From: Acidovorax sp. CCYZU-2555
GTDB lineage: Bacteria; Pseudomonadota; Gammaproteobacteria; Burkholderiales; Burkholderiaceae_C
Assembly: GCF_018413525.1 (NCBI RefSeq)
Contig: NZ_JAHCDD010000011.1
Location: 1-64,000, forward strand
Length of the DNA stretch: 64,000 nt
Direction of reading: 5' to 3'
In this document: positions 1 through 64,000 of the stretch, piece after piece
Layout of the letters: each line of letters begins with the position of its first letter
Numbering within the stretch: position 1 is the stretch's first letter
Position numbers and translations under genes: made by a program
Notes under the pieces: generated by a model
Told to the model about the DNA's origin: nothing
Seen by the model: only the letters and a program-made list of their open reading frames with translations
Database searches by the model: none

Positions 1-234
1 AATCGCCATGGCGGTGCGCAGGGTTTCCTGGCACTGGGTCACGCCGCACGAGACGGCAATGACTTCGGTGGCCTGGCCTTTTTCCTTGAGGCGCACGGCT
101 TCCTCGACGGCGATTTCGTCGAAGGGATTCATGCTCATCTTGACGTTGGCGATATCGACGCCCGTGCCGTCGGACTTCACGCGCACCTTGACGTTGTAGT
201 CGACGACGCGCTTGACGGGAACAATGATTTTCAT
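1..234 (-). CDS. etfB: Electron transfer flavoprotein beta subunit (partial, 3' end outside window)
   Basis: The 78 visible codons read [19 protein letters not shown] and continue through the motifs [16 protein letters not shown] and [15 protein letters not shown], the N-terminal signature of EtfB. With EtfA this cytoplasmic flavoprotein takes electrons from acyl-CoA dehydrogenases and passes them to ETF-ubiquinone oxidoreductase. It lies 37 bp after the nitronate monooxygenase gene, last in a long co-directional fatty-acyl degradation run, and would accept electrons from the two dehydrogenases of that run. The ATG follows a GGAGA sequence about 12 nt upstream. The rest of the gene, and probably etfA, lie off the left edge. 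Confidence 0.93.
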
Positions 235-271
235 GGGAGAGAGTCTCCAGAGGTTTTTGAAAAGGGGCGGA

Positions 272-1255
272 CTAGGCCGAGGGGTGCAGCATTCCGGCCA
301 GACGGGCGCTGATCAGCGCCTGTGCCTGGTCCATGATGCTGTCTATCAATTGCTGTACGGTGGGAACGTCGTCGATCAGGCCCGCCACCATGCCGCAGGA
401 CCAGGCACCGGCCTGCATGTCGCCCTGCTGCATGATGCGCGGGTAGATGCCCGCGACTTCGGGCGCGATGTCGGCGAAGGTGATCGCCGCGCCGAGTTCG
501 CGCTCCTTGGCCAGCAGGCGCTCCACGCCCGCATTGGTCAGCACGCGCTCGGTATTGCGCAGCGGGCGCATCACCAGGCGCGTGTCGAGTTCGCTGGCCG
601 CGACGATGGCCTGCTTGACGTTGTCGTGCACGGGCGCTTCCTGCGTGGCGATGAAGCGCGTTCCCATGTTGATGCCTTCGGCGCCAAGGGCCAGCGCGGC
701 CACGAGCGAGCGGCCGTCGGCCATGCCGCCCGAGGCGACAAACGGAATCTTCAGTGCCTGCGCCGCGCGCGGCAGCAGAATGAAATTGGGCACGTCGTCT
801 TCACCCGGGTGGCCGCCGCACTCGAAGCCGTCGACGCTGATCGCGTCGCAGCCTATGGCCTGGGCCTTGAGCGCATGGCGCACCGACGTGCATTTGTGTA
901 TCACCTTGATGCCTGCGGCCTTGAGCGCCGGCAGCCATTTCTGCGGGTTGTTGCCCGCGGTCTCGACGATCTTCACGCCGCCGTCGATGATCGCCTGCAC
1001 ATAGCCCGGGTAGTCGGGCGGGTTGACCGAAGGCAGAAAAGTGAGGTTCACGCCGAACGGCTTGTCGGTCATCGTGCGGCAGCGCGCGATCTCCGCGGCC
1101 AGCAGTTCGGGCGTGCGCTGCGTCAGGCCCGTGATGATGCCCAGGCCGCCGGCGTTCGACACCGCCGCCGCGAGCTCGGCCAGGCCGACATGGTGCATGC
1201 CGCCCTGGATGATGGGATGCTCTATGCCGAACAGCTCGGTGATGCGCGTCTTCAT
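272..1255 (-). CDS. Nitronate monooxygenase (2-nitropropane dioxygenase family)
   Basis: This is a 327-residue FMN-dependent TIM-barrel protein. The N-terminal [14 protein letters not shown] and [13 protein letters not shown] motifs and the phosphate-binding segment [15 protein letters not shown] are typical of the NMO/NPD family, which oxidises alkyl nitronates. Some relatives are quinone reductases or have unknown substrates. The ATG at 1255 was chosen because it opens with MKTRITELF and avoids overlap with the upstream stop at 1263; an in-frame ATG at 1276 would add seven residues. It sits between a Bug receptor gene and etfB in a beta-oxidation operon. Its job there is unclear; it may be a flavin oxidoreductase side function. 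Confidence 0.85.
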
Positions 1256-1262
1256 CGAATGT

Positions 1263-2252
1263 TCACTCCGAGGCAATGTGCTTGTCGCGAATCAGCTGGC
1301 CCCAGCGCGTGTAATCCTGCTGGATGCGGCCGGCCATCTCGGCGGGCGACTGGAAGAATGCGATCGCGCCCGCGTTGAGCAGGCGGGACTGGGTTTCGGG
1401 TTCGGCCAGGATCTGCTTGACTTCGCTGGCGATGCGGTCGACCACGGCCGCGGGCGTGCCCTTGGGCGCCAGCAGGCCGCCCCAGGACACGGCGTCATAG
1501 CCCTTGATGCCCTGCTCGGCAATGGTCTTGACTTCGGGCAGCATGGTCACGCGCTGGGGCGAGCCCACGGCGATGGCGCGCAGCTTGCCCGCCTGGACAT
1601 GCGGCAGCGCCGCGACCAGGTCGGCATACATGATGGGCACCTGGCCGCCTATGGTGTCGGTGATGGCCGGCGTGCCGCCCTTGTAGGGCACATGCTGCAT
1701 CTCGAAGCCGGCCATCTGCTTGAGCAGCTCCATGCTCAGGTGGCCGAAGCTGCCCGCGCCCGAGCTGGTGTAGTTGAGCGCGGTCTTCTGCGCCTTGGCG
1801 TGGGCGATCAGGCTCTTGAGATCGGTGACGTCGGGCAGCAGCTTGGGGTTGACCACGACCACGATGGGCAGGTCATAGACCGTGGCCACGGGCGCGAAGT
1901 CCTTGACGGTGTCGTAGCCCGCGGTCTTGTACAGGTGCGGCGCGAGCAGCGTGGGCGTGGCCAGCATCACCAGCGTATAGCCGTCGGCCGGGCTCTTGGC
2001 GACCTGGGCCGCGGCGATCGAGCCCGAGGCGCCGGGGCGGTTCTCGACGATCACCGTCTGCTTGAGGCGCTCGGACAGCTTCTGGCCGACGATGCGCGAC
2101 GCGGTGTCGGTGGGGCCGCCTGCGGGAAACGGCACGATCAGCTTGACCATCTTGCTGGGCCAGGCAGCTTGCTGGGCAAAGGCGTTGCCGACGAGCAGCG
2201 GCGCGGCGGCCAGGGCCAGCAGCGCGCGCCGGGTGGTGGCGAAGGAATTCAT
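1263..2252 (-). CDS. Bug-family TTT substrate-binding receptor
   Basis: This 329-residue periplasmic solute receptor has a Tat/Sec-like signal (two Arg, then hydrophobic ALLALAAAPLLVG, cleavage near AFAQ). Family motifs are present: KLIVPFPAGGPTDTASR, VIVENRPGASGS, the VPYKGGTPAITDTIGGQV loop and GKLRAIAVGSPQR. Bug proteins bind carboxylated ligands for tripartite tricarboxylate transporters, but no TctA or TctB membrane gene is in the window. It is placed between a CoA-transferase and nitronate monooxygenase, which suggests it captures the acid degraded by this operon. The ligand cannot be read from sequence. Confidence 0.9.
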   Translation of the reverse strand: MNSFATTRRALLALAAAPLLVGNAFAQQAAWPSKMVKLIVPFPAGGPTDTASRIVGQKLSERLKQTVIVENRPGASGSIAAAQVAKSPADGYTLVMLATPTLLAPHLYKTAGYDTVKDFAPVATVYDLPIVVVVNPKLLPDVTDLKSLIAHAKAQKTALNYTSSGAGSFGHLSMELLKQMAGFEMQHVPYKGGTPAITDTIGGQVPIMYADLVAALPHVQAGKLRAIAVGSPQRVTMLPEVKTIAEQGIKGYDAVSWGGLLAPKGTPAAVVDRIASEVKQILAEPETQSRLLNAGAIAFFQSPAEMAGRIQQDYTRWGQLIRDKHIASE

Positions 2253-2315
2253 GATGTCTCTGTCTCTTTATAGGTCTGGAGCACGCAGCCAAGGGCTGCG
2301 CGCGGGCCGGGCAAC

Positions 2316-3563
2316 TCAGGCCGTGGGCAGCGTCAGCACGCCCTTGGCCTGCAGCGCCTGCAGCTCGTCTTCGGACAGCTGCAGCAATTGCTGCAGCACG
2401 TCCTTCGTGCCTTCGCCCAGCGTGGGCGGCGCGTTGCGGATGGGCAGGCGCTGGCCATCGAGCCGGTACGGCGGCGCAAACACATGGGTGGTGCCGGCCA
2501 CGGGATGCGGCATTTCCTGCAGCAGACCGCCGCGGCGCGTGCGCTCGCTGGTCAGCGCTTCGTGCAGGCCCGCGACCCGGCCGCAGGGAATGCCGAAGCG
2601 GGACATGCGCTCGATCAGCACATCGCGCGTCTCGGCGCGTATCAGCTCGGTGAGCAGCGGCAGCAGCGACGGACGGTTCTTGGAACGCTCGACATTGGTC
2701 GCGAACTTCGCGTCTTCCAGGATGTCGGGGCGCTGCACCACGTCGCGACAAAAGCGCTCGAACTGCTGGTTGTTGCCCACGGCGATGATCAGCGGGCCGT
2801 CGGCGGCCTCGAACATGCCGTAGGGCACGATCGACGGGTGCGAATTGCCATAGCGCGCCGGGTCGCGGCCCAGCTGCATGGCGTCCAGGCCGTAGTAGCC
2901 CGTGACCATGATGCCGCAGTCGTAGAGCGCCATCTCGATCAATCGGCCCTTGCCCGTGCGCTCGCGCCGGAACAGCGCGGCGAGCACGGCCTGGGCCGCA
3001 TACATGCCGGTCATCAGATCGACCACGGCCACGCCGAACTTGAGCGGCGGCTGCTGGGCTTCGCCGTTGAGCGCCATCAGTCCGGCCTCGCCCTGGATCA
3101 CCAGGTCGTAGCCGGGCCGCTTGGCTTCGGGGCCCGAGGTGTCGTAGCCCGCGATCGCGCAGTAGATCAGGCCGGGCTTGAGCGCCTTGAGCTGCTCGTA
3201 GCCCAGACCCAGCTTCTCGGCGCCGCCGGTCTTGAAGTTGTGCAGCACCACATCGCACTGGGGCAGCAGATCATGGATGATCTTGATGCCTTCAGGGCTT
3301 TGCAGATCGACCGTGACCGAGCGCTTGTTGCGGTTCATCGCGCTGTAGTAGGTGGTCTCGGTCTTGCCTATGCGAATGCCCCAGTCGCGCGTGTCGTCGC
3401 CGCGTTCGGGATGCTCGACCTTGATGACTTCGGCGCCGAAATCCGCCAGCACCATGCCGCACATCGGGCCGGCAAACACGCGCGACAGATCGAGCACGCG
3501 CACGCCTTCGAGCGGGAAGTCGGTGGTGTCGTCGGCGGGTGAAGTGTTGTTGTGGTCGCTCAA
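2316..3563 (-). CDS. CaiB/BaiF (family III) acyl-CoA transferase
   Basis: This 415-residue enzyme has the family III opening GVRVLDLSRVFAGPMCGMVLADFGAEVIKVE, then NRNKRSVTVDL and VVDLMTGMYAAQA, which holds the aspartate expected to carry the acyl-enzyme intermediate. It moves CoA between organic acids and could activate the substrate of the operon, in place of an ATP-dependent ligase. The start is taken as TTG at 3563 because AGGAGA lies five bases upstream and the protein begins SDHNNTS; open sequence further upstream runs into the preceding hydratase gene. It belongs to the minus-strand operon after the enoyl-CoA hydratase (22 bp gap). Confidence 0.88.
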   Translation of the reverse strand: MSDHNNTSPADDTTDFPLEGVRVLDLSRVFAGPMCGMVLADFGAEVIKVEHPERGDDTRDWGIRIGKTETTYYSAMNRNKRSVTVDLQSPEGIKIIHDLLPQCDVVLHNFKTGGAEKLGLGYEQLKALKPGLIYCAIAGYDTSGPEAKRPGYDLVIQGEAGLMALNGEAQQPPLKFGVAVVDLMTGMYAAQAVLAALFRRERTGKGRLIEMALYDCGIMVTGYYGLDAMQLGRDPARYGNSHPSIVPYGMFEAADGPLIIAVGNNQQFERFCRDVVQRPDILEDAKFATNVERSKNRPSLLPLLTELIRAETRDVLIERMSRFGIPCGRVAGLHEALTSERTRRGGLLQEMPHPVAGTTHVFAPPYRLDGQRLPIRNAPPTLGEGTKDVLQQLLQLSEDELQALQAKGVLTLPTA

Positions 3564-3585
3564 TGTTGTCTCCTTGCCGCCGCCG

Positions 3586-4398
3586 CTAGCCGCGAGGCTG
3601 GCGCAGCTGCGTGTAATCGGCCGGGCGTTTTTCGAGGAAGGCCGCCATGCCTTCGCGCGATTCCTCGCTGGCCTGGGCATGCACCATGAACTGGGCTTCC
3701 TGCTCCAACTGCTGCTCCAGCGTGTTGTCGTAGGCGCCGTGGCACAGCGCCTTGATGTTCGCCATGGCTTCGTCGGGGCCGGCGGCCAGCTGCTTGGCCA
3801 GGGTCAGCGCTTCGTTGAGCGCCTCCCCGGGTTCAGCCAGGCGGTTGACCGGGCCCAGCGCATGCAGGCGCTCGCCCGACACGCGTTCGCCCGTGAGGCA
3901 CAGCTCGGTCAGCACCTGGCGCGAGACGAACTGCGCGAGAAACGCCGTGGCACCGCCATCGGGCGTCAGGCCGATCTTCACATAGGCCACGGAGAACGCC
4001 GCATTGCGCGCCGCCACCAGCATGTCGCAGGCCAGCGCCAGCGACACGCCCGCACCCGCGGCCGCGCCTTCGACGGCGGCGATCACGGGCTTGGGGCAGT
4101 CGCGCACCGCGCGAATCAGGTCATGCAGGCCTTCGAGCTTTTCGCGGCGCTCGGGCACCGACAGTTCGCGGCGCTTGACCAGTTGGCGCAGATCGCCGCC
4201 CGCGCAGAAATGGCCGCCTTCGCCCGTGAGCACGATCGCGCCCACGGTGGGATCGTTCTTGGCGTTGTGCAGCGCTTCGGTCAGCGCGAGATAGAACGCC
4301 GGCGACAGCGCATTGCGCGCGGCCGGGTTGTTGTTGCTCAGCACCAGCACCGCGCCTTCTCGGCGCGTGATCAAAGGCATGTCTTGTACGTTGCTCAT
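3586..4398 (-). CDS. Enoyl-CoA hydratase/isomerase family protein
   Basis: The 270-residue crotonase-fold protein has the oxyanion-hole segments GGHFCAGGDLRQLV and VEGAAAGAGVSLALACDM, then SVAYVKIGLTPDGGATAFL. The aspartate in GLTPDGG rather than the common glutamate pair recalls PaaG/PimE-type hydratase-isomerases. It would hydrate or isomerise enoyl-CoA made by the adjacent dehydrogenases. Its ATG overlaps the upstream acyl-CoA dehydrogenase stop (ATGA), which indicates translational coupling. In the pim operon of Rhodopseudomonas the equivalent position is held by pimE. Confidence 0.88.
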   Translation of the reverse strand: MSNVQDMPLITRREGAVLVLSNNNPAARNALSPAFYLALTEALHNAKNDPTVGAIVLTGEGGHFCAGGDLRQLVKRRELSVPERREKLEGLHDLIRAVRDCPKPVIAAVEGAAAGAGVSLALACDMLVAARNAAFSVAYVKIGLTPDGGATAFLAQFVSRQVLTELCLTGERVSGERLHALGPVNRLAEPGEALNEALTLAKQLAAGPDEAMANIKALCHGAYDNTLEQQLEQEAQFMVHAQASEESREGMAAFLEKRPADYTQLRQPRG

Positions 4399-5534
4399 TG
4401 CGCAGTCTCCCGGCCCAGCGCGATGAAGCGCGCCAGATGGTGGTCTTCGTCACCCAGTTCATGGTCGATCATGACCAGGCGCTTGGCATAGTGCGACAGC
4501 GGCAATTCCCAGGTCATGCCAATGCCGCCGTGCATCTGCACGCTCTCTTCGGCGACCAGCGCGCCTATGCGGCCTATCGTCACCTTCGCGGCCGACAGCG
4601 CGCGTTCGCGCGTCAGGCGGTCGCCGTCGAGCGCCGCCGCGGCATTGATCACCGCCGAGCGTGACTGCTCGATCTCGAGCAGCAGATCGGCCATGCGGTG
4701 CTGCAGCGCCTGGAAGCTGCCGATCGCCACGCCGAACTGCTTGCGCGTCTGCAGGTATTCGAGCGTGTCGCGCTTGGCGACTTCCATCGCGCCCACGGCT
4801 TCGGCGCACAGCGCCAGCACGCCCGCGCCCACGGCAACTTCCAGCGTCGCCAGACCCTGGCCTTCGGCGCCCAGCAGCGCGTCGGCGCCCACTTGCACCT
4901 TGTCGAACGTGATCTCGGCGACGCGGCCGCCGTCCATGCGGCCCATGCCGCGGCGGCTCACGCCTGCCGTGTCGGCGGGAACGAGAAACAGCGAAATGCC
5001 GTCTTCGCTGTCGACTTCAGCGCAAGTGCGTGCCGAGACCAGCAACAGATTCGCATGGTCGCCCTGCAGCACCACGGCCTTGGCGCCCGAGAGCGTCCAG
5101 CCGTCGCCGCTGCGCTCGGCGCGCGTGGCGACACGGCTGAGTTCGTAATGGCTGGCCGGCTCGTCGTGCGCCAGCGCCGCGATGCTGCTGCCGTCGACCA
5201 GGTTGGCGATCAGCGCCTTTTGCGCCGACGTGCCCACGGCGGCCAGGGCCCGGCCCACCATCAGCGCGCCCAGGAAAGGCTCGACCACCAGGCCGCGGCC
5301 CAGGGCCTCGAACACCACGGCGATGTCGAAGCCCGCGCCGCCAAAGCCGCCGTCGTCTTCGGCAAACAGCGCGCCTATCGCGCCGAGTTCGGCGAACTGG
5401 TTCCACAGCGCGGGCGCCATGCCCACGTCGCCATAGGCAATCGCATTGCGGGTCTCGAAACCGTATTGCTCGGAAACAAAGCGGTTGAGCGTGTCCGCCA
5501 GCATGCGGCGGTCTTCGGTATGTTCAAAATTCAT
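4395..5534 (-). CDS. Acyl-CoA dehydrogenase, small-subunit type (PimD-like)
   Basis: This 379-residue flavoprotein has the acyl-CoA dehydrogenase fold: helical N-terminus, a degenerate beta domain, and C-terminal TRKQFGVAIGSFQALQHRMAD and ESVQMHGGIGMTWELPLSHY. The HGGIGMTWE ending resembles the small subunits of paired dehydrogenases such as PimD or actinobacterial FadE pairs. It is immediately downstream of a second acyl-CoA dehydrogenase (10 bp gap), which supports a heteromeric enzyme that inserts the alpha-beta double bond. The ETF encoded at the end of the run would accept its electrons. Substrate assignment to a dicarboxylyl- or cyclic acyl-CoA is inference. Confidence 0.88.
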   Translation of the reverse strand: MNFEHTEDRRMLADTLNRFVSEQYGFETRNAIAYGDVGMAPALWNQFAELGAIGALFAEDDGGFGGAGFDIAVVFEALGRGLVVEPFLGALMVGRALAAVGTSAQKALIANLVDGSSIAALAHDEPASHYELSRVATRAERSGDGWTLSGAKAVVLQGDHANLLLVSARTCAEVDSEDGISLFLVPADTAGVSRRGMGRMDGGRVAEITFDKVQVGADALLGAEGQGLATLEVAVGAGVLALCAEAVGAMEVAKRDTLEYLQTRKQFGVAIGSFQALQHRMADLLLEIEQSRSAVINAAAALDGDRLTRERALSAAKVTIGRIGALVAEESVQMHGGIGMTWELPLSHYAKRLVMIDHELGDEDHHLARFIALGRETAQ

Positions 5535-5544
5535 CGCGCCAGCC

Positions 5545-6753
5545 TCACAGGCCCAGAATCATCTTGGAGATGATGTTCTTCTGGATTTCGTTGGAGCCGC
5601 CGAAGATCGACAGCTTGCGGTAGTTGAAGTAATTGGCCGCGGCCGTGGCCGCTTCCTTGGGGCCCACGCTCTCGCCCGTGTAATCCGAGTACTGCGCTTC
5701 CTCGGTGAACGGCAGCGCGTAGGGGCCCATGGCACGGCGGATCAGCGACAGGATTTCCTGGCGAATTTCGGTGCCGCGGATCTTGAGCATCGAGCTTTCC
5801 GCGCCCGGCACACCGCCGCCGGCCACGGCCGCGATCACGCGCAGGTTGGTGGTCTTCATGTTTTCCAGATCGATCTCGACCTTGGCCATGCGCTGCGCGA
5901 ACTGCGGGTCCTGGTCCAGCGGCTTGCCGTTGCGCTGCACGCGGCTGGCGATCGCCTTGAGCTTTTCCAGGCCGGCGACCGAGAAGCCCACGCCGGCGAT
6001 GCCGGTGCGCTCATAGGTCAGCAGGTACTTGGCGTAGGTCCAGCCCTTGTTCTCCTCACCCACCAGGTTCTCGGCGGGAACGCGCACGTCGGTGAAGAAC
6101 ACTTCGTTGACTTCGCGGTCGCCGTCGAGCGTGCGGATGGGGCGAATCTCGACGCCGGGCGTGTTCATGTCGACCAGCAGGAAGCTGATGCCCGACTGGG
6201 GACGCGCCTGCTTGTCGGTGCGCACCAGGCAGAAGATCATGTTGGCGTGCTGGCCCTGGGTGGTCCAGGTCTTCTGGCCGTTGACGATGTAGTGCGCGCC
6301 CTGGGCGTCGACTCCGGCCTCGGCCGTGGTCTTGACGGAGGCCAGGTCCGAACCCGCGCCGGGCTCGGAGTAACCCTGGCACCACCAGTCTTCGCCGCTC
6401 AGGATGCGTGGCAGCCAGTAGTTCTTCTGCGCCTCGTTGCCGTACTTGATCAGCACCGGGCCCAGCATGTTGACGCCGAACGGCACGATGCGCGGGCCGC
6501 CCGCGAGCGCGCACTCGTGGTCGAAGATGAACTTCTGCACCGGCGTCCAGCTGGGGCCGCCATGCTCCTCGGGCCAGTGGTTGGCGAACCAGCCGCGCTC
6601 GTTGAGGATCGCATGCCATTCGGACTGGTCGTCGCGGCTCAGGCGCTGGCCGGCCTTGACCTTGGCGGCCAGGGCCGCAGGCAGCTTGTCGCGCAGGAAT
6701 TCCTGCACTTCGGTGCGAAACGCCAGTTCTTCGGGAGTGAAATTCAGATCCAT
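5545..6753 (-). CDS. Acyl-CoA dehydrogenase, large-subunit type (PimC-like)
   Basis: The 402-residue protein starts MDLNFTPEELAFRTEVQEFL and has the signature YSEPGAGSDLASVKTTAE, the FAD-binding middle domain, and the C-terminal FGGSNEIQKNIISKMILGL motif seen in active family members. The ATG at 6753 was chosen because it matches the family N-terminus; upstream open codons overlap the thiolase gene. Together with the 379-residue partner just downstream it makes a large/small pair as in PimC/PimD. It catalyses the first oxidation step of beta-oxidation in the cytoplasm. Confidence 0.9.
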   Translation of the reverse strand: MDLNFTPEELAFRTEVQEFLRDKLPAALAAKVKAGQRLSRDDQSEWHAILNERGWFANHWPEEHGGPSWTPVQKFIFDHECALAGGPRIVPFGVNMLGPVLIKYGNEAQKNYWLPRILSGEDWWCQGYSEPGAGSDLASVKTTAEAGVDAQGAHYIVNGQKTWTTQGQHANMIFCLVRTDKQARPQSGISFLLVDMNTPGVEIRPIRTLDGDREVNEVFFTDVRVPAENLVGEENKGWTYAKYLLTYERTGIAGVGFSVAGLEKLKAIASRVQRNGKPLDQDPQFAQRMAKVEIDLENMKTTNLRVIAAVAGGGVPGAESSMLKIRGTEIRQEILSLIRRAMGPYALPFTEEAQYSDYTGESVGPKEAATAAANYFNYRKLSIFGGSNEIQKNIISKMILGL

Positions 6754-6763
6754 ATCGCGTTTC

Positions 6764-7945
6764 TCAATAAATTTCGAACAGGCCGGCGGCGCCCATGCCA
6801 CCGGCGATGCACATGGTCACGACGCCGTACTTGGCCTTGCGCCGGCGGCCTTCGAGCAGCAGATGGCCGACCAGGCGCGCGCCCGTCATGCCGAACGGAT
6901 GGCCGATGGAAATCGCGCCGCCGTTGACGTTCAGGCGCTCCGATGGAATGCCCAGCGTGCGCTGGCAATACAGCGCCTGCGAGGCAAAGGCTTCGTTCAT
7001 TTCCCACAGGTCGATGTCCTCGACCTTGAGGCCGTGGCGCGCCAGCAGCTTGGGCACGGCGAACACCGGGCCTATGCCCATTTCGTCGGGCTCGCAGCCC
7101 GCGACCGCAAAGCCGCGGAACGCGCCCAGCGGTTGCAGGCCCAGGCGCTCGGCTTCCTTGGCTTCCATCAGCACGCTGGCCGACGAGCCGTCCGACAGCT
7201 GCGAGGCATTGCCCGCGGTGACGAACTGGCCCGGGCCCTTCACGGGCTCGAGCTTGGCCAGGCCTTCGAGCGTGGTGCTGGGGCGATTGCAGTTGTCTTT
7301 TGTCGCGATCACCTCGCGCAGCGTGACTTCGCCCGTGTCCTTGTTCTTCTCGGCCATGCGCGTGGCGCAGGCGATGATTTCGTCGGCGAACACGCCCTTT
7401 TCCTGGGCCGCTGCCGTGCGCTGCTGGCTCAGCAGCGAGAAGCGGTCCTGGTCTTCACGGCTGATGCCGTAGCGGCGCGCGACGATGTCGGCGGTATCGA
7501 TCATCGCCATGTACAGATCGGGCTTGTGCTCCAGCAGCCAGGGATCGATGTCGCCGGGCAGATTGTTGCCCGGGCGCAGACCGGAGATGGTCTCGACGCC
7601 GCCGGCAATCATGGCCGGAACGCCTTCGGCCACGATGCGGCCCGCGGCAATGGCGATCGACTGCAGGCCCGAAGCGCAGTAGCGCGCCACGGTCATGCCC
7701 GCCACCGACAGCGGCAGGCCGGCGCGCAGCGCGGTCTGGCGTCCCAGGTTGCGGCCCTGGAAGCCATCGGGATTGCCGCAGCCCAGCACCAGGTCCTCGA
7801 ACCTTTCGGGATCGACGCCCGAACGCTCGACGGCGGCCTTGACGGAGAACGCGGCCAACTGCGCGGCCGGCGTGACATTGAACTCGCCGCGGTGCGACTT
7901 GGCCAGCGGAGTGCGGGCGGTGGATACGATGACTGCTTCACGCAT
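6764..7945 (-). CDS. Acetyl-CoA acyltransferase (thiolase)
   Basis: The 393-residue thiolase has the acylated cysteine at residue 90 in ARYCASGLQSIA, the substrate loop histidine in GHPFGMTGARLVGHL, and the C-terminal active cysteine in VTMCIAGGMGAAG. It cleaves 3-ketoacyl-CoA with CoA. GHPFGMTGAR instead of GHPLGASGAR marks a particular biosynthetic/degradative subgroup. It is 11 bp upstream of the large acyl-CoA dehydrogenase and is separated from the upstream fused hydratase/dehydrogenase gene by about 210 bp that contain a REP-like element. Confidence 0.92.
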   Translation of the reverse strand: MREAVIVSTARTPLAKSHRGEFNVTPAAQLAAFSVKAAVERSGVDPERFEDLVLGCGNPDGFQGRNLGRQTALRAGLPLSVAGMTVARYCASGLQSIAIAAGRIVAEGVPAMIAGGVETISGLRPGNNLPGDIDPWLLEHKPDLYMAMIDTADIVARRYGISREDQDRFSLLSQQRTAAAQEKGVFADEIIACATRMAEKNKDTGEVTLREVIATKDNCNRPSTTLEGLAKLEPVKGPGQFVTAGNASQLSDGSSASVLMEAKEAERLGLQPLGAFRGFAVAGCEPDEMGIGPVFAVPKLLARHGLKVEDIDLWEMNEAFASQALYCQRTLGIPSERLNVNGGAISIGHPFGMTGARLVGHLLLEGRRRKAKYGVVTMCIAGGMGAAGLFEIY

Positions 7946-8032
7946 GGTGTTGTCTCTGTTAGGTTGGGTGGCTGGGCGTCTGCGCGGGGCCCGGCGGGCG
8001 GTGCAGCGCTGGCTCTAGTTCGAAATCAAAAC

Positions 8033-8132
8033 CCGTTCGCCCTGAGCCTGTCGAAGGGTGAACGGCCTGCGCTCAAGTCATGAGGACAGGCCGCCCATGG
8101 TTCGACAAGCTCACCACGAGCGGGGGGGGCCC
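8033..8132. repeat. REP-like composite element, copy a
   Basis: Two inverted modules flank a short middle. The left one reads CCGTTCGCCCTGAGCCTG and continues to GGTGAACGG; the right one reads GGTTCGACAAGCTCACCACG. The middle GCCTG...CAGGC segment can also pair. It starts about 24 bp beyond the stop of the fused hydratase/dehydrogenase gene and lies before the thiolase gene. Similar elements occur at 27621, 37731, 46899 and 54731. They are probably mobile REP or mosaic elements that may stabilise or attenuate mRNA; the function is not shown by the sequence. Confidence 0.75.
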
Positions 8133-8156
8133 GTCGGGCCCGGCCGCTAGCTGCGT

Positions 8157-10274
8157 TCAATCTGCCTTGTTGAGGCTGTCGAAGCCCTTGCCCTCTTGGA
8201 CCAACCGCACCAGCAATGGCGCGGGCTGCCAGAACAGCGGGTCTTCCTTGGCGAAGGCTTCGATGTCGGCCAGGATCTTGGGCAGGCCTTCCATGTCGGC
8301 CCACTTCATCGGGCCGCCGCGGTGGCGCGGGAAACCATAGCCCGACATGAAGGTCACGTCGACGTCCAGCGGGCGCAGGGCAATGCCCTCTTCCACGACC
8401 TTGGCGCCTTCGTTGACCATGGCCGCCATGTAGCGGCGCAGGATCTCGGCTTCGGTGAACGTGCGCGGCGTCACGCCCTTCTTCTGGCGTTCGGCGTCGA
8501 CGATGGCCAGCACTTCGGGGTCGGGCTGGCCCACGCGCGCGCCTTGCGGGTAGAGGTAGAAACCACGGCCGGTCTTCTGGCCGAACCAGCCGCGCTCGCA
8601 GATGCGGTCGGCGATTTCAACGTAGCGCGCCGCGGGGTTGCGCGTCGCGGCGCGGCGCTTGCGTGTCGCCCAGCCGATGTCGCCACCGGCAAGGTCCGTC
8701 ACCTGGAACGGGCCCATGGGATAGCCGAACGAACGCACGGCGGCGTCGATCTCGTAGGGGCTGGCGCCGTCTTCCATCAGGTAGTCGGCGGCCTGCTTGT
8801 ACACGGCCAGAATGCGGTTGCCGATGAAGCCGTCGCAGACCCCGGCACGCACCGGCACTTTCTTGAGCTTCTTGGCCAGCTCGAACGCCGTGGCGACGAC
8901 ATCGGCGCCGACCTTGGACGGCACAACGATCTCCAGCAGCTTCATGATGTTGGCCGGGCTGAAGAAGTGCAGACCGATCACGTCCTGCGGACGGCGGGTC
9001 GCGTCGGCAATCGCTTCGATGTCGAGGTAGGAGGTGTTCGTCGCCAAAACTGCGCCGGGCTTGCAGACGCGGTCGAGTTCGCGGAACACGGCTTTCTTGA
9101 CTTCGAGGTCTTCGAACACCGCTTCGATCACCAGATCGACCTGGGCGATGTCGTCGTAGCTGGTCGACGGCGTATAGCGCGCCATGATCGCCGCCTTGGC
9201 ATCGGCCGTGAGCCGGCCCTTGGCGATCAGGCCGTCATAGACCTTCTCGACATTCGCCTGGCCGCGCGCGATCGATTCGGCATCGCGCTCGATCATGGTC
9301 ACGGCATAGCCGGCGTCCAGCGCCGACACGGTGATGCCCGCGCCCATGGTGCCGCCGCCGATGATGGCGATGGTGGAGAACGCGCGCGGCGCGGCCAGCT
9401 TGGCTTCGGGCACCTTGGCGACTTCGCGTTCGGCAAAGAACGCATGCACCAGACCGGCGCGCTGCGGGCTGGCCACGCATTCGATGAACTGCGCGCGCTC
9501 GAAAGCCAGCGCTTCGTCGAACGGCTTTTGCACCGCGGCCTGCACGCATTCGATGATCTTCAGCGGCGAGAACAGACCGCGGCTTTTCTTCGCGGTCTCG
9601 GCCTTGAGCACTTCGAGTTCGGCCAGCGCGGCTGCGGCGTCGACAATCACGATATCGCGCGTGCGGCGCACGGGCGCGTTCTGCGCCAGCAATTCATTGG
9701 CATAGGCCAGGCCTGCGGCGACCGGGTCCGTGGCTTCGACCAGCTGGTCCACCAGGCCGGCTTTCAGCGCGGCCTTGGCGTTCAAGGGCTTGCCGCCGAG
9801 CATCAGTTCGGTTGCGGGCTTGACGCCCATCAGGCGCGGCGCGCGCTGCGTGCCGCCCGAGCCGGGCAGCAGGCCCAGCAGCACTTCGGGCAGGCCCAGG
9901 CTGGCGGCCGGCAGCGCCAGGCGATAATGCGCCGACATGGCGACTTCGAGGCCGCCGCCCAGCGCCGCGCCATGGATGGCAGCGATCACCGGCTTGCTGC
10001 AGTTTTCAATAGCGCCGCAGACTTCGGGCAGCGACGGGGGCACGGGCGGCTTGCCGAATTCGCGGATATCCGCGCCGGCAATGAAGGCCTTGCCCGCACC
10101 GACCAGCAGCACGGCCTGCACGGCGTCATCGGCCTCGGCCTGCTGAATGGCCGCGGCCAGTCCCTGGCGCACGGCCTGGCCCAGCGCGTTCACAGGAGGG
10201 TTGTCGATCGTCACCACCAGGATGGCGCCGTGAAGGGCCGTGTTGACAGCTAAAGCGAGGGGGGCAGCGCCCAT
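8157..10274 (-). CDS. Bifunctional enoyl-CoA hydratase / 3-hydroxyacyl-CoA dehydrogenase (FadB/PimF type)
   Basis: The 705-residue fusion has an N-terminal crotonase domain (about residues 1-190, with AFIAGADIREFG and GAALGGGLEVAMSAHYRLA), then an NAD-binding Rossmann domain starting near residue 300 (AIIGGGTMGAGITVSALDAG) and two C-terminal hydroxyacyl-CoA dehydrogenase domains (HFFSPANIMKLLEIV, GFIGNRILAVYKQAADYL). It hydrates enoyl-CoA and oxidises 3-hydroxyacyl-CoA. The ATG at 10274 follows GGAGA and starts MGAAPLALAV; earlier in-frame codons lie in the promoter region. It heads the operon and is divergent from a LysR gene that probably controls it. Confidence 0.92.
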   Translation of the reverse strand: MGAAPLALAVNTALHGAILVVTIDNPPVNALGQAVRQGLAAAIQQAEADDAVQAVLLVGAGKAFIAGADIREFGKPPVPPSLPEVCGAIENCSKPVIAAIHGAALGGGLEVAMSAHYRLALPAASLGLPEVLLGLLPGSGGTQRAPRLMGVKPATELMLGGKPLNAKAALKAGLVDQLVEATDPVAAGLAYANELLAQNAPVRRTRDIVIVDAAAALAELEVLKAETAKKSRGLFSPLKIIECVQAAVQKPFDEALAFERAQFIECVASPQRAGLVHAFFAEREVAKVPEAKLAAPRAFSTIAIIGGGTMGAGITVSALDAGYAVTMIERDAESIARGQANVEKVYDGLIAKGRLTADAKAAIMARYTPSTSYDDIAQVDLVIEAVFEDLEVKKAVFRELDRVCKPGAVLATNTSYLDIEAIADATRRPQDVIGLHFFSPANIMKLLEIVVPSKVGADVVATAFELAKKLKKVPVRAGVCDGFIGNRILAVYKQAADYLMEDGASPYEIDAAVRSFGYPMGPFQVTDLAGGDIGWATRKRRAATRNPAARYVEIADRICERGWFGQKTGRGFYLYPQGARVGQPDPEVLAIVDAERQKKGVTPRTFTEAEILRRYMAAMVNEGAKVVEEGIALRPLDVDVTFMSGYGFPRHRGGPMKWADMEGLPKILADIEAFAKEDPLFWQPAPLLVRLVQEGKGFDSLNKAD

Positions 10275-10320
10275 GGACGATTCTCCGGGAATGGCATTAA
10301 TTGCACCATTGTGGACACGC

Positions 10321-10377
10321 CAAACAATCTTGACAATTACATGGACGATTGACAGACTGTCAAACAATCTTTGACAA
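10321..10377. promoter_or_regulatory. LysR operator region between divergent genes
   Basis: A perfect 15-bp palindrome TTGACAGACTGTCAA lies at 10349-10363 and contains a T-N11-A LysR box. A near-identical direct repeat flanks it: CAAACAATCTTGACAA at 10321-10336 and CAAACAATCTTTGACAA at 10361-10377, exactly 40 bp apart. The array sits in the 110 bp between the fused beta-oxidation gene and the LysR gene, where autoregulatory and activation sites of LysR proteins usually are. TTGACA sequences inside it could also be -35 elements. Confidence 0.6.
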
Positions 10378-10384
10378 AGCTTCC

Positions 10385-11290
10385 ATGGAACTCCACTCCC
10401 TCACCCTGCTGGTGGACATTCTTGACGCCGGTAACCTGAGCCAGGCCGCGCGCAACCTCAAAATGACGCGCGCCAACGTGAGCTACCACCTCAACCAGCT
10501 CGAAAAATCCGTAGGCGCCCAATTGGTGCGCCGCACCACGCGCCGCGTGGAACCCACCGAGGTGGGCCTACGCCTTTATGCGCACGGCCTGGCCATCCAG
10601 AACGAAATGCGCGCCGCGCGCGAAACCATCACCACGCTGGGCCAGGGCCTGCAGGGCCGCGTGGGCCTGAGCGTGCCCAGCGGCTACGGCCAGCTGGTGA
10701 TGTCCGACTGGCTGATCGACTTCAAGCGGCTGTACCCGTTCATCGTGCTCGACGTGCGCTTCGAGAACCGCGTCGATGATTTGATACGCGAAGAAGTCGA
10801 TATCGCCATCCGCGTGATGCCCGAGCCGCCGCCCACGCTGGTGGCGCGCGATCTGGGCCAGGTGCGCTACATCGCCTGCGCTTCGCGCGAATACGCGCGC
10901 ACCCACGGCCTGCCGACCGAACTCGAAGCGCTGCGCACCGCGCCGCTGATCACCGCCGGCGTGGTCGGGCGCCAGTTGCGCCTGAGCGCCTACCAGGGCA
11001 CGCGCCGCGAGGAAGTGATGCTCGAACCCACGCTGATTTCCGAGCACTTTCCTTTTCTGCGCCAGGGCATTCTGGCCGGCCTGGGCGTGGGCCTGGTGCC
11101 CGACTACGTGGTCGAAGACGCGGTCGCCAGCGGCGAAGTGCTGACCACGCTGGACGAGTGGCGGCTGAGCATTTTCGGCACGCAGATGTACATGCTCTAC
11201 ATGCCCCAGCGCCACCAGACGCGCGCGGTGCGCACCTGCATCGACTACCTGCTGGCGCGCGCCCGACCGCAGCAGGATCAGCCCGCGTAA
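10385..11290 (+). CDS. LysR-family transcriptional regulator
   Basis: The 301-residue protein has an N-terminal winged helix-turn-helix (GNLSQAARNLKMTRANVSYHLNQLEKSVGAQL at about residues 16-48) followed by a periplasmic-binding-like effector domain. The ATG at 10385 is preferred because it starts MELHSLTLLVDIL; an ATG at 10349 would begin inside the operator palindrome. It is divergent from the pim-like operon and is the likely regulator of it. The inducer, presumably an acyl-CoA or acid of the pathway, cannot be deduced. Confidence 0.9.
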   Translation: MELHSLTLLVDILDAGNLSQAARNLKMTRANVSYHLNQLEKSVGAQLVRRTTRRVEPTEVGLRLYAHGLAIQNEMRAARETITTLGQGLQGRVGLSVPSGYGQLVMSDWLIDFKRLYPFIVLDVRFENRVDDLIREEVDIAIRVMPEPPPTLVARDLGQVRYIACASREYARTHGLPTELEALRTAPLITAGVVGRQLRLSAYQGTRREEVMLEPTLISEHFPFLRQGILAGLGVGLVPDYVVEDAVASGEVLTTLDEWRLSIFGTQMYMLYMPQRHQTRAVRTCIDYLLARARPQQDQPA

Positions 11291-11407
11291 TAAGGCCGGG
11301 GTACGCAGACCGGCGCTGCGCAAACATGCAACCAATTCATTGACGAGGTTACGTACACGGAGCCGCCCGGCCGTCCGTTCACGGCCAAACCGCCTGCATC
11401 AACCGAA

Positions 11408-11421
11408 CGACCGTACGGTAG
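11408..11421. promoter_or_regulatory. Candidate TetR operator (site 1)
   Basis: CGACCGTACGGTAG contains the perfect palindrome ACCGTACGGT and lies 11 bp before the TetR start codon, the usual place for an autoregulatory operator. It fits CTACCGNNCGGTAG with one mismatch, as does a second site at 16820-16835 before an MFS pump gene. Confidence 0.5.
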
Positions 11422-11432
11422 GACCACGTAAA

Positions 11433-12035
11433 ATGCCCCGCATGGAACCCATTGTCTTGACCGCTTCCCGTTTGCAGGACGCCGCGCTCGCGCGCTTTGC
11501 GCTCCAGGGTTTCGACGCCACGTCGATGGCCGAAATCGCCGCCGACGTGGGCATCAAGAAGCCGTCGATCTACGCGCATTTCCGCAACAAGGACGCGCTC
11601 TACCTGAGCCTGATTCCGTTGATGATCACGGCCGAGCTGGACTACGCGAAGACCGTGCTGGTCGGCGGCGACACCATACGCGCGCAGATTCACGCCTATC
11701 TGCAGAGCATCCAGGTGCGCCACGACGAATCATTTCGCGTGCAGTTCTGGATGCGCGCGCTCTACACGCCGCCCGGCCATCTGCATGACCAGGTCATGGC
11801 GCTGATGCATGTGTTCATGGACGATCTCGAAGCCATCGTGCTCGCCGCGATCGCCGGCTCCAGTCTCGTGCCCAACCCCCAGGGCCTGAGCGCCGAAGTA
11901 TTGACCAAGACCTGCCTGGGCCTCATCGACTGCCTGCAAGTCGAGCTGACCTACGCCGGCCCGGCGAAGTTCGCGCGCCGGCTGCAGGCGGTCTGGGCGG
12001 TGTTCGAGGCCGCGACGCACACGCCGCGGCCTTAG
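11433..12035 (+). CDS. TetR-family transcriptional regulator
   Basis: The 200-residue repressor has the TetR DNA-binding signature LQDAALARFALQGFDATSMAEIAADVGIKKPSIYAHFRNKDALYLSL at the N-terminus and an all-helical ligand domain with a TetR_C-like region. The start is ATG at 11433 (MPRMEP) or 11442 (MEPIV); upstream open codons have a different composition and contain the operator palindrome. The gene is convergent with the LacI-type gene and overlaps it by four bases. Matching operators suggest it controls itself and the Bcr/CflA-type pump at 15523-16755. Confidence 0.88.
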   Translation: MPRMEPIVLTASRLQDAALARFALQGFDATSMAEIAADVGIKKPSIYAHFRNKDALYLSLIPLMITAELDYAKTVLVGGDTIRAQIHAYLQSIQVRHDESFRVQFWMRALYTPPGHLHDQVMALMHVFMDDLEAIVLAAIAGSSLVPNPQGLSAEVLTKTCLGLIDCLQVELTYAGPAKFARRLQAVWAVFEAATHTPRP

Positions 12036-13042
12036 AGACTGCGCCGCACGATGATCTCGTAGGGAATCTTTCGCACCCTCGATTCGACCTGGCCGGTCTC
12101 TATCTTCTGCAGCAGCATCTCGCCCGCCGCGCGGCCAATTTCGCCGCCATTGGTCCTGACCGTGGTCAGGCCTGGCGGCACTTCCGCGGCAATCTCGTAG
12201 TCCCCGTAGCCGGCCACCGAGAATCGGTCGGGCACGCTCCAGCCGCGGCGCATGCATTCGAAGAGCGCGCCCGATGCCACGATGTCGGTGACGCAGCAAA
12301 GGCCTTGCAGGCGCGGCTCCTGGGGTAGCAAGGCCTCCATGGCCAGACGCCCGGTGGCAAAGCCCACGCTCTCGGGCGCCGCAAAGACCAGATCGCTGCG
12401 CAGGCCTGCATCCTCCATGGCCTGCTGAAAGCCGCGCTGACGCTGGACATAGCGGTCGTTTTGCGGCGTGTCGTGCCCTGCCCAGCCTATGTGTTGCAAG
12501 CCTTTGGCAATCATCATGTTGGCGATATCGCGGGCCGCATCGAACAGCGAAAAACCCGCGGCCATGTCGATGCAGGGCTCCCGGTCCAGCCAGGTCTCCA
12601 CCACAGGAATGCCCGCCTGCCGGATCGAGGCCACCGTGCCCGCGCTGTGCTCGCCGCCGGTCATCACGATGCCGGCGGCGCGCCGCCCCAATAGGCTGCG
12701 TACCACGCGCTCTTCCTGCTCCGGGTGATCGGCCACGGCCAGCAGCAGCTCATAACCCCGCGCATGCAGGTAGTCGCCCAGCCCCTGCAGCGTCTTGGCG
12801 AAATTGGAGTTGCGCAGCGAAGGCACGAGCGCCGCCACCATGCGGCTGCTGCCCGACGCCAGGCTGCTGGCGATGAGATTGGGCACATAGCCAATGGCGG
12901 CCGCGATCTCCAGCACCTTCTGGCGTGTGTCCGGATGGACCTTGCCCGGGTGCTTGAAGCAATTCGACACCGTCATCGGCGACACGCCCGCGGCCGCGGC
13001 CAGATCCGCCATGGTCATATCACGCTTGCGTTCAAGCTTCAT
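12032..13042 (-). CDS. LacI-family transcriptional regulator
   Basis: The 336-residue protein starts MKLERKRDMTMADLAAAAGVSPMTVSNCFKHPGKVHPDTRQKVLEIAAAIGYVPN, a classic LacI helix-turn-helix and hinge, followed by a periplasmic-binding-like sensor domain with AGIVMTGGEHSAGT and GYGDYEIAAEVPPGLTTVR (GntR/GluR-type subgroup). AGAGGA lies a few bases before the ATG at 13042. It faces a Bug receptor and amidohydrolase, with one identical palindromic operator close to each start, so it very likely represses both itself and that operon. Confidence 0.93.
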   Translation of the reverse strand: MKLERKRDMTMADLAAAAGVSPMTVSNCFKHPGKVHPDTRQKVLEIAAAIGYVPNLIASSLASGSSRMVAALVPSLRNSNFAKTLQGLGDYLHARGYELLLAVADHPEQEERVVRSLLGRRAAGIVMTGGEHSAGTVASIRQAGIPVVETWLDREPCIDMAAGFSLFDAARDIANMMIAKGLQHIGWAGHDTPQNDRYVQRQRGFQQAMEDAGLRSDLVFAAPESVGFATGRLAMEALLPQEPRLQGLCCVTDIVASGALFECMRRGWSVPDRFSVAGYGDYEIAAEVPPGLTTVRTNGGEIGRAAGEMLLQKIETGQVESRVRKIPYEIIVRRSL

Positions 13043-13066
13043 GTAATTCCTCTTGCGCTGAAAAAA

Positions 13067-13078
13067 TGTAGCGCTACA
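13067..13078. promoter_or_regulatory. LacI operator O1 (TGTAGCGCTACA)
   Basis: This is a perfect 12-bp palindrome 24 bp upstream of the LacI-family start codon. It is identical to the site at 13162-13173. The central CG step and the -GCGC- core are typical for LacI-family operators. Confidence 0.8.
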
Positions 13079-13161
13079 ATTCCCTAACTTGCTGGCATCG
13101 GGCACTGCTTACCTCATCACCAATGGAATGGAATAGGTAAGCAATTTATTTGCTTTAATTT

Positions 13162-13173
13162 TGTAGCGCTACA
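13162..13173. promoter_or_regulatory. LacI operator O2 (TGTAGCGCTACA)
   Basis: This second perfect copy of the palindrome ends six bases before the Bug receptor ATG at 13180, where bound repressor would block initiation. The centres of the two sites are 95 bp apart, close to nine helical turns, so looping between them is feasible. Confidence 0.8.
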
Positions 13174-13179
13174 TATTTT

Positions 13180-14163
13180 ATGAAATCTATGAATTCCCTG
13201 CTCCGACTCGGAGGCACGTTGGTCGTCGCCGCGGCCGCTGTCTGCGCCCACGCCGACACCTATCCCAACAAGCTGATCAAGATTGTCGTGCCGTTTCCCG
13301 CGGGCGGCGATCTGGACCCCACCGCACGCGGTCTGGGCGAGCACTTTCGCGCGGCCTGGGGCCAGCCCTATATCGTCGAGAACAAGCCCGGGGCCAACGC
13401 CATGATAGGCACCGGCCAGGTGGCCAAGGCCGCGGGCGACGGCCATACGCTGCTGATTTGCTCGCCCGGGCCTATGACCATCAATCCAGGGCTGTACCCC
13501 AAGGTGCCCTACACCGTGGGCAAGGACATCCTTCCCGTGTCGCTGGTCGGCACCACGCCCATGGTGCTGGTGGCCAGCCATCGGCTTCCAGTCAAGAACT
13601 ATGCGCAGTTCGTGAACCACCTCAAGGCCAACGCCGGCAAGGTCTTCTACGCATCGGGCGGCACGGGCAACATCACCCATCTGGTGGCCGAGCTGTTCCT
13701 GCGCCAGGCCGGCGTCTCGGCCATCCATGCACCCTACAAGGGCGGCCAGGCGGCGATCACCGATTTGATCGGCGGGCATGTGGACTTCTATTTCAACCCC
13801 CTGCCCTCCGCGCTGGGCTATATCCACGCGCAAAAGGACAAGGTCATTCCACTGGCGGTCACTTCCCTCGAGCGCTCGCAGTTTCTGCCCGACGTGCCCA
13901 CGCTCAACGAGCTGGGGGTCAAGGGCTTTGACGTCAACTCCTGGTACGGCCTGTGCGCGCCGGGCGGCACGCCCAAGGAGGTGCTGACCCAGCTCAGCGC
14001 GGAAACCGCCAAGGCGCTCGCCAGCGGGACGCTGCCCGAACGCCTGCGCAGCCTGGGCACGACGCCGCAGGCCAGCAGCCCGGCGCAGTTCGCCGAGCAG
14101 ATCCGCAAGGAAGCCGCGAGCTGGCAGGCCATCATCAAGGAAAAGAACATCTCCCCGGATTGA
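13180..14163 (+). CDS. Bug-family TTT substrate-binding receptor
   Basis: The 327-residue protein has a signal peptide (LGGTLVVAAAAVCAHA, cleavage before DTYPNK), then KIVVPFPAGGDLDPTARG, VENKPGANAMIGTG, the IHAPYKGGQAAITDLIGG loop and the VTSLERSQFLPDVPTL segment, all Bug family motifs. Residues GGDLDPT replace the more common GG.TD. It is the first gene under the LacI operator and is 16 bp before an amidohydrolase, which points to uptake of a ligand that is then hydrolysed or decarboxylated. ATG at 13189 is an alternative start. Confidence 0.9.
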   Translation: MKSMNSLLRLGGTLVVAAAAVCAHADTYPNKLIKIVVPFPAGGDLDPTARGLGEHFRAAWGQPYIVENKPGANAMIGTGQVAKAAGDGHTLLICSPGPMTINPGLYPKVPYTVGKDILPVSLVGTTPMVLVASHRLPVKNYAQFVNHLKANAGKVFYASGGTGNITHLVAELFLRQAGVSAIHAPYKGGQAAITDLIGGHVDFYFNPLPSALGYIHAQKDKVIPLAVTSLERSQFLPDVPTLNELGVKGFDVNSWYGLCAPGGTPKEVLTQLSAETAKALASGTLPERLRSLGTTPQASSPAQFAEQIRKEAASWQAIIKEKNISPD

Positions 14164-14179
14164 GCAGGAGCCCGACCCC

Positions 14180-15496
14180 ATGACCCCAGACATCACCGGC
14201 GGCATTCCCGCCATCGACAACCACTCGCATGCGTCGATGGCCCGCTTTCGTACCATCGACCAGATCGATCGGCATTTTTCCACCGCGCATCTCGAAGCCA
14301 ACGTTCCCGCGGAGATCTACGACGCTTTCATCGCGGCCCGCAACAAGGGCGATACGCAGACGCTGGAGCAGCTCGAAGCCGCGCACCGCACCGAGACGCT
14401 GATGCAGCAAGGCGTGGCCTTTCGCTCCACGACCTTCTTTGCGCGCGCGCTCAGGGAAGGACTGGGCCGCCTCTATGGCCCGCAAGCCTCGGAAGAAGAA
14501 CAGATGGCCACGGCGCGCGAATGGAGCACGCGCGGCCCGTCCTATATCTATGACCAGGCGGTGCAGGTGGCCAACACCCCGATCGTGCTGGCCGATGTGA
14601 GCTATCTGGATCGTGAAGTCTGGAACCCGCAGCGCTATCGCCAGGTGATGCGCATCGATCCCTATGTGTATCCGTTTCATGATGGGCAGTCGGAGTTGCG
14701 CGGTACCGAGTTCCAGCGCTTCCATGCGGGTTTCGCGGCCGTGCTGCACAAGGAATTGCAGCGCCACGGCATGCAGCAACCGCCGCAGGGCTTCGATGAA
14801 TATCTGCAGTTTGTCGATGCTTCGGTACAGCAACGCGTCAGCGAAGGCGTGGTCAGTCTCAAGATCGCGTCCGCCTATGTGCGGCCGATTGACTTTCGCC
14901 CGGCTTCCTACGCCGATGCCGCCGCGGCCTATGCCGGCGTGTCGGCGGGACTGGCAGATGTCGATCGCCGGCCGCTGGAAAATTTCATCGTCCAGCGCCT
15001 GGCGCAGTTCGCCGCCGACCGCGGCCTGCCGGTGCAGATCCATGTCGGCATGGGCCACCCCGAGCCCGGCATGCGCATCGCCAACGGCGAGCCCTTTCTG
15101 CTCGAGACCTTTCTCAACATCCGTTCGCTCAACCGGCTCAAGGTCACGCTGCTGCATGGCGGCTACCCCTACTCCAGCCAGATGGCGGCCCTGGCGCAGA
15201 CCTATGGCAATGTATTCCTGGATTTCTCCTGGATGCCCTACCTGCACCACTTCTATCTGCGCCAGAAGCTCAGCGAGTGGCTGGAGATTCTGCCGGCCAA
15301 CAAGCTGCTGTTCGGCTCGGACGCCGGTGCGCCCGAGTTCCACGTCGCATCGGCGCACTTTGCGCGCCAGGCCCTGAACCATGTGCTGAACGACGGCGTG
15401 CAGCGTGGGGTTTGGAATGCGCAGCAGGTGGATTGGCTCGCCCGCCGCGCGCTGCACGACAACGCGGCGGAACTGCACGGGTTCGCTACGCTGTGA
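14180..15496 (+). CDS. Amidohydrolase-superfamily metal-dependent hydrolase (amidohydrolase 2 type)
   Basis: The 438-residue TIM-barrel protein has the metal-binding pair in PAIDNHSHASM near residue 15, a later histidine strand LPVQIHVGMGHPEPG, LKVTLLHGGYPYSSQ, and the C-terminal aspartate in KLLFGSDAGAPEFH. This order (HxH, H, H, D) is that of the amidohydrolase_2 group, which includes decarboxylases and uronate-isomerase-like enzymes. It is in the LacI-controlled operon with a Bug receptor. The substrate is unknown; a carboxylated or sugar-acid compound would fit the neighbours. Confidence 0.82.
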   Translation: MTPDITGGIPAIDNHSHASMARFRTIDQIDRHFSTAHLEANVPAEIYDAFIAARNKGDTQTLEQLEAAHRTETLMQQGVAFRSTTFFARALREGLGRLYGPQASEEEQMATAREWSTRGPSYIYDQAVQVANTPIVLADVSYLDREVWNPQRYRQVMRIDPYVYPFHDGQSELRGTEFQRFHAGFAAVLHKELQRHGMQQPPQGFDEYLQFVDASVQQRVSEGVVSLKIASAYVRPIDFRPASYADAAAAYAGVSAGLADVDRRPLENFIVQRLAQFAADRGLPVQIHVGMGHPEPGMRIANGEPFLLETFLNIRSLNRLKVTLLHGGYPYSSQMAALAQTYGNVFLDFSWMPYLHHFYLRQKLSEWLEILPANKLLFGSDAGAPEFHVASAHFARQALNHVLNDGVQRGVWNAQQVDWLARRALHDNAAELHGFATL

Positions 15497-15522
15497 TGCG
15501 CTGACCGCCCGGATGCATTCCG

Positions 15523-16755
15523 TCAGGCCGCATGCGCCTGGCGGCTCGATGCCGGACCGGCGATCCAGCAGCACAGCGCGGCCAGCACGCCGCAGACCAG
15601 GATGGCCGCCGGCAGCGGCACCAGCCCAGGCGCGGCCAGCGTGACCAGGCCGCCGACCACCGCGCCCATCAGGTATTGCAACAGCCCCATCAGCGCCGAG
15701 GCCACGCCGGCCTGCTCGCCCGCCTGGGCCATGGTCAGCGCCGTGAGGTTGCCAAACACCAGGCCCAGCGTCCAGACCGACAGCCCGACCAGGGCCAGAT
15801 AGACGCCCAGGCCCGCCACGCCCAGCTGCACCGCCAGCACCAAGGCCAGGCCTGCGAGCGCATGCACGGCGATGCCGGCCAGCAGCACGCGCTGCTCGCC
15901 CCAGCGTTTGGTCAGCCACAGGCTCAGCTGCCCGGCCGCGACGATGCCCACCGCATTCGCGGCGAAGAAGTAGCTGAAATGCTGGGGCGTCATGCCGAAA
16001 TGCTCGATCAGCACAAACGGCGAGGCACTGATATAGACAAACAGCGCACCCAGAATGAAACCGCCGGCCAGCGTATAGGCCATGAAACCCGCGTTGCGGA
16101 ACTGCTGCGCATAGGCGCGCAGGATGGCGCGCGCATGCAGCGGGGCGCGCTTTTCGCGCGGCAGGGTTTCGGGGATCGCGCGCAGGCCCCAGGCCGCGCC
16201 CAGCGTGCCGACCACGGCCAGCGTCCAGAACACCATGCGCCAGCCACCATGCGTCAGCAGATAGCTGCCGACAACCGGCGCAAGTATCGGCGCAATCATC
16301 ATCACCTGCATCAGCACCGAGAACACGCGCGCCGACTCCTGCACCGTGCAGACGTCCGACACGATGGCGCGCGGCGCGACCAGGCCTGCGGCCGCGCCCA
16401 GCGCCTGCAGAAAGCGCGCGAACAGCAGCCACTCGACGTTGGGCGCCAGCGCGGCCATGACCGAGCCCAGCACGAAGATGCCCAGGCCGATGAGCAGCGG
16501 CCAGCGCCGGCCATAGCGGTCGAGCAGCGGCCCGTAGAGGCCCTGTCCCAGCGCCAGGCCCACCAGAAAGACCGACAGCGTCTGCTGGATCTTGCCGGCC
16601 GATACGCCCAGCTCCTGCGCGACCGCGGGAAACGCGGGCAGGTACATGTCGATGGCCATCGCGTCGAGCGCGGTGATCATGGCCAGCAGAAAGAGAAACG
16701 GACCGCCGAAAGTCGGGGGTGGCGCCGCGGACGACGCAATGTGGGACGAAGTCAT
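15523..16755 (-). CDS. Bcr/CflA-family MFS drug efflux transporter
   Basis: The 410-residue protein has about twelve hydrophobic segments and family motifs: ALDAMAIDMYLPAFPAVAQELG in helix 1, GLALGQGLYGPLLDRYGRRWPLL (motif A), FARFLQALGAAAGLVAPRAIVSDV, and APILAPVVGSYLLTHGGWRMVF (motif C of DHA1 proton antiporters). It exports small drugs across the inner membrane using proton motive force. The ATG at 16755 was chosen to match the family; a longer frame extends into the promoter. A TetR-type operator lies 65 bp upstream. Confidence 0.9.
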   Translation of the reverse strand: MTSSHIASSAAPPPTFGGPFLFLLAMITALDAMAIDMYLPAFPAVAQELGVSAGKIQQTLSVFLVGLALGQGLYGPLLDRYGRRWPLLIGLGIFVLGSVMAALAPNVEWLLFARFLQALGAAAGLVAPRAIVSDVCTVQESARVFSVLMQVMMIAPILAPVVGSYLLTHGGWRMVFWTLAVVGTLGAAWGLRAIPETLPREKRAPLHARAILRAYAQQFRNAGFMAYTLAGGFILGALFVYISASPFVLIEHFGMTPQHFSYFFAANAVGIVAAGQLSLWLTKRWGEQRVLLAGIAVHALAGLALVLAVQLGVAGLGVYLALVGLSVWTLGLVFGNLTALTMAQAGEQAGVASALMGLLQYLMGAVVGGLVTLAAPGLVPLPAAILVCGVLAALCCWIAGPASSRQAHAA

Positions 16756-16819
16756 GAAACGATTCCTGGCGCGAAGCCATAAAGAGGTCCGTTGAAGCAG
16801 TGGTATGACAAACCACCTT

Positions 16820-16835
16820 CCTAACGGTCGGTAGG
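16820..16835. promoter_or_regulatory. Candidate TetR operator (site 2)
   Basis: CCTAACGGTCGGTAGG is an imperfect 16-bp inverted repeat (CCTANCGNNCGNTAGG is fully symmetrical). It sits 65 bp upstream of the MFS pump start. It shares CTACCGNNCGGTAG, allowing one mismatch, with the site before the TetR gene at 11408-11421. Confidence 0.5.
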
Positions 16836-16940
16836 CCATTCTAACGCGACCTGCTCACCCACGCCGACCCCGGTAAAAACCCTGATGTCTCCACGGTGAA
16901 CCTGCAAAGTCCGTGCTGCTGCAATAATATCGGCAACAAT

Positions 16941-16956
16941 AGTTGTCTAGTCAACT
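16941..16956. promoter_or_regulatory. MarR-type operator
   Basis: AGTTGTCTAGTCAACT is a 16-bp inverted repeat with only the symmetrical T/T pair unmatched. It lies 19 bp before the MarR start codon. MarR/EmrR-type repressors commonly bind such AGTTGNCTAGNCAACT-like sites, so it probably mediates autoregulation and control of the pump genes downstream. Confidence 0.7.
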
Positions 16957-16975
16957 AAATACCCAGCCCTACTTC

Positions 16976-17497
16976 ATGACCGGTTCTGCGCTTACTCCTT
17001 CGGACTTCTACCAGGCGGGCGTCTACACGCCCGACGAAAGCGCGGGCTTCCTCATGCGCCGGGTGCTGAGCTCCATCCTGCAACAGGCCGATGCCCAGCT
17101 GTCGGTGCACGACCTGACCTATGTGCAATGGCTGCCGCTGTACAAGCTGCTGCTGTGCAGCGAGGCCACGAGCGCCAGCCTGGCGCGCAATCTGGGCATT
17201 GACCCCGCGGCCATCACGCGCGCGCTCGACCGGCTCGAAACCAAGGGCATGCTGCGCCGCGAACGCTCGACCAGCGACCGCCGCGTGGTGCATCTGGTGC
17301 TGACCGACGAAGGCCGGGCCATCGCCACCAAGGTGCCTCAGGCCCTGGCCAGCGTGCTCAACGCGCATCTGAGCGGCTTCAGCCACGACGAATGCCGGCT
17401 GCTGATCGACATGCTGCGCCGCATGGTGCTCAACGGCGAAGCCCTGCGCGCCGCGCAAGCGCCCGATGCCGCGCCCAAACCCGGCGCCGCCAACTGA
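16976..17497 (+). CDS. MarR-family transcriptional regulator (EmrR-like)
   Basis: The 173-residue protein has the winged helix-turn-helix of MarR: SEATSASLARNLGIDPAAITRALDRLETKGMLRRERSTSDRRVVHLVLTDEG at about residues 60-112. The ATG at 16976 is chosen because a TTG at 16943 would begin inside the operator. It is followed, on the same strand, by genes for an outer-membrane lipoprotein, a membrane-fusion protein and an MFS pump, and very likely represses them until a phenolic or drug ligand binds. Confidence 0.92.
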   Translation: MTGSALTPSDFYQAGVYTPDESAGFLMRRVLSSILQQADAQLSVHDLTYVQWLPLYKLLLCSEATSASLARNLGIDPAAITRALDRLETKGMLRRERSTSDRRVVHLVLTDEGRAIATKVPQALASVLNAHLSGFSHDECRLLIDMLRRMVLNGEALRAAQAPDAAPKPGAAN

Positions 17498-17547
17498 AGC
17501 CCTCTCGCCGGCGACCGTTTTCCCGCATCACCACTCCCTCCACCACC

Positions 17548-18993
17548 ATGCATCCCTTTCCTTCATTGCCCAGCCCGCGGCTGCTGGCTTTGTGCGCTGC
17601 GCTTGTTCTCGCGGGCTGCGCCCTGCCCGGCGCCGACCGCGCCGCGCTCGCCCAGCTCACGCCCGCCGATACCGGCCTCACCGCCCAGACCGCGACCCAG
17701 GGCCTGCCCACCGCGTCCTGGTGGACCGCACTCGGCGACCCGCGCCTGAACGCGCTGGTAGACCAGGCGCTGCAAGGCAATCCCAGCCTTGCCGCGAGCC
17801 GCGCGCGCTTCGAACGCGCAGCCGCGCTGGCCACGGCCAGCAGCACCGCCAGCGGGCCCCACGCCACGCTGGGCATCGATGCCACGCGCCAGCACTACAG
17901 CGCCAACGGCCTGGTGCCCGCGCCGATTGCCGGCAATACCTACAACAGCGGCAATGCCCAGGTGGGCCTGAGCTGGGCGCCCGATTTCTTCGGCCGGCAT
18001 GCGGCCGAACTCGAATCGGCGCTGGGCCAGGCGCGCGCGGCCCAGGCCGACAGCGCGGCCGCGGCCAACCAGCTCGCGGCCCAGGTCGCGCGCAGCTATG
18101 TGGCCCTGGCCCGGCTGCTGGCCCAGCGCGATGTCGCGCAGCGCACGCTGGACCAGCGCCAGCAACTGCTCGACCTGAGCCACCAGCGCACCCAGGCCGG
18201 CCTCGACAGCCAGGTCGAACTGACGCAGGCCCAGGCCGGCCTGCCCGACGCGCGCACGCAGATCGAAATGCTCGACGAGCAGATCACGCTCGCGCGCCGC
18301 ACGCTGGCCGTGCTCAGCGGCCAGGCGCCCGAAGCCCAGCAGACGCTGGCGCCGCAGCTGTCGCAACTGGCGCTGCAGGACGTGCCCCAGGCGCTGGGCC
18401 TGGACCTGCTGGGCCGGCGCCCCGACATCGTCGCCGCGCGCTGGCGCGTGGAAGCCGCGGGCCAGGACATCGCACGCGCGCGCGCCGATTTCTACCCCGA
18501 CATCAGCCTCAGCGCTTTCGTGGGCCTGAACGCCATAGGCCTCGATCAGCTGCTGCAAGGCAGCTCGCGCCAGATGGGCGTGACGCCCGCGCTGCGCCTG
18601 CCTATCTTCGAAGGCACGCGCCTGCGCGCCCAGTTGCGCGGCCGCGAAGCCGAGCGCGACACGGCGATTGCGCAGTACAACGGCGCGGTCCTCGACGCAG
18701 TGAAGGAAGCCGGCGATGCCATCGCCTCGGTGCAATCGCTGGGCCGCCAGCAGGCGCTGCAAAACGAATCCGCGGGCAAGGCCGAACAGGCCTATGACTT
18801 CGCGCTGCAGCGCTACCGCGCGGGCCTGAGCAACCAGATCACCATGCTCAATGCCGAAAGCCAGGTCATCACCCAGCGCCGCCTGGGCGTGGACCTGCAG
18901 GCGCGCCAGCTCGACACGCGCATCGCCCTCATGAAAGCCCTGGGCGGCGGCTGGAGCGACGACACCGCACAACTGCAGGTCAGCCAACGCTAA
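17548..18993 (+). CDS. Outer-membrane efflux lipoprotein (NodT/OprM type)
   Basis: The 481-residue protein begins with a lipoprotein signal (LLALCAALVLAGCALPG, lipobox LAGC with Cys near residue 22). It contains two outer-membrane efflux repeats, including TASWWTALGDPRLNALVDQAL and the second-half RRPDIVAARWRVEAAGQDIARARADFYPDISL. It would form the TolC-like trimeric channel for the EmrA/EmrB-like pair encoded next. The ATG at 17548 begins MHPFPSLP; earlier open codons overlap the MarR gene. Confidence 0.93.
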   Translation: MHPFPSLPSPRLLALCAALVLAGCALPGADRAALAQLTPADTGLTAQTATQGLPTASWWTALGDPRLNALVDQALQGNPSLAASRARFERAAALATASSTASGPHATLGIDATRQHYSANGLVPAPIAGNTYNSGNAQVGLSWAPDFFGRHAAELESALGQARAAQADSAAAANQLAAQVARSYVALARLLAQRDVAQRTLDQRQQLLDLSHQRTQAGLDSQVELTQAQAGLPDARTQIEMLDEQITLARRTLAVLSGQAPEAQQTLAPQLSQLALQDVPQALGLDLLGRRPDIVAARWRVEAAGQDIARARADFYPDISLSAFVGLNAIGLDQLLQGSSRQMGVTPALRLPIFEGTRLRAQLRGREAERDTAIAQYNGAVLDAVKEAGDAIASVQSLGRQQALQNESAGKAEQAYDFALQRYRAGLSNQITMLNAESQVITQRRLGVDLQARQLDTRIALMKALGGGWSDDTAQLQVSQR

Positions 18994-19068
18994 ACCCCTT
19001 TCATTTCCCAGCGGGCAGCCAGCTGCCCCGGACGCAAAACCCAACCGTATAACAAAGCGCCGACTCTC

Positions 19069-20358
19069 ATGACCGATTCCAAGCAAGCTCCCGCACCGGC
19101 CAACGCAACGCCTGCCGGCAACCCTCCCGCCCGCCGCAAGGGCCTCAAGGTGATTGCCGCCGCCGCGGCCATCGCCGCCATCGCCTGGGGCGGCTGGCAC
19201 TGGGCCCATGGCCGCAACTTCCAGACCACCGACAACGCCTATGCCGCGGGCAACGTGGTGCAGATCACGCCCCAGCTGGGCGGCACCGTCATCAGCATTG
19301 GCGCCGACGACACCGACTTCGTGCGTCCCGGCCAGCTGCTGGTGCAGCTCGACGCCGCCGACGCGCTGGTCGCGCTGGCCCAGGCCGAGGCCCAACTCGC
19401 GCAGACCGTGCGCGAAGTGCGCGGGCTCTACGCCAACAACGCGCCGCTGCAGGCCCAGGTCGCGCTGCGCGAAGCCGAATTGCAGCGCCTCGAAGCCGAT
19501 GCCGCGCGCTCCAAGGAAGACGTGGAACGCCGCCGTCCGCTGCTGGCCAGCGGCGCCGTGGGCAAGGAAGAGTTCGACCATGCCCAGACCCAGTTCACCG
19601 CCAACCGCAACGCCGTGGGCGCCGCCCAGGCCGCGGTGCGCGCCGCGCGTGCCCAGCTCACGGCCGCCCAGGCCCAGACCGAAGGCAGCTCGCAGCAGGA
19701 CCATCCCAACGTGGTGCGCGCCGCGGCCAAGGTGCGCGAGTCTTATCTCGCGCTGCAGCGCACGCGCCTGCTCTCGCCCGTCGAAGGCCATGTCGCCAAG
19801 CGCGGCGTGCAGCTGGGCCAGCGCATTGCCGCGGGCGCGCCGGTCATGACCGTGGTCGCGCTCAACGACCTCTGGGTCGATGCCAACTTCAAGGAAAGCC
19901 AGCTCGCCGAACTGCGCATAGGCCAGCCCGCCGAACTCACGGCCGATGTCTATGGCGACAAGGTCACCTACCACGGCAAGGTGCTGGGCCTGGGCGCGGG
20001 CACGGGCGCGGCCTTCGCGCTGCTGCCGGCGCAAAACGCCACCGGCAACTGGATCAAGGTGGTGCAGCGCGTGCCGGTGCGCATCGCGCTGGACCCGGCC
20101 GATCTCGCCAGCCATCCGCTGCGCGTAGGTCTGTCGATGGAAGCCAAGGTCGATGTGAGCGCCCAGGAAGGCAGCGCCGGCGCCATGCTTTCCAGCGTGC
20201 CGCGCACCACGCCCGTGTCCTCCACCACCGTGTATGACACAGGCATGGCCGATGCCGACGAGCGCATCGCGCGCATCGTGGCCGGTGAAGTGCTGCCCGC
20301 GCTCAAGGCCTTGCCGGCGGTGGCGGCGGCGCCTGTCGCTGCGGCGGCCCGCCAATAA
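19069..20358 (+). CDS. emrA: EmrA-like membrane-fusion (HlyD family) protein
   Basis: The 429-residue protein has a cytoplasmic N-terminus, a single membrane helix at about residues 26-45, then FQTTDNAYAAGNVVQITPQLGGTVISI, which is the EmrA biotinyl-lipoyl opening. A long coiled-coil hairpin (about residues 100-220, rich in Ala, Gln and Glu) and the barrel segment ALNDLWVDANFKESQLAELRIGQPAEL follow. It bridges the inner-membrane pump and the outer-membrane channel. A roughly 75-residue C-terminal tail rich in Ala and Ser is longer than in E. coli EmrA. The gene is flanked by its two pump partners. Confidence 0.92.
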   Translation: MTDSKQAPAPANATPAGNPPARRKGLKVIAAAAAIAAIAWGGWHWAHGRNFQTTDNAYAAGNVVQITPQLGGTVISIGADDTDFVRPGQLLVQLDAADALVALAQAEAQLAQTVREVRGLYANNAPLQAQVALREAELQRLEADAARSKEDVERRRPLLASGAVGKEEFDHAQTQFTANRNAVGAAQAAVRAARAQLTAAQAQTEGSSQQDHPNVVRAAAKVRESYLALQRTRLLSPVEGHVAKRGVQLGQRIAAGAPVMTVVALNDLWVDANFKESQLAELRIGQPAELTADVYGDKVTYHGKVLGLGAGTGAAFALLPAQNATGNWIKVVQRVPVRIALDPADLASHPLRVGLSMEAKVDVSAQEGSAGAMLSSVPRTTPVSSTTVYDTGMADADERIARIVAGEVLPALKALPAVAAAPVAAAARQ

Positions 20359-20379
20359 GCGCGCGCGAGAAGTATTCGC

Positions 20380-21984
20380 ATGAGTACCCCCTCCACCGCC
20401 GCCGCGGGGTCCGCCCCGCGCGCGCCCGGCGCCCCCATCCAGCCGCTGCGGCTGTCGCCGCTGCACGGCCCGGCATTGCTGCTGGGCACCATGGCGCTGT
20501 CGCTGGCCACGTTCATGAACGTGCTCGACTCGTCCATCGCCAACGTGGCGATTCCCGCGATCTCGGGCGATCTGGGCGTGAGCCCTACCCAGGGCACCTG
20601 GGTGATCACCAGCTTCGGTGTGGCCAACGCGATTTCCGTGCCGCTGACCGGCTGGCTCACGCAGCGCTTCGGCGCCGTGCGCCTGTTCACCGTGAGCGTG
20701 CTGCTGTTCGTGCTGACGTCCTGGCTTTGCGGCTTTGCGACTTCGCTCGAAATGCTGGTGTTCTTCCGCGTGCTGCAAGGGCTGGTCGCCGGACCGATGA
20801 TTCCGCTGTCGCAGACGCTGCTGCTGTCGAGCTACCCCACGGCCATGGCCGGAACGGCGCTGGCGCTCTGGGGGGTGACGACGCTGGTCGCGCCCGTTGT
20901 CGGGCCCCTGCTCGGGGGCTGGATCACCGACAACATTTCCTGGCCCTGGATCTTCTACATCAACGTTCCCGTGGGGCTGTTCGCCGCGGCGCTGACCTGG
21001 GGCATCTACCGCCAGCGCGAGACGCCCACGCGCAAGCTGCCCATAGACACCATAGGGCTGGCGCTGCTGGTGCTGTGGGTAGGCGCGCTGCAGCTGATGC
21101 TCGACAAGGGCAAGGAGCTGGACTGGTTTTCGTCGGGCGAAATCATAGGACTGGCCGTGGCGGCCGTCATAGGTCTTGCGGTGTTCATCGTCTGGGAGCT
21201 GACCGACGCCCACCCGGTGGTCGATCTGCGGCTGTTCGCAAGGCGCAACTTCGCGGCCGGGTCTCTCGCGCTGTCGATTGCCTACGGCCTGTTCTTCGGC
21301 AACGTGGTGCTGCTGCCGCTGTGGCTGCAGCAATGGATGGGCTATACCGCGACTTCGGCCGGCATGGCGCTCGCGCCCGTGGGGATCTTCGCCATTTTGC
21401 TCACGCCGCTGGTCGGCAAGAAAGTCGGGCAATGGGACCCGCGCAAGATGGCCACCGGCGCGTTCATCGTGTTCGCGCTGGTGCTGTGGCTGCGTTCGCA
21501 CTTCACGACGCAGACGGATTTCATCCACATCCTGATCCCGACACTGCTGCAGGGCGGCGCGATGGCGTTCTTCTTCATTCCGCTGACCACGCTCACGCTG
21601 GCCGGTCTGCCGCCCGAACGCATTCCCGCGGCCGCGGGGCTGAGCAACTTCGTGCGCATCACGGCCGGCGCCATGGGCACTTCGATCGCGACCACGCTGT
21701 GGGACAACCGCGCGACCATGCACCACGCCCATCTGACCGAAGGACTGATTCAGGGACAAGGCGTGTTCGGCCAGACCTTGCAGAACCTGCAGGCCGCGGG
21801 AATGAGCCAGGCGCAGGCGCTGGCGCAGATCAATCAGCTGATCAACCAGCAGGCATTCACGCGCGCCGCGGACGACATCTTCCTCGGCTCGTCGGTGCTG
21901 TTCCTGCTGCTGATCGCCATGATCTGGCTGACCAAGCGGCCGGAGCGCGGCGGGGCCGCGGCCGATGCGGGCGGCGCGCATTGA
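20380..21984 (+). CDS. emrB: EmrB-like DHA2 MFS drug efflux transporter
   Basis: The 534-residue protein has about fourteen hydrophobic segments and DHA2 motifs: FMNVLDSSIANVAIPAISGDLG in helix 1, WVITSFGVANAISVPLTGWLTQRFG, FFRVLQGLVAGPMIPLSQTLLLSSYP and GPLLGGWITDNISWPWIFYINVPVG. It is the proton-driven inner-membrane component of the tripartite pump. It follows emrA by 21 bp and is followed by a strong terminator, so the four-gene regulator/pump unit ends here. Confidence 0.94.
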   Translation: MSTPSTAAAGSAPRAPGAPIQPLRLSPLHGPALLLGTMALSLATFMNVLDSSIANVAIPAISGDLGVSPTQGTWVITSFGVANAISVPLTGWLTQRFGAVRLFTVSVLLFVLTSWLCGFATSLEMLVFFRVLQGLVAGPMIPLSQTLLLSSYPTAMAGTALALWGVTTLVAPVVGPLLGGWITDNISWPWIFYINVPVGLFAAALTWGIYRQRETPTRKLPIDTIGLALLVLWVGALQLMLDKGKELDWFSSGEIIGLAVAAVIGLAVFIVWELTDAHPVVDLRLFARRNFAAGSLALSIAYGLFFGNVVLLPLWLQQWMGYTATSAGMALAPVGIFAILLTPLVGKKVGQWDPRKMATGAFIVFALVLWLRSHFTTQTDFIHILIPTLLQGGAMAFFFIPLTTLTLAGLPPERIPAAAGLSNFVRITAGAMGTSIATTLWDNRATMHHAHLTEGLIQGQGVFGQTLQNLQAAGMSQAQALAQINQLINQQAFTRAADDIFLGSSVLFLLLIAMIWLTKRPERGGAAADAGGAH

Positions 21985-22002
21985 AGCCCACGCACACAGA
22001 AC

Positions 22003-22029
22003 AAAAAGGGAGCCTTGGCTCCCTTTTTT
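22003..22029 (+). terminator. Rho-independent terminator of the emrAB-type operon
   Basis: A 12-bp perfect stem (AAAAAGGGAGCC / GGCTCCCTTTTT, two-base loop) runs directly into a T run, 19 bp after the emrB stop codon. Confidence 0.9.
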
Positions 22030-22074
22030 CATGTCCGGCGGCGCCCATCAGGCCCCGCCGCTGACAGCATCGGC

Positions 22075-22431
22075 CTAGAAATAAGGCGTGCCGTAGTAAT
22101 CGTTGACGCGGCGGCCGTATTCGTCGGTGTACTCGGGCGAGGTCTCGCGCGCATAGCGCGGCGCGCCTTCGAGTTGCGACTTCTCCACCGCGACCACATA
22201 ACCGCCCATTTCAGGCTCGTACTTCAGGGTGTCCCAGGGCAGCGGATAGCGGTCCGTGCCAATGCCCAGGAAACCGCCGAACTCCATGACCGCATAGCGC
22301 ACGCGGCCCGAAATCTTGTCGATCATCAGCGAGTCGATGGAGCCCAGCTTTTCGCCAGCGGGGTTGTAGACATTGGTGCCGTTGACCTTGTCGGAAGAAA
22401 TGACGCTCGATGCGGTATTGGGTGTATTCAT
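22075..22431 (-). CDS. PRC-barrel domain protein
   Basis: The 118-residue soluble protein has a PRC-barrel fold over residues 9-85 (SSDKVNGTNVYNPAGEKLGSIDSLMIDKISGRVRYAVMEFGGFLGIG and DRYPLPWDTLKY). Such small proteins are common in stress-associated loci of Proteobacteria and have no defined enzymatic role. TGAGGA lies 6-12 bases before the ATG. The C-terminal 30 residues are rich in Tyr, Arg and acidic residues. It is divergent from an unrecognised gene and convergent with the emrAB-type operon. Confidence 0.9.
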   Translation of the reverse strand: MNTPNTASSVISSDKVNGTNVYNPAGEKLGSIDSLMIDKISGRVRYAVMEFGGFLGIGTDRYPLPWDTLKYEPEMGGYVVAVEKSQLEGAPRYARETSPEYTDEYGRRVNDYYGTPYF

Positions 22432-22593
22432 AAGGATTCCTCAATGTGCCGAAGCAGGATGACTTCAAGCCCAAGGCTAACGCCGCAAGCGCCGGACCCG
22501 GGTAGTCACCGGGCCGACAGCGGCGTAGGAGAAGCCGACCTTGGGTCGCGGCGACGGCCGGTACAACGCAGAAGAAGATGAATGGACAGCACC

Positions 22594-22621
22594 TTGACAA
22601 TAGCTTAATGCTATTGATAAT
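22594..22621 (+). promoter_or_regulatory. Strong sigma70-type promoter with hairpin in the spacer
   Basis: TTGACA at 22594-22599 and GATAAT at 22616-22621 are separated by 16 bp. The spacer holds the inverted repeat AATAGC-TTAAT-GCTATT (22599-22615), which could be an operator. It is in an AT-rich island in otherwise GC-rich DNA and points toward the unknown gene starting at 22740. Confidence 0.6.
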
Positions 22622-22739
22622 TGATTTATCTTAGCCAAATAAAGCTTTGATAAAGCGCTGCGTTGCAAGTCTTGCGCGTGCACGCATCCGTGCGTCCCCT
22701 GGGTCGCTTTCTCAATCCAGATCCCTTCATTCCATCCGC

Positions 22740-23354
22740 ATGCTCAAAGCTTCACAAAACTCCGCCAACGACACGCCCACGCAGTCCAACGACACGCGCG
22801 GTCCCTTTCAGTCCCCCACGCTATTCATCCCCGCGGGCACGATGGCGCAAGGCGCTCATCCGAACGCCCAGCCCCCCGGCACCGCCATGGACAAGCCGGT
22901 CTCCAGCGACATCGCGGAATTCCTCAGCCAGATCAGCTGGAGCTATTCCAGCAACTCCAATACCGCTGCGCGCAATCAGCCTGTGCCCGATCGGGAGCGC
23001 GTCTTCGATCGCGATGCCCAGCCGCCCGGAATTCTGGACACGTCGTTCTACGGCATGGATGAAAGCGGTCTGAACGACAGTTTTCTGCAGTGCGAAACGG
23101 ACGAACTGGTGCGCAGCTTGTCGTTGGAGAACCTGCAGTTGCATGTCCACTCCTCGCCCAACCGGCTGCTGCAGGTGCAGCGCATGGAGATTCCCGTGCA
23201 GCGCGACTTGCCTTCGACCTGCGAATTCGAAACCGACGATCGCCTGGTCGAACCCGAAGCGACCGGCCCGGACACTCCATTGACGCAGGTCGCCGTGCAA
23301 CCAACGGGCTGCTGGACAGAGACCACGTCGGTGAACACTCAAGCCGCGGAATAA
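22740..23354 (+). CDS. Protein of unknown function (204 residues)
   Basis: I do not recognise this protein. It is hydrophilic and acidic, rich in Ser, Thr, Asn, Gln and Pro in its first 70 residues, with no signal peptide or membrane segment. A central part reads DIAEFLSQISWSYSSN and DTSFYGMDESGLNDSF. The ATG at 22740 is the first good start after the promoter at 22594-22621; a TTG at 22647 would add 31 residues of basic composition. Codon use is less GC-biased than in neighbours, which fits recent acquisition or a rapidly evolving gene. Natively unfolded or secreted effector-like roles are possible but unsupported. Confidence 0.55.
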   Translation: MLKASQNSANDTPTQSNDTRGPFQSPTLFIPAGTMAQGAHPNAQPPGTAMDKPVSSDIAEFLSQISWSYSSNSNTAARNQPVPDRERVFDRDAQPPGILDTSFYGMDESGLNDSFLQCETDELVRSLSLENLQLHVHSSPNRLLQVQRMEIPVQRDLPSTCEFETDDRLVEPEATGPDTPLTQVAVQPTGCWTETTSVNTQAAE

Positions 23355-23372
23355 GCCCCCGGCCGGGCGCTT

Positions 23373-24098
23373 TCAGCCCGCGGTCACGCCATGCCGCGCG
23401 CGCCCGCCCAGCGCCAGCGATCCCTGCTGACAGGCCTCGATCAGCAACGGCGCCATGAACTCCACCGACGCATCGGTGAACTGTGCCAGCGGCCCCGACA
23501 GCGACAGCGCGCCCAGCAAGGTATCGCCCGGCCCGATGATGGGCGCCGACAGCGCTCCGCAACTGGGATCGCGCTCGCCGCGCGACTGGTGTATCCACGG
23601 CCATTGGTCGGCCAGAAAATCCGAAGGCACCTTGCGCAACACCTTGCCCGCCGCGCCCGCGGCCAGCGGCAGCAGATCGCCTGCGCGCACGCGGTCCAGC
23701 GTCGAATGGTTGGAGTCCAGGCGCAGCACGCAAAACCGCGTCGCCTCGTCGTGAACGATATGGAATGAGGGGCTGGGCGCGCCCGCATCGACGAGCTTTT
23801 GCATCAGCGGCAGCAGATGTTCGCGAAAGCGAAAACTCGAGTCGAAGGCCCGCCCCAGCCGGAACGCCAGATTGCCCAGGCAATAGGCGCTGTCGGAGCG
23901 CCGCACCACCAGGCCGCATTTCTCCAGGCTGGCCAGCAGCCTGAGCACCGCGCTCTTGTACAGGCCCGTGGCCGCGGCAATTTCGGACAACCGCAGCGGC
24001 GCGCGCGCCGCCTCGAGCGCGACCACCACGCGCATGGCCTTGTCCACGGCGGCCACGCCCGCCATGTTTGCCTCGTAATTCGTTGCCTTGTCGTTCAT
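23373..24098 (-). CDS. IclR-family transcriptional regulator
   Basis: The 241-residue protein has the IclR helix-turn-helix near residues 20-75 (VDKAMRVVVALEAARAPLRLSEIAAATGLYKSAVLRLLASLEKCGLV) and the effector domain with SPSFHIVHDEATRFCVLRLDS and LPLAAGAAGKVL. The ATG at 24098 (MNDKATN) is used; ATG at 24065 (MAGVAAV) is possible. It is divergent from the aldehyde dehydrogenase operon, which it probably controls through the repeat in the 163-bp gap. Confidence 0.9.
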   Translation of the reverse strand: MNDKATNYEANMAGVAAVDKAMRVVVALEAARAPLRLSEIAAATGLYKSAVLRLLASLEKCGLVVRRSDSAYCLGNLAFRLGRAFDSSFRFREHLLPLMQKLVDAGAPSPSFHIVHDEATRFCVLRLDSNHSTLDRVRAGDLLPLAAGAAGKVLRKVPSDFLADQWPWIHQSRGERDPSCGALSAPIIGPGDTLLGALSLSGPLAQFTDASVEFMAPLLIEACQQGSLALGGRARHGVTAG

Positions 24099-24159
24099 GC
24101 GGCGATTGTGACGGATCCGACCAAGTCTTCCGTCAAGTTCCAAATTTTCGGCGATGAAA

Positions 24160-24174
24160 TTCTGCAGGACAGAA
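24160..24174. promoter_or_regulatory. Candidate IclR operator
   Basis: TTCTGCAGGACAGAA is an inverted repeat (TTCTG / CAGAA, 5-bp spacer) within the AT-rich divergent intergenic region between the IclR gene and the aldehyde dehydrogenase operon. IclR regulators bind short palindromes in such positions. The match is short, so the call is tentative. Confidence 0.4.
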
Positions 24175-24261
24175 CCATCAACCTAAGTGCATACCCTAAA
24201 CTGGTCGATTTACAGAACATTGACGCCATAGAATCCGCTTCAAATTCTGTGGAGTGGAACG

Positions 24262-25710
24262 ATGATGGAAATCAAGAAGTTGTTGATCGGCGGTGAATGG
24301 ATGGACGGCGAGCCCGGCGTCGAGCGCCTGTTCTCGACCAATCCCGCGACCGGCATGGTCAACCATGAAGTGGCGGCCGCGGGCGCGCAGTTCGCGGCGG
24401 CTGCCGTCGCATCGGCGCACCAGGCCTGCCGCCAGCCGGGCTGGCGCGACATGCTGCCCGCGGAGCGCGCGCGCATCCTGTACCGCATCGCCGAAGGCAT
24501 AGAGGCGCACAGCGACCCGATGTCGCGGCTGCAGATGCTGGAAAACGGCAAGGTCTGGAAAGAGTGCCAGGCCCAGGTGAAGAGCGCGGCCGCGACCTTC
24601 CGCTACTACGCGGGTGTCTGCGAAACGCTGGGCTCGGAAGTCACGCCCGCGCGCGGCAACTACCTGTCGCTGACCGTGTATGAGCCCTATGGCGTGGTGG
24701 TGGCGATCACCCCCTGGAATTCGCCCATGACCATGGAAGCGCAGAAGATCGCGCCCGCGCTGGCCGCGGGCAATGCGGTGATTCTCAAGCCTTCGGAAGT
24801 CACGCCGTCGACCGGCCTGCTGCTGGGCAAGATTGCGCTCGACGCCGGCCTGCCGCCAGGCATTCTGAACGTGCTGCCCGGCTGGGGCCATGAAGTCGGC
24901 GCGGCGCTGGTGGCGCACCCGCAGGTGCGGCTGGTGTCGTTCACGGGCGGCACGGAAAGCGGCCGGCGCATCGGCCAGGCGGCCGCGGCCAAGCTGATGC
25001 CCGTGGCGCTGGAGCTGGGCGGCAAGTCGCCGCATATCGTGTTCGACGACGCCGATCTCGATCTGGCCGTCGACAGCATTGCGGGCGGCATTTTCGAAGG
25101 CAGCGGCCAGTCGTGCGTCGCGGGTTCGCGCGCTTTCGTGCAGCGCGGCGTCTATGACGCGGTGCTGCAAAAACTCGTGCAGCGCGCACGCGCCATCACC
25201 GTGCACCTGCCCGACCAGGCCCAGGCGCAGATGGGCCCGATGGCGAGCTTTGCCCACCGCGACAAGGTCGCGTCCATGGTCGAGCAGGCGATCGCCGCCG
25301 GCGCCAAGGCCGAATGCGGCGCGCGCGCGCCGCAAGACCAGGCGCTGGCCGCGGGCGCGTTCTACCTGCCGACGATTCTGACCGGCATGCGCAACAGCGA
25401 TGCGATTGCCCAGCAGGAAATCTTCGGTCCGGTGCTGTGCCTGATGCCGTTTGACGACGAGGCCGATCTGGTCGCACAGGCAAATGCCTCGGTGTTCGGC
25501 CTGGCCTCGGGCATCTGGACCGGCAGCTACCAGCGCGCCTGGCGCGTGGCACGCGCGCTCGAAGCCGGCACGGTCTGGATCAACACCTACAAGCAGCTGT
25601 CGATTGCCACGCCGTTCGGCGGCTTCAAGGACAGCGGCATAGGCCGCGAAAAAGGCATACAGGGCGTGCACCTGTACCAGCAGGCCAAAGGCATTTTTTT
25701 TGGAATGTGA
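24262..25710 (+). CDS. Aldehyde dehydrogenase (NAD(P)-dependent)
   Basis: The 482-residue enzyme has the full ALDH layout: ITPWNSPMTMEAQKIAPALAAGNAVILKPSE (nucleotide binding), FTGGTESGRRIG, the catalytic-base glutamate in VALELGGKSPHIVFDDAD, and the catalytic cysteine in GSGQSCVAGSR near residue 286. QQEIFGPVLCLMPFDDE is near the C-terminus. It oxidises an aldehyde to the acid, probably in a catabolic route shared with the broken dehydrogenase and Bug receptor that follow. The substrate is not evident. ATG codons at 24262 and 24265 are both possible starts. Confidence 0.93.
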   Translation: MMEIKKLLIGGEWMDGEPGVERLFSTNPATGMVNHEVAAAGAQFAAAAVASAHQACRQPGWRDMLPAERARILYRIAEGIEAHSDPMSRLQMLENGKVWKECQAQVKSAAATFRYYAGVCETLGSEVTPARGNYLSLTVYEPYGVVVAITPWNSPMTMEAQKIAPALAAGNAVILKPSEVTPSTGLLLGKIALDAGLPPGILNVLPGWGHEVGAALVAHPQVRLVSFTGGTESGRRIGQAAAAKLMPVALELGGKSPHIVFDDADLDLAVDSIAGGIFEGSGQSCVAGSRAFVQRGVYDAVLQKLVQRARAITVHLPDQAQAQMGPMASFAHRDKVASMVEQAIAAGAKAECGARAPQDQALAAGAFYLPTILTGMRNSDAIAQQEIFGPVLCLMPFDDEADLVAQANASVFGLASGIWTGSYQRAWRVARALEAGTVWINTYKQLSIATPFGGFKDSGIGREKGIQGVHLYQQAKGIFFGM

Positions 25711-25718
25711 GACGAGAA

Positions 25719-26609
25719 ATGACTATGAGCACTGAGAAAAAACTGGGTTTCATCGGACTGGGCGTGATGGGCGAGCCCATGTGCCGCAACCTGGCGCGCA
25801 AGTCGGGCCAGCAGATCCTGGCGTCGGATCTGGACCCGGCGCCGCTGGCGCGCCTGCATGCCTAAGGCGTGCAGTCCGCGACGCTGGAAGAAATACTGCG
25901 CGACTGCGAGACGATCTTCCTGTCGCTGCCTTCGGGCGAAATCGTCGAGCGTCTGAGCCGCCAGCCCCAGGGCCTGCTGGCCCAGGCGCGCAGCGGCCAG
26001 ACCATCATCGACCTGAGCACCTCGCCGGTATCGACCACGCGTGAACTGGCGCGCGATTTCGCGGCCATCGGCGTGACGTTCATGGACGCTCCCGTGGCGC
26101 GCACCCGCGCCGCGGCCGAAGCAGGAACGCTGGCCGTGATGGTCGGCGGCACGCCCGAAGACTTCGCGCGCGTGCAGCCGCTGATCGCCACCTTTGCGTC
26201 CGACATCGCGCTGTGCGGCGGCGTGGGCTGCGGCCAGGTCCTCAAGATTCTCAACAACATGGTGCTGTTCGAGACCGTGGTCGCGATCAGCGAAGCCAAG
26301 GCCATAGGCGTGCGCGCGGGCGTCGATGCCGGCGTGCTGTTCGAGACGCTGTCCAAGGGCTCGGCCGACAGCTTCGCGCTGCGCAACCACGGAATGAAAG
26401 CCGTGCTGCCCGAGACCTTTCCCGAGCGCACCTTCTCCGTGCGCTATGCGCGCAAAGACCTGCTTTACGCGCTCGAACTGGCGCAGGAACACGGCGTTCC
26501 GGCCAGGGGCGCGCAGCTGGTCGGCGAGTGGTTCGACCAGGCCATAGACGCCGGCGTAGGCGACCAATACCACCCGGTCATCAGCGAGCTGATCGCGGGC
26601 AAGCACTGA
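25719..26609 (+). pseudogene. 6-phosphogluconate / 3-hydroxyisobutyrate dehydrogenase-type gene broken by an in-frame TAA
   Basis: The frame starting ATG at 25719 reads KKLGFIGLGVMGEPMCRNLA, the Rossmann opening of beta-hydroxyacid dehydrogenases, then meets TAA at 25863-25865 after RLHA. The same frame continues past it with GVQSATLEEILRDCETIFLSLPSGEIVERL, the catalytic-domain segment DAPVARTRAAAEAGTLAVMVGG, GCGQVLKILNNMV (the family lysine) and a normal end at 26609. Total length of 296 codons is right for the family. A single G-to-T change from GAA would explain the stop. A GTG at 25869 could restart translation, but the product would lack the NAD-binding motif. A sequencing error is the alternative. 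Confidence 0.85.
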
Positions 26610-26637
26610 AATCCATAACAAACCAGGAGACAACACG

Positions 26638-27609
26638 ATGACTTCCCGCAGAACCTTCACCGCCGCCTGCGTGGCCGGCGCCCTCGCTCCCGCACTGTCC
26701 TGGGCCCAGGCCGGCTACCCCAAGGGTCCGGTCAAGATGGTCGTGCCCTACGCCGCGGGCGGAGCGACCGACATCATCGCGCGCACGCTGGGCGACAAGC
26801 TGACCGCCAGGTGGAGCCAGCCCGTGGTGATAGAGAACAAGCCCGGCGCCGGCACCACGCTGGCCGCAAGCCAGCTCGCGCGCATGGCCGCCGACGGCCA
26901 GACGCTCTACATGACCACGTCGGCCCATACCATCGCGGGCAGCATCTACAGCAAGCTCGACTTCGACCCGGTCAAGGACTTCTCGCCAATCTCGCTGGTC
27001 GCCAAGGTGCCGCTGGTGCTCGTGGTGCGCCCGGGCCTGGCCGCCACCAATCTCAAGGAGTTCATCGCGCTGGCGAAAAAGGAGCAGAGCGCGCTGTCGT
27101 TTGCCTCGCCCGGCAACGGCACGGCCCAGCATCTGGCGGGCGAAATGTTCAACACCGCCGTGCAGGCCAGGACCACGCATGTGCCCTACCGCGGCGACGC
27201 GCCCGCGATCACCGACCTGCTGGGCGGCAGCGTGGACGCGATGTATGCGACGCTCACCGTGGTGCTGCCCTATATCGCTTCAGGCAAGCTGCGTGCCATC
27301 GCGCTGGCCAATGACAAGCGCGTGCAGAAGGTGCCCAACATCCCGACGTTTGCCGAAGCCGGCCTCGACAAGTTCGAGGCCGCTACCTGGTTCGGCGTGC
27401 TCGCGCCGGCGCGCATCGCGGCGCCGCTGAGCGAGCGCATCAGCCAGGACATCAAGGCCATCATCGCCCAGCCCGACATGCAGGCCAAGCTGATCGACCT
27501 GGGCGCCGAAATCGTAGCCAACAGCCCGGCCGAGTTCCGCAGCTTCATGGATGAGGAAGCGCAGAAATGGAAGAAGATCGTGGCGACTTCGGGGGCGACG
27601 GTGAATTGA
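26638..27609 (+). CDS. Bug-family TTT substrate-binding receptor
   Basis: The 323-residue protein opens with a twin-arginine-like signal (TSRRTFTAACVAGALAPALSWAQ) and carries KMVVPYAAGGATDIIARTLG, VIENKPGAGTTLAAS, THVPYRGDAPAITDLLGGSVDAM and GKLRAIALANDKRVQKVPNIPTF. GGAG precedes the ATG. It closes the IclR-regulated aldehyde dehydrogenase operon and is the presumed capture protein for the substrate. No membrane TctAB genes are nearby. A long dispersed repeat begins 12 bp after its stop. Confidence 0.9.
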   Translation: MTSRRTFTAACVAGALAPALSWAQAGYPKGPVKMVVPYAAGGATDIIARTLGDKLTARWSQPVVIENKPGAGTTLAASQLARMAADGQTLYMTTSAHTIAGSIYSKLDFDPVKDFSPISLVAKVPLVLVVRPGLAATNLKEFIALAKKEQSALSFASPGNGTAQHLAGEMFNTAVQARTTHVPYRGDAPAITDLLGGSVDAMYATLTVVLPYIASGKLRAIALANDKRVQKVPNIPTFAEAGLDKFEAATWFGVLAPARIAAPLSERISQDIKAIIAQPDMQAKLIDLGAEIVANSPAEFRSFMDEEAQKWKKIVATSGATVN

Positions 27610-27620
27610 GGGGGGGGCGG

Positions 27621-27885
27621 GGTGAGCGAGACAAAGTCTCGCAAGGCGTCAAAAAGAAACAGCGGGCCTCATCCCCCGTTCGTCCTGAGCCTGTCGAAGG
27701 ATGAACGGCCTGCGCTCGAGTCATGAGAACGGGCCGTTCATGGTTCGACGCGCCCGGCCAGGGAGGCTCACCACGAACGGTTTGGAAGCGCTCGTCGCTG
27801 TTTGCACAAATCGAGTGCTTTCTAAGCACTTGATTTAATTGATGAAAAAACTGCTACTTGAGAGTTTACCGAAGGACGAACGGCC
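27621..27885 (+). repeat. Long dispersed repeat with REP module, copy b (inverted partner at 46930-47176)
   Basis: About 250 bp match the reverse complement of 46930-47176. The order is: a GGTGAGCGAG start, AGAAACAGCGGG, a REP pair (CGTTCGTCCTGAGCCTGTCG with GGTTCGAC...GCTCACCACGAACGG), then unique DNA including GTCGCTGTTTGCACAAA and the hairpin AGTGCTTTCTAAGCACT followed by TTGATTTAATTGATG, then CTTGAGAG. It begins 12 bp after the Bug receptor stop codon. The stretch from 27610 to 27949 holds no gene. The copy has an extra CGCGCCCGGCCAGGGAG insertion in its right REP module. Confidence 0.85.
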
Positions 27886-27949
27886 TGCCCTCGTAGATCG
27901 AGAACAGACCGTTCATCGCCAGCCAGAAGCGCGGGGCGAAGGGAAAGCT

Positions 27950-29386
27950 TTACACCGCCCCCTGCTCCCAGCTCCCCCCGATCGCGCGGATCAGCATCAC
28001 CGTGGTGGTGTATTGCGCGGTGCTGACCTGCAGGGCATTGCGGCGCTGGCGCAGCGCGTTGCGGCGCGCGTCCAGCAGTTCGAGCTGGCTCACATAGCCG
28101 TTGCGGTAGCGCACGTCCGACAGATGGCTGGCGCGCTCGGCCGACTGCACGGCCTGGGCCAGCACTTCGGACTGGCCCGCCAGCAGGCGCAGCGCGCTCA
28201 GTTGGTCTTCCACATCGCGAAACGCCGTGAGCACCTGGCCGCGCTGGGCGGCGATCGCCGCTTCGAGTCGCGCCTTGGCGCCCTCTTCCTGCGCCGCGCG
28301 CTGGCCGCCGTCGAAGATAGGCAGCGACAGCAAGGCGTTGAGGCCCCAGGAACGCGCCGACCAGCGCAGCAGATCGCCGAGTTCGGGCGAGGCATAGCCG
28401 CCGTTGGCGGTCAGCACGATGGACGGAAACCACGCGGTCTGGGCCACGCCCACGCGCGCCAGCGCGGCCTGCACATTGGCCTGGGCGGCCGAGACGTCGG
28501 GGCGGCGCGCCAGCACCGCGGCAGGAACGCCGGCCGGAATCACCGGCAGCGTCGCCTGGGTCTGCTCATCTGCCAGCGCAAACCGGCCCGCGACTTCGCC
28601 CGTCAGCACCGCCAGCGCATGCACCAGCACGGCCTGCTGGCGTTCGAGCGCCAACACTTCGAACTCGGTGGCCGAGACTTCGGTCTGCATGCGCGCCACG
28701 TCGAGTTCGGCGGCGTCGCCGGCCTGGAAGCGCCGCGTCGTCAGGCGCAGGCTGTCGCGGTAGATATCCAGGCTTTGCACGACCAGCGCGCGCTCGGTCT
28801 GAACGGAACGCAATTGCAGATAGGTCTGGGCCACATCGGCCTGGACCATCAGGCGCGTGCTTTGCAGCAGCGCGGCGCGTGCCTGCGCGTCCTGCAGCGC
28901 GGCGGCGCTGGCCTGCGACAGCTTGCCGAACAGATCGACTTCATACGACAGGTTCAGACCCGCCGTGCCCACCGTCGCCGGCGTGGTATTGCCCGTGGTC
29001 TGCAGGCCGGCCTGGCGCGCCACGCCCGCCGAGGCACCGATCTGCGGCAGGCGCTGGGCGTCGGCCGAGCGCAGCAAAGAGCGCGCTTCGGCCAGGCGCG
29101 CGGCGGCGGCCTGGATATCGGTGTTCGCGTCGCCCGCGCGCTCGACCAAGGCGGTCAGCTGCGGGTCGGCAAACGCCAGCCACCAGGCGCCGCGCGCCTG
29201 GGCTTCGGCCGCAGCGGTCTGCGTCCAGGTACCGCCTTCGGCACTGCTGAAGGTGGTGGGCAGGTCGATGCCTGCATGTTCGGCCGGAGCCGGCAAGGCG
29301 CTGGCGCAGCCGGCAAGTACCAGCGCGGCGAACAGCGGGGTCAGCAGCGCGAGGCGCGGCCGGGCCAACAAAGGGATGGCTTTCAT
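27950..29386 (-). CDS. Outer-membrane efflux lipoprotein of RND pump (OprN/OpcM type)
   Basis: The 478-residue protein has a lipoprotein signal (LLTPLFAALVLAGCASALP, lipobox LAGC), two outer-membrane efflux repeats with WWLAFADPQLTALVERAGDANTDIQAA and RRPDVSAAQANVQAALARVGVAQTAWFPSI, and coiled-coil helices between. It forms the exit duct for the RND complex. The ATG at 29386 lies 17 bp after the RND gene stop and follows AGAGGA; upstream open codons would overlap that gene. It is the last gene of the operon and fits OpcM/OprC in the Burkholderia salicylate-responsive pump. Confidence 0.92.
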   Translation of the reverse strand: MKAIPLLARPRLALLTPLFAALVLAGCASALPAPAEHAGIDLPTTFSSAEGGTWTQTAAAEAQARGAWWLAFADPQLTALVERAGDANTDIQAAAARLAEARSLLRSADAQRLPQIGASAGVARQAGLQTTGNTTPATVGTAGLNLSYEVDLFGKLSQASAAALQDAQARAALLQSTRLMVQADVAQTYLQLRSVQTERALVVQSLDIYRDSLRLTTRRFQAGDAAELDVARMQTEVSATEFEVLALERQQAVLVHALAVLTGEVAGRFALADEQTQATLPVIPAGVPAAVLARRPDVSAAQANVQAALARVGVAQTAWFPSIVLTANGGYASPELGDLLRWSARSWGLNALLSLPIFDGGQRAAQEEGAKARLEAAIAAQRGQVLTAFRDVEDQLSALRLLAGQSEVLAQAVQSAERASHLSDVRYRNGYVSQLELLDARRNALRQRRNALQVSTAQYTTTVMLIRAIGGSWEQGAV

Positions 29387-29402
29387 GGAATGGATCCTCT
29401 TC

Positions 29403-32400
29403 TTATTCATCGTGGCCACGCGGGGCGGCCAGTACGGGGTGGGCTACCGCGCCAGAGCCATGCTCAGGCGAAGGAGCGTCCGGGCCAGGGTGCTGCAGCA
29501 AAGGCCGGTTGCCGGCCATGCGGCGCAGCACGACATAGAACACAGGCGTGAGGAACAGGCCGAAGGCCGTGACGCCTATCATTCCGAAGAACACCGCCAC
29601 GCCCATGGCGCTGCGCATTTCGGCGCCCGCGCCCGTGGCCAGCACCAGGGGCAGCACACCCATCACAAAGGCCAGTGAGGTCATCAAGATCGGGCGCAGC
29701 CGCAGGCGGCTGGCCTCGATCGCGGCCTGTATCGGTGTGCGCCCGGCAAATTCGAGTTCGCGCGCGAATTCCACGATCAGGATCGCGTTCTTCGCCGACA
29801 GCCCCACCAGCACGATCAGCCCGATCTGCGTGAACACATTGTTGTCGCCGCCGCTGAGCCACACGCCCGTCATCGCCGCGAGCAAGCCCATGGGAACGAT
29901 CAGAATGATGGCGATGGGCAGCGTGAGACTTTCGTATTGCGCGGCCAGCACCAGGAACACCAGCAGGATGGCCAGCGGGAACACCAGCAGCGCGGAATTT
30001 CCGGCCAGGATTTCCTGGTAGGTCAGCTCGGTCCACTCATAGCCAATGCCTTGCGGCAGGGTTTCGGCGGCCACGCGTTCGATCGCGGCCTGGGCCTGGC
30101 CCGACGAGAAGCCGGGCGCGGGGCCGCCGCTGACGTCGGCCGACAGGAAGCCGTTGTAGCGCATCGCACGCTCGGGGCCGAAGCTGGGCTCGAGCTTCAT
30201 CAGCGCCGACAGCGGCACCATCTGGCCGGTGGTGGAGCGCACCTGCAGCAGGCCCACATCTTCGGCGCGCGCGCGGTAGGCCGCATCGGCTTGCACGCGC
30301 ACGCTGTAGGTACGGCCGAACTGGTTGAAGTCGTTGGCGTACAGGCTGCCCAGATAGATCTGCAGCGTCTCGAAGATATCGGTCACGGGAACGCCCAGCT
30401 GGCGCGCCTTGGTGCGGTCGATATTGGCGTAGAGCTGGGGTACGTTGACCTGCCAGCTGGTGAACAGGCCCGCGAGTTCAGGGGTCTGGTAAGCCTTGGC
30501 CATGAAGGCCTTCACGGCCGCGTCCATGGCCTCATAGCCCAACGAAGCGCGGTCCTCGATCTGCAGCTTGAAGCCGCCGGTCGTGCCCAGCCCGGCCACC
30601 GGTGGCGGCGGGAACAGCGCGATGAAGGCTTCCTGGATGCCGCCGAACGCCTGGTTCAGCTGGCCGGCCACGGCCGCGCCGCTCTGGTCAGCTTGCGTAC
30701 GCTCGGCAAAAGGCTTGAGCGTGACGAACACCACGCCCGAATTCGAGCTGTTGGTGAAACCGTTGATCGACAGGCCGGTGAACGCCAGCGCGTCCTCGAC
30801 GTTGGGGTTCTGCTTGACGATCTCGCCCATGCGGCGAATCACTTCGTCGGTGCGGTCCAGCGTCGCGCCGTCGGGCAGCTGGGCAAAGCCCACGAGGTAT
30901 TGCTTGTCCTGCGCCGGCACAAAGCCGCCGGGAACGATCTTGAACAGGCCCCAGGTCGCGCCGACCAGCGCCAGATAGATCACCAGCATCAGCGCCTTGC
31001 GGCCGATCACGCGCTGCACGCCGCCGCTGTAGGCGTCGGAGCCGCGCTGGAACAGGCGGTTGAAGCGGCGAAAGAACCCGCCGAGCACGCGGTCCATGCC
31101 GCGCGTCAGCGCGTCCTTGGGCGCGTCATGGCCCTTGAGCAGCAGCGCGCTGAGCGCGGGCGCCAGCGTCAGCGAGTTGATTGCCGAGATCACCGTCGAG
31201 ATCGCGATGGTCACCGCGAACTGGCGGTAGAACTGGCCCGTGAGCCCGCTGATGAAGGCCAGCGGCACGAACACCGCGACCAGCACCAGCGCGATGGCGA
31301 TGATGGGCCCCGAGACTTCGCGCATCGCACGGTACGTGGCTTCGCGCGGAGACAGCCCCATTTCGATGTTGCGCTCGACGTTTTCCACGACCACGATGGC
31401 GTCATCGACGACGATACCGATGGCCAGCACCAGCCCGAACAGGCTCAGCGCGTTGATCGAAAAGCCCAGCAGGTGCAGCACGGCAAACGTGCCCACGACC
31501 GACACCGGCACGGCCAGCAGCGGAATGATGGACGCGCGCCAGGTCTGCAGGAACAGCACCACGACCAGCACCACCAGGGCCACGGCTTCGAGCAGCGTGG
31601 TGATCACGGACTTGATCGAGGCGCGCACGAACTGCGTGGGGTCGTAGGCGATGCGGAATTCCACGCCTTCGGGCATGTTCTTCTGCAGCTCGGCCATCGT
31701 GGCGCGCACATTGGCCGAGATGTCGAGCGCGTTCGAGCCCGGGGCCTGGAACACGCCCATGCCCACGGCGGGCTCGTTGTTGAGCAGCGAGCGCAGCGCG
31801 TAGTCGGCCGCACCCAGTTCCAGGCGCGCGACATCGCGCAGCCGCGTCACCGCGCCGTCGGCACCCGACTTGACGATGATGTCGCCGAACTCTTCCTCGG
31901 TCTGCAGACGGCCCTGGGCGTTGATCGACAGTTGCATGTCGACGCCAGGCAGGCCCGGCGAAGCGCCGACCACGCCGGCCGCGGCCTGCACGTTCTGGCC
32001 GCGGATCGCGGCGACGACGTCGGCGGCCGACAGGCCGCGCTGCGCGACTTTCTGCGGGTCCAGCCAGGCGCGCATGGCGTAGTCGCCGCCGCCGAAGATC
32101 TGCACCTGGCCCACGCCCTGGATGCGCGCCAGACGGTCCTTGACATTGAGCACCGCGTAGTTGCGCAGGTAGTCGATGTCGTAGCGGTCATTGGGCGAGA
32201 CCATGTGCACGACCATGGTCAGGTCGGGCGCGCTCTTGATGGTGGTGATACCCAGGCGGCGCACTTCCTCGGGCAGGCGCGGCTCGGCCTGCGAGACGCG
32301 GTTTTGCACCAGCTGCTGCGCCTTGTCGGGGTCGGTGCCCAGAGCGAAGGTCACGGTGAGCGTCATCACGCCGTCAGTCGTCGCCTGGCTGCCCATGTAG

Positions 32401-32633
32401 AGCATGCCTTCGACGCCGTTGATCGATTCTTCCAGCGGCGTGGCCACGGTTTCGGCGATCACCTTGGGATTGGCGCCCGGGTACTGGGCGCGCACCACGA
32501 CCGATGGCGGAGCGACGTCGGGATACTCCGAGATCGGCAGCGCGCGCAAGGCGATCAGGCCGGCCAGGAAGATCAGCACCGACAGCACCCCGGCAAAGAT
32601 CGGGCGGTCAATGAAAAAGCGGGAGAGGTTCAT
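29403..32633 (-). CDS. RND (HAE1-family) multidrug efflux permease
   Basis: This is a 1076-residue inner-membrane transporter with N-terminal MNLSRFFIDRPIFAGVLSVLIFLAGLIAL and twelve membrane segments. The proton-relay aspartate pair is present in GIVVDDAIVVVENVERN and the partner lysine in VGLSAKNAILIVEFAREL. SINGVEGMLYMGSQATTDGVMTLTVTFALGTD and PTQFVRASIKSV are typical of MexF/BpeF-like pumps. With the membrane-fusion protein (25 bp upstream) and the outer-membrane lipoprotein it forms a complete tripartite exporter, likely for chloramphenicol, trimethoprim or phenolics by analogy to CeoB/BpeF. The analogy rests on gene order as well as motifs. Confidence 0.94.
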   Translation of the reverse strand: MNLSRFFIDRPIFAGVLSVLIFLAGLIALRALPISEYPDVAPPSVVVRAQYPGANPKVIAETVATPLEESINGVEGMLYMGSQATTDGVMTLTVTFALGTDPDKAQQLVQNRVSQAEPRLPEEVRRLGITTIKSAPDLTMVVHMVSPNDRYDIDYLRNYAVLNVKDRLARIQGVGQVQIFGGGDYAMRAWLDPQKVAQRGLSAADVVAAIRGQNVQAAAGVVGASPGLPGVDMQLSINAQGRLQTEEEFGDIIVKSGADGAVTRLRDVARLELGAADYALRSLLNNEPAVGMGVFQAPGSNALDISANVRATMAELQKNMPEGVEFRIAYDPTQFVRASIKSVITTLLEAVALVVLVVVLFLQTWRASIIPLLAVPVSVVGTFAVLHLLGFSINALSLFGLVLAIGIVVDDAIVVVENVERNIEMGLSPREATYRAMREVSGPIIAIALVLVAVFVPLAFISGLTGQFYRQFAVTIAISTVISAINSLTLAPALSALLLKGHDAPKDALTRGMDRVLGGFFRRFNRLFQRGSDAYSGGVQRVIGRKALMLVIYLALVGATWGLFKIVPGGFVPAQDKQYLVGFAQLPDGATLDRTDEVIRRMGEIVKQNPNVEDALAFTGLSINGFTNSSNSGVVFVTLKPFAERTQADQSGAAVAGQLNQAFGGIQEAFIALFPPPPVAGLGTTGGFKLQIEDRASLGYEAMDAAVKAFMAKAYQTPELAGLFTSWQVNVPQLYANIDRTKARQLGVPVTDIFETLQIYLGSLYANDFNQFGRTYSVRVQADAAYRARAEDVGLLQVRSTTGQMVPLSALMKLEPSFGPERAMRYNGFLSADVSGGPAPGFSSGQAQAAIERVAAETLPQGIGYEWTELTYQEILAGNSALLVFPLAILLVFLVLAAQYESLTLPIAIILIVPMGLLAAMTGVWLSGGDNNVFTQIGLIVLVGLSAKNAILIVEFARELEFAGRTPIQAAIEASRLRLRPILMTSLAFVMGVLPLVLATGAGAEMRSAMGVAVFFGMIGVTAFGLFLTPVFYVVLRRMAGNRPLLQHPGPDAPSPEHGSGAVAHPVLAAPRGHDE

Positions 32634-32658
32634 ATATTGTTCTTTTCAGTCACCGCGT

Positions 32659-33882
32659 TCAGGCGGCGGGCTGTTTGGCGTTCTTGGCCGCGACTTCAGG
32701 CTTGTTGGCCATGGGCACGTCTTGCGCTTCAATACGTGCACCTGGGCGCACGCGCTGCAGGCCGTTGACGACGATGCGTTCACCGGCCTTGAGGCCCGAA
32801 GTGACGATGCGCATTCCATTGACCGGCGCGCCCAGCTGCACTTCGCGGTACTCAGCGACTTCGCCCGCACCGACGACCATCACGTACTTCTTGCTCTGGT
32901 CGGTGCCGACCGCGCGCTCGTTGACCAGCACGGCGGACGTCACGCCCGCCTGGCCCATGCGAATGCGCGCGAACTGGCCGGGCATCAGCGCGCCGTCCTG
33001 GTTCTCGAACACCGCGCGCACGCGCACCGTGCCGCTTTGCGCATCGACCTGGTTGTCGATCAACTGCAGATGGCCCGCATGCGGCGTGCCGCCGGCCGTG
33101 CCCGTGCCCATTTGCACCGGAATGCGCTCAATGCGTGCGCGCCCGCCCTGGCCGGCTTCAAGAGCGTCGAGCGCCTTGACCACCACTTGCTCATCGCTGT
33201 CGAAGCTCGCGTAGATCGGGCTCACCGACACCATGGTGGTCAGCACCGGCGCGCTCGCGCCCGAGGCCACGAGATTGCCCACCGTGACTTCGACGCGGCC
33301 CACGCGCCCGGCGATGGGCGCGCGCACCTGGGTATAGCCCAGGTTCAGGCGCGCGGTCTGCAGCGCGGCCTGGGCGGCGCGCAGATTCGCATCGGCTTCG
33401 CGCTGGGCGTTGACGCGCTCGTCGTGCTCGCGCTGGGCGATGGCACGTTCTTCCCACAGGCGGGTCGAGCGTTCCATTTCGCTGTGCGTATACGACAGCC
33501 GGGCCTGGGCCGCGACCACCTGGGCCTGGGCGCGATCGACATCGGCGTTGAACGGCGCGGCGTCGAGCGTGAACAGCAGGTCGCCCTGCTTGATCAGCGC
33601 GCCTTCACGGAAATGCACGGCCTGCACGGCGCCGGCGACGCGCGGGCGGATGTCCACGCGCTGCACGGCTTCGAGCCGGCCCGAGAATTCGTCCCACAGC
33701 GCGACGTCCTGCTGCGTGACCTGGGCCACGGCGACGGGAATCGCCGGTGGCGCGGCGGGTGCATCCGGTGCTTGAGCCGAAGCCTGCAGGCCGAAAGCCG
33801 CGCCGCCGACGACGGCAATGGCGGCGGCGGCAATCGCCGCGGTGCGCCAGCGCTGGGGCAAGGAGGTGAAGTGGTGTTTCAT
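32659..33882 (-). CDS. RND efflux membrane-fusion protein (MexE/BpeE type)
   Basis: The 407-residue periplasmic adaptor has a signal-like hydrophobic stretch (RTAAIAAAAIAVVGGAAFGLQASAQ) without an obvious lipobox, the lipoyl half-motifs RVDIRPRVAGAVQAVHFREGALIKQGDLLFTLD and YTQVRAPIAGRVGRVEVTVGNLV, an alpha-helical hairpin between them, and barrel and proximal domains ending in NGLQRVRPGARIEAQDV. The ATG at 33882 was chosen because it begins MKHHFTSLPQRW. It is the first pump gene after the lipase-like gene; the 200-bp gap between them holds nothing that I recognise. Confidence 0.92.
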   Translation of the reverse strand: MKHHFTSLPQRWRTAAIAAAAIAVVGGAAFGLQASAQAPDAPAAPPAIPVAVAQVTQQDVALWDEFSGRLEAVQRVDIRPRVAGAVQAVHFREGALIKQGDLLFTLDAAPFNADVDRAQAQVVAAQARLSYTHSEMERSTRLWEERAIAQREHDERVNAQREADANLRAAQAALQTARLNLGYTQVRAPIAGRVGRVEVTVGNLVASGASAPVLTTMVSVSPIYASFDSDEQVVVKALDALEAGQGGRARIERIPVQMGTGTAGGTPHAGHLQLIDNQVDAQSGTVRVRAVFENQDGALMPGQFARIRMGQAGVTSAVLVNERAVGTDQSKKYVMVVGAGEVAEYREVQLGAPVNGMRIVTSGLKAGERIVVNGLQRVRPGARIEAQDVPMANKPEVAAKNAKQPAA

Positions 33883-34082
33883 GGTCGGTCTTGGTCTTGA
33901 AAAGGAGTGAAAGCTGGAAGTCGGCGTTTTGCGGGCGCAATGCTCCCTTCCGGCGCAAAGGTCGGAAATCGAAAACAAATGGAAAGTCGGGGGGCGGCCG
34001 TGCGGGAACGGCTGCGCCAGCGCGTCCCGGCACAGGCCAGGGCACGCAGCTGTCAGGCAGCAGGCGTCAGGAGCTCAGAGGG

Positions 34083-34931
34083 TCAGGCCGGGTCGGGCGG
34101 CCGACATCGCGTGGTGCTGAAGAACTGCTGGAACTGGTCCTGCACTTCCTGCGCACAAGGGCATGGCCGGGGATCGGGAATGAGCAGCGCATCGGGCCAT
34201 TGCTGGGCCTTGTCGAACACATGGCGCGTGACGCTCAATCCCGCGGCTTCGAGCCGGCCCGCATAGGCCAGGGCTTCGTCACGCATGGGGTCGTTGTGGC
34301 CCACCAGCATCAGCGTGGGCGGCAGGCCGGCCAGGCGTTGGGCGGTGCTGGGCACGGCATAGGGGTGTACGGCGTCGCAGGCCGAGCGCAGGAACTGCAG
34401 CCAGCCCTGGGCCCATTTGCAATCGGTCGCCGTGCCCGTGGCGGCGCGCACGGAAGGCGTGCCCACGCAGGGATCGAGCATGGGAGACAGCAGGATCTGT
34501 CCAGCCAGCGGCGGATGGCGCTGATCGCGCGCCATCATGCATACGCCGGCCGCCAGATTGCCACCGGCCTCCTCGCCCGCCAGGTAGACCTGGGCGCCCT
34601 TGCCCGCGAGCCGCGTGCGGTGCTTGAACGCCCACTGCAGCACCTCGAAGCCGATCTCCAGCGGACGCGGAAACGGATGCTCGGGCGCCAGCGGATAGGC
34701 CACCGACACCACACGCGCTCCCGCTGCTTCGAGCAGATGGGCCACGGTGCAGCCGCTGTCGAGCGAACCGGAGATGAAGGCTCCGCCATGGAAATGCACG
34801 ACCAGCGGCAAGGTCTCACCGGCTTTCTTGCTGCCATAGGTGCGCACGACCACCTCCTCACCGGACGCCAGCGCAATGGCGGCGTCGGTATGAAGCGAAG
34901 GTGATGGGCGGTCAGGCGAAGTTGAAGTCAT
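34083..34931 (-). CDS. Lipase-like alpha/beta hydrolase of RND operon (LlpE-like), catalytic serine missing
   Basis: The 282-residue protein has the hormone-sensitive-lipase-type fold: VVHFHGGAFISGSLDS oxyanion loop near residue 50, SVAYPLAPEHPFPRPL, and LMLVGHNDPMRDEALAYAGRLEAAG with the acid residue. The nucleophile elbow, normally GDSAGG, reads LAGEEAGGNLAAG, so glutamate replaces serine, and the segment where the catalytic histidine is expected reads VFDKAQQWPDAL without His. The gene sits between a divergent LysR gene and the pump genes, as llpE does in Burkholderia CeoAB-OpcM/BpeEF-OprC loci. It probably is not an active serine hydrolase. The start at ATG 34931 begins MTSTSPDRPS; upstream codons are promoter-like. 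Confidence 0.82.
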   Translation of the reverse strand: MTSTSPDRPSPSLHTDAAIALASGEEVVVRTYGSKKAGETLPLVVHFHGGAFISGSLDSGCTVAHLLEAAGARVVSVAYPLAPEHPFPRPLEIGFEVLQWAFKHRTRLAGKGAQVYLAGEEAGGNLAAGVCMMARDQRHPPLAGQILLSPMLDPCVGTPSVRAATGTATDCKWAQGWLQFLRSACDAVHPYAVPSTAQRLAGLPPTLMLVGHNDPMRDEALAYAGRLEAAGLSVTRHVFDKAQQWPDALLIPDPRPCPCAQEVQDQFQQFFSTTRCRPPDPA

Positions 34932-35098
34932 GGTGTGATCCGGGCGGAACCGTGGAGACACAAATGTAAACGTTCGCGACCCGCGCATAAACCCGAGAAA
35001 CGTTGCCGCACTGTTTCCAAATCCTGAACAATAGGCATAGAGACCGCATGTCAGAATTCGCCACCTGCTGACCACCCCCCAACGCACAAGGAGAGCCC

Positions 35099-36013
35099 AT
35101 GGATCAGATACAAGCCATGCGCACGTTTGCGCGCGTGGTCGAGGCCGGAACGTTCACGCATGCGGCCGATTCGCTGCAACTGCCCAAGGCCACCGTGACC
35201 AAGCATGTGCAGGCGCTCGAAGAGCGTCTGCGCGTGAAGCTGCTCAACCGCACGACGCGCCGCGTCACCGTGACCACCGACGGCGCGGCCTACTACGACC
35301 GCGCCGTGCGCCTGCTCGCCGACTTCGACGACATGGAAGCGAGCATGACCCATGCGCGCGCCAACCCGCGCGGCCGGCTGCGCGTCGACATCGGTACTTC
35401 GGTGGCGCGCATGCTGATCATTCCGCGGCTGGCCGAATTCCAGCAGCGCTACCCCGACATCCAGATCGACCTGGGCGTCAGCGACCGCACCATCGATCTG
35501 ATCAGCGACAACGTAGACTGCGTGATACGCGGCGGCGAACTCAGCGACCAGTCGCTGGTCGCGCGGCGCATAGGCAACCTGGAGTTCATCACCGTCGCCA
35601 CGCCCGACTATCTTGCGCAGCACGGCACGCCCGCGCATCCGCTGGACCTGGAATCGGGCCACCGCATCGTGACCTATTTCTCGCCGGTCTCGCAGCGCCG
35701 CTATCCGCTGGAATTCCACCGCGACGGCGAAGTCCTGGAGATCGCCAACAACCCGCACCTCACGGTGAACGAAAGCAATGCCTATGTGTTCGCCATCGTC
35801 GCCGGCCAGGGCGTGGGCCAGATCACCACCTTCCAGGCCCAGCCGCATCTGGAACGCGGCGAACTGGTGGCGCTGCTGCCCGACTGGCCCCAGCCTGCGC
35901 TGCCCGTGTATGTGGTCTATCCGCCCAACCGCCACCTGAGCGCCAAGGTGCGCGCGTTTGTCGACTGGGCGGCCGAATTGTTCGCCCAGAACCCGCTGCT
36001 GCAGCGCGCCTGA
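35099..36013 (+). CDS. LysR-family transcriptional regulator of RND pump (CeoR/BpeT-like position)
   Basis: The 304-residue protein opens MDQIQAMRTFARVVEAGTFTHAADSLQLPKATVTKHVQALEERLRVKLLNRTTRRVTVTTDG, a LysR helix-turn-helix of the CrgA-like subgroup, followed by an effector domain. AAGGAGA lies six bases before the ATG. It is divergent from the lipase-like gene and pump operon with a 167-bp gap, which matches the regulator position in ceo/bpe loci where LysR proteins respond to salicylate or chloramphenicol-like compounds. The assignment of inducer is by analogy. Confidence 0.9.
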   Translation: MDQIQAMRTFARVVEAGTFTHAADSLQLPKATVTKHVQALEERLRVKLLNRTTRRVTVTTDGAAYYDRAVRLLADFDDMEASMTHARANPRGRLRVDIGTSVARMLIIPRLAEFQQRYPDIQIDLGVSDRTIDLISDNVDCVIRGGELSDQSLVARRIGNLEFITVATPDYLAQHGTPAHPLDLESGHRIVTYFSPVSQRRYPLEFHRDGEVLEIANNPHLTVNESNAYVFAIVAGQGVGQITTFQAQPHLERGELVALLPDWPQPALPVYVVYPPNRHLSAKVRAFVDWAAELFAQNPLLQRA

Positions 36014-36074
36014 ACGCGGCCATGTCCCTTTGGCGCTCAGGGTGCGCTGCCGGTGCCGCGCCAGCACCGAATAG

Positions 36075-36093
36075 AATGGGAACCATTCTCATA
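36075..36093. promoter_or_regulatory. Fur box upstream of FecI-like gene
   Basis: AATGGGAACCATTCTCATA differs at three of nineteen positions from the common beta/gammaproteobacterial Fur box AATGAGAATCATTCTCATT. It lies about 50 bp before the chosen sigma-factor start, so iron would repress the locus through Fur. Confidence 0.8.
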
Positions 36094-36143
36094 TATTGAA
36101 ACCGCTCAAAGTGCATTGCCTACAGGAAGGTCCGACGTCCGCC

Positions 36144-36653
36144 GTGGAAACGGCCTTTCAGCAGCAGATGCATGCGCTGTACAGCGACCACCATGGCTGG
36201 CTGTTCGGCTGGCTGCGCCGCAAGCTGGGCTGCGGCCACCATGCGGCCGATGTGGCCCAGGACACCTTTGTGCGCATTCTCGCCTCGCGCGACGGCCTGC
36301 TGGGCGTGCAGGAACCGCGCGCCTATCTGGTGACCACGGCCAAGCGGCTGATGATCGACCAGGCACGGCGTGATCTCATCGAAAAGGCGTATCTGCAGGA
36401 ACTGGCGCTCGCGATGTCGGCGAACCAGGGCGCACCTTCGGCGCAGGAACTGCTCGAAGCCGTGCAGGCACTCATGCAGATCGAAGCCGCGCTCGCCGGG
36501 CTGTCGGCCAAGGCGCGCCAGGCCTTCTTGCTGTGCTATCTCGAAGGCCAGACCCATGCGCAGATCGCGCAGCAGCTGGGCGTGTCGACCAAGATGGTCC
36601 AGAAGTATCTGATCCAGGCGCTCACGCATTGCCATCTGGCGCTCGAAGGCTGA
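36144..36653 (+). CDS. ECF sigma factor, FecI family
   Basis: This 169-residue iron-starvation sigma factor has region 2 in LFGWLRRKLGCGHHAADVAQDTFVRILASRD and EPRAYLVTTAKRLMIDQARRD and region 4 in LSAKARQAFLLCYLEGQTHAQIAQQLGVSTKMVQKYLIQAL. GTG at 36144 was chosen: it follows AGGAAGG by 13 bases and gives the usual FecI length. TTG at 36096 would abut the Fur box and ATG at 36168 would trim eight residues. It overlaps nothing and is one base before fecR, so the two are coupled. It should direct transcription of the TonB-dependent receptor gene downstream. Confidence 0.9.
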   Translation: METAFQQQMHALYSDHHGWLFGWLRRKLGCGHHAADVAQDTFVRILASRDGLLGVQEPRAYLVTTAKRLMIDQARRDLIEKAYLQELALAMSANQGAPSAQELLEAVQALMQIEAALAGLSAKARQAFLLCYLEGQTHAQIAQQLGVSTKMVQKYLIQALTHCHLALEG

Positions 36654-36654
36654 G

Positions 36655-37698
36655 ATGTCGGCGCCCTTGCACAGCCTGCCCAGCAGCGCGGATATCGCGC
36701 GCCAGGCAGCGGCCTGGATAGTGCAGCTCGACAGCGACGACGCCGCCGAGCAGGCCCGGGCGCAGCAAGGCTTTGCGCAATGGCAGGCGCTGGACCCGCG
36801 CCATGCCCAGGCCGCGGCCCGGCTGCAGGCCTTTGTCGTCCAGGTGCAGCAGCTGGGCGGCAGCCCGACCGAAGCGCGCGCCGCCCAGGCCGCCCTTGAT
36901 GCGGTGCGCGGCCAGCGCACGGCCACCCGCCGGCGCCGGCTCACGGCGCGCGTGGGCGGCGCCCTGGCCCTGGTCGTGCTGCTGGCCATGCCCACCTGGC
37001 TCACGGTGCACAACCACCCGCCCGCGCTGCTCTGGAGCGACATGCACGCCAGCACGGGCCAATGGCGCGAACGCACGCTCAGCGACGGCTCGCAGGTCAC
37101 GCTCAGCGGCACGGGCGCGATCAATTGGCAAGTGAGCGCCGACCGCCGCGTGCTGGAACTGGTGCGCGGCAGCATCCTGGTCGAAGTCGCCAAGGACGCG
37201 GCGCGGCCGTTCTATGTGCAGACGCCGCTGGGCCGCATTCGCGCGCTGGGCACGCGTTTTGCCGTGCGCTACGACAACGGCCAGGTGACGCTGGAAATGC
37301 TCGAGTCGCGCGTCGCCGTGCAGACCCCGCAGCAATGGCAAAGCGGCAGCGACCAAGCCCTGGTGGTACAGGCCGGCCAGCGCGTGCGCCTGGGCAGCGA
37401 CGGCATCTCCGCCGTCGAAGACATGGACCCGCAAGGGGTGGAACAAGGCTGGCGCCGGCATCAGCTGGTGGTGAACGACCGCCCCCTGCCCGAAGTGCTG
37501 GACCAGATCGCGCGCCACCACCCCGGGCCCATACGCTTTGATCGCGCGGCGCTGGCCGACATCCGCGTCTCGGGCGTACTGCCGCTGGACGATACGGCAC
37601 AGACATTGCGGCTGCTGCAACGCTCGTTTCCGCAGCTGCGCATGCGGTTTCTGGCTTCGCGCTGGGTGTGGGTGGATTTGCAGGCGGGAGCGTCTTGA
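36655..37698 (+). CDS. FecR-family anti-sigma / signal-transducing protein
   Basis: The 347-residue protein has the N-terminal cytoplasmic DUF4880 region (ARQAAAWIVQLDSDDAAEQARAQQGFAQWQALDPRHAQAAARL), one membrane helix at about residues 98-118, and a periplasmic FecR domain (SDGSQVTLSGTGAINWQVSADRRVLELVRGSILVEVAKDAARPFYVQTPLGRIRALGTRFAVR). A C-terminal STN-like segment (PLPEVLDQIARHHPGPIRFD) follows. It relays the state of the outer-membrane receptor to the FecI-type sigma factor. A REP-like element follows its stop codon. Confidence 0.93.
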   Translation: MSAPLHSLPSSADIARQAAAWIVQLDSDDAAEQARAQQGFAQWQALDPRHAQAAARLQAFVVQVQQLGGSPTEARAAQAALDAVRGQRTATRRRRLTARVGGALALVVLLAMPTWLTVHNHPPALLWSDMHASTGQWRERTLSDGSQVTLSGTGAINWQVSADRRVLELVRGSILVEVAKDAARPFYVQTPLGRIRALGTRFAVRYDNGQVTLEMLESRVAVQTPQQWQSGSDQALVVQAGQRVRLGSDGISAVEDMDPQGVEQGWRRHQLVVNDRPLPEVLDQIARHHPGPIRFDRAALADIRVSGVLPLDDTAQTLRLLQRSFPQLRMRFLASRWVWVDLQAGAS

Positions 37699-37730
37699 GC
37701 GTCTTGCTCTCTTGGCTTGAGGGCAGGACG

Positions 37731-37857
37731 TTCATCCTTCGACAAGCTCAGGACGAACGGGGGAGCGGGAGGTTTCCGTGCATGCTCCCGTCCAACTTTC
37801 GCTGCACCGCTCTTGCCCCCGTTCGTGGTGAGCTTGTCGAACCATGAACGGCCTGTC
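37731..37857. repeat. REP-like element, copy c (split pair)
   Basis: The two inverted modules CGTTCATCCTTCGACAAGCT...GAACGGGGG and CCCCCGTTCGTGGTGAGC...CCATGAACGG are separated by about 60 bp with no recognisable content. The pair could fold into a large cruciform. It lies about 30 bp after the fecR stop and before the receptor gene, so it could set different expression levels for the two. Confidence 0.7.
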
Positions 37858-37895
37858 CTCTGAAATTCGGCGCCTGCACAAACCCGCACCCTTCC

Positions 37896-37915
37896 CAATA
37901 ATTATTTGCAAATAT
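37896..37915. promoter_or_regulatory. Possible weak Fur-like or promoter AT island before receptor gene
   Basis: The AT-rich stretch around AATAATTATTTGCAAATA has partial resemblance to a Fur box and is the only AT-rich part of the 290-bp gap before the TonB-dependent receptor. The receptor promoter, probably FecI-dependent, must be nearby. The match is weak. Confidence 0.25.
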
Positions 37916-37988
37916 CTCGCCTTCGAGGTTCCACTTCCCCGATCTCATCCGTCAATGCCAGTGAACACCACCAACAAGGACTCTTCAC

Positions 37989-40436
37989 ATGCGTGACGGA
38001 CAACGCCTCAGCCCGCGCGGCTGCCTCTCGCCGCTGGCGCTTTCCCTGTCGCTGGCCCTGGCGACCATCGCCACGGCAGCCCAAGCCCAGACCGCGGCCA
38101 GCGCCCAGTCGGCCCAGCGTTTCAGCATTGCCGCCGGCCCGCTCGCGCCCGCGCTCAATCGTTTTGCGCAGGAAGCCGGCGTGGCCCTGGTCATGGACGC
38201 GGGACGCGTCGCCGGGCTGCGCACCCAGGGCCTCAACGGCAGCTACAGCGTGCCGGACGGCTTTGCGCAATTGCTCAAGGGCACGGGCCAGGCAATCCAG
38301 AAATCGGACGCCGGCTATCTGCTGACGCCCGCGCCTGCCGCGCCAGCGCCGGCCTCGCCCCAGGCGCAGTCGGCCGATGCCGCAGTGGAAGCCGCGCAAG
38401 CCGGGCAAGACCAGCCTCTCGAAGCCGTGATCGTCCAGGCATCGCGCTCCAACATGGACGCGCAAAAGGCGCCGCAAAGCGTGCAGATCATCGGCCAGGC
38501 CGATATCGAACGCCAGATGGCGCTGTCGACGAATTCGTCCGATGTGCTGAGCAATCTCATTCCTTCGTACACGCCCAGCCGCGGCAAGATGAACGGCAGC
38601 GGCGAGACGCTGCGCGGGCGCACGCCGCTGATCCTGATCGACGGCGTGCCCCAGTCCAACCCCATTCGCCCCACAGGCCGCGAATCGCACACCATTGACT
38701 TCGCCATGGTCGAGCGCATCGAAGTCGTGCATGGCGCCAATGCGATCAACGGTCTGGGCGCGACCGGCGGCACGATCAACATCATCACCAAGCGGCCCGA
38801 GAACGGCGCGTTCAACCAGCATGTGGATGTGCAGGCGACCATGCCCACCTCCAACCCCGGCAGCGAGACCATGGGCTACAAGACCAGCTACCGCGTGAGC
38901 GGCCGCAAGGACAAGCTCGACTATCTGTTCGCCATTGCCGCCGAAGACCAGGGCCTGCACCGCGACGCGCGCGGCCGCTCCATAGGCACGGACACCACCC
39001 AGGGCGATCTGATGGATTCGCGCAGCTACGACATCCTGGGAAAAATCGGCTACTGGCTCGACGACGACCAGCGCCTGCAGTTCTCGCTCAACCGCTACCG
39101 CATCAAGGGCGAAGCCAACTACCTGCCCGTGGCCGGCAACCGCGCCACGGGACTGCCCACGACCTCGGTGCGCGGCACGCCCGAAGGCACGGCGCCGTGG
39201 AACGATGTCTGGACATCGAGCGTCAGCTACAACCACTACGACCTCGCCGGCATGGAGCTGTCGGCCATGGTCTTCCACCAGGATTTCGAGGCGCTGTTCG
39301 GCGCCGACAACTCGGCGACGTTCCAGGACGCGGCGATCGCACCCGTGGGCCGGCTCTATGACCAGTCGCGCGCCACCTCGTCCAAGCTGGGCAGCAAGGT
39401 CACGCTGACCAAGTCCGATCTGCTCGACAGCAAGCTCAAGCTGACCGGCGGCTTCGACACCCTGGTCGACCAGGGCAAGCAAGACCTCTACGGCACGGGC
39501 CGCACCTATGTGCCCGAGTCCACCTACCGCAATCTGTCGCTGTTCCTGCAAGGCGAGTACCAGCTGCACGAGAAACTCGCGGTGCACGCGGGCGTGCGCA
39601 AGGAACATGCCGAACTGGAGATCGACAGCTACCGGACGCTGGCGCGCTACAACCGCGTCGCGGTCGCGGGCGGCACGCTCAAGTTCGACGAGACGCTCTA
39701 CAACGCCGGCCTGGTGTTCTCGCCCACGGAAAACTGGAACATCTACACCAGCTACTCCGAAGGCCTGGGCATGCCCGACGTGGGCCGCGTGCTGCGCGCC
39801 ATCAACACGCCGGGCCAGAACGTCGACGAGATGCGCAGCCTGAGCCCCATCGTCACCAACAGCGTGGAACTGGGCACGCGCTACAAGCGCGGCGACTGGG
39901 ACGCCGAAGCCAGCTGGTTCCGCTCCAGTTCGGACTACGGCACGCGCGTGGTGCGTGTCAACGACGCATTCATGCTGGCGCGCGAGAAGAACCGCATCGA
40001 AGGCGTGGAAACCAGCCTGGGCTATCGCATCAACCGCGCCCACCGCGCCAAGCTGTCCTATGCGCGCACCAAGGGCCAATACGACAGCAACGGCGACGGC
40101 AGCCTGGACGCGCGCCTCGACGGCCTCAATGTCGCGCCCGACCGCGTGCTGGCCGCCTGGACCGCGCAATGGAACGGCAAACTGTCGTCGTTCGTGCAGG
40201 TGCAGCACGCGATCAGCCGCCACTTCGATGACCCGGCCAAACGCTTCAAGGGCTATACGCTGGTCGATGCGAGCCTGAACTACAAGCTGCCCCAGGGCAC
40301 GCTGCGCCTGGCCGTGGCGAATGTTTTCAATCGCGACTACATCAGCTACTACTCGCAAAGCGCGCTGGTCGAGCCGCTGCGCTACTTCGCCGGGCGGGGT
40401 CGCACGCTCACCGTGGGCTACTCGCTGGACTTCTGA
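37989..40436 (+). CDS. TonB-dependent siderophore receptor with signalling (STN) domain
   Basis: The 815-residue outer-membrane protein has a signal peptide (LALSLSLALATIATAAQAQ), an STN secretin/TonB short N-terminal domain at about residues 40-115 (QRFSIAAGPLAPALNRFAQEAGVALVMDAGRVAGLRTQGLNGSYS), a plug (PQSVQIIGQADIERQM, RTPLILIDGVPQSNPIRPTGRESH, ERIEVVHGANAINGLGATGGTINIITKRPE) and a 22-strand barrel ending in RTLTVGYSLDF. The STN domain matches the FecI/FecR pair upstream: ligand binding is signalled to FecR. It imports a ferric siderophore; the particular one is unknown. Confidence 0.93.
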   Translation: MRDGQRLSPRGCLSPLALSLSLALATIATAAQAQTAASAQSAQRFSIAAGPLAPALNRFAQEAGVALVMDAGRVAGLRTQGLNGSYSVPDGFAQLLKGTGQAIQKSDAGYLLTPAPAAPAPASPQAQSADAAVEAAQAGQDQPLEAVIVQASRSNMDAQKAPQSVQIIGQADIERQMALSTNSSDVLSNLIPSYTPSRGKMNGSGETLRGRTPLILIDGVPQSNPIRPTGRESHTIDFAMVERIEVVHGANAINGLGATGGTINIITKRPENGAFNQHVDVQATMPTSNPGSETMGYKTSYRVSGRKDKLDYLFAIAAEDQGLHRDARGRSIGTDTTQGDLMDSRSYDILGKIGYWLDDDQRLQFSLNRYRIKGEANYLPVAGNRATGLPTTSVRGTPEGTAPWNDVWTSSVSYNHYDLAGMELSAMVFHQDFEALFGADNSATFQDAAIAPVGRLYDQSRATSSKLGSKVTLTKSDLLDSKLKLTGGFDTLVDQGKQDLYGTGRTYVPESTYRNLSLFLQGEYQLHEKLAVHAGVRKEHAELEIDSYRTLARYNRVAVAGGTLKFDETLYNAGLVFSPTENWNIYTSYSEGLGMPDVGRVLRAINTPGQNVDEMRSLSPIVTNSVELGTRYKRGDWDAEASWFRSSSDYGTRVVRVNDAFMLAREKNRIEGVETSLGYRINRAHRAKLSYARTKGQYDSNGDGSLDARLDGLNVAPDRVLAAWTAQWNGKLSSFVQVQHAISRHFDDPAKRFKGYTLVDASLNYKLPQGTLRLAVANVFNRDYISYYSQSALVEPLRYFAGRGRTLTVGYSLDF

Positions 40437-40717
40437 TGCAACACCCGGCCTTCGCTGCGGCCGCGCGCGCCGTGGTCGCGGTCGGCGGCGGCTATGCGCT
40501 GGTGGCGCTGGCCGTCAGGGCGCTCGCGGCGCTGCTGGCGCGCGCCGGCCAGGCGCCGTCCGACGCCGTGGTGACCGCGGCCATGCTGGGCTTTCCCGCC
40601 TATCTGTGCCTGCTGCTGTGGGCCCTGGCCTGCCCCAGTCTCAGGCGCCTGATCGGCGTGCTGGGCCTGGGCTGTCTGGTGTTCGGACTGCTGGCCTGGC
40701 TCGGAGCCAAGGCATGA
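40436..40717 (+). CDS. DUF3649 small inner-membrane protein of iron-uptake locus
   Basis: The 93-residue hydrophobic protein has two to three membrane segments (VVAVGGGYALVALAVRALAALLA and LCLLLWALACP, then LGLGCLVFGLLAWLG). It matches the DUF3649 type of small protein usually found between TonB-dependent receptors and PepSY proteins. Its ATG overlaps the receptor stop by one base and it overlaps the next gene by four, so it is translated as part of one operon. The function is unknown, probably linked to ferrisiderophore processing at the inner membrane. Confidence 0.82.
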   Translation: MQHPAFAAAARAVVAVGGGYALVALAVRALAALLARAGQAPSDAVVTAAMLGFPAYLCLLLWALACPSLRRLIGVLGLGCLVFGLLAWLGAKA

Positions 40718-42246
40718 ACGCCGCGCCCGCCAAGCCCTGGCGCCAGCGCCTGGGCGCGGTCCACACCTGGGTGGGCATCGTGCTGGGCGCCCTGCTGTTC
40801 TTGATCTTCTGGATGGGAACGCTCAGCGTCTTCGACCGCGAGATCGATCGCTGGATGATGCCCGCGACACGCCTGGCAGCGCCCCAGGGCCCGCCGCGCC
40901 TCGACGCGATCGCGCCGCTGGCGCAAAGCCTGGTGCCCGCAGGCGCGCGCCAGTGGCGCATAGACTGGGCCACGCCGCGCACGCCCGTGCTGCGCCTGTC
41001 GTGGCAGACCCAGGACGGCCAGCGCGTACTGCAATACCTCGATCCCGCGACGCTGGCCCCGATTGCCGAACCCGGCACGCTGGGCGCGAGCGGCTTTTTC
41101 TTTCCTTTGCACTACGGGCTGATGATCTCGTGGAAGGAGCTGGGCAAATGGCTGGTGGGCCTGGCCGGCATGGCGATGCTGGTGCTGCTGGTCAGCGGCG
41201 TGGTCATCCACCGCAAGCTGTTCGCCGATTTCTTCACCTTTCGCACGCGCAAGCGCCTGCCGCGCAGCAGCCTCGATCTGCACAATGTCACGGGCACTCT
41301 GGCCCTGCCTTTCCATTTCCTGATCACGCTGTCGGGGCTGGTGATCTTCTGGGCCATCTACTTTCCGCAGGCGCACGAAGGCGTCTACGGCAGCGGCGCC
41401 AAGGCCAAGGCCGCGGTGCAGGCCGAAGGCTATGGGCGTTACCGCCCCAAGGCCGCGCCCGATGCCCAGCCACTGCCGCTGGCCTCGCTCGATGTGATGG
41501 CCGAACAGGCGCGCGCGCGCTGGGGCGATGGCGCCGAGCCGTATTTCGTGCGCGTCTGGAAACCGGGCCAGGCCGACAGCTATGTCGAGCTGCGCCGCTC
41601 CTATGCGCGCGAAGTGGCTATGAATCTGGACCAGCTGTATTTCGACGCCGGCACGGGCCGCTTTCTGCACGAATTCAAAGCCGCGCCCGCGATGGCCGTG
41701 CAGCGCTTTTTCTCGGGCCTGCACTTCATTCAGTTCGAACACCCGCTGCTGCGCTGGCTGTACTTTGCGCTGGGCCTGTCGGGCTGCGTGCTGATCGCCA
41801 CCGGCCTGGTGTTCTGGCTCGCCTCGCGGCGCAAGGGCACACGGCCGGGCTGGCGCTCGCGCCTGGTCGAAGCGCTGTGCAGCGCCAGCACCACGGGGCT
41901 GATCGCGGCGACGCTGGGCTTTCTGTGCGCCAACCGCCTGCTGCCCCAGACCGCGCAATGGGGCGCAACGGAAAGGCCAGGACTCGAAATGCTGGCGTTC
42001 TTTGTGCTCTGGGCGCTGACACTGGCGCATGGACTGGGCCGCGGAATCCAGAGCTGGCGCGAACAGGCCTGGGCAATTGCCGTATTGGCCGTTAGCGCGG
42101 CGCTGCTCAACGCGTTGACCACCGATGCCTACACGCGCATCACCACGCCCTGGGCGGTCTGGGGTGTGGATGCCGTATTGCTGGCCATCGCCATGACCGC
42201 GGTCTATGCGGCGCGCCGCCTGCAGGCGCGGGGGCTGGCGCCATGA
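40714..42246 (+). CDS. PepSY-associated transmembrane protein (PiuB/FegB-like)
   Basis: The 510-residue protein begins RQRLGAVHTWVGIVLGALLFLIFWMGTLSVFDREIDRWM, a PepSY_TM opening, with further helices at KWLVGLAGMAMLVLLVSGVVIHR, TLALPFHFLITLSGLVIFWAI and WLYFALGLSGCVLIATGLVFWLASR and four more near the C-terminus. Such proteins are ferrisiderophore reductases or reductive membrane partners beside TonB receptors. The ATG at 40714 was chosen to overlap the DUF3649 stop (ATGA). Conserved histidines in the membrane helices (HTW, HNVTG, HFLI, HFIQF) could bind haem. Confidence 0.88.
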   Translation: MNAAPAKPWRQRLGAVHTWVGIVLGALLFLIFWMGTLSVFDREIDRWMMPATRLAAPQGPPRLDAIAPLAQSLVPAGARQWRIDWATPRTPVLRLSWQTQDGQRVLQYLDPATLAPIAEPGTLGASGFFFPLHYGLMISWKELGKWLVGLAGMAMLVLLVSGVVIHRKLFADFFTFRTRKRLPRSSLDLHNVTGTLALPFHFLITLSGLVIFWAIYFPQAHEGVYGSGAKAKAAVQAEGYGRYRPKAAPDAQPLPLASLDVMAEQARARWGDGAEPYFVRVWKPGQADSYVELRRSYAREVAMNLDQLYFDAGTGRFLHEFKAAPAMAVQRFFSGLHFIQFEHPLLRWLYFALGLSGCVLIATGLVFWLASRRKGTRPGWRSRLVEALCSASTTGLIAATLGFLCANRLLPQTAQWGATERPGLEMLAFFVLWALTLAHGLGRGIQSWREQAWAIAVLAVSAALLNALTTDAYTRITTPWAVWGVDAVLLAIAMTAVYAARRLQARGLAP

Positions 42247-42536
42247 GCACACTGCTGGCCGCGCTGTGCCTGCTCGCGGGCTGGACGCTGCTGTATCTGG
42301 CCAGCGCACGCACGCGCAGCGAACTGGGTGAAGCCGCGCCGCGCCCGGGCATATGCAAGACAGCGGCGCTGCTGCTCGCATTGGCCGCATTCGCGTTGTG
42401 CGCCAGCGGCCAGGGGCCGGGAATGGGCGCGCTGCTGTGGCTGGTGCTGCTCAGCGCCAGCGCCTTTGCCGTCGTGGGTCTGGCCACCTGGGCGCCGCGG
42501 GCGCTGCTGCGCTTAGGCGGTCGACAGCGCCAGTGA
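42243..42536 (+). CDS. DUF3325 small inner-membrane protein
   Basis: The 97-residue protein has three hydrophobic segments (LLAALCLLAGWTLLYLAS, TAALLLALAAFALCAS, LLWLVLLSASAFAVVGLA) and matches the DUF3325 family. It overlaps the PepSY gene by four bases and completes the receptor-DUF3649-PepSY-DUF3325 operon common in Burkholderiales iron loci. Its 3' end overlaps the convergent transglutaminase-like gene by 24 bp. Confidence 0.8.
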   Translation: MSTLLAALCLLAGWTLLYLASARTRSELGEAAPRPGICKTAALLLALAAFALCASGQGPGMGALLWLVLLSASAFAVVGLATWAPRALLRLGGRQRQ

Positions 42537-43376
42537 GGTGTGCTGGGGCATTTCCAGGCCGGCCGCCGCATCTTCCAGAGCGACGACATGGATATGCGGC
42601 TGCTCGCTCATCACGCCGCCGAAGATGGTCGCAAAGGCCACATCGGCTGCGTCGCGCCCGGTCGCCAGGCGCATCATGCCCATGGGAATTGCCGTGCCCG
42701 AAGGATCGAACTGGTACCAGCGATCGCCCAAATACACCTCGACATAGGCATGAAAATCTGGCGGCCCCAGCGCGGGATCGGCGCCATAGTCGGTGCCCGT
42801 GACAAAGCGCGCGGGCAGATTGAGCGCACGGCACAGCGCGATCATCAGATGCGCGAAGTCGCGGCACACGCCCACGCGCTCCACCAGCGTGTCGACCGCC
42901 GACGTGGTGCCGCTCGAACTATTGGAGCGAAACGTCACATGCTGGCGCACCCAGTCGCAGATGGCCTGCACGCGCGCATAGCCCTGGTTCAGATAGCCGA
43001 ACTGGCCCATGGCGAAATTCGACAGCCGGTCGGACTGGCAATAGCGGCTGGGATAGATATAGGGAAGTACATCGAGCGGCAGCTGGCGCACCGGCACTTC
43101 GGCGATCTGCGCCGGATCGGCGCTGTGGTGCGAGATGTCGACCGTGGCCGCGTACTGCACCGTGAGCGGCCCGGGCAGTGCAGCCAGGCGCAGGCAGCGC
43201 TGGCCCATATCGGGGCTTTGCTGCAGTTCGCGCCAGGCGTCGGGCTGGCTGATCACCAGCTTTTCATCGGACACCACCTGATGCGGCGTGTGCGCGGCAT
43301 GGATGTAGAAGAAGAAATCCGCTCCCGGTGCGAACACCGTATAGGACAACTCGATTTGGAGTTGAAGTCTGATCAT
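42513..43376 (-). CDS. Transglutaminase-like cysteine protease-fold protein
   Basis: The 287-residue protein has an N-terminal beta domain (MIRLQLQIELSYTVFAPGADFFFYIHAAHTPHQ) and a transglutaminase core with all three catalytic residues: Cys in ERVGVCRDFAHLMIALCRALNLPARFVTG, His in PDFHAYVEVYLGDRWYQ and Asp in FDPSGTAIP. The bacterial group is presumed to hydrolyse peptides or amide links, with substrates unknown. The gene stands alone between the iron operon and a LysR gene. The 208 bp upstream to 43584 hold nothing that I recognise. Confidence 0.88.
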   Translation of the reverse strand: MIRLQLQIELSYTVFAPGADFFFYIHAAHTPHQVVSDEKLVISQPDAWRELQQSPDMGQRCLRLAALPGPLTVQYAATVDISHHSADPAQIAEVPVRQLPLDVLPYIYPSRYCQSDRLSNFAMGQFGYLNQGYARVQAICDWVRQHVTFRSNSSSGTTSAVDTLVERVGVCRDFAHLMIALCRALNLPARFVTGTDYGADPALGPPDFHAYVEVYLGDRWYQFDPSGTAIPMGMMRLATGRDAADVAFATIFGGVMSEQPHIHVVALEDAAAGLEMPQHTSLALSTA

Positions 43377-43584
43377 GGTTGTCGTGGGCTACCAGAATGA
43401 CAAGGAGAATTCCTGCGCCAGCGACTGCTCCTCTTTGCGCCACGCATGCTGGATGACCAATGGGACCCATGCGCTGCTTGCAGTATGCGGTGCGCCCGGC
43501 GCGCGCGATGTCAGCAAACGCCAACAGTTCGCTACCGCTTTGAAGACAGCGCCGCGCCCCTGTTGATGCCAGCCAAGGCCGCGC

Positions 43585-44457
43585 TCAAGGCAGGGCGGCG
43601 GCGGCCACGAACGCCTGCTCCACGGCATCGAGCCGCTGCATGCCCGCGTCCGCGCTGCGCCGCACGATGCAGATTTGACGCACCGGCGCGGAACGCCCCA
43701 GCGCAATCTCGCGCACGCCATAGGCATCGCGCAGCTGGTAGCGGATCTTGGGCAGCACCGACACGCCCAGGCCCGCGGCCACCATGGCGACGATGGCGTC
43801 CATGGCCGGCACATCGAGCAGCGGCTGGCGCTGCGGCACCAGCTGGTTCACAAAGCGCGCCGCCATCTGGCCCGCGACCACCGCGCGGTCCAGCCGTATC
43901 CAGGGCGAATGGCTGAGAATCTGCTTGACCGTGCCCGGCGCCATGTTCGCGGGCACGACCAGCACGAAAGGCTCGCGCAGCAGCGGCGTCCACAGCAGCC
44001 GGCTCGAGCCCCCGGACACCGGCCGCACCACCACGGCGGCGTCGACGCGCCCGGCCTTGAGATCCAGCAGCAGATCGGGCGTGGTGCCGCGCGATATCTG
44101 CAAGGCAATTTTGGGTGCCTGGCGCTGCAGCGCGCCAAAGGCCTGGGGCAGCAAGGTGGTCAGCGCCGACTCGGTGATGCCCAGGCGCACATTGCCCGCG
44201 GGCGCGGCGTCGGCCGTGTGGCGCAGCGACTCGAGTTCGGCCAGGCTGCGGTCGACCACGGCCGCGAGCTGCAGCGCGAACGCCGTGGGCCGCGCATTGC
44301 GCGCCGAGCGATCGAACAGCGGCTGACCGAAATACTGTTCGAGCTGCTTCATCTGCAGGCTCACGGCGCTGGGCGTGAGGTTCACCTGCTCGGCGGCCTG
44401 GGCGAAGCTGCCCTGCTGCACGACCGAGGACAGGGTGGCAAGCAACTGCATTTTCAT
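43585..44457 (-). CDS. LysR-family transcriptional regulator
   Basis: The 290-residue protein starts MKMQLLATLSSVVQQGSFAQAAEQVNLTPSAVSLQMKQLEQYFGQPLFDRSARNARPT, a LysR helix-turn-helix, followed by an effector domain with GNVRLGITESALTTLLP and PMDAIVAMVAAGLGVSVLP-like pocket segments. The ATG at 44457 was chosen since the frame stays open far upstream only as antisense of the oxidase gene. It is divergent from the alpha-hydroxy-acid oxidase with a 93-bp gap and probably regulates it. Confidence 0.9.
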   Translation of the reverse strand: MKMQLLATLSSVVQQGSFAQAAEQVNLTPSAVSLQMKQLEQYFGQPLFDRSARNARPTAFALQLAAVVDRSLAELESLRHTADAAPAGNVRLGITESALTTLLPQAFGALQRQAPKIALQISRGTTPDLLLDLKAGRVDAAVVVRPVSGGSSRLLWTPLLREPFVLVVPANMAPGTVKQILSHSPWIRLDRAVVAGQMAARFVNQLVPQRQPLLDVPAMDAIVAMVAAGLGVSVLPKIRYQLRDAYGVREIALGRSAPVRQICIVRRSADAGMQRLDAVEQAFVAAAALP

Positions 44458-44550
44458 GAGTTTTTCTCGTGTATCGAACGACGAATGATCAAACAACAAC
44501 TGCGTATTGTCTTCTAGCATGCGGGCTTGTTCCATCGATTTCGCCAGGCC

Positions 44551-45786
44551 ATGACCTCCACCTACCGTCTTGAAGACTTTGCCGCGCCGAGCTCGGCGTC
44601 TCCCACCCGCGCCGGCGCGCCCGCGCTGCCGCGCCGTCTGCGCCAGATGCTGTCGCTGGACGACTTCGAGCATGCGGCGCGCGACTTTCTGCCCCGTCCC
44701 ATCTTTGCCTATGTGTCGGGCGGCTGCGAGACCAACCGGTCGCTGCAGGGCAACCGCAGCGCGTTCGCCGACTACGGCTGGCAGACGCGCATACTGAAGA
44801 ACACCTCGGGCCGCACCCTCACGACCGCGCTGCTGGGCGAAGACTGGGCCGCGCCGTTCGGCATCGCGCCCATGGGCATCAGCGCGCTGTCGGCCTACCG
44901 CGGCGATCTGGTCCAGGCCCAGGCCGCGGCGGCGGCCAACATCCCCATGATCCTCAGCGGCACCTCGCTGATCGCCATGGAAGACGTGGTGCGCGCCAAT
45001 CCGCGCGCCTGGTTCCAGGCCTATGTGCCCGGCGAGCCCGAGCGCATCGAATTGCTGCTGGCGCGCGTCGCGCGCGCGGGCTTCGGCACGCTGGTGGTGA
45101 CCGCAGACACGCCGGTCTCGGGCAACCGCGAGAACAATCTGCGCGCCGGCTTTTCGACGCCGCTGCGCCCCAGCCTGCGCCTGGCCTGGGAAGGCATCAC
45201 GCACCCGGGCTGGCTGTGGGGCACGGCGCTGCGCACGCTGGTGCGCCACGGCATGCCGCACTTCGAGAACTCCCAGGCCAGCCGCGGCGCGCCCATTCTG
45301 TCGTCGACCGTGACGCGCGACTTCGGCGCGCGCGACCATCTGAACTGGGAGCATTTCGATCTGATACGCCGGCGCTGGAAAGGCAAGCTGGTGCTCAAGG
45401 GCATCCTGCACCAGGACGACGCGGTGCAGGCACGCGACCATGGCGCCGACGGCATCATTCTGTCGAACCATGGCGGGCGCCAGCTCGACGGCGCGGTCTC
45501 GCCGCTGCAGGTGCTGCCGGGCGTGGTGCAGGCGCTGGGCAGCGACTATCCCGTAATGATCGACAGCGGTTTTCGCCGCGGCAACGATGTGCTGCTGGCA
45601 TTGGCGCTGGGCGCGAAGTTCGTGTTTGTCGGCCGGCCCTTCAACTACGCGGGCGCGGTGGCCGGTGAAGCTGGCGTGCGCCATGCGATAGGCATACTGG
45701 CCTCGGAAATCCTGCGCAACATGGCGCTGATAGGCGTCAGTCGCCCGGCCGAGCTGGGGCGCGAACATCTGTTCGCCAAGCACTGA
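44551..45786 (+). CDS. FMN-dependent alpha-hydroxy-acid oxidase/dehydrogenase
   Basis: The 411-residue enzyme has the LctD/glycolate-oxidase fold: LSLDDFEHAARDFLPRPIFAYVSGG, FGIAPMGISALSAYRGD (FMN), TADTPVSGNRENNLR, KLVLKGILHQDDAVQARDHGADGIILSNHGGRQLDGA with the catalytic His and Arg, and VMIDSGFRRGNDVLLALALGA. It oxidises a 2-hydroxy acid to the 2-keto acid. The ATG at 44551 (MTSTYRLED) is preferred to a TTG at 44527. A shared terminator separates it from the convergent Bug gene. A link to the hydroxyacid dehydrogenase cluster at 47.2-48.9 kb is possible but not shown. Confidence 0.92.
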   Translation: MTSTYRLEDFAAPSSASPTRAGAPALPRRLRQMLSLDDFEHAARDFLPRPIFAYVSGGCETNRSLQGNRSAFADYGWQTRILKNTSGRTLTTALLGEDWAAPFGIAPMGISALSAYRGDLVQAQAAAAANIPMILSGTSLIAMEDVVRANPRAWFQAYVPGEPERIELLLARVARAGFGTLVVTADTPVSGNRENNLRAGFSTPLRPSLRLAWEGITHPGWLWGTALRTLVRHGMPHFENSQASRGAPILSSTVTRDFGARDHLNWEHFDLIRRRWKGKLVLKGILHQDDAVQARDHGADGIILSNHGGRQLDGAVSPLQVLPGVVQALGSDYPVMIDSGFRRGNDVLLALALGAKFVFVGRPFNYAGAVAGEAGVRHAIGILASEILRNMALIGVSRPAELGREHLFAKH

Positions 45787-45800
45787 GCGCCCAAACGAAA

Positions 45801-45829
45801 AACGCCGGCATCTTTGCGCTGCCGGCGTT
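45801..45829. terminator. Bidirectional hairpin terminator
   Basis: A perfect 10-bp stem AACGCCGGCA / TGCCGGCGTT with a nine-base loop lies between the convergent oxidase and Bug receptor genes. A-rich sequence (ACGAAAAA) on its left flank gives the minus-strand transcript a U run; the plus-strand tail is GTTCATTTC. Confidence 0.8.
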
Positions 45830-45850
45830 GTTCATTTCAGCGCCGAAATT

Positions 45851-46825
45851 TCACTCGAGCTTGATGTTGGCTTCGCGGATCAGGCTGCCCCACTTGGTGT
45901 GCTCGGCCTTGATGAAGGCCGCGAACTGCTGCGGGGTGCCGGTCACGGGAATATTGCCTTCGAAGGCCAGCTTGTCCTGCACGTCCTTGCGCGCCAGCAT
46001 CGCACCGACTTCCTTGTTGACGCGCGCCACCACGTCGGCCGGCATGCCCGCGGGGCCGACCAGGCCCAGCCAGGTCGTGGCGTCGAAGCCGGCATAGCCC
46101 TGCTCGGCCACCGTGGGCACCTGGCCGATCACGGGCAGGCGCTGGGCCGAGCTCACGGCCAGCGCGCGCACGCGGCCGCTGTTCATCTGCGACATCACCG
46201 ACACGCTGTTGCCGAAGTACAGCTGCACCTGGCCGCCCAGCAGCTCGTTCATTGCCGGGCCCGCGCCCTTGTAGGGCACCTGCAGCACTTCGATGCCCGC
46301 GCGGCGCGCGAGCATTTCGCCGGCCAGATGGCCCACGGTGCCGTTGCCCGCATGGGCGATGCTGAAATCGCCGGGCTTGGCCTTGGCGGCCTTGATGAAA
46401 TCGGCCAGCGTGCGCAACGGCGAATCGGCGCGCACCACCAGCACCACGGGCTGCACGGCGATCTCGACGATGGGCGTGAAGTCCTTGAGCGGGTCGAAAG
46501 GCATCTTCGCGTAGAGCGCGGGATTGATCGACAGATTCGACGCCTGGCCCATGCCTATGGTGTAGCCGTCGGGCTGGGCCTTGGCGACCACGTCCAGACC
46601 GATATTGCCGGCCGCGCCGGGGCGGTTCTCGACGACCACGGTCCACTGGTTGAGCACCGTGAACTTCTCGGCGATCAGCCGCGACGTCGCATCGGTGCCG
46701 CCGCCCGGAGGAAACGGCACGATCAGCTTGATGGGCTTGGCCGGCCAGGTACTCTGGGCAAAAGCGCCCGTGGTTGCCGCGGTCAGCGCCAAGGCGCCGG
46801 TGTGAAGAAAAGTACGTCGTTGCAT
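45851..46825 (-). CDS. Bug-family TTT substrate-binding receptor
   Basis: The 324-residue protein has a Tat/Sec-like signal (QRRTFLHTGALALTAATTGAFAQ), KLIVPFPPGGGTDATSRLIAE, VVENRPGAAGNIGLDVV, LQVPYKGAGPAMNELLGGQVQLYFG and VRALAVSSAQRLPVIGQVPT, as expected for Bug proteins. It is downstream of the RraA and hydroxyacid dehydrogenase genes but separated from them by about 380 bp with the long repeat, so it may have its own promoter there. Uptake of a hydroxy- or keto-dicarboxylate would suit the neighbours. Confidence 0.9.
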   Translation of the reverse strand: MQRRTFLHTGALALTAATTGAFAQSTWPAKPIKLIVPFPPGGGTDATSRLIAEKFTVLNQWTVVVENRPGAAGNIGLDVVAKAQPDGYTIGMGQASNLSINPALYAKMPFDPLKDFTPIVEIAVQPVVLVVRADSPLRTLADFIKAAKAKPGDFSIAHAGNGTVGHLAGEMLARRAGIEVLQVPYKGAGPAMNELLGGQVQLYFGNSVSVMSQMNSGRVRALAVSSAQRLPVIGQVPTVAEQGYAGFDATTWLGLVGPAGMPADVVARVNKEVGAMLARKDVQDKLAFEGNIPVTGTPQQFAAFIKAEHTKWGSLIREANIKLE

Positions 46826-46898
46826 GGATTGTCTCCTTTGGTTTATTTCTTGTTTCTATGCGCAGGCCGCTGTGGAGCCGACGTCAACTACCGATAGA

Positions 46899-47176
46899 AC
46901 CGTTCGCCCTGAGCTTGTCGAAGGGCCGTTCATCCTCCGACAGGCTCTCAAGAAACAGCTTTTTTCATCAATTAAATCAAGCACTTAGAAAGCACTCGTT
47001 TTGTGCAAACAGCGACGTGCGCTTTCAAACCGTTCGTGGTGAGCCTGTCGAACCATGAACGGCCTGTCCTCATGACTTGAGCGCAGGCCGTTCATCCTTC
47101 GACAGGCTCAGGACGAACGGTTTTTTAGTGCCCGCTGTTTCTTTTGAACGCCTTGCGAGGCCACGGCTCGCTTACC
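46899..47176 (-). repeat. Long dispersed repeat with REP modules, copy d (inverted partner of 27621-27885)
   Basis: Read on the minus strand this element starts 33 bp after the RraA stop and repeats the order of copy b: AGCGAG, GAAACAGCGGGC, a REP pair with CGTTCGTCCTGAGCCTGTCG and GGTTCGACAGGCTCACCACG, GTCGCTGTTTGCACAAAACG, AGTGCTTTCTAAGTGCTT, TTGATTTAATTGATG and CTTGAGAGCCTGTCG. It carries one more REP module at its far end (46899-46930, CCGTTCGCCCTGAGCTTGTC). The gene-free stretch 46826-47208 contains only this element and presumably the promoter of the Bug gene. Confidence 0.85.
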
Positions 47177-47208
47177 CCGCTCAGGCCGAACGGAAATCCA
47201 TCGCCGCT

Positions 47209-47901
47209 TTAGATAGGCAGCCCCTTTTCGCGCAGCACCGCGTCGAAGCGCTCGGGATCGGCCGTGCCCGTGCGGTTGGTCTCGCGAATCTTGGCTTCCT
47301 TGAGCAGGTGTGCGCGCGTCTTGGCAAGAACGCTGGCGGCGTCCGCGGCCGGCACGGCGATCACGCCGTCGGCGTCGCCAACGATCAGATCACCGGGCAG
47401 CACCACCATGCCCGCGCACGACACCGGCACATTGACTTCGCCCGGGCCGTCCTTGCTCGGGCCGCGGTGCGTATGGCCCTTGGCGAAGATCGGCATGCCG
47501 TCTTCGGCCCATTCGCACAGGTCGCGCACCGCGCCGTCGATCACCAGGCCGCCGAGCTTCTTGGCCAGGCAGGTGGTGCGCATCAGGCCGCCGACCAGCG
47601 CCTGCGACACATCGCCGCCGCCGTCGATGACCAGCACATCGCCGGGCTCGACCATCATCAGCGCCTTGTGGATCATCAGGTTGTCGCCGGGGCGCACGCG
47701 CACCGTGACGGCCGGGCCGCACAGCACGGTGTCCAGCCGCTGGTGGTATTGGCGCAGGCCTATGGTGCCTACATTGCGGCTCATGGAGTCGCCTATTGCC
47801 GCGACCGGCATCTCGCGAAATGCGGCGACGGTTTCGGCGTCGGGGCCGGCGACGCGGGGGTTGATGCGGTAGCCCGCGGGCCACGAAAGGGTATTGCTCA
47901 T
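47209..47901 (-). CDS. RraA-family protein (probable 4-hydroxy-4-methyl-2-oxoglutarate aldolase type)
   Basis: The 230-residue protein has the RraA/HMG aldolase fold: MPVAAIGDSMSRNVGTIG, VRPGDNLMIHKALMMVEPGDVLVIDGGGDVSQALVGGLM and KLGGLVIDGAVRDLCEWAEDGMPIFAKG, with the G-x-x-R-D catalytic segment present in DGAVRD. Members either cleave or decarboxylate 2-keto dicarboxylates (HMG/CHA aldolase, oxaloacetate decarboxylase) or bind RNase E. The catabolic neighbours favour the aldolase role. It overlaps the hydroxyacid dehydrogenase gene by four bases. Confidence 0.87.
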   Translation of the reverse strand: MSNTLSWPAGYRINPRVAGPDAETVAAFREMPVAAIGDSMSRNVGTIGLRQYHQRLDTVLCGPAVTVRVRPGDNLMIHKALMMVEPGDVLVIDGGGDVSQALVGGLMRTTCLAKKLGGLVIDGAVRDLCEWAEDGMPIFAKGHTHRGPSKDGPGEVNVPVSCAGMVVLPGDLIVGDADGVIAVPAADAASVLAKTRAHLLKEAKIRETNRTGTADPERFDAVLREKGLPI

Positions 47902-48890
47902 CGGATGCTCTGGTGGTTATCGGAAAACACCTGCGGGTTCACGCAGGCGCAAAGATCGGGGGGTTGGCCCGTGAGAAAGCCCAGCACGTTGCGCGCCGCG
48001 CCCGTGGCCATGCCTTCGAGCGCGGCCGCGGTCGAGCCGCCCACATGGGGCGTGAGCACCACGTTGGGCAGCGCGGCCAGCGCGCTGTCGGCCGGCAGGG
48101 GCTCGACGGCCATGGTGTCCAGGCCCGCGGCGAACAGCGCGCCCGAGCGCAGCGCCGCGATCAGCGCGGGCTCGTCGATCACTTCGCCGCGCGCGGTGTT
48201 CACCAGGATCGCGCCGCGCGGCAGCAAGGCCAGGCGCGCGGCATCGAACAGGCCGCGCGTATGGGCGTTGAGCGGAATATGCAGGCTCAGCACGTCGGCG
48301 CGTGGCAGCAAGGTGTCCAGCGCGCCATGCAGCGCCACGCCCTCGACCGGGCTGGGGCCCTGCAGGCCGGGATCGAAAGCTTCGACTTCCATGCCCAGCG
48401 CCAGCGCCACCTTGGCCACGCGCTGGCCCACCTGGCCGAAGCCGACCAGGCCCAGGCGCCGGCCCGCGAGTTGAACGCCGTCCTGGGCGCGCGTCCAGCG
48501 GCCGGCGCGCAGTTCGGCGTCGAGCAGCGCGACCTTGCGCGCCGCGGCCAGCATCAGGCCCAGCGTGAGTTCGGCGACCGACTGCGCGTTCGCGCCGGGC
48601 GTCACATAGACCGGAATGCCGCGCTCGCTGGCCGCGGCGACATCGATATTGGGCACGCCCACGCCATGCTTGGAGATGACCTTGAGCGTGGGGCAGGAAC
48701 GGATGGCCGCGGCCGACAGCGTGACGGTGCGCGAAATGATCGCGTCGACCGGCTCGCTGGCCAGGATCTGCTCGACTTCGGCGGCGTCGTTGCCATCGCG
48801 CATGAACAGCACGCGGCAGCCTGCGTCTTCGAGAATGCGCAGGCCTGCGGGGGCCAGCTTGGGCGCGGTGATGAAAATCGTGAATGCCAT
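47898..48890 (-). CDS. D-2-hydroxyacid dehydrogenase (phosphoglycerate-dehydrogenase family)
   Basis: The 330-residue protein has KVISKHGVGVPNIDVAAASERGIPVYVTPGANAQSVAELTLGLML, the Rossmann motif RLGLVGFGQVGQRVAKVAL, and catalytic Arg, Glu and His in LVNTARGEVIDEPAL, AGLDTMAVEPLP and VVLTPHVGGSTAAA. It interconverts 2-hydroxy and 2-keto acids with NAD(P). The ATG at 48890 (MAFTIFITAP) was chosen by family length. With the downstream RraA-type lyase and Bug receptor it suggests uptake, oxidation and cleavage of a hydroxy-dicarboxylic acid. A divergent LysR gene is likely its regulator. Confidence 0.9.
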   Translation of the reverse strand: MAFTIFITAPKLAPAGLRILEDAGCRVLFMRDGNDAAEVEQILASEPVDAIISRTVTLSAAAIRSCPTLKVISKHGVGVPNIDVAAASERGIPVYVTPGANAQSVAELTLGLMLAAARKVALLDAELRAGRWTRAQDGVQLAGRRLGLVGFGQVGQRVAKVALALGMEVEAFDPGLQGPSPVEGVALHGALDTLLPRADVLSLHIPLNAHTRGLFDAARLALLPRGAILVNTARGEVIDEPALIAALRSGALFAAGLDTMAVEPLPADSALAALPNVVLTPHVGGSTAAALEGMATGAARNVLGFLTGQPPDLCACVNPQVFSDNHQSIR

Positions 48891-49013
48891 GTTGTCTCGT
48901 TGCGGGATCTCGGACGGATCCTGATGAGAACGCATTCTGCGCAGCGGCATTCATTCGGTCTATTGAATAATGGTGATTGACTCATTTCTTTTGGTAATTG
49001 AAGAAAGCGCCCC

Positions 49014-49922
49014 ATGGACCTGCATCTGCGCGATCTGCGCTATTTCGAAGCCGCGGCCGAAATGGGCCATTTCGGCCAGGCCGCCGAGCATCTCGCGCGC
49101 AGCCAGCCCGCGCTGACCAAATGCATTCAGCGCCTCGAAGAGGCGTTCGGCAGCCCGCTGTTCGAGCGCGAAGGCCGCGGCATACGGCTCACGCCCGTGG
49201 GCGAGATGCTGCTGGGCCGGGCACGCATGCTGCGCAATACCGCCGAGGAAGTGGTGCGCCAGGTGCAGGAGTTCGCCCAGGGCCTGGCCGGCCATGTGCG
49301 CATAGGCAGCGGGCCGGTCGCGGCCGATCACCTGCTGCCCGAAGTCTGCAGCCTGGCGCTGGCGGGCGGCCACCAGACGACGATCAGCATCGTCGTCGGC
49401 CCGAGCTGGGAGCTGCGCGAGCAACTGCGCGAAGGCAAGATCGATCTGCTGATCGGTCTGACCATAGACGGCGACCCGACCACCATCTCCTACCCCATCG
49501 TCGAAGACGTGGTGGTCGTGGCCGCGAGCCGCAGCCACCCGGTGTTCGCCACGCCCAAGATCACCATGCAGACGCTGCTGCGCTACCCCTGGGCCCTGCC
49601 CGCGCCCGTCATTCCCAGCCGCCAGTGGCTCGACATGGCGTTCGCCAACAAGGGCCTGGCGCCGCCCAGCGTGCAGATCGAGGCCAGCTCCATCGCGCTG
49701 CTGCCGCGCATGATCGCGCGCACCCACCTGCTGAGCTTTGTGTCGCGGCATACGCTCGCGCTGCCGGGCGGCGACCACCTCGAGGAAGTGCGGCTCGAAG
49801 CCACGACGCTGCGGCGCAAGCTGGGCGTGACCGTGCGCCGCGCGGGCGAATTGTCGCCCGCGGCGCAACGCATCGTCGAGCTGCTGCGCACGCAGGGGCC
49901 GGCGCTGGCGAGCGTCTACTGA
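49014..49922 (+). CDS. LysR-family transcriptional regulator
   Basis: The 302-residue protein begins MDLHLRDLRYFEAAAEMGHFGQAAEHLARSQPALTKCIQRLEEAFGSPLFEREGRGIRLTPVGE, a LysR helix-turn-helix, then an effector domain with WELREQLREGKIDLLIGL. It is divergent from the hydroxyacid dehydrogenase/RraA genes; the 123-bp gap is AT-rich (CTATTGAATAATGG) and probably holds both promoters. It converges on the IclR gene. Confidence 0.9.
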   Translation: MDLHLRDLRYFEAAAEMGHFGQAAEHLARSQPALTKCIQRLEEAFGSPLFEREGRGIRLTPVGEMLLGRARMLRNTAEEVVRQVQEFAQGLAGHVRIGSGPVAADHLLPEVCSLALAGGHQTTISIVVGPSWELREQLREGKIDLLIGLTIDGDPTTISYPIVEDVVVVAASRSHPVFATPKITMQTLLRYPWALPAPVIPSRQWLDMAFANKGLAPPSVQIEASSIALLPRMIARTHLLSFVSRHTLALPGGDHLEEVRLEATTLRRKLGVTVRRAGELSPAAQRIVELLRTQGPALASVY

Positions 49923-49938
49923 AGCGGCGGCGCCAGTC

Positions 49939-50814
49939 TCAGGGCCGGCCGGCGAGCGCGTCGACTTCGGTGCGCATGTCATGCACGAGCCGCTGCACGG
50001 CCGCGCCGTCGAGCAGGCTGCTCATGCCCACGGCGACGACGGTATGCGTGAGCTGCTGGCGCGCGTTGAATACCGGCAGCGCGACCACGGACAGTCCGCG
50101 CACGAAATGGTCGCGGTCCAGCGCCCAGCCCTGGCGCTTGGCGAGTTCGACTTCATTGCGCCAGATGGTGAAGCCGGGCGCGTCGTCCCAGGCAATCGCC
50201 GCGTAGATCTTCTTGAGTTGCGCCGCGGTCGCGCCCAGTTCAGCCGCGATCAGCCGGCCCGTGGCGCTGACCAGGCTGGAGAACTGGCTGCCGACATCGG
50301 TGTGCAGGCGAAACGGCTGATTCGACTTCGACAGCGCCAGCACCACCACGCTCTGGTGCTGCGTGACTTCGACGCCCATGGCCGTGACGCCATGGCGGGC
50401 CGCGAGCCGGTCCAGGCCCGGCTGCACGCGCTGGGCGAAACTGCCGCCTTCGAGCACGCTGCGCGCCAGGCTGATCATGCCGCCGGCCAGCGTATAGCGC
50501 TTGGTCGCGCTGTCCACCTGCACCAGGTCTTCGCTGACCAGCACGCGCAGGATATGCAGGCAGGTGCTGGGCACCAGGCCCAGTTGGTCGGCGATCGCCT
50601 TCACGCCCAGCCCCGGCTTGCTCTCGCCCAAGAGCCGCAAGATGGCGATCGATCGGCTCACGGCCGGCACGGGCCGCACGCGCTGGGCCTTGGGTTGACT
50701 CGGTTCACTGGCCATGCTGCTGGTTTTCTGGTGGCGACGACGCACGGTCGGGATGTCCAGCTTACCCGAAGCCGCACGCCCCAAAGGCGTCCAGGCCATG
50801 TCGAGCGAAATCAT
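49939..50814 (-). CDS. IclR-family transcriptional regulator
   Basis: The 291-residue protein has the IclR helix-turn-helix at about residues 48-105 (VPAVSRSIAILRLLGESKPGLGVKAIADQLGLVPSTCLHILRVLVSEDLVQVD) and an effector domain. The ATG at 50814 is chosen because AAAGGAG lies eight bases upstream and it overlaps the thioesterase stop (ATGA); this gives a 33-residue N-terminal extension compared with the start at 50715 (MASEPSQP), which lacks a clear ribosome site. It is the last gene of the ligase/dehydratase/CoA-transferase operon, which it may autoregulate. Confidence 0.85.
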   Translation of the reverse strand: MISLDMAWTPLGRAASGKLDIPTVRRRHQKTSSMASEPSQPKAQRVRPVPAVSRSIAILRLLGESKPGLGVKAIADQLGLVPSTCLHILRVLVSEDLVQVDSATKRYTLAGGMISLARSVLEGGSFAQRVQPGLDRLAARHGVTAMGVEVTQHQSVVVLALSKSNQPFRLHTDVGSQFSSLVSATGRLIAAELGATAAQLKKIYAAIAWDDAPGFTIWRNEVELAKRQGWALDRDHFVRGLSVVALPVFNARQQLTHTVVAVGMSSLLDGAAVQRLVHDMRTEVDALAGRP

Positions 50815-51224
50815 GGCGTACTCCTTTGCGCCACGGCCTTCATGATGGCCTGGGCCTGCAGCACCGGCGCGCCGTCGACGCTGGCCAGGCCCTGCAGAAA
50901 CAACAGGCTGCGCGTGCGCCGCGTGATGCGGGCGCGCACTTCGACAAAAGCGCCCTCGCCCACGCCGGCCAGGAAATGGCTGTCGAGCTGCAGCGTCAGG
51001 CAGGGCTGGCGCCCCGCGGCCTGCCAGGCGATGGTGCTCAGCGCATGGTCCATCAGCGTGAGCAAGGCACCGCCATGCAGCATGCGCGCCGGGTTCAGGT
51101 GCTGCGCCTGCACCTGCAGGCCATAGGCCCAGTCATCGCCCTCGCGCCGGCTCCACAGCGGGCCGGCCAGGCCCATGAAGCCGGGGAGTTCGTGGGGTTT
51201 CCAGCCGTGGGCCTGCAGTTCCAT
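50811..51224 (-). CDS. PaaI-type hotdog-fold acyl-CoA thioesterase
   Basis: The 137-residue protein has the hotdog fold with the signature LNPARMLHGGALLTLMDHALSTIAW (HGG...D catalytic segment) followed by TLQLDSHFLAGVGEGAFVEVRARI. It hydrolyses aromatic or short acyl-CoA thioesters and would release trapped CoA in this pathway. It is ten bases after the Bug receptor gene and overlaps the IclR start. Confidence 0.88.
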   Translation of the reverse strand: MELQAHGWKPHELPGFMGLAGPLWSRREGDDWAYGLQVQAQHLNPARMLHGGALLTLMDHALSTIAWQAAGRQPCLTLQLDSHFLAGVGEGAFVEVRARITRRTRSLLFLQGLASVDGAPVLQAQAIMKAVAQRSTP

Positions 51225-51234
51225 GGCGTGGTCC

Positions 51235-52194
51235 TCAATCCGCCTTCAACCCCGCCGTGGAAATCACCCCCTGCCACTTCTGGCGCTCGGTCTTGCCAAA
51301 GGCCTGCAGCCATTCGGGCGTGCCGCCCGCGGGCTCGAAGCCCAGTTCCAGCAGGCGCTGGCGGGTTTCGGGGCGTGCCAGCGCCTTGTTGAACGCGGCG
51401 TTGAGCGTGTGGATGATCTGCGCCGGCGTGCCCTTGGGGGCGTAGAGCGCATTCCAGGCGATCACGTCGAAGTCGGGGTAGCCCTGCTCGGAGATCGCCG
51501 CCACGCCGGGCACCAGCGCGCTGGGCTGCCTGGACGTCACGGCGATGGCGCGCAGCTTGCCCGACTGCAGGTGCGGGCGCAGGCTGGTGGGCGTGTCGAC
51601 AATGGCCGTGAGCTGGCCGCCGATCAGATCGGTGATCGCAATGCTCGCGCCCTTGTAAGGCACGCCGAACAGCGCAACGGCCGAACGCTCCTTGAGCAGC
51701 TCGACCACAAGGCGCGCGCTGGTGCTGGGCAAGGCGATGTCGGCGCTGCGCGGCGCGGACTTGACCGCGTCGACCAGCTGCCGGGCCGAAGTCAGCGGCG
51801 AAGTGCTCGCCACGGCCAGCACCATGGGAAAGGTGCCGACCATGACCACGGGCTCGAAGTCGCTGCCTGCGTTGAAAGGAATCTTGGTGTACAGAAACTC
51901 GTTGAGCACATGGGTGGCGTTGGTGCCCATGGTCAGCGTATAGCCGTCGGGATGGGCCTTGGCCGTGGCCTCGGTGCCCACGTTGCCGCCAGCGCCGGGG
52001 CGGTTGTCGATGATGATGGGCTGGCCCAGATCGCGTGCGATCTGGTCGGCGAGATAACGCGTGGCGATGTCCGTTCCCTGGCCTGCGGGGTAGGCCACGA
52101 TGATCTTGATGGGTTTGGCCGGATAGGTCTGCGCGTGCAGCGCGCTGCCGGCCAGGCCCATGACGGCGGCCAGGCCCAATGCGATGAGTTTCAT
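51235..52194 (-). CDS. Bug-family TTT substrate-binding receptor
   Basis: The 319-residue protein has a Sec signal (LIALGLAAVMGLAGSALHAQ), KIIVAYPAGQGTDIATRYLADQ, IIDNRPGAGGNVGTEATAK, FGVPYKGASIAITDLIGGQLTAI and GKLRAIAVTSRQPSALV. AYPAGQGTD departs from the usual PFPAGGxTD, which may mark a distinct ligand pocket. It is the fifth such receptor in the window and, like the others, has no TctAB partner here. It lies between a CoA-transferase and a thioesterase. Confidence 0.9.
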   Translation of the reverse strand: MKLIALGLAAVMGLAGSALHAQTYPAKPIKIIVAYPAGQGTDIATRYLADQIARDLGQPIIIDNRPGAGGNVGTEATAKAHPDGYTLTMGTNATHVLNEFLYTKIPFNAGSDFEPVVMVGTFPMVLAVASTSPLTSARQLVDAVKSAPRSADIALPSTSARLVVELLKERSAVALFGVPYKGASIAITDLIGGQLTAIVDTPTSLRPHLQSGKLRAIAVTSRQPSALVPGVAAISEQGYPDFDVIAWNALYAPKGTPAQIIHTLNAAFNKALARPETRQRLLELGFEPAGGTPEWLQAFGKTERQKWQGVISTAGLKAD

Positions 52195-52269
52195 GTCTGT
52201 CTCCTTGTGATGCCAACGGTTTTTTCCTGCGCGGGGCCAGGCCCCGTGCAGCGGCTTTTCTTCTGTGGA

Positions 52270-53511
52270 TCAGTGTTGGGTGATGGCATGGCCCTCCTGC
52301 ATTTTGCGGGCCGACGCCTGCGCTGGCGCCTGTGCCAAACCCGCAGTGACCTGCCCTTGCGCTTGCGCCTGTGCCTGCCAGCTGCGCGCCAGGATCGCCG
52401 CGCGGTCCTGGTCCAGCCGCGGCGGCGCCGCGCCCGGCACCGCGGGCGTGCCCATGAGCCGCACCGGTGAACGTATGCCCGTGTAGTCGCCGCGCCGCAC
52501 CAGCATCTGCCGGTGCTGGGTATGCGGATGATCGAGCGCGGCGGCCACGCTGTTGACGGCCGAGGCCGGCACGCCGACGGCCATCAGCGCATCGGCCCAG
52601 ACCTGCGCCGGCTGCGTGGCGATCGCCGCCTCGATGGCCGCGTACAGCGCGTCGCGCTGGCCCAGGCGCTGGGCGTTGTTGGCGAAGCGCGGGTCGGCGG
52701 CCAGCGCGGGCGCGCCTATCGCTGCGCAGAAGCGCCCGAATTGCGCGTCGTTGAGAATGCCGATGAACAGCTCGCCGTCGGCCGCGCGGAACTTGTCGTA
52801 GGGCACGATGTTCGGGTGGGCGCTGCCCAAGGGCGCGGGCACTTCGCCCGAACAAAGCCAGTTCGCGCCATGCGGCAGCAGCAGGCTGATCGCGGTGTCG
52901 TAGAGTGTGGCCTCGACGCGCTGGCCCAGGCCGTCACGCTCGCGCGCCTGCAGCGCCATCAGAATGCCGGTCAGCGCGACATAGCCCGTGAGGTGGTCGA
53001 CCACGGGAATGCCGACCTTGGTCGCGCCGCTGTCGGCGCTGCCGTTGATGCTCATGATGCCGCAGGCCGCCTGCAGCACGGCGTCGTAGCCCGGCAGTCC
53101 GCCCAGCGGCCCGTCGGCGCCGAAGCCGCTGATGCTGCACAGCACCAGCCGTGGGTAGCGCGCGGCCAGAACGTCTTCGTAGCCCAGGCCCCAGCGCTCC
53201 AGCGTGCCGGGAACGAAGTTCTCGACCAGCACATCGGCGCCGGCCAGCAAGCCATGCAGCACCTGCTGGCCGTCGGGCGTCGACAGATCGAGGCTGATCG
53301 ACTGCTTGCCGCGGTTGAGCGCGGAAAAATATGCGGCCTGCTGGCTGGCCGTGTACGGCGGCCCCAACCGGCGCGTCTCGTCGCCCGCGGGCGGCTCGAC
53401 CTTGGTCACTTCGGCCCCATGGTCGGCGAGGATTTGCGTGCACAGGGGCCCGGCCAGGACCCGGGTCAGGTCTACGACCTTCAGCCCCTGCAAGGCGCCT
53501 GCGCGGCTCAT
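52270..53511 (-). CDS. CaiB/BaiF (family III) acyl-CoA transferase
   Basis: The 413-residue protein opens GLKVVDLTRVLAGPLCTQILADHGAEVTKVEPP, then ALNRGKQSISLDLSTPDGQQ and VVDHLTGYVALTGILMALQ with the expected catalytic aspartate. A 40-residue Ala/Gln-rich C-terminal tail (QAQAQAQGQVTAGLAQAPAQ) is unusual and likely disordered. It is three bases after the MaoC-type dehydratase. An itaconate-, mesaconate- or benzylsuccinate-like transfer is possible from the CoA-transferase plus MaoC pairing, but this is inference. Confidence 0.88.
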   Translation of the reverse strand: MSRAGALQGLKVVDLTRVLAGPLCTQILADHGAEVTKVEPPAGDETRRLGPPYTASQQAAYFSALNRGKQSISLDLSTPDGQQVLHGLLAGADVLVENFVPGTLERWGLGYEDVLAARYPRLVLCSISGFGADGPLGGLPGYDAVLQAACGIMSINGSADSGATKVGIPVVDHLTGYVALTGILMALQARERDGLGQRVEATLYDTAISLLLPHGANWLCSGEVPAPLGSAHPNIVPYDKFRAADGELFIGILNDAQFGRFCAAIGAPALAADPRFANNAQRLGQRDALYAAIEAAIATQPAQVWADALMAVGVPASAVNSVAAALDHPHTQHRQMLVRRGDYTGIRSPVRLMGTPAVPGAAPPRLDQDRAAILARSWQAQAQAQGQVTAGLAQAPAQASARKMQEGHAITQH

Positions 53512-53514
53512 GGC

Positions 53515-54657
53515 TCAGGCTCCGCGGCTGGGCAGGACCACGACACCGCTACCGACCACGGACAACTCGTTGTCCTGGTTGTGCGCGATCTGCTCGATCT
53601 CGACCATGTGCTGGCCGTTCTCGACGAACTTGCGCACCACCTTGCCCGTGATGAACACCATGTCGCCTTCGGGATTGTGGCGGCGGATCTTGCAGCTGGC
53701 CTTGTGCAGGAAGCCGGTGTCGCCCATCCAGTTGGTCAGGTGGTGGGTCAGCCACGAAGTACGCTCAGGACCGTAGTCATAGGCACCGGGCGCGCCGACT
53801 TCGAGCGCGAAGTCTTCTTCCCAATGCACACGCTCTGGAACATCGGGAATGCCGAAACGGTTCTTGATGCCCACGCCCGGATGCGCATCGATGAGCTTCC
53901 AGGCCAGCTTGTTGGCGCGGATGTAGAGGCCGCCCCAGCCCTGGGCATAGGCGATGAAGCCGGTCACGGTCATCGGACCCTTGAACATCGTCGGCAGCGC
54001 CTCGCCTTCCTTCACATCTTCCCAGTAGCGCGGCACGGCGCCGCGCACTTCTTCCTTGCGGTAGAGGTCGAAGGCCGCGGCCAGTTCCTCGTCGGTATAG
54101 CTGCGTTGGCCGCGTTCGCGCGCCGCATCGTACTTGGTGCCGACTTCACGCGCATGGTCGCGCTCGGTGCGAAAGCACCAGCTGTCGGCCTCGGCCACCT
54201 TGTCGCCGTTCTGATTGAAAAAGTCGACGTGGTAGATCTGCTGCACCGCCCGGCCCGCGAAACGCGTCTGGTGCTCGACCAGGTCCTTGAGATAGGCCTC
54301 GGTGTGGATTTCATCGTTGCGGTGCACGGGCTTGTGCCAGGTCCAGTCGGCGCCCGACCACATCGCGTGCACGCCCGGCAGTCCGCCGACATAGCCCGAG
54401 ACGATGCGGCTGGTGGAGAACAGGAAACTGGGCAGTGCCACGATGCCGCCGTAGTGCGACTTGGCCGCGTAGTCGGGATCGCACCACAGCGGGTTGTCGT
54501 CGCCAATGCCATGGGCGTAATGGCGGATGTTGTCGCGCGTGGCCTCATGGCACCACGGCTCGACGGTGTGACCGATCTTGACGCCTATGCGCTGGCGCAA
54601 TTCGTCGAGTCCGCTTTCGGTGATCTTGGGGAAATTGCGCTGGGCTTTCATGTCCAT
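53515..54657 (-). CDS. MaoC-family / FAS1-like acyl dehydratase
   Basis: The 380-residue protein has two hotdog halves. The first (about residues 1-170) contains RDNIRHYAHGIGDDNPLWCDPDYAAKS, the (R)-specific hydratase motif with Asp and His, and the second (about 200-370) begins with VKEGEALPTMFKGPMTVTGFIAYAQG. It probably hydrates an enoyl-CoA to the 3-hydroxyacyl-CoA, or a mesaconyl-type thioester. ATG at 54657 follows AGGAG. Open codons further upstream come from the REP array. It lies 52 bp after the ligase gene. Confidence 0.85.
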   Translation of the reverse strand: MDMKAQRNFPKITESGLDELRQRIGVKIGHTVEPWCHEATRDNIRHYAHGIGDDNPLWCDPDYAAKSHYGGIVALPSFLFSTSRIVSGYVGGLPGVHAMWSGADWTWHKPVHRNDEIHTEAYLKDLVEHQTRFAGRAVQQIYHVDFFNQNGDKVAEADSWCFRTERDHAREVGTKYDAARERGQRSYTDEELAAAFDLYRKEEVRGAVPRYWEDVKEGEALPTMFKGPMTVTGFIAYAQGWGGLYIRANKLAWKLIDAHPGVGIKNRFGIPDVPERVHWEEDFALEVGAPGAYDYGPERTSWLTHHLTNWMGDTGFLHKASCKIRRHNPEGDMVFITGKVVRKFVENGQHMVEIEQIAHNQDNELSVVGSGVVVLPSRGA

Positions 54658-54709
54658 GGTGACGACTCCTGGTTGAGAAACGGGAAAGGGAAAACGGGGG
54701 TGGGCGGGG

Positions 54710-56485
54710 TCAGCGGCCTGGGGTGCATTGCCCTTCGACAAGCTCAGGGCGAACGGGGGGCCCTTCGACAAGCTCAGGGCGAACGGAGGGCCCTTCGACA
54801 AGCTCAGGGCGAACGGGGGGCGGCTCAGAGTGAACGGGGGGCGGCTCGGGGCGAACGGACGAGAGCCCGGGCGCCGAACCGTTCGTCCTGAGCCTGTCGA
54901 AGGATGAACGGCCTTGCCCTCCAGCCAGTGCCAGCTCGCGCTCGCGCAGCACCTTGCGATGCACCTTGCCGGCCGGCGTCTTGGGCAGCTCGTCGACCAG
55001 GGCCACATGGCGCGGGTACTCGTGCTGGCTCAGCTTGGTCTTGACCAGCTCCTGGATTTCGCGCGTGAAGGCATCGATGTCGCACGCCGGGCGCGTGCTG
55101 ACGATGAAGGCCTTGACGACCTGGCCGCGCAGCGCGTCGGGCACGCCTATGACCGCGGCTTCGAGCGCGTCGGGGTGCATCAGGATCACGTTCTCGATCT
55201 CGACGGCGCTCATGGTCCAGCCCGCCGAGATGATCACGTCGTCGGCGCGGCCGCCGTGATAGAAGTAGCCGTCGGCGTCGATGCGGCCCAGGTCCTTGGT
55301 GGGAATCCACTCGCCGCGGCGCAGCACCATCAGCTGGCCCGTGACACCGGGCGCGCAGGGCTTGCCGTCGTCGCCCTGCACCTGCACTTCGGTGCCGGGC
55401 ACGGCCTTGCCCAGCGCGCCTTTCTTGACGGGAAAGTCGGGCGCACCCGGGTAGCTGGCCAGCACCACGCCGATCTCGGTCGTGCCGTACATGCTGCAGA
55501 CTTCGAGGCCGAACGTGGCGCGCACGAAGTCTGCGGTGTCGTCATCGATGGGCTCGCCCGTGAACGACAGCTTCTCGAGCGCGAAGCGGTAGTCGCCGGC
55601 CTTGCCGCAGTTCTTCATCATGCGGTAGTGCGTGGCCGCGGCCGACATGTTGGTGAAGCCGTGTTCGGCCAGGCCCTGCAGCAGGCGCTCGGCGTTGAAG
55701 CGCCCGCTGTATGCGCCCACCGTGAGGCCCAGCGCCAGCGGTGCGAGCGTGCCATGCCACAGCCCATGGCCCCAGGCCGGCGACGACGGGCAGAAGTAGC
55801 GCTCGCCGGGGCGAATGCCCGTGCCGTAGAGCGCCGCGACCATCAGCGTGACCAGCGCCTTGTGCGAATGCTTGACGGCTTCGGGCAGTTCGCGCGTCGT
55901 GCCCGAGGTGTACTGGAACACCGCCAGGTCCGATGCCTTGGATTGGGTCTGATAAGCCGCGGGGAACTGTGCAAGCGTTTCGGCGAAAGCGGCATCGAAC
56001 ACCTGCACCGGCGGGTGGCCGGGAAAGCGCGCGGCGTCTTCCTTTTCGGCGTTGGTGATCAGCAGCGCGGGCTGGCAGTCCTGCACGCGCAGCCGAATGC
56101 CGTCGGGGCCGAACAGCGTGAACAGCGGCACGGCGATCGCGCCGCGCTTGATCACGCCGAACATCGCGGTATAGAAAGCGCGCGAGGGCTCGAGCATGAT
56201 CGCCACCCGGTCGCCGGCCTGCACGCCCCGGGCTTCCAGCCAGTGTGCGAGGCGCGATGAATCTTCCGACAGCTGGGCAAAGCCTATGCGCTCTTCGCCG
56301 CCCGCGGCCTGGACCACGATCAACGCGTCGCGGCCCGAAGCCGCATGGCGGTCCACGCACTCGTGGGCGATGTTCAGCGACTCGCGGTTTCCGTCGAACA
56401 GATCCCAGAGCCGTTCGGGGGAAAACTGCAGCTGCGCATCGGCGTAGCTCTGGTAGTCGGTCAGTGATTTCATGGCGGCATCCAA
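54710..56485 (-). CDS. Acyl-CoA ligase (AMP-forming) with REP-derived C-terminal tail
   Basis: The 591-residue protein has ANL-superfamily motifs: DLAVFQYTSGTTRELPEAVKHSHKALV (phosphate loop; RELPEA replaces the usual GxPKG), EVCSMYGTTEIGVVLASYPG, KDLGRIDADGYFYHGGRADDVIISAGWTMSAVEIENVI, and the catalytic lysine in PKTPAGKVHRKVLRE. The core ends near residue 524. The remaining ~67 residues are translated REP DNA, including FDRLRTNG and three PELVEG decapeptides, and end in QCTPGR. It activates an organic acid to its CoA ester and heads the operon. Confidence 0.9.
   Translation of the reverse strand: MDAAMKSLTDYQSYADAQLQFSPERLWDLFDGNRESLNIAHECVDRHAASGRDALIVVQAAGGEERIGFAQLSEDSSRLAHWLEARGVQAGDRVAIMLEPSRAFYTAMFGVIKRGAIAVPLFTLFGPDGIRLRVQDCQPALLITNAEKEDAARFPGHPPVQVFDAAFAETLAQFPAAYQTQSKASDLAVFQYTSGTTRELPEAVKHSHKALVTLMVAALYGTGIRPGERYFCPSSPAWGHGLWHGTLAPLALGLTVGAYSGRFNAERLLQGLAEHGFTNMSAAATHYRMMKNCGKAGDYRFALEKLSFTGEPIDDDTADFVRATFGLEVCSMYGTTEIGVVLASYPGAPDFPVKKGALGKAVPGTEVQVQGDDGKPCAPGVTGQLMVLRRGEWIPTKDLGRIDADGYFYHGGRADDVIISAGWTMSAVEIENVILMHPDALEAAVIGVPDALRGQVVKAFIVSTRPACDIDAFTREIQELVKTKLSQHEYPRHVALVDELPKTPAGKVHRKVLRERELALAGGQGRSSFDRLRTNGSAPGLSSVRPEPPPVHSEPPPVRPELVEGPSVRPELVEGPPVRPELVEGQCTPGR
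54731..54912. repeat. REP array, copy e, inside the ligase 3' end
   Basis: Three tandem 30-bp units (54731-54760, 54761-54790, 54791-54820) each read CCCTTCGACAAGCTCAGGGC then GAACGG and GGG/AGGG. Two degenerate units of about 21 bp follow (CGGCTCAGAGTGAACGG, CGGCTCGGGGCGAACGG), then a REP module CCGTTCGTCCTGAGCCTG...GGATGAACGG at 54879-54910. Each 30-bp unit keeps the ligase reading frame. No spacers are present, so it is not CRISPR. Confidence 0.9.
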
Positions 56486-56980
56486 CGTCAGTGAGGGGTT
56501 GAATGCAGTTTTCTCCCGAGCGCCACTTTTGTCAAATACGACTTCTATTTGTCTATATACAAATCTTCGCTACGCGAAACTTCGCTATGGGATGACTCAA
56601 TGGATGCAAAAAGGCGCAAAGGAACAGCTTTTACGGCAGATTTTTCGCCCGCGAAATGCAGTGAAATCGGCACGCCAGCTTCAGGCTGCGCTCACATTTC
56701 TTCCAGCGTTTCAGCACGCTGAAAATCGCAGCGATCGCATGGATGCAGGCGTTCGGCGCACGCGCAAAATCGCGCAAAAGCCGGCGTGAAGCCGGGCACG
56801 CAGGGCATGCGATCAAGGGTATGTCCTAGGAATTGCGTGCCGCGGCGCCGGCAGTCCCGGCAAGCGCCCATGTCAACACAAGCCTTACTCCCACAGCACC
56901 CGGCAAATTCATCCTTTACGGTAGGAGGTGCTGGTGTGCCCACACGCCAGATATCCCATTCCAATCCCACGAGGTGTGCA
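56486..56980. other. 495-bp intergenic region with palindrome, no gene recognised
   Basis: An inverted repeat ATTTGTCTATATACAAAT (56547-56564) lies 62 bp upstream of the ligase start, in a local AT-rich patch; ATTTGT/ACAAAT halves flank CTATAT. It could be a GntR- or IclR-type operator over the ligase promoter. A TTCGCTACGCGAAACTTCGC direct/inverted repeat follows. The rest, up to the ferritin-like gene, shows no convincing coding frame or RNA gene. TAGGAGGTG at 56933-56941 is a strong ribosome-site look-alike with no long frame attached. Confidence 0.45.
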
Positions 56981-57526
56981 ATGAACAATAACGAGCAACA
57001 ACCACGTCAGCTGACACTCGACAATGAACGACTCGAAGCGGCAAAGCAGAGCCTGGACCAGGGGGCGGTGACGCCCGAAGCCGAGCAATGGCGCGAAGCC
57101 ATCATCGCGCTGCTCAATGATTCGCTGGCCACCGAAATCGTCTGCGTGCTGCGCTACAAGCGCCACCATTTCACGGCCACGGGGCTCGAGTCGCCGGCGA
57201 TCGCCGACGAGTTCCTGGTACACGCCAACGAGGAACAGGCGCATGCCGACAAGATCGCCAAGCGCATCGTGCAGTTGGGCGGCAAGCCCGATCTGAACCC
57301 CGACACGCTGACCAGCCGCAGTCACGCCGACTACGACGAGCAGGAAGACCTGCACGCCATGATTCGCGCGAATCTGATTGCCGAGCGCGTGGCGATCGAG
57401 GCCTATACGCAGATGATCGAGCTGATCGGCGACAAGGACCACACCACGCGCCGGCTGATCGAGCAGATCCTGGAGCAGGAACAGGAACATGCCGACGAAC
57501 TGTCGGATTGGATGAAGCGCGCCTGA
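56981..57526 (+). CDS. Ferritin-like diiron protein (bacterioferritin-related)
   Basis: The 181-residue four-helix protein has the diiron ligands in order: Glu52 in LATEIVCVLRYKRHHF, E-x-x-H in HANEEQAHADKIAKR, Glu in LIAERVAIEAY and a second E-x-x-H in LEQEQEHADEL. It probably stores or oxidises iron, or protects DNA from peroxide. GAGGTG lies shortly before ATG 56981. It is convergent with the ots operon and separated from it by a GC-rich hairpin. Its link to the trehalose operon may be shared stress induction, which is inference. Confidence 0.85.
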   Translation: MNNNEQQPRQLTLDNERLEAAKQSLDQGAVTPEAEQWREAIIALLNDSLATEIVCVLRYKRHHFTATGLESPAIADEFLVHANEEQAHADKIAKRIVQLGGKPDLNPDTLTSRSHADYDEQEDLHAMIRANLIAERVAIEAYTQMIELIGDKDHTTRRLIEQILEQEQEHADELSDWMKRA

Positions 57527-57536
57527 CGCGCGGCTT

Positions 57537-57569
57537 GCCGCGCAGGGTTGGCCATCGGCCCTGCGCGGC
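57537..57569. terminator. GC-rich hairpin between convergent genes
   Basis: An 11-bp perfect stem GCCGCGCAGGG / CCCTGCGCGGC with an 11-base loop lies 11 bp after the ferritin-like stop and 16 bp after the otsB stop on the other strand. It lacks a clear U run, so it may be a bidirectional weak terminator or RNA stabiliser. Confidence 0.6.
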
Positions 57570-57584
57570 GGCTCCCGCAGACCC

Positions 57585-58295
57585 TCAAAGCTTGCGGATA
57601 CGCACCTGTTGGCGCAGCCATTCGAGCACATTCGCCGGCTGCTCGAACATCCCGTCGGCATGGGCCTGCACCCTGGAGCCGACCGCGAATGCCAGCCCGC
57701 CCAGCGCGCGCGCGGCCTGCATCGCGCTGATATCGCTCAAGTCATCGCCGATGAACACCGGCATCCTGCCCATGAACGGCGCCTGCAGCATCAAATGCCG
57801 CAAGGCCGCGCCTTTGTGCGCATCGGCGGGCACCAGTTCCAGTACTTTCTTGCCTTCGCAAAGACGGTGCGTGACCAGCGCCGCCGCCATCTGCGCGGCC
57901 AGCGTGCGCACCATGGCCTCGGCCGCAGGTGCCTGGCGCCAATGCAGCGCCAGACCACAAGGCTTTTCCTCGACCAGTGCACCAGGCCAAGGCTGCAATG
58001 CATCGCGGCAACGCTGCGCGAGCTGGACCAGGCGCGCATCGGTGGGCGCACACTCCATCAGCTCGGCGCCATGGCTGCCGACCAGCAGGACGCCGGCCCC
58101 GCCCAACAACTGCGACAGATCGCCATACGCGCGCCCGCTGATGCAGGCCAATGCGCCCTGCAGTCGCGGTGACAGCGCGGCCAGTGTGTCGAGCAGCAAA
58201 GGGCTGACCTGCACCGCCGCGGGCGTGGGCGCGATATCGATCAGCGTGCCGTCGAGATCGACAAACAGCGCGATGGCTTCAGCCAAGGCCCGCAC
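57585..58295 (-). CDS. otsB: Trehalose-6-phosphate phosphatase
   Basis: The 236-residue HAD-fold enzyme has FVDLDGTLIDIAPTP with the nucleophile aspartate, ALACISGRAYGDLSQLL, VLLVGSHGAELME, VLELVPADAHKGAALRHL with the lysine, and GDDLSDISAMQAA (family usually GDDxTDExxF, so the second half of the motif is altered). It removes phosphate from trehalose-6-phosphate made by OtsA. The start is GTG at 58295, overlapping the glycosyltransferase gene by 17 bases. It is last in the six-gene operon. Confidence 0.9.
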   Translation of the reverse strand: MRALAEAIALFVDLDGTLIDIAPTPAAVQVSPLLLDTLAALSPRLQGALACISGRAYGDLSQLLGGAGVLLVGSHGAELMECAPTDARLVQLAQRCRDALQPWPGALVEEKPCGLALHWRQAPAAEAMVRTLAAQMAAALVTHRLCEGKKVLELVPADAHKGAALRHLMLQAPFMGRMPVFIGDDLSDISAMQAARALGGLAFAVGSRVQAHADGMFEQPANVLEWLRQQVRIRKL

Positions 58296-58962
58296 CCGCG
58301 CCCGGCTGGGCCACGCTGCGCTCCAGCGTCAGCAGGAAGTCGCCGAAGCCTTCGCGCGCGCGCGGATCGCGGCGCGCGCTGGTCACCACGCAGGGCGCGA
58401 TGCGCCGCGCAATGCGCAGGCCCGCCTGCTCGCAGCGGCGCACCAGGCCCACATCTTCATGCGCCGTGGCCGGCAGAAACCCGCCGGCCTGCAGATACGC
58501 CTGGCGTGACAAGCCCAGGTTCGCACCGTGCACATGCGGATGGCCGTCGCGCGGCACCGTGGCGTGGAAGGCGCGCACCACCTCGGGCGCGTAGTCGCCC
58601 CAGTCGTCGACGCGCACAATGCCGCAGAACACATCGGCGCCGCAATGCCATTGCCCATGCAGCCAATCTTCGGGCACCTGGGTGTCGGCATCGGTGCAGG
58701 CCAGCCAATCGGCGCCCAGCTCCAGCCCGCGCTGCGCACCTGCGCTGCGTGCCTGACCGACGTTGCGCGCGTCGATTTCGATGACGTGGTCCGCATGTGC
58801 GTGCGCGATGCGCGCGGAGCCATCGTCACAGGCATCGAGCACCACCACCAGCGTGGCGCTAACAGCATGCGTCGCAAGATGCCGCATGCTGGCGCGCACC
58901 GACTGCAGACAGGCCAGCAGGCGCTGCTCTTCGTTGTGCGCGGGAATGACGATGGCGATCAC
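58279..58962 (-). CDS. Family 2 glycosyltransferase in ots cluster
   Basis: The 227-residue soluble GT2 has IAIVIPAHNEEQRLLACLQSV, VVVLDACDDGSARIA, the DxD-like metal site in WLACTDADTQVPEDW, GANLGLSRQAYLQAGGF and the general-base region ATAHEDVGLVRRCEQAG. It has no membrane segments, so it would act in the cytoplasm on a soluble or membrane-surface acceptor. It overlaps the NodS-like gene by four bases. The donor sugar cannot be determined; the ots context makes a UDP-glucose-type donor plausible. Confidence 0.85.
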   Translation of the reverse strand: MIAIVIPAHNEEQRLLACLQSVRASMRHLATHAVSATLVVVLDACDDGSARIAHAHADHVIEIDARNVGQARSAGAQRGLELGADWLACTDADTQVPEDWLHGQWHCGADVFCGIVRVDDWGDYAPEVVRAFHATVPRDGHPHVHGANLGLSRQAYLQAGGFLPATAHEDVGLVRRCEQAGLRIARRIAPCVVTSARRDPRAREGFGDFLLTLERSVAQPGAGAGLG

Positions 58963-59546
58963 AGCAGTCCCTCCTTGCGCGCCACGCTGGTGCGGCTGGC
59001 GCTCAACACGTCGATCAACAGATCGTCATCCTGGTAGCCGGCCTGGCCGTGAAAGCCGGTCACTTCGCTGATCAGCACATGCGCGGTTTCGGCGGGCGTG
59101 ATCACCTGCGCGAACGCATGGCGCCAGTGCGCGAGCAGCAGCACGCATTCGGCCGACGCCTGGATACGGATGTTGCGCGCGAGCTGGCTGATCTGTGCCT
59201 CGTTCAGGTAGTAGGCGACATCGCACAGCAGGATGTGATCGAAGCTTTGCGCGGGCCAGTGCTGGGTGATGTCGGCGTGCACGATCTCGACATTTTCCCG
59301 GCCCTGCAGCCGATGGCGCGCGAGTTCTATCGCCTTGGCCGACACATCGACGGCCAGCACGTGGGTGGCGCGCGCCGCGAGCAGCTGCGTGATCATGCCG
59401 GTGGAGCAGCCGATTTCCAGCACCCGGCCGAGCTTTTCATGCGGCAGCAGCGCGGCGATCAGCGCCCGCCGGCGTTTTTCATACCAGTGCGTCGCGTAGC
59501 CCCAGGGGTCGGGCTCCTCATGGGGGGCGTCAAAATCAATGGCCAT
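58959..59546 (-). CDS. SAM-dependent methyltransferase (NodS-like)
   Basis: The 195-residue class I methyltransferase has the AdoMet loop LGRVLEIGCSTGMITQLLAARATHVLAVDVS, ENVEIVHADITQHWPAQSFDHILLCDVAYYL and EISQLARNIRIQ-type helices matching the NodS family, which N-methylates glucosamine residues of Nod factors. The ATG at 59546 overlaps the PIG-L stop by 11 bases; upstream open codons lie in the PIG-L gene. With a deacetylase beside it, N-methylation of a freed amino sugar is a reasonable hypothesis. Confidence 0.85.
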   Translation of the reverse strand: MAIDFDAPHEEPDPWGYATHWYEKRRRALIAALLPHEKLGRVLEIGCSTGMITQLLAARATHVLAVDVSAKAIELARHRLQGRENVEIVHADITQHWPAQSFDHILLCDVAYYLNEAQISQLARNIRIQASAECVLLLAHWRHAFAQVITPAETAHVLISEVTGFHGQAGYQDDDLLIDVLSASRTSVARKEGLL

Positions 59547-60207
59547 GCAGGTAGTACTCGTGGTCGGTGGTGAATTCGGCGAGGAATTCATCGCGGATGA
59601 TGGCGCCGGCGGCCGAGTCATCGCGGCTGAATTGCGTCTGGAACAGCGCGGCCGCCTGCTGCTTCAAGGCGCGCTCTTCGGGCGCGAGCGTGATGACCGC
59701 CACCCCCTCCTGGGCGAAGAACTGCGCGCGGCGCGCGCTGTCGGTCAAGCTCCAGACCGGGTAGAAAATGCTTTGCCCGGCGCCGGCGACCTTGCGCAGG
59801 CCGTGGGCCACCATCTCGTGGTCGGGATGGCCGTCGTGCCACCAGGGCGCAACGCACAGCGCGTCGGCGCGGCAATGGTTTTGCAGCGCGCGCTCGATCA
59901 GCGATTCCTGCTCCATCAGCTGCGAATCGCCCAGACCCCAGAACGTGGGCGGCGGATAGCCGAGCAAAGCCGCCGCCTGCAGCGACTCCTGCTGGCGCGC
60001 GGCGCGCAAGACCATGTCCTCCTCGGCGGGCAAGGCGCCAAAGCAGCGTTCGCCATCGGTGACGATATGCACGTCGACGCGCAGGCCCAGCCGCTGGGCG
60101 CAGCGTATCAGGCCAAAGCAGCCGAAAATCTCGTCGTCGGGATGGGGCGCGAGCACCGTGAGCGCATCAAAACCGCGCAACAGCATTTCAACGGGCACGG
60201 GCGGCAT
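59536..60207 (-). CDS. PIG-L/LmbE-family deacetylase
   Basis: The 223-residue zinc hydrolase has LTVLAPHPDDEIFGCFGLI (AHPDDE metal motif) and the third zinc ligand in WHDGHPDHEMVAHGL, with RQQESLQAAALLGYPPPTFWGLGDS between, as in MshB and BshB. It removes an N-acetyl group from a sugar conjugate. ATG 60207 follows the ACAD-like stop by two bases. It likely generates the free amine for the adjacent methyltransferase. Confidence 0.88.
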   Translation of the reverse strand: MPPVPVEMLLRGFDALTVLAPHPDDEIFGCFGLIRCAQRLGLRVDVHIVTDGERCFGALPAEEDMVLRAARQQESLQAAALLGYPPPTFWGLGDSQLMEQESLIERALQNHCRADALCVAPWWHDGHPDHEMVAHGLRKVAGAGQSIFYPVWSLTDSARRAQFFAQEGVAVITLAPEERALKQQAAALFQTQFSRDDSAAGAIIRDEFLAEFTTDHEYYLHGH

Positions 60208-60209
60208 GG

Positions 60210-61163
60210 CTACAGCTCCCACGCCACGGCCGGCGCCTGCGACAGCCGGCCCAAGTCCGCGTCGTCTTTTTCCGCATGCTGCTGCGTGCACCAGACCGCG
60301 AGATCGGCGCAGCGCTGCGCGTGTTGGGCGTCGGTGCACAGCGGCCCGGGTCCCATGGCGCGCGCGCTGCGCTCGATGATGTCGCTGGCCAGGCCGCGCA
60401 CGAAAGCACGCAGCGCCTGGACTTCCTCGACCCAGGGCTGGCCGGGCGCAGCGTCGATGCGCTGCGCCAATTGATGGAACATCGCCCGGGCCGCGCGCAG
60501 CTGCGTGAACATCGCGCCCAGGTGCGCGGCCGCATGCGGCTGGTCGGCGTGCAGCCGCGTGCGCAGCAGCTGCGCAATCTCGCAGGCCGCGCCATACCAG
60601 CAGGCCGCAATGCCCGCGCCGCCATGCCAGAAACCCGGGCGCTGCAGATAGACCGAACGCGCGCCCAGTGAAATGGCCGGCGTATGCGCGAAATGCACTT
60701 GCGGCGTCTGCACATGGCGCATGCCCAGCGCCTGCCAGCCCTGGCTGTCGATCGCTATGCCCGGCGCGCCCATGTCGACCATGGCAAAACGTGGCCCATG
60801 CTCGGCGTCCTCGCAGGTCAGCAGTGCATGCGTGGTGATCTGCGCGCCCGAGCACCAGGACTTGCTGCCGACCAGCTCCAGGCCTTGCGCAGCGGACTGC
60901 AACTGCAGCCGCGCCCAGGGGTTCTCCGCGGCCCACACGCTCCAGATGCGCGCCTGCGGCGGCGGCTGCACACCGAGGTCCTGCAAGATGGTCAGCGCAT
61001 CCCAATGGGCTTCGGCCAGCTTGCAGGCGGCGAGGTCCTGTGCCGCCAGCGCGGCCAGAGCGCGCCAGCGCTGCAGTGTCGCGCCCGCAGCGGCGCCGGG
61101 CGCGGGCAAGCATGCCGTGGTCTGCAGCGTGCGCAGGAACAGGTCGGTGCTGGCGCCGCTCAT
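60210..61163 (-). CDS. Short acyl-CoA-dehydrogenase-like protein of ots cluster
   Basis: The 317-residue protein is about 60 residues shorter than usual acyl-CoA dehydrogenases and lacks most of the N-terminal helical domain. The beta domain (LELVGSKSWCSGAQITTHALLTCEDAEHGPRFAMVDM) and C-terminal helices (ASDIIERSARAMGPGPLCTDAQHAQRCADLAVWCTQQHAEKD) remain. It begins [13 protein letters not shown] at ATG 61163 and overlaps the otsA stop by four bases. It may be a flavoprotein oxidising a sugar or acyl conjugate; no usual substrate motif is seen. Confidence 0.75.
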   Translation of the reverse strand: MSGASTDLFLRTLQTTACLPAPGAAAGATLQRWRALAALAAQDLAACKLAEAHWDALTILQDLGVQPPPQARIWSVWAAENPWARLQLQSAAQGLELVGSKSWCSGAQITTHALLTCEDAEHGPRFAMVDMGAPGIAIDSQGWQALGMRHVQTPQVHFAHTPAISLGARSVYLQRPGFWHGGAGIAACWYGAACEIAQLLRTRLHADQPHAAAHLGAMFTQLRAARAMFHQLAQRIDAAPGQPWVEEVQALRAFVRGLASDIIERSARAMGPGPLCTDAQHAQRCADLAVWCTQQHAEKDDADLGRLSQAPAVAWEL

Positions 61164-62566
61164 GAACCGGTTCTTTCGAAGACATGGTTCTGGCAGGCGA
61201 ACAGGTCGAACAGAAAGCGTTGATGCCACCACTGGATATTGTGGCTGCGCAGGCGCTTGAGCATCGCGCGGTGGCGCTGTACGCGCTCGAGCAGCGGCAT
61301 CTGCAGCGCGCGCTCCATCGCCTGTGCGACGCTGCGCGTATCGAAAGGATTGACCAGCAGCGCTTCGGTCAGCTCCTGCGCCGCGCCCGCGAACTCCGAC
61401 AGCACCAGCACGCCAGGATCATCGGGGTCCTGCGCGGCGACGTATTCCTTGGCGACCAGGTTCATGCCGTCGCGTACAGGCGTGACAAGGCCTACGCGCG
61501 CCAGCCGGTAAAAGCCCATGAGCTGGTCCTGCGCATAGACCGTGTTGACGTAACGCACCGGTGTGTAGCTGGGCGTGCCGTGGCGGCCGTTGATGCACGA
61601 GGCCTGGGCTTCGAGCGCCGTGCACAGCTGCTGGTAGCTGGCGAGCGCGCTGCGCGTGCGGCTGGCAATCTGCAGCAGCACCGGGGATTGGGCGTCGATG
61701 CCGCCGCCCAGATATTCAGCAAATGCCTGGAACTTGTGCTCCAGCCCCTTGCTGTAGTCGAGCCGGTCCACACCCAGCACCAGCGGGCGCATGCCCAGCG
61801 ACTGCCGCAGCTCCTGCACCGCGGGCCCGGCCCAGACCGCGGGCGCCTGGTCTTCGATGCGCTGGGTGTCGACGGAAATCGGGTAGACGCCGAACTGGGT
61901 GCTGCGCCCGCGGCAATGCAGATGAAAGCACTCTTCGCCGGCCTGGATGATCTGCATTTCGGGCTGCCGACTGCGCTCTGCCTGGAAATAATCCAAGAGA
62001 TTCTTCAAGTCGTTGCGCGTCTGCAGGCCCACGATGTCGAAGGCCAGCAGCGCCGCCAGGAGTTGCGCATGCACGGGAATCGTGCGTATCAGGTCGGGCG
62101 AAGGTACGGGAATATGGTGGAAGTAGCCGACCGCGCCGTCGAAGCCGCTGTCACGCAAGGCCTGCGCGGTCAGCAGCAGGTGGTAGTCATGCACCCAGAC
62201 GAAATCATCTTCCTGGGCGCAGGCCAGCACTTCGTCGGCGAACTTGCGGTTGACCTGTCGGTAAATCGCAAATCCATTTTGCGAATACCGCAGATGATCC
62301 GGCCTCGAATGGCAAACCGGCCATAACACCTCGTTGGAAAAACCCAGATAATATTCGCTATATTCTTCTTCGGTCAGCGAAAAAACACGATATTCAAGAT
62401 TTTCTTGCGCCCCGCATTTTCTCTCGAAACTTGGTGATACTGCGCCGCCCCAGCCGATCCATATGCCTTGCACCGTCTCGAACGTGTCTTTAACCGCAGT
62501 CGCGAGCCCGCCGGAATGGGGGGCTTCATCGTGGCAGACCCGGTTCGAGACAATAATTAATTTCAT
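61160..62566 (-). CDS. otsA: Trehalose-6-phosphate synthase
   Basis: The 468-residue GT20 enzyme has the N-terminal loop IIVSNRV...HSGGLATAV, the substrate residues in [45 protein letters not shown], the UDP-glucose site [20 protein letters not shown], and [35 protein letters not shown]. It makes trehalose-6-phosphate from UDP-glucose and glucose-6-phosphate. It is the first gene of the operon; its first 250 bases and the upstream region are much more AT-rich than the rest. No strong ribosome site is visible before ATG 62566. Confidence 0.95.
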
Positions 62567-62725
62567 TTTTATAACGGATAGTGTTTGACATGTTCAAACC
62601 GAATTTCCATTATTGCCGTGGATGAATTTAAAAATGTAGGAGAGCTCGCCCTGTGATTGTGGGAGCTCAATAAATAGCTTCTTTATTTATAAAATTAAAA
62701 ACCGATAATTTCAGGCAATGAAATG
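62567..62725 (-). promoter_or_regulatory. AT-rich otsA promoter region
   Basis: This 160-bp stretch is AT-rich and contains TTGACA-like and TATAAA-like sequences on the minus strand (TTTTATAAATAAAG), and two GAGCTC sites at 62641-62646 and 62664-62669 that form an inverted repeat around GCCCTGTGATTGTGG. It is the only upstream DNA for the six-gene operon, so its promoter must lie here. The exact -35/-10 pair is not certain. Confidence 0.5.
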
Positions 62726-62763
62726 GCCCGCGCGGCCCGGCCGTCAAATCCGGTCGCGCGGGC
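62726..62763 (-). terminator. Hairpin after TonB-dependent receptor gene
   Basis: A nine-base perfect stem GCCCGCGCG / CGCGCGGGC with a 20-base loop lies ten bases after the receptor stop codon (minus strand). A U-poor tail makes it a weak or factor-assisted terminator. Confidence 0.5.
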
Positions 62764-62772
62764 TGGCGGCGA

Positions 62773-64000
62773 TCAGAAGTAGTAGTTGAAGCTCAGCGTG
62801 GCTTCGCGATCCACGCCGCGGAAGATGCCCGCAAAGTACTTCCTGTCGAACAGATTGTTCACGTTGAGCGCCACGCGGTAGCGCGGCGTCTGGTAGGCCA
62901 CGGCGAGATCGGCCAGCGTCACGCCCGTATTGGTGTTGAGCTGCCCGTTCGACGCCACGCTGTACGGCGAGGCCCCCTTGTAGCGCACACCCGCGGCCAG
63001 CATCAGGCCTTGCACCTGGCGCGGACGGTAGTCGAGCCACAGGCTCGCCATGTGCTTGGACGTCTGCAGCGTCTGGCGGCCGATCTCGGCGGGCCTAGTG
63101 CTTTGCGTGGTACGCGGATCGGTATAGGTGTAGCTCGCCAGCGCGCCGACTTCGCGCGTCACGGCAAAGCGGCCTTCGAGTTCGATGCCGGTGGAGCGCA
63201 CTTCGCCGGTCTGTATGCTGAAGCGCGGGTGGTCCGGGTCCTGCGTGCTGACGTTGGTCTGCGTCAGATCGAACAGCGATGCGGTCAGCAGCGTCGTGCT
63301 GCCCGCGGGCTGGAACTTCACGCCGACTTCGTATTGCTTGCCGCGGCGCGGCTTGAACGTGCTGCCATCGAACTGCAGGCCCGTGACCGGATCGAACGAC
63401 GTCGCGTAGCTCGCATAGGGGGCGAAGCCGTTGTCGAACTGATAGAGCAGCCCGGCGCTGCCCGTGGTCGCGCGGTCATCCATGTGCGGCTGGGTGGTGT
63501 TCAGCTGCGTGGTGTGCACCTTGTCGTGGCGCAGGCTCAGGTTGGCGATCCAGCGCTCCCACTTCAGCTGGTTGAGCGTGTAGATGCCGGTCTGGCGCAG
63601 ATCGCTGGAGCTGTCCTCGAGTTCGGGCGCGGCGATCGCCTGGCCGTAGACGGGTGCCTGCAGATCGAGATGGGGCACATCCCAGCCGAAGCCCAGGCCG
63701 CCGCGTTCGCGGTACTTGACGTGGTCCAGCCCGAATACCAGCCTGTGCTGCAGCGCGCCCCATGCGAGGTCCTTCTGCACGCGGCTGTCGACGGTCAAGG
63801 TGCGCCCCTGGGTCTGCTGCGCCAGATTGGCGCGCGTGACGCTGCGGCCGTCGGCCAGCACGTCCATGGCATAGATGTGGCGGTAATCGATATCGATGGT
63901 CGAATAGCGCAGGTTCTGCGTCAGCAGCCAGCCGCTGTCGGTCTGGTGCGAGAACTCATAGCCCAGCGAGCGCGTGTCGCGGTCGAAGCGGTCGAAGCCC
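62773..64000 (-). CDS. TonB-dependent siderophore receptor (partial, 5' end outside window)
   Basis: About 408 codons of the barrel are visible, including RVQKDLAWGALQHRLVFGLDHVKYRE, GFAPYASYATSFDPVTGLQFDGSTFKPRRGKQYEVGVKF, RYKGASPYSVASNGQLNTNTGVTLADLAVAYQ and the C-terminal NVNNLFDRKYFAGIFRGVDREATLSFNYYF ending in phenylalanine, as in FhuA/FpvA-type receptors. The plug and signal are off the right edge. No FecI/FecR-type genes lie downstream in the visible part. Confidence 0.92.
   Translation of the reverse strand, partial: GFDRFDRDTRSLGYEFSHQTDSGWLLTQNLRYSTIDIDYRHIYAMDVLADGRSVTRANLAQQTQGRTLTVDSRVQKDLAWGALQHRLVFGLDHVKYRERGGLGFGWDVPHLDLQAPVYGQAIAAPELEDSSSDLRQTGIYTLNQLKWERWIANLSLRHDKVHTTQLNTTQPHMDDRATTGSAGLLYQFDNGFAPYASYATSFDPVTGLQFDGSTFKPRRGKQYEVGVKFQPAGSTTLLTASLFDLTQTNVSTQDPDHPRFSIQTGEVRSTGIELEGRFAVTREVGALASYTYTDPRTTQSTRPAEIGRQTLQTSKHMASLWLDYRPRQVQGLMLAAGVRYKGASPYSVASNGQLNTNTGVTLADLAVAYQTPRYRVALNVNNLFDRKYFAGIFRGVDREATLSFNYYF

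Follow-up and report, generated by a model that had tools for sequence, protein, structure and literature searches.

The window, that is, the whole 64,000-nucleotide stretch of Acidovorax sp. CCYZU-2555 DNA that was analysed, carries on its minus strand an operon of six predicted ORFs, transcribed in the order otsA, ACAD-like (acyl-CoA dehydrogenase-like), PIG-L, NodS-like methyltransferase (MT), GT2 and otsB (Table 1). Four of the gene junctions are overlaps and the fifth is a short gap. OtsA and OtsB, with their GT20 and trehalose-phosphatase domains, are encoded together by the first and last genes, but the locus is not an otsAB operon of trehalose genes only, since four other genes lie between them in four records. 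Pfam gathering scores were exceeded by OtsA, OtsB and the PIG-L, NodS-like and GT2 proteins, while the ACAD assignment fell short. OtsA scored 514.6 bits against TIGR02400, under the cut-off of 564.85, and OtsB scored 126.1 bits against TIGR00685, over the cut-off of 68.05. The operon otsA is the single OtsA match in the window genome, and a profile search of this genome gave no match for TreY or TreS. A ferritin-like gene is found at the same spot, convergent with otsB, in Comamonas antarctica and C. endophytica.

Table 1. Predicted genes of the operon and its convergent neighbour (positions in the window).
Gene or product	Length	Position	Strand	Remarks
otsA, trehalose-6-phosphate synthase	468 aa	61160..62566	-	first gene; PF00982, 375.3 bits, above gathering score
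ACAD-superfamily flavoprotein-like protein	317 aa	60210..61163	-	4 bp overlap with otsA; sub-threshold Pfam ACAD matches
PIG-L family (LmbE/MshB/BshB-like) deacetylase	223 aa	59536..60207	-	2 bp past ACAD-like gene; PF02585
NodS-like class I SAM methyltransferase	195 aa	58959..59546	-	11 bp overlap with PIG-L gene; PF05401
GT2 glycosyltransferase	227 aa	58279..58962	-	4 bp overlap with MT gene; PF00535
otsB, trehalose-6-phosphate phosphatase	236 aa	57585..58295	-	17 bp overlap with GT2 gene; PF02358, 90.1 bits
ferritin-like protein		56786..57526	+	convergent with otsB; PF00210, 91.4 bits; true start possibly further in

The six-gene form is known from four records, the window and three of Comamonas. 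A Comamonas MAG shows the identical gene order, tightly packed, with 51-65% identity per gene to the window, and the same order is present on plasmids of C. antarctica and C. endophytica (in the latter, 4 bp separate GT2 and otsB). The overlapping six-gene operon described in the first-pass annotation is therefore real, as both its order and its packing recur. The enclosure of the inner genes by otsA and otsB did not hold as a general arrangement, being seen only in these four records.

The inner four genes were followed through 67 loci, comprising the wide loci of 57 of the 58 genomes (G175 contributing two, G601 being left out), locus L003 and eight plasmid loci. Nonomuraea L150 was left out of the locus analysis. 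The loci were selected by ACAD-like matches, so that all counts cover ACAD-bearing sets, and these loci also served to retrain the cassette HMMs. All four genes were found within 6 kb in 57/67 loci, as anticipated for a co-inherited unit; ACAD, PIG-L and MT occurred together in 63, and PIG-L was absent near ACAD in the other 4. The order ACAD-PIGL-MT-GT2 was found in 37 loci and GT2-ACAD-PIGL-MT in 14. The cassette is distributed over Pseudomonadota, where the ACAD profile matched in 33 of 398 sampled genomes, Actinomycetota (Kitasatospora) and Deinococcota (D. gobiensis). Of the plasmid records matched, 30 in one search and 163 (60 of them listed) in another, 9 and 13, respectively, were examined. 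One locus came from scanning genome contigs with one protein as query. Ten pattern matches in viral contigs included no true relative. On balance, we are inclined to regard the inner four genes as a widespread stress-metabolite cassette, often plasmid-borne, which is nested in otsA-otsB in the Comamonas-like lineage of the window.

The first of these genes had been read as coding for a short ACAD-like flavoprotein. Membership of the superfamily was upheld by profile, which places the protein with both DszC/SfnB-type flavin monooxygenases and acyl-CoA dehydrogenases; the best PDB matches of the family profile were the TdsC/DszC monooxygenases (1.3e-13). The Pfam scores were below the cut-offs (Acyl-CoA_dh_M, 31.3 vs 33.3 bits; Acyl-CoA_dh_1, 18.9 vs 22.4 bits) and the aligned catalytic residues differ. 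In an alignment with own-genome references, of which seven of eight were usable (the frame of L131 does not encode an ACAD), the position of the usual catalytic Glu is occupied by Q295 in the window protein and by S or T in the 20 relatives other than L003. The K-x-W-C-S-G-A motif resembles FCSGA of DszC, whose active site includes His92, Ser163 and His391. The Ser of the CSGA motif is kept (S105), but both His are replaced, by an invariant Lys (K48) at the His92 position and an invariant Gln (Q294) at the other. An ordinary acyl-CoA dehydrogenase was rejected on the Pfam scores together with the missing Glu. The latter is no proof by itself: the own-genome ACAD L133 is likewise without Glu at the usual C-terminal position, and a protein lacking it there may still be a dehydrogenase. 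Some ACADs carry the catalytic base elsewhere. An AlphaFold2 model, computed from the window and L003 sequences only, had a mean pLDDT of 42.4. The best reading of these alignments is a putative divergent flavoprotein-like enzyme in which other residues align with the usual catalytic ones.

The remaining three proteins match their Pfam families above the cut-offs. The PIG-L protein belongs to the PIG-L/LmbE family (PF02585, 65.8 bits vs a cut-off of 28.2), and its APHPDDE and DGHxDHE motifs, including the metal-motif residues H22, D25, H127 and H130, are invariant in 22 relatives. Its PDB relatives are TT1542, diacetylchitobiose deacetylase, MshB and GlcNAc-malate deacetylase. De-N-acetylation of a GlcNAc glycoside, as for MshB and BshB, is its probable reaction, judging by family and motifs. 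The MT (PF05401, 63.5 bits) was rightly called NodS-like: NodS (3ofj) is the best named PDB match of its family profile, with E of 1e-30, the unnamed methyltransferase 4isc giving 4e-69. The NodS model NF041650 was matched at E<=1e-10 by 23 of 25 family members; the window MT, at 65.8 bits against the 300-bit cut-off, is thus a strong homologue but not a NodS equivalog. GT2 membership is indicated by PF00535 (45.4 vs 23.3 bits) and a DxD-type motif; neither D91-A92-D93 nor E169-D170 varies among 25 relatives.

The first-pass annotation had also tied the inner genes to trehalose. OtsA was encoded within 10 kb of the ACAD-like gene in 6 of the 58 genomes and TreY in 9. The probabilities of all these linkages ignore relatedness (four of the nine TreY cases are from genus g170 and two from genus g21). 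Either gene was found in 15 genomes, 0.63 being expected, with TreS too in one of them. Sucrose-phosphate synthase lay within this distance in three of the nine genomes that possess one (expected 0.05), so that 18/58 genomes had a non-reducing-disaccharide gene (OtsA, TreY or sucrose-phosphate synthase) nearby, against about 0.7 expected. The argG control gave 0/58 (expected 0.27). G434 and G502, the only two genomes without an OtsA, TreY or TreS match at the limits used, each carry a sucrose-phosphate synthase gene no more than 7 kb away; the G434 cassette is partial, with only MT and ACAD within 6 kb. In one family OtsA was present in 30/30 cassette genomes, compared to 95/269 others. The link recurs but is wider than originally seen, extending to TreYZ/GlgX, sucrose-phosphate synthase and catalase. 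The inner genes come close to travelling independently of otsAB, with OtsA not within 10 kb in 52/58 genomes, a number in which draft contig ends may hide neighbours.

The partner also changes repeatedly. On an ACAD tree of 65 of the 67 loci (two short pieces were dropped), linkage to OtsAB needs 7 changes and linkage to TreYZ 3; counting only what the starred branches require, the minimum is 5 and 1, respectively. The labels on this tree were set by the authors: OtsAB takes in Legionella L070, which has only the phosphatase and GH65, TreYZ takes in L050 (G148), although the profile search gave no TreY there, and glgE and sucrose loci were scored as none. This repeated swap of OtsAB, TreYZ and sucrose-phosphate synthase predicts a cassette-dependent solute containing an N-methyl-hexosamine.

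Taken with the family assignments, these linkages suggest, if by no means with certainty, a pathway to a stress metabolite whose chemistry resembles that of Nod factors, with glycosyl transfer, de-N-acetylation and N-methylation, plus a flavoprotein-like step. GT2 would join an N-acetylamino sugar to some small acceptor molecule, which may be the disaccharide itself. The PIG-L enzyme, with its invariant metal site, would then strip the acetyl group and free the amine, and the NodS-like enzyme would N-methylate it. The ACAD-like protein would contribute a probably redox step, probably not standard acyl-CoA dehydrogenation. The product, as first proposed, would be an N-methylated amino sugar or a modified trehalose, presumably made alongside a non-reducing disaccharide, either sucrose or trehalose from OtsAB or TreYZ, and together with oxidative-stress genes, with a likely role in osmotic, desiccation or stationary-phase survival. 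If so, the cassette would yield a new stress metabolite, a new ACAD-superfamily activity and a plausible relative of NodS. A bolder version, which we consider rather unlikely, makes the product a new compatible solute of many environmental bacteria, an N-methyl-amino-sugar on trehalose or T6P (on sucrose in trehalose-less lineages), the ACAD-like protein a new ACAD-fold enzyme class, and NodS a sharer of ancestry with an older stress pathway. The Comamonas order otsA - cassette - otsB would then mirror the sequence of reactions, in which T6P is formed, modified and finally freed of its phosphate.

The less probable but still substantial alternative is that neighbours share only a general stress response, and that the metabolite is unrelated to trehalose, e.g. 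an amino-sugar antioxidant or a thiol-like molecule. A long catalase gene lies within 10 kb of the ACAD-like gene in 9/58 genomes (expected 0.35), and this second linkage means that the linkages may reflect stress islands and not a shared pathway. PA2169, CsbD, PRC-barrel, ferritin-like and general-stress genes also recur near the cassette, in counts that are rough because the gene finder was crude; flanking genes were mostly known through a cluster with a scanned representative. No disaccharide gene of the three kinds lies within 10 kb in 40/58 genomes, and deacetylases of mycothiol and bacillithiol synthesis are among the PIG-L relatives. Against co-regulation alone stand the overlap of cassette genes with otsA and otsB in the Comamonas form and the recurrence of alternative disaccharide routes.

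We regard as clearly improbable a role in envelope or exopolysaccharide modification, in which GT2, deacetylase and MT would decorate a surface glycan and the trehalose linkage would be incidental. A protein that unites GT2, NodS-like and polysaccharide deacetylase functions does sit among polysaccharide-type genes, as does a relative from Sinorhizobium; extra glycosyltransferases flank the cassette in alphaproteobacterial loci, and in Acinetobacter LUNF3 the cassette is separated from otsAB by an MFS transporter gene. Against this, exporter, polymerase and lipid-carrier enzyme are all absent from the four cassette genes, and the Comamonas cassette nests inside genes for a soluble metabolite. 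The probability that six unrelated genes abut by chance or artefact is virtually nil, because the gene order recurs tightly packed in three Comamonas records, four with the window, and the cassette is conserved in 57/67 loci.

The occurrence of the cassette in distant bacteria, beside protective-sugar and catalase genes beyond chance, thus points to an undescribed stress-protection pathway: a four-enzyme set in three phyla, linked to osmotic, desiccation and oxidative protection. No paper on this gene set was found in a literature search, which other family names and most subscription papers could escape.

Among known systems, the cassette adjoins in some genomes otsAB loci or sets like the Pseudomonas treY/Z operon (glgA-treZ-malQ-treY-x-glgX); in loci L103, L105 and L107, malQ, treY and glgX are followed by the cassette on one strand. 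In one published description the P. syringae treY/Z operon comprises PSPTO3125-3130, with glgX as its last gene, and the cassette is not mentioned in the available part of that report (PMC8982409).

The PIG-L protein resembles MshB and BshB of mycothiol and bacillithiol synthesis in family and metal-site motifs. It falls under the BshB1 and BshB2 cut-offs (42.1 vs 182.5 bits for BshB1), and the six operon genes include neither MshA/BshA nor a cysteine ligase. These pathways were rejected on the scores and the missing ligase. To our knowledge, NodS-type methylation has no counterpart in either of them.

In chemistry the cassette resembles the Nod-factor genes nodC, nodB and nodS, a set that likewise brings together a GT2, a carbohydrate de-N-acetylase and a NodS-type methyltransferase. 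A nod cluster of Bradyrhizobium has nodB, nodC and a NodS-like gene next to one another, and GT2/NodS-like MT/deacetylase fusion proteins were found, whose deacetylase is CE4-type and not PIG-L. On the MT tree, which is unrooted, NodS and the fusion-protein MTs lie near the alphaproteobacterial cassette MTs on branches that are not starred (support 94 and 92). The cassette itself does not hold the set for Nod-factor synthesis (nodA, CE4 nodB and chitin-synthase-like nodC). Its deacetylase is PIG-L and not CE4 NodB, its GT2 has 227 aa, an ACAD-like gene is present instead of the NodA acyltransferase, and its context is that of stress and trehalose genes.

On the minus strand of the window, otsA, the ACAD-like gene, the PIG-L gene, a NodS-like methyltransferase (MT) gene, the GT2 gene and otsB follow one another in this order; neighbours overlap by 4, 11, 4 and 17 bp, except for one pair that lies 2 bp apart. 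Pfam and NCBIfam back every family assignment except that of the ACAD-like protein (resembling acyl-CoA dehydrogenases), which lies under the Pfam cut-offs. With this exception, the coordinates and both databases bear out the first-pass annotation of six tightly packed genes with otsA and otsB outermost. Positions 57300-62800 contain four promoter-like sites, three of them on the opposite strand and the fourth inside otsA, and therefore no promoter is claimed for the operon. A search of the genome (G000) gave one match for OtsA and none for TreY or TreS; the operon thus contains the only trehalose-synthesis genes found by these searches.

An identical gene order was found in a Comamonas MAG, L003 (59, 64, 52, 51, 65 and 57% by tblastn), and on plasmids of C. 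antarctica and C. endophytica (643 and 648 kb, respectively). The six-gene arrangement is a local form, seen only in the window and these three Comamonas records. It is here that the proposed enclosure of the inner four genes by otsA and otsB holds; it does not extend to the other loci. OtsA lies within 10 kb in just 6 of 58 genomes. The C. antarctica plasmid covers 61% of window positions 44000-64000 (20 kb) at 83% identity. Operon-side genes at 50000-57500, named from the annotation of the corresponding C. antarctica stretch, are common to both (CoA transferase, MaoC-like, acyl-CoA synthetase, ferritin-like), and a GC-rich short tandem array lies at the 3' end of the frame positionally matching the acyl-CoA synthetase gene.

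The ACAD-like protein was searched in 299 genomes of the family (30 matched) and an ACAD profile in 398 Pseudomonadota genomes (33 matched); with five genomes in common, this gave 58. The wide loci of 57 of these, L003 and eight plasmid loci made up 67 scored loci, all selected by ACAD match, so that ACAD-less gene sets fall outside the sample. The inner four genes are a conserved cassette: as anticipated, they behave as one unit, the whole set lying within 6 kb in 57/67 of these ACAD-selected loci. ACAD, PIG-L and MT occur together in 63, PIG-L being missing from L104, L117, L120 and L122. The order ACAD-PIGL-MT-GT2 was found 37 times, GT2-ACAD-PIGL-MT 14 times and others 16 times. In Cupriavidus basilensis the PIG-L gene is on the opposite strand, past a catalase gene. 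Second PIG-L genes were also noted, immediately after the cassette in L103, L105 and L107, and at a contig end in G000 (L002, L129), where the 15 kb examined alongside held no further cassette gene.

The whole or most of the cassette is located on annotated plasmids of Acinetobacter, Pandoraea, Kitasatospora, Legionella lytica, Sulfitobacter, Sphingobium, Komagataeibacter and two Deinococcus. Acinetobacter accounts for 19 of the 30 matched plasmid records, in a collection where some records are chromosome-sized (3.6-4.1 Mb). Among three Acinetobacter regions analysed (L065, L066, L071), otsAB lies a few kb off in the latter two, and L071 also carries a catalase.

Linkage of the cassette to disaccharide and catalase genes exceeds expectation. 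Within 10 kb of the ACAD-like gene, where draft contig ends can conceal neighbours, OtsA was linked in 6/58 genomes (G000, G219, G006, G275, G585, G371), TreY in 9/58 (G016, G020, G068, G232, G529, G577, G601, G634, G646) and TreS in the TreY-linked G646, with 0.63 expected for the three families together, kinship ignored; G529, G577, G601 and G634 belong to one genus, G020 and G232 to another. On the same terms, sucrose-phosphate synthase was linked in three of the nine genomes having one (G434, G502, G679; 0.05 expected) and long catalase (Catalase_C) in 9/58 (0.35 expected), while the argG control was linked in none of the 58 (0.27 expected). A non-reducing-disaccharide gene was found within 10 kb in 18/58 genomes and not in 40/58, where contig ends may hide some. 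At least one of OtsA, TreY and TreS is present in 56/58; the other two, G434 and G502, each have sucrose-phosphate synthase within 7 kb, the G434 locus being partial (just MT and ACAD within 6 kb). OtsAB linkage takes seven changes on a quick 65-row ACAD tree, of which starred branches force at least five; for TreYZ linkage the figures are three and at least one. Within the family, OtsA is present in 125/299 genomes, 30/30 with the cassette vs 95/269 without (Fisher 4e-13, kinship and genome size ignored).

The neighbouring genes take several forms. In L103, L105 and L107 (family f15, taken to be Pseudomonas), malQ, treY and glgX precede the cassette on one strand, the L105 genome (G529) having no GT2 by the cassette HMM; in L046, L049 and L054, a MalQ-TreY fusion lies upstream together with a gene of the TreZ/GlgX cluster. 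For these flanks at least one representative per cluster was scanned, and the others were assigned by similarity. The order otsB-otsA-cassette, all on one strand, occurs in G219 and G371, while otsAB is convergent with the cassette in G006 and G275. The L. lytica plasmid carries a trehalose-phosphatase and a GH65 protein, then PIGL-MT-GT2-ACAD, and L117, L121 and L124 each encode a sucrose-phosphate synthase/phosphatase protein. Other recurrent neighbours are catalases, PA2169 four-helix proteins, Mn-catalase, CsbD, PRC-barrel and ferritin-like genes.

The top PDB matches of the ACAD-like profile are the monooxygenases TdsC and DszC. Aligned with seven usable superfamily members from G000, the protein has altered residues: at the usual dehydrogenase Glu position the window (Q295) and L003 both have Q, and the remaining 20 have S or T. 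An invariant Gln occupies the DszC-type His position and an invariant Lys that of DszC His92; the WCSGA motif keeps its Ser. A dehydrogenase reaction is unlikely; we put it no lower, since L133, another ACAD of the window's own genome, also lacks Glu at this position and some ACADs have the catalytic base elsewhere in the protein. A Pfam scan of the Acinetobacter relative in L066 at 1e-4 gave no match. In two Deinococcus species the protein is ∼400 residues longer at the N-terminus, and the extension has no Pfam match.

The PIG-L motifs APHPDDE and DGHxDHE are unchanged across 22 sequences, with TT1542, diacetylchitobiose deacetylase, MshB and a GlcNAc-malate deacetylase as PDB relatives. NodS is the top named PDB match of the MT (3ofj, 1e-30); 4isc, titled just "Methyltransferase" and presumably from Pseudomonas syringae, matches at 4e-69 and is evidently a member of the cassette MT family. 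In GT2 (PDB match 6yv7, 5e-12), D91-A92-D93 and E169-D170 are unchanged across 25 sequences. From these families we infer amino-sugar transfer, deacetylation and N-methylation, and from the linkage a stress role.

Coordinates of individual features at the examined loci
Feature	Location	Remark
N-terminally extended ACAD-like protein, Deinococcus	L140:4851-7199
N-terminally extended ACAD-like protein, Deinococcus	L141:3400-5772
Large protein (970-1026 aa), alphaproteobacterial plasmid	L138:5366-8446
Large protein (970-1026 aa), alphaproteobacterial plasmid	L139:4471-7383
Large protein (970-1026 aa), alphaproteobacterial plasmid	L151:1381-4383	by MT scan alone
Second PIG-L gene	L103:11333-12238
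Second PIG-L gene	G000:C108:117967-118287
Tandem array	window 54730-54858	30-bp unit, 3.1 copies

The cassette's GT2, deacetylase and NodS-like MT share the logic of Nod-factor synthesis. In Bradyrhizobium, nodB, nodC and a NodS-like gene adjoin one another, while in Mesorhizobium and Sulfitobacter GT2, NodS-like MT and CE4 (NodB-type) deacetylase are joined in one polypeptide (970 or 1026 aa), and a 1000-aa Sinorhizobium protein matches the cassette-family MT. These large proteins (L138, L139, L151) are possibly a natural fusion of a Nod-like pathway. In a quick MT tree, NodS (100, starred) joins the fusion-type and Sinorhizobium proteins (94, unstarred), and this group is placed near the alphaproteobacterial cassette MTs (92, unstarred). 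As the root was not inferred and the latter two supports are unstarred, the tree does no more than suggest that NodS and the cassette MTs share a common ancestry.
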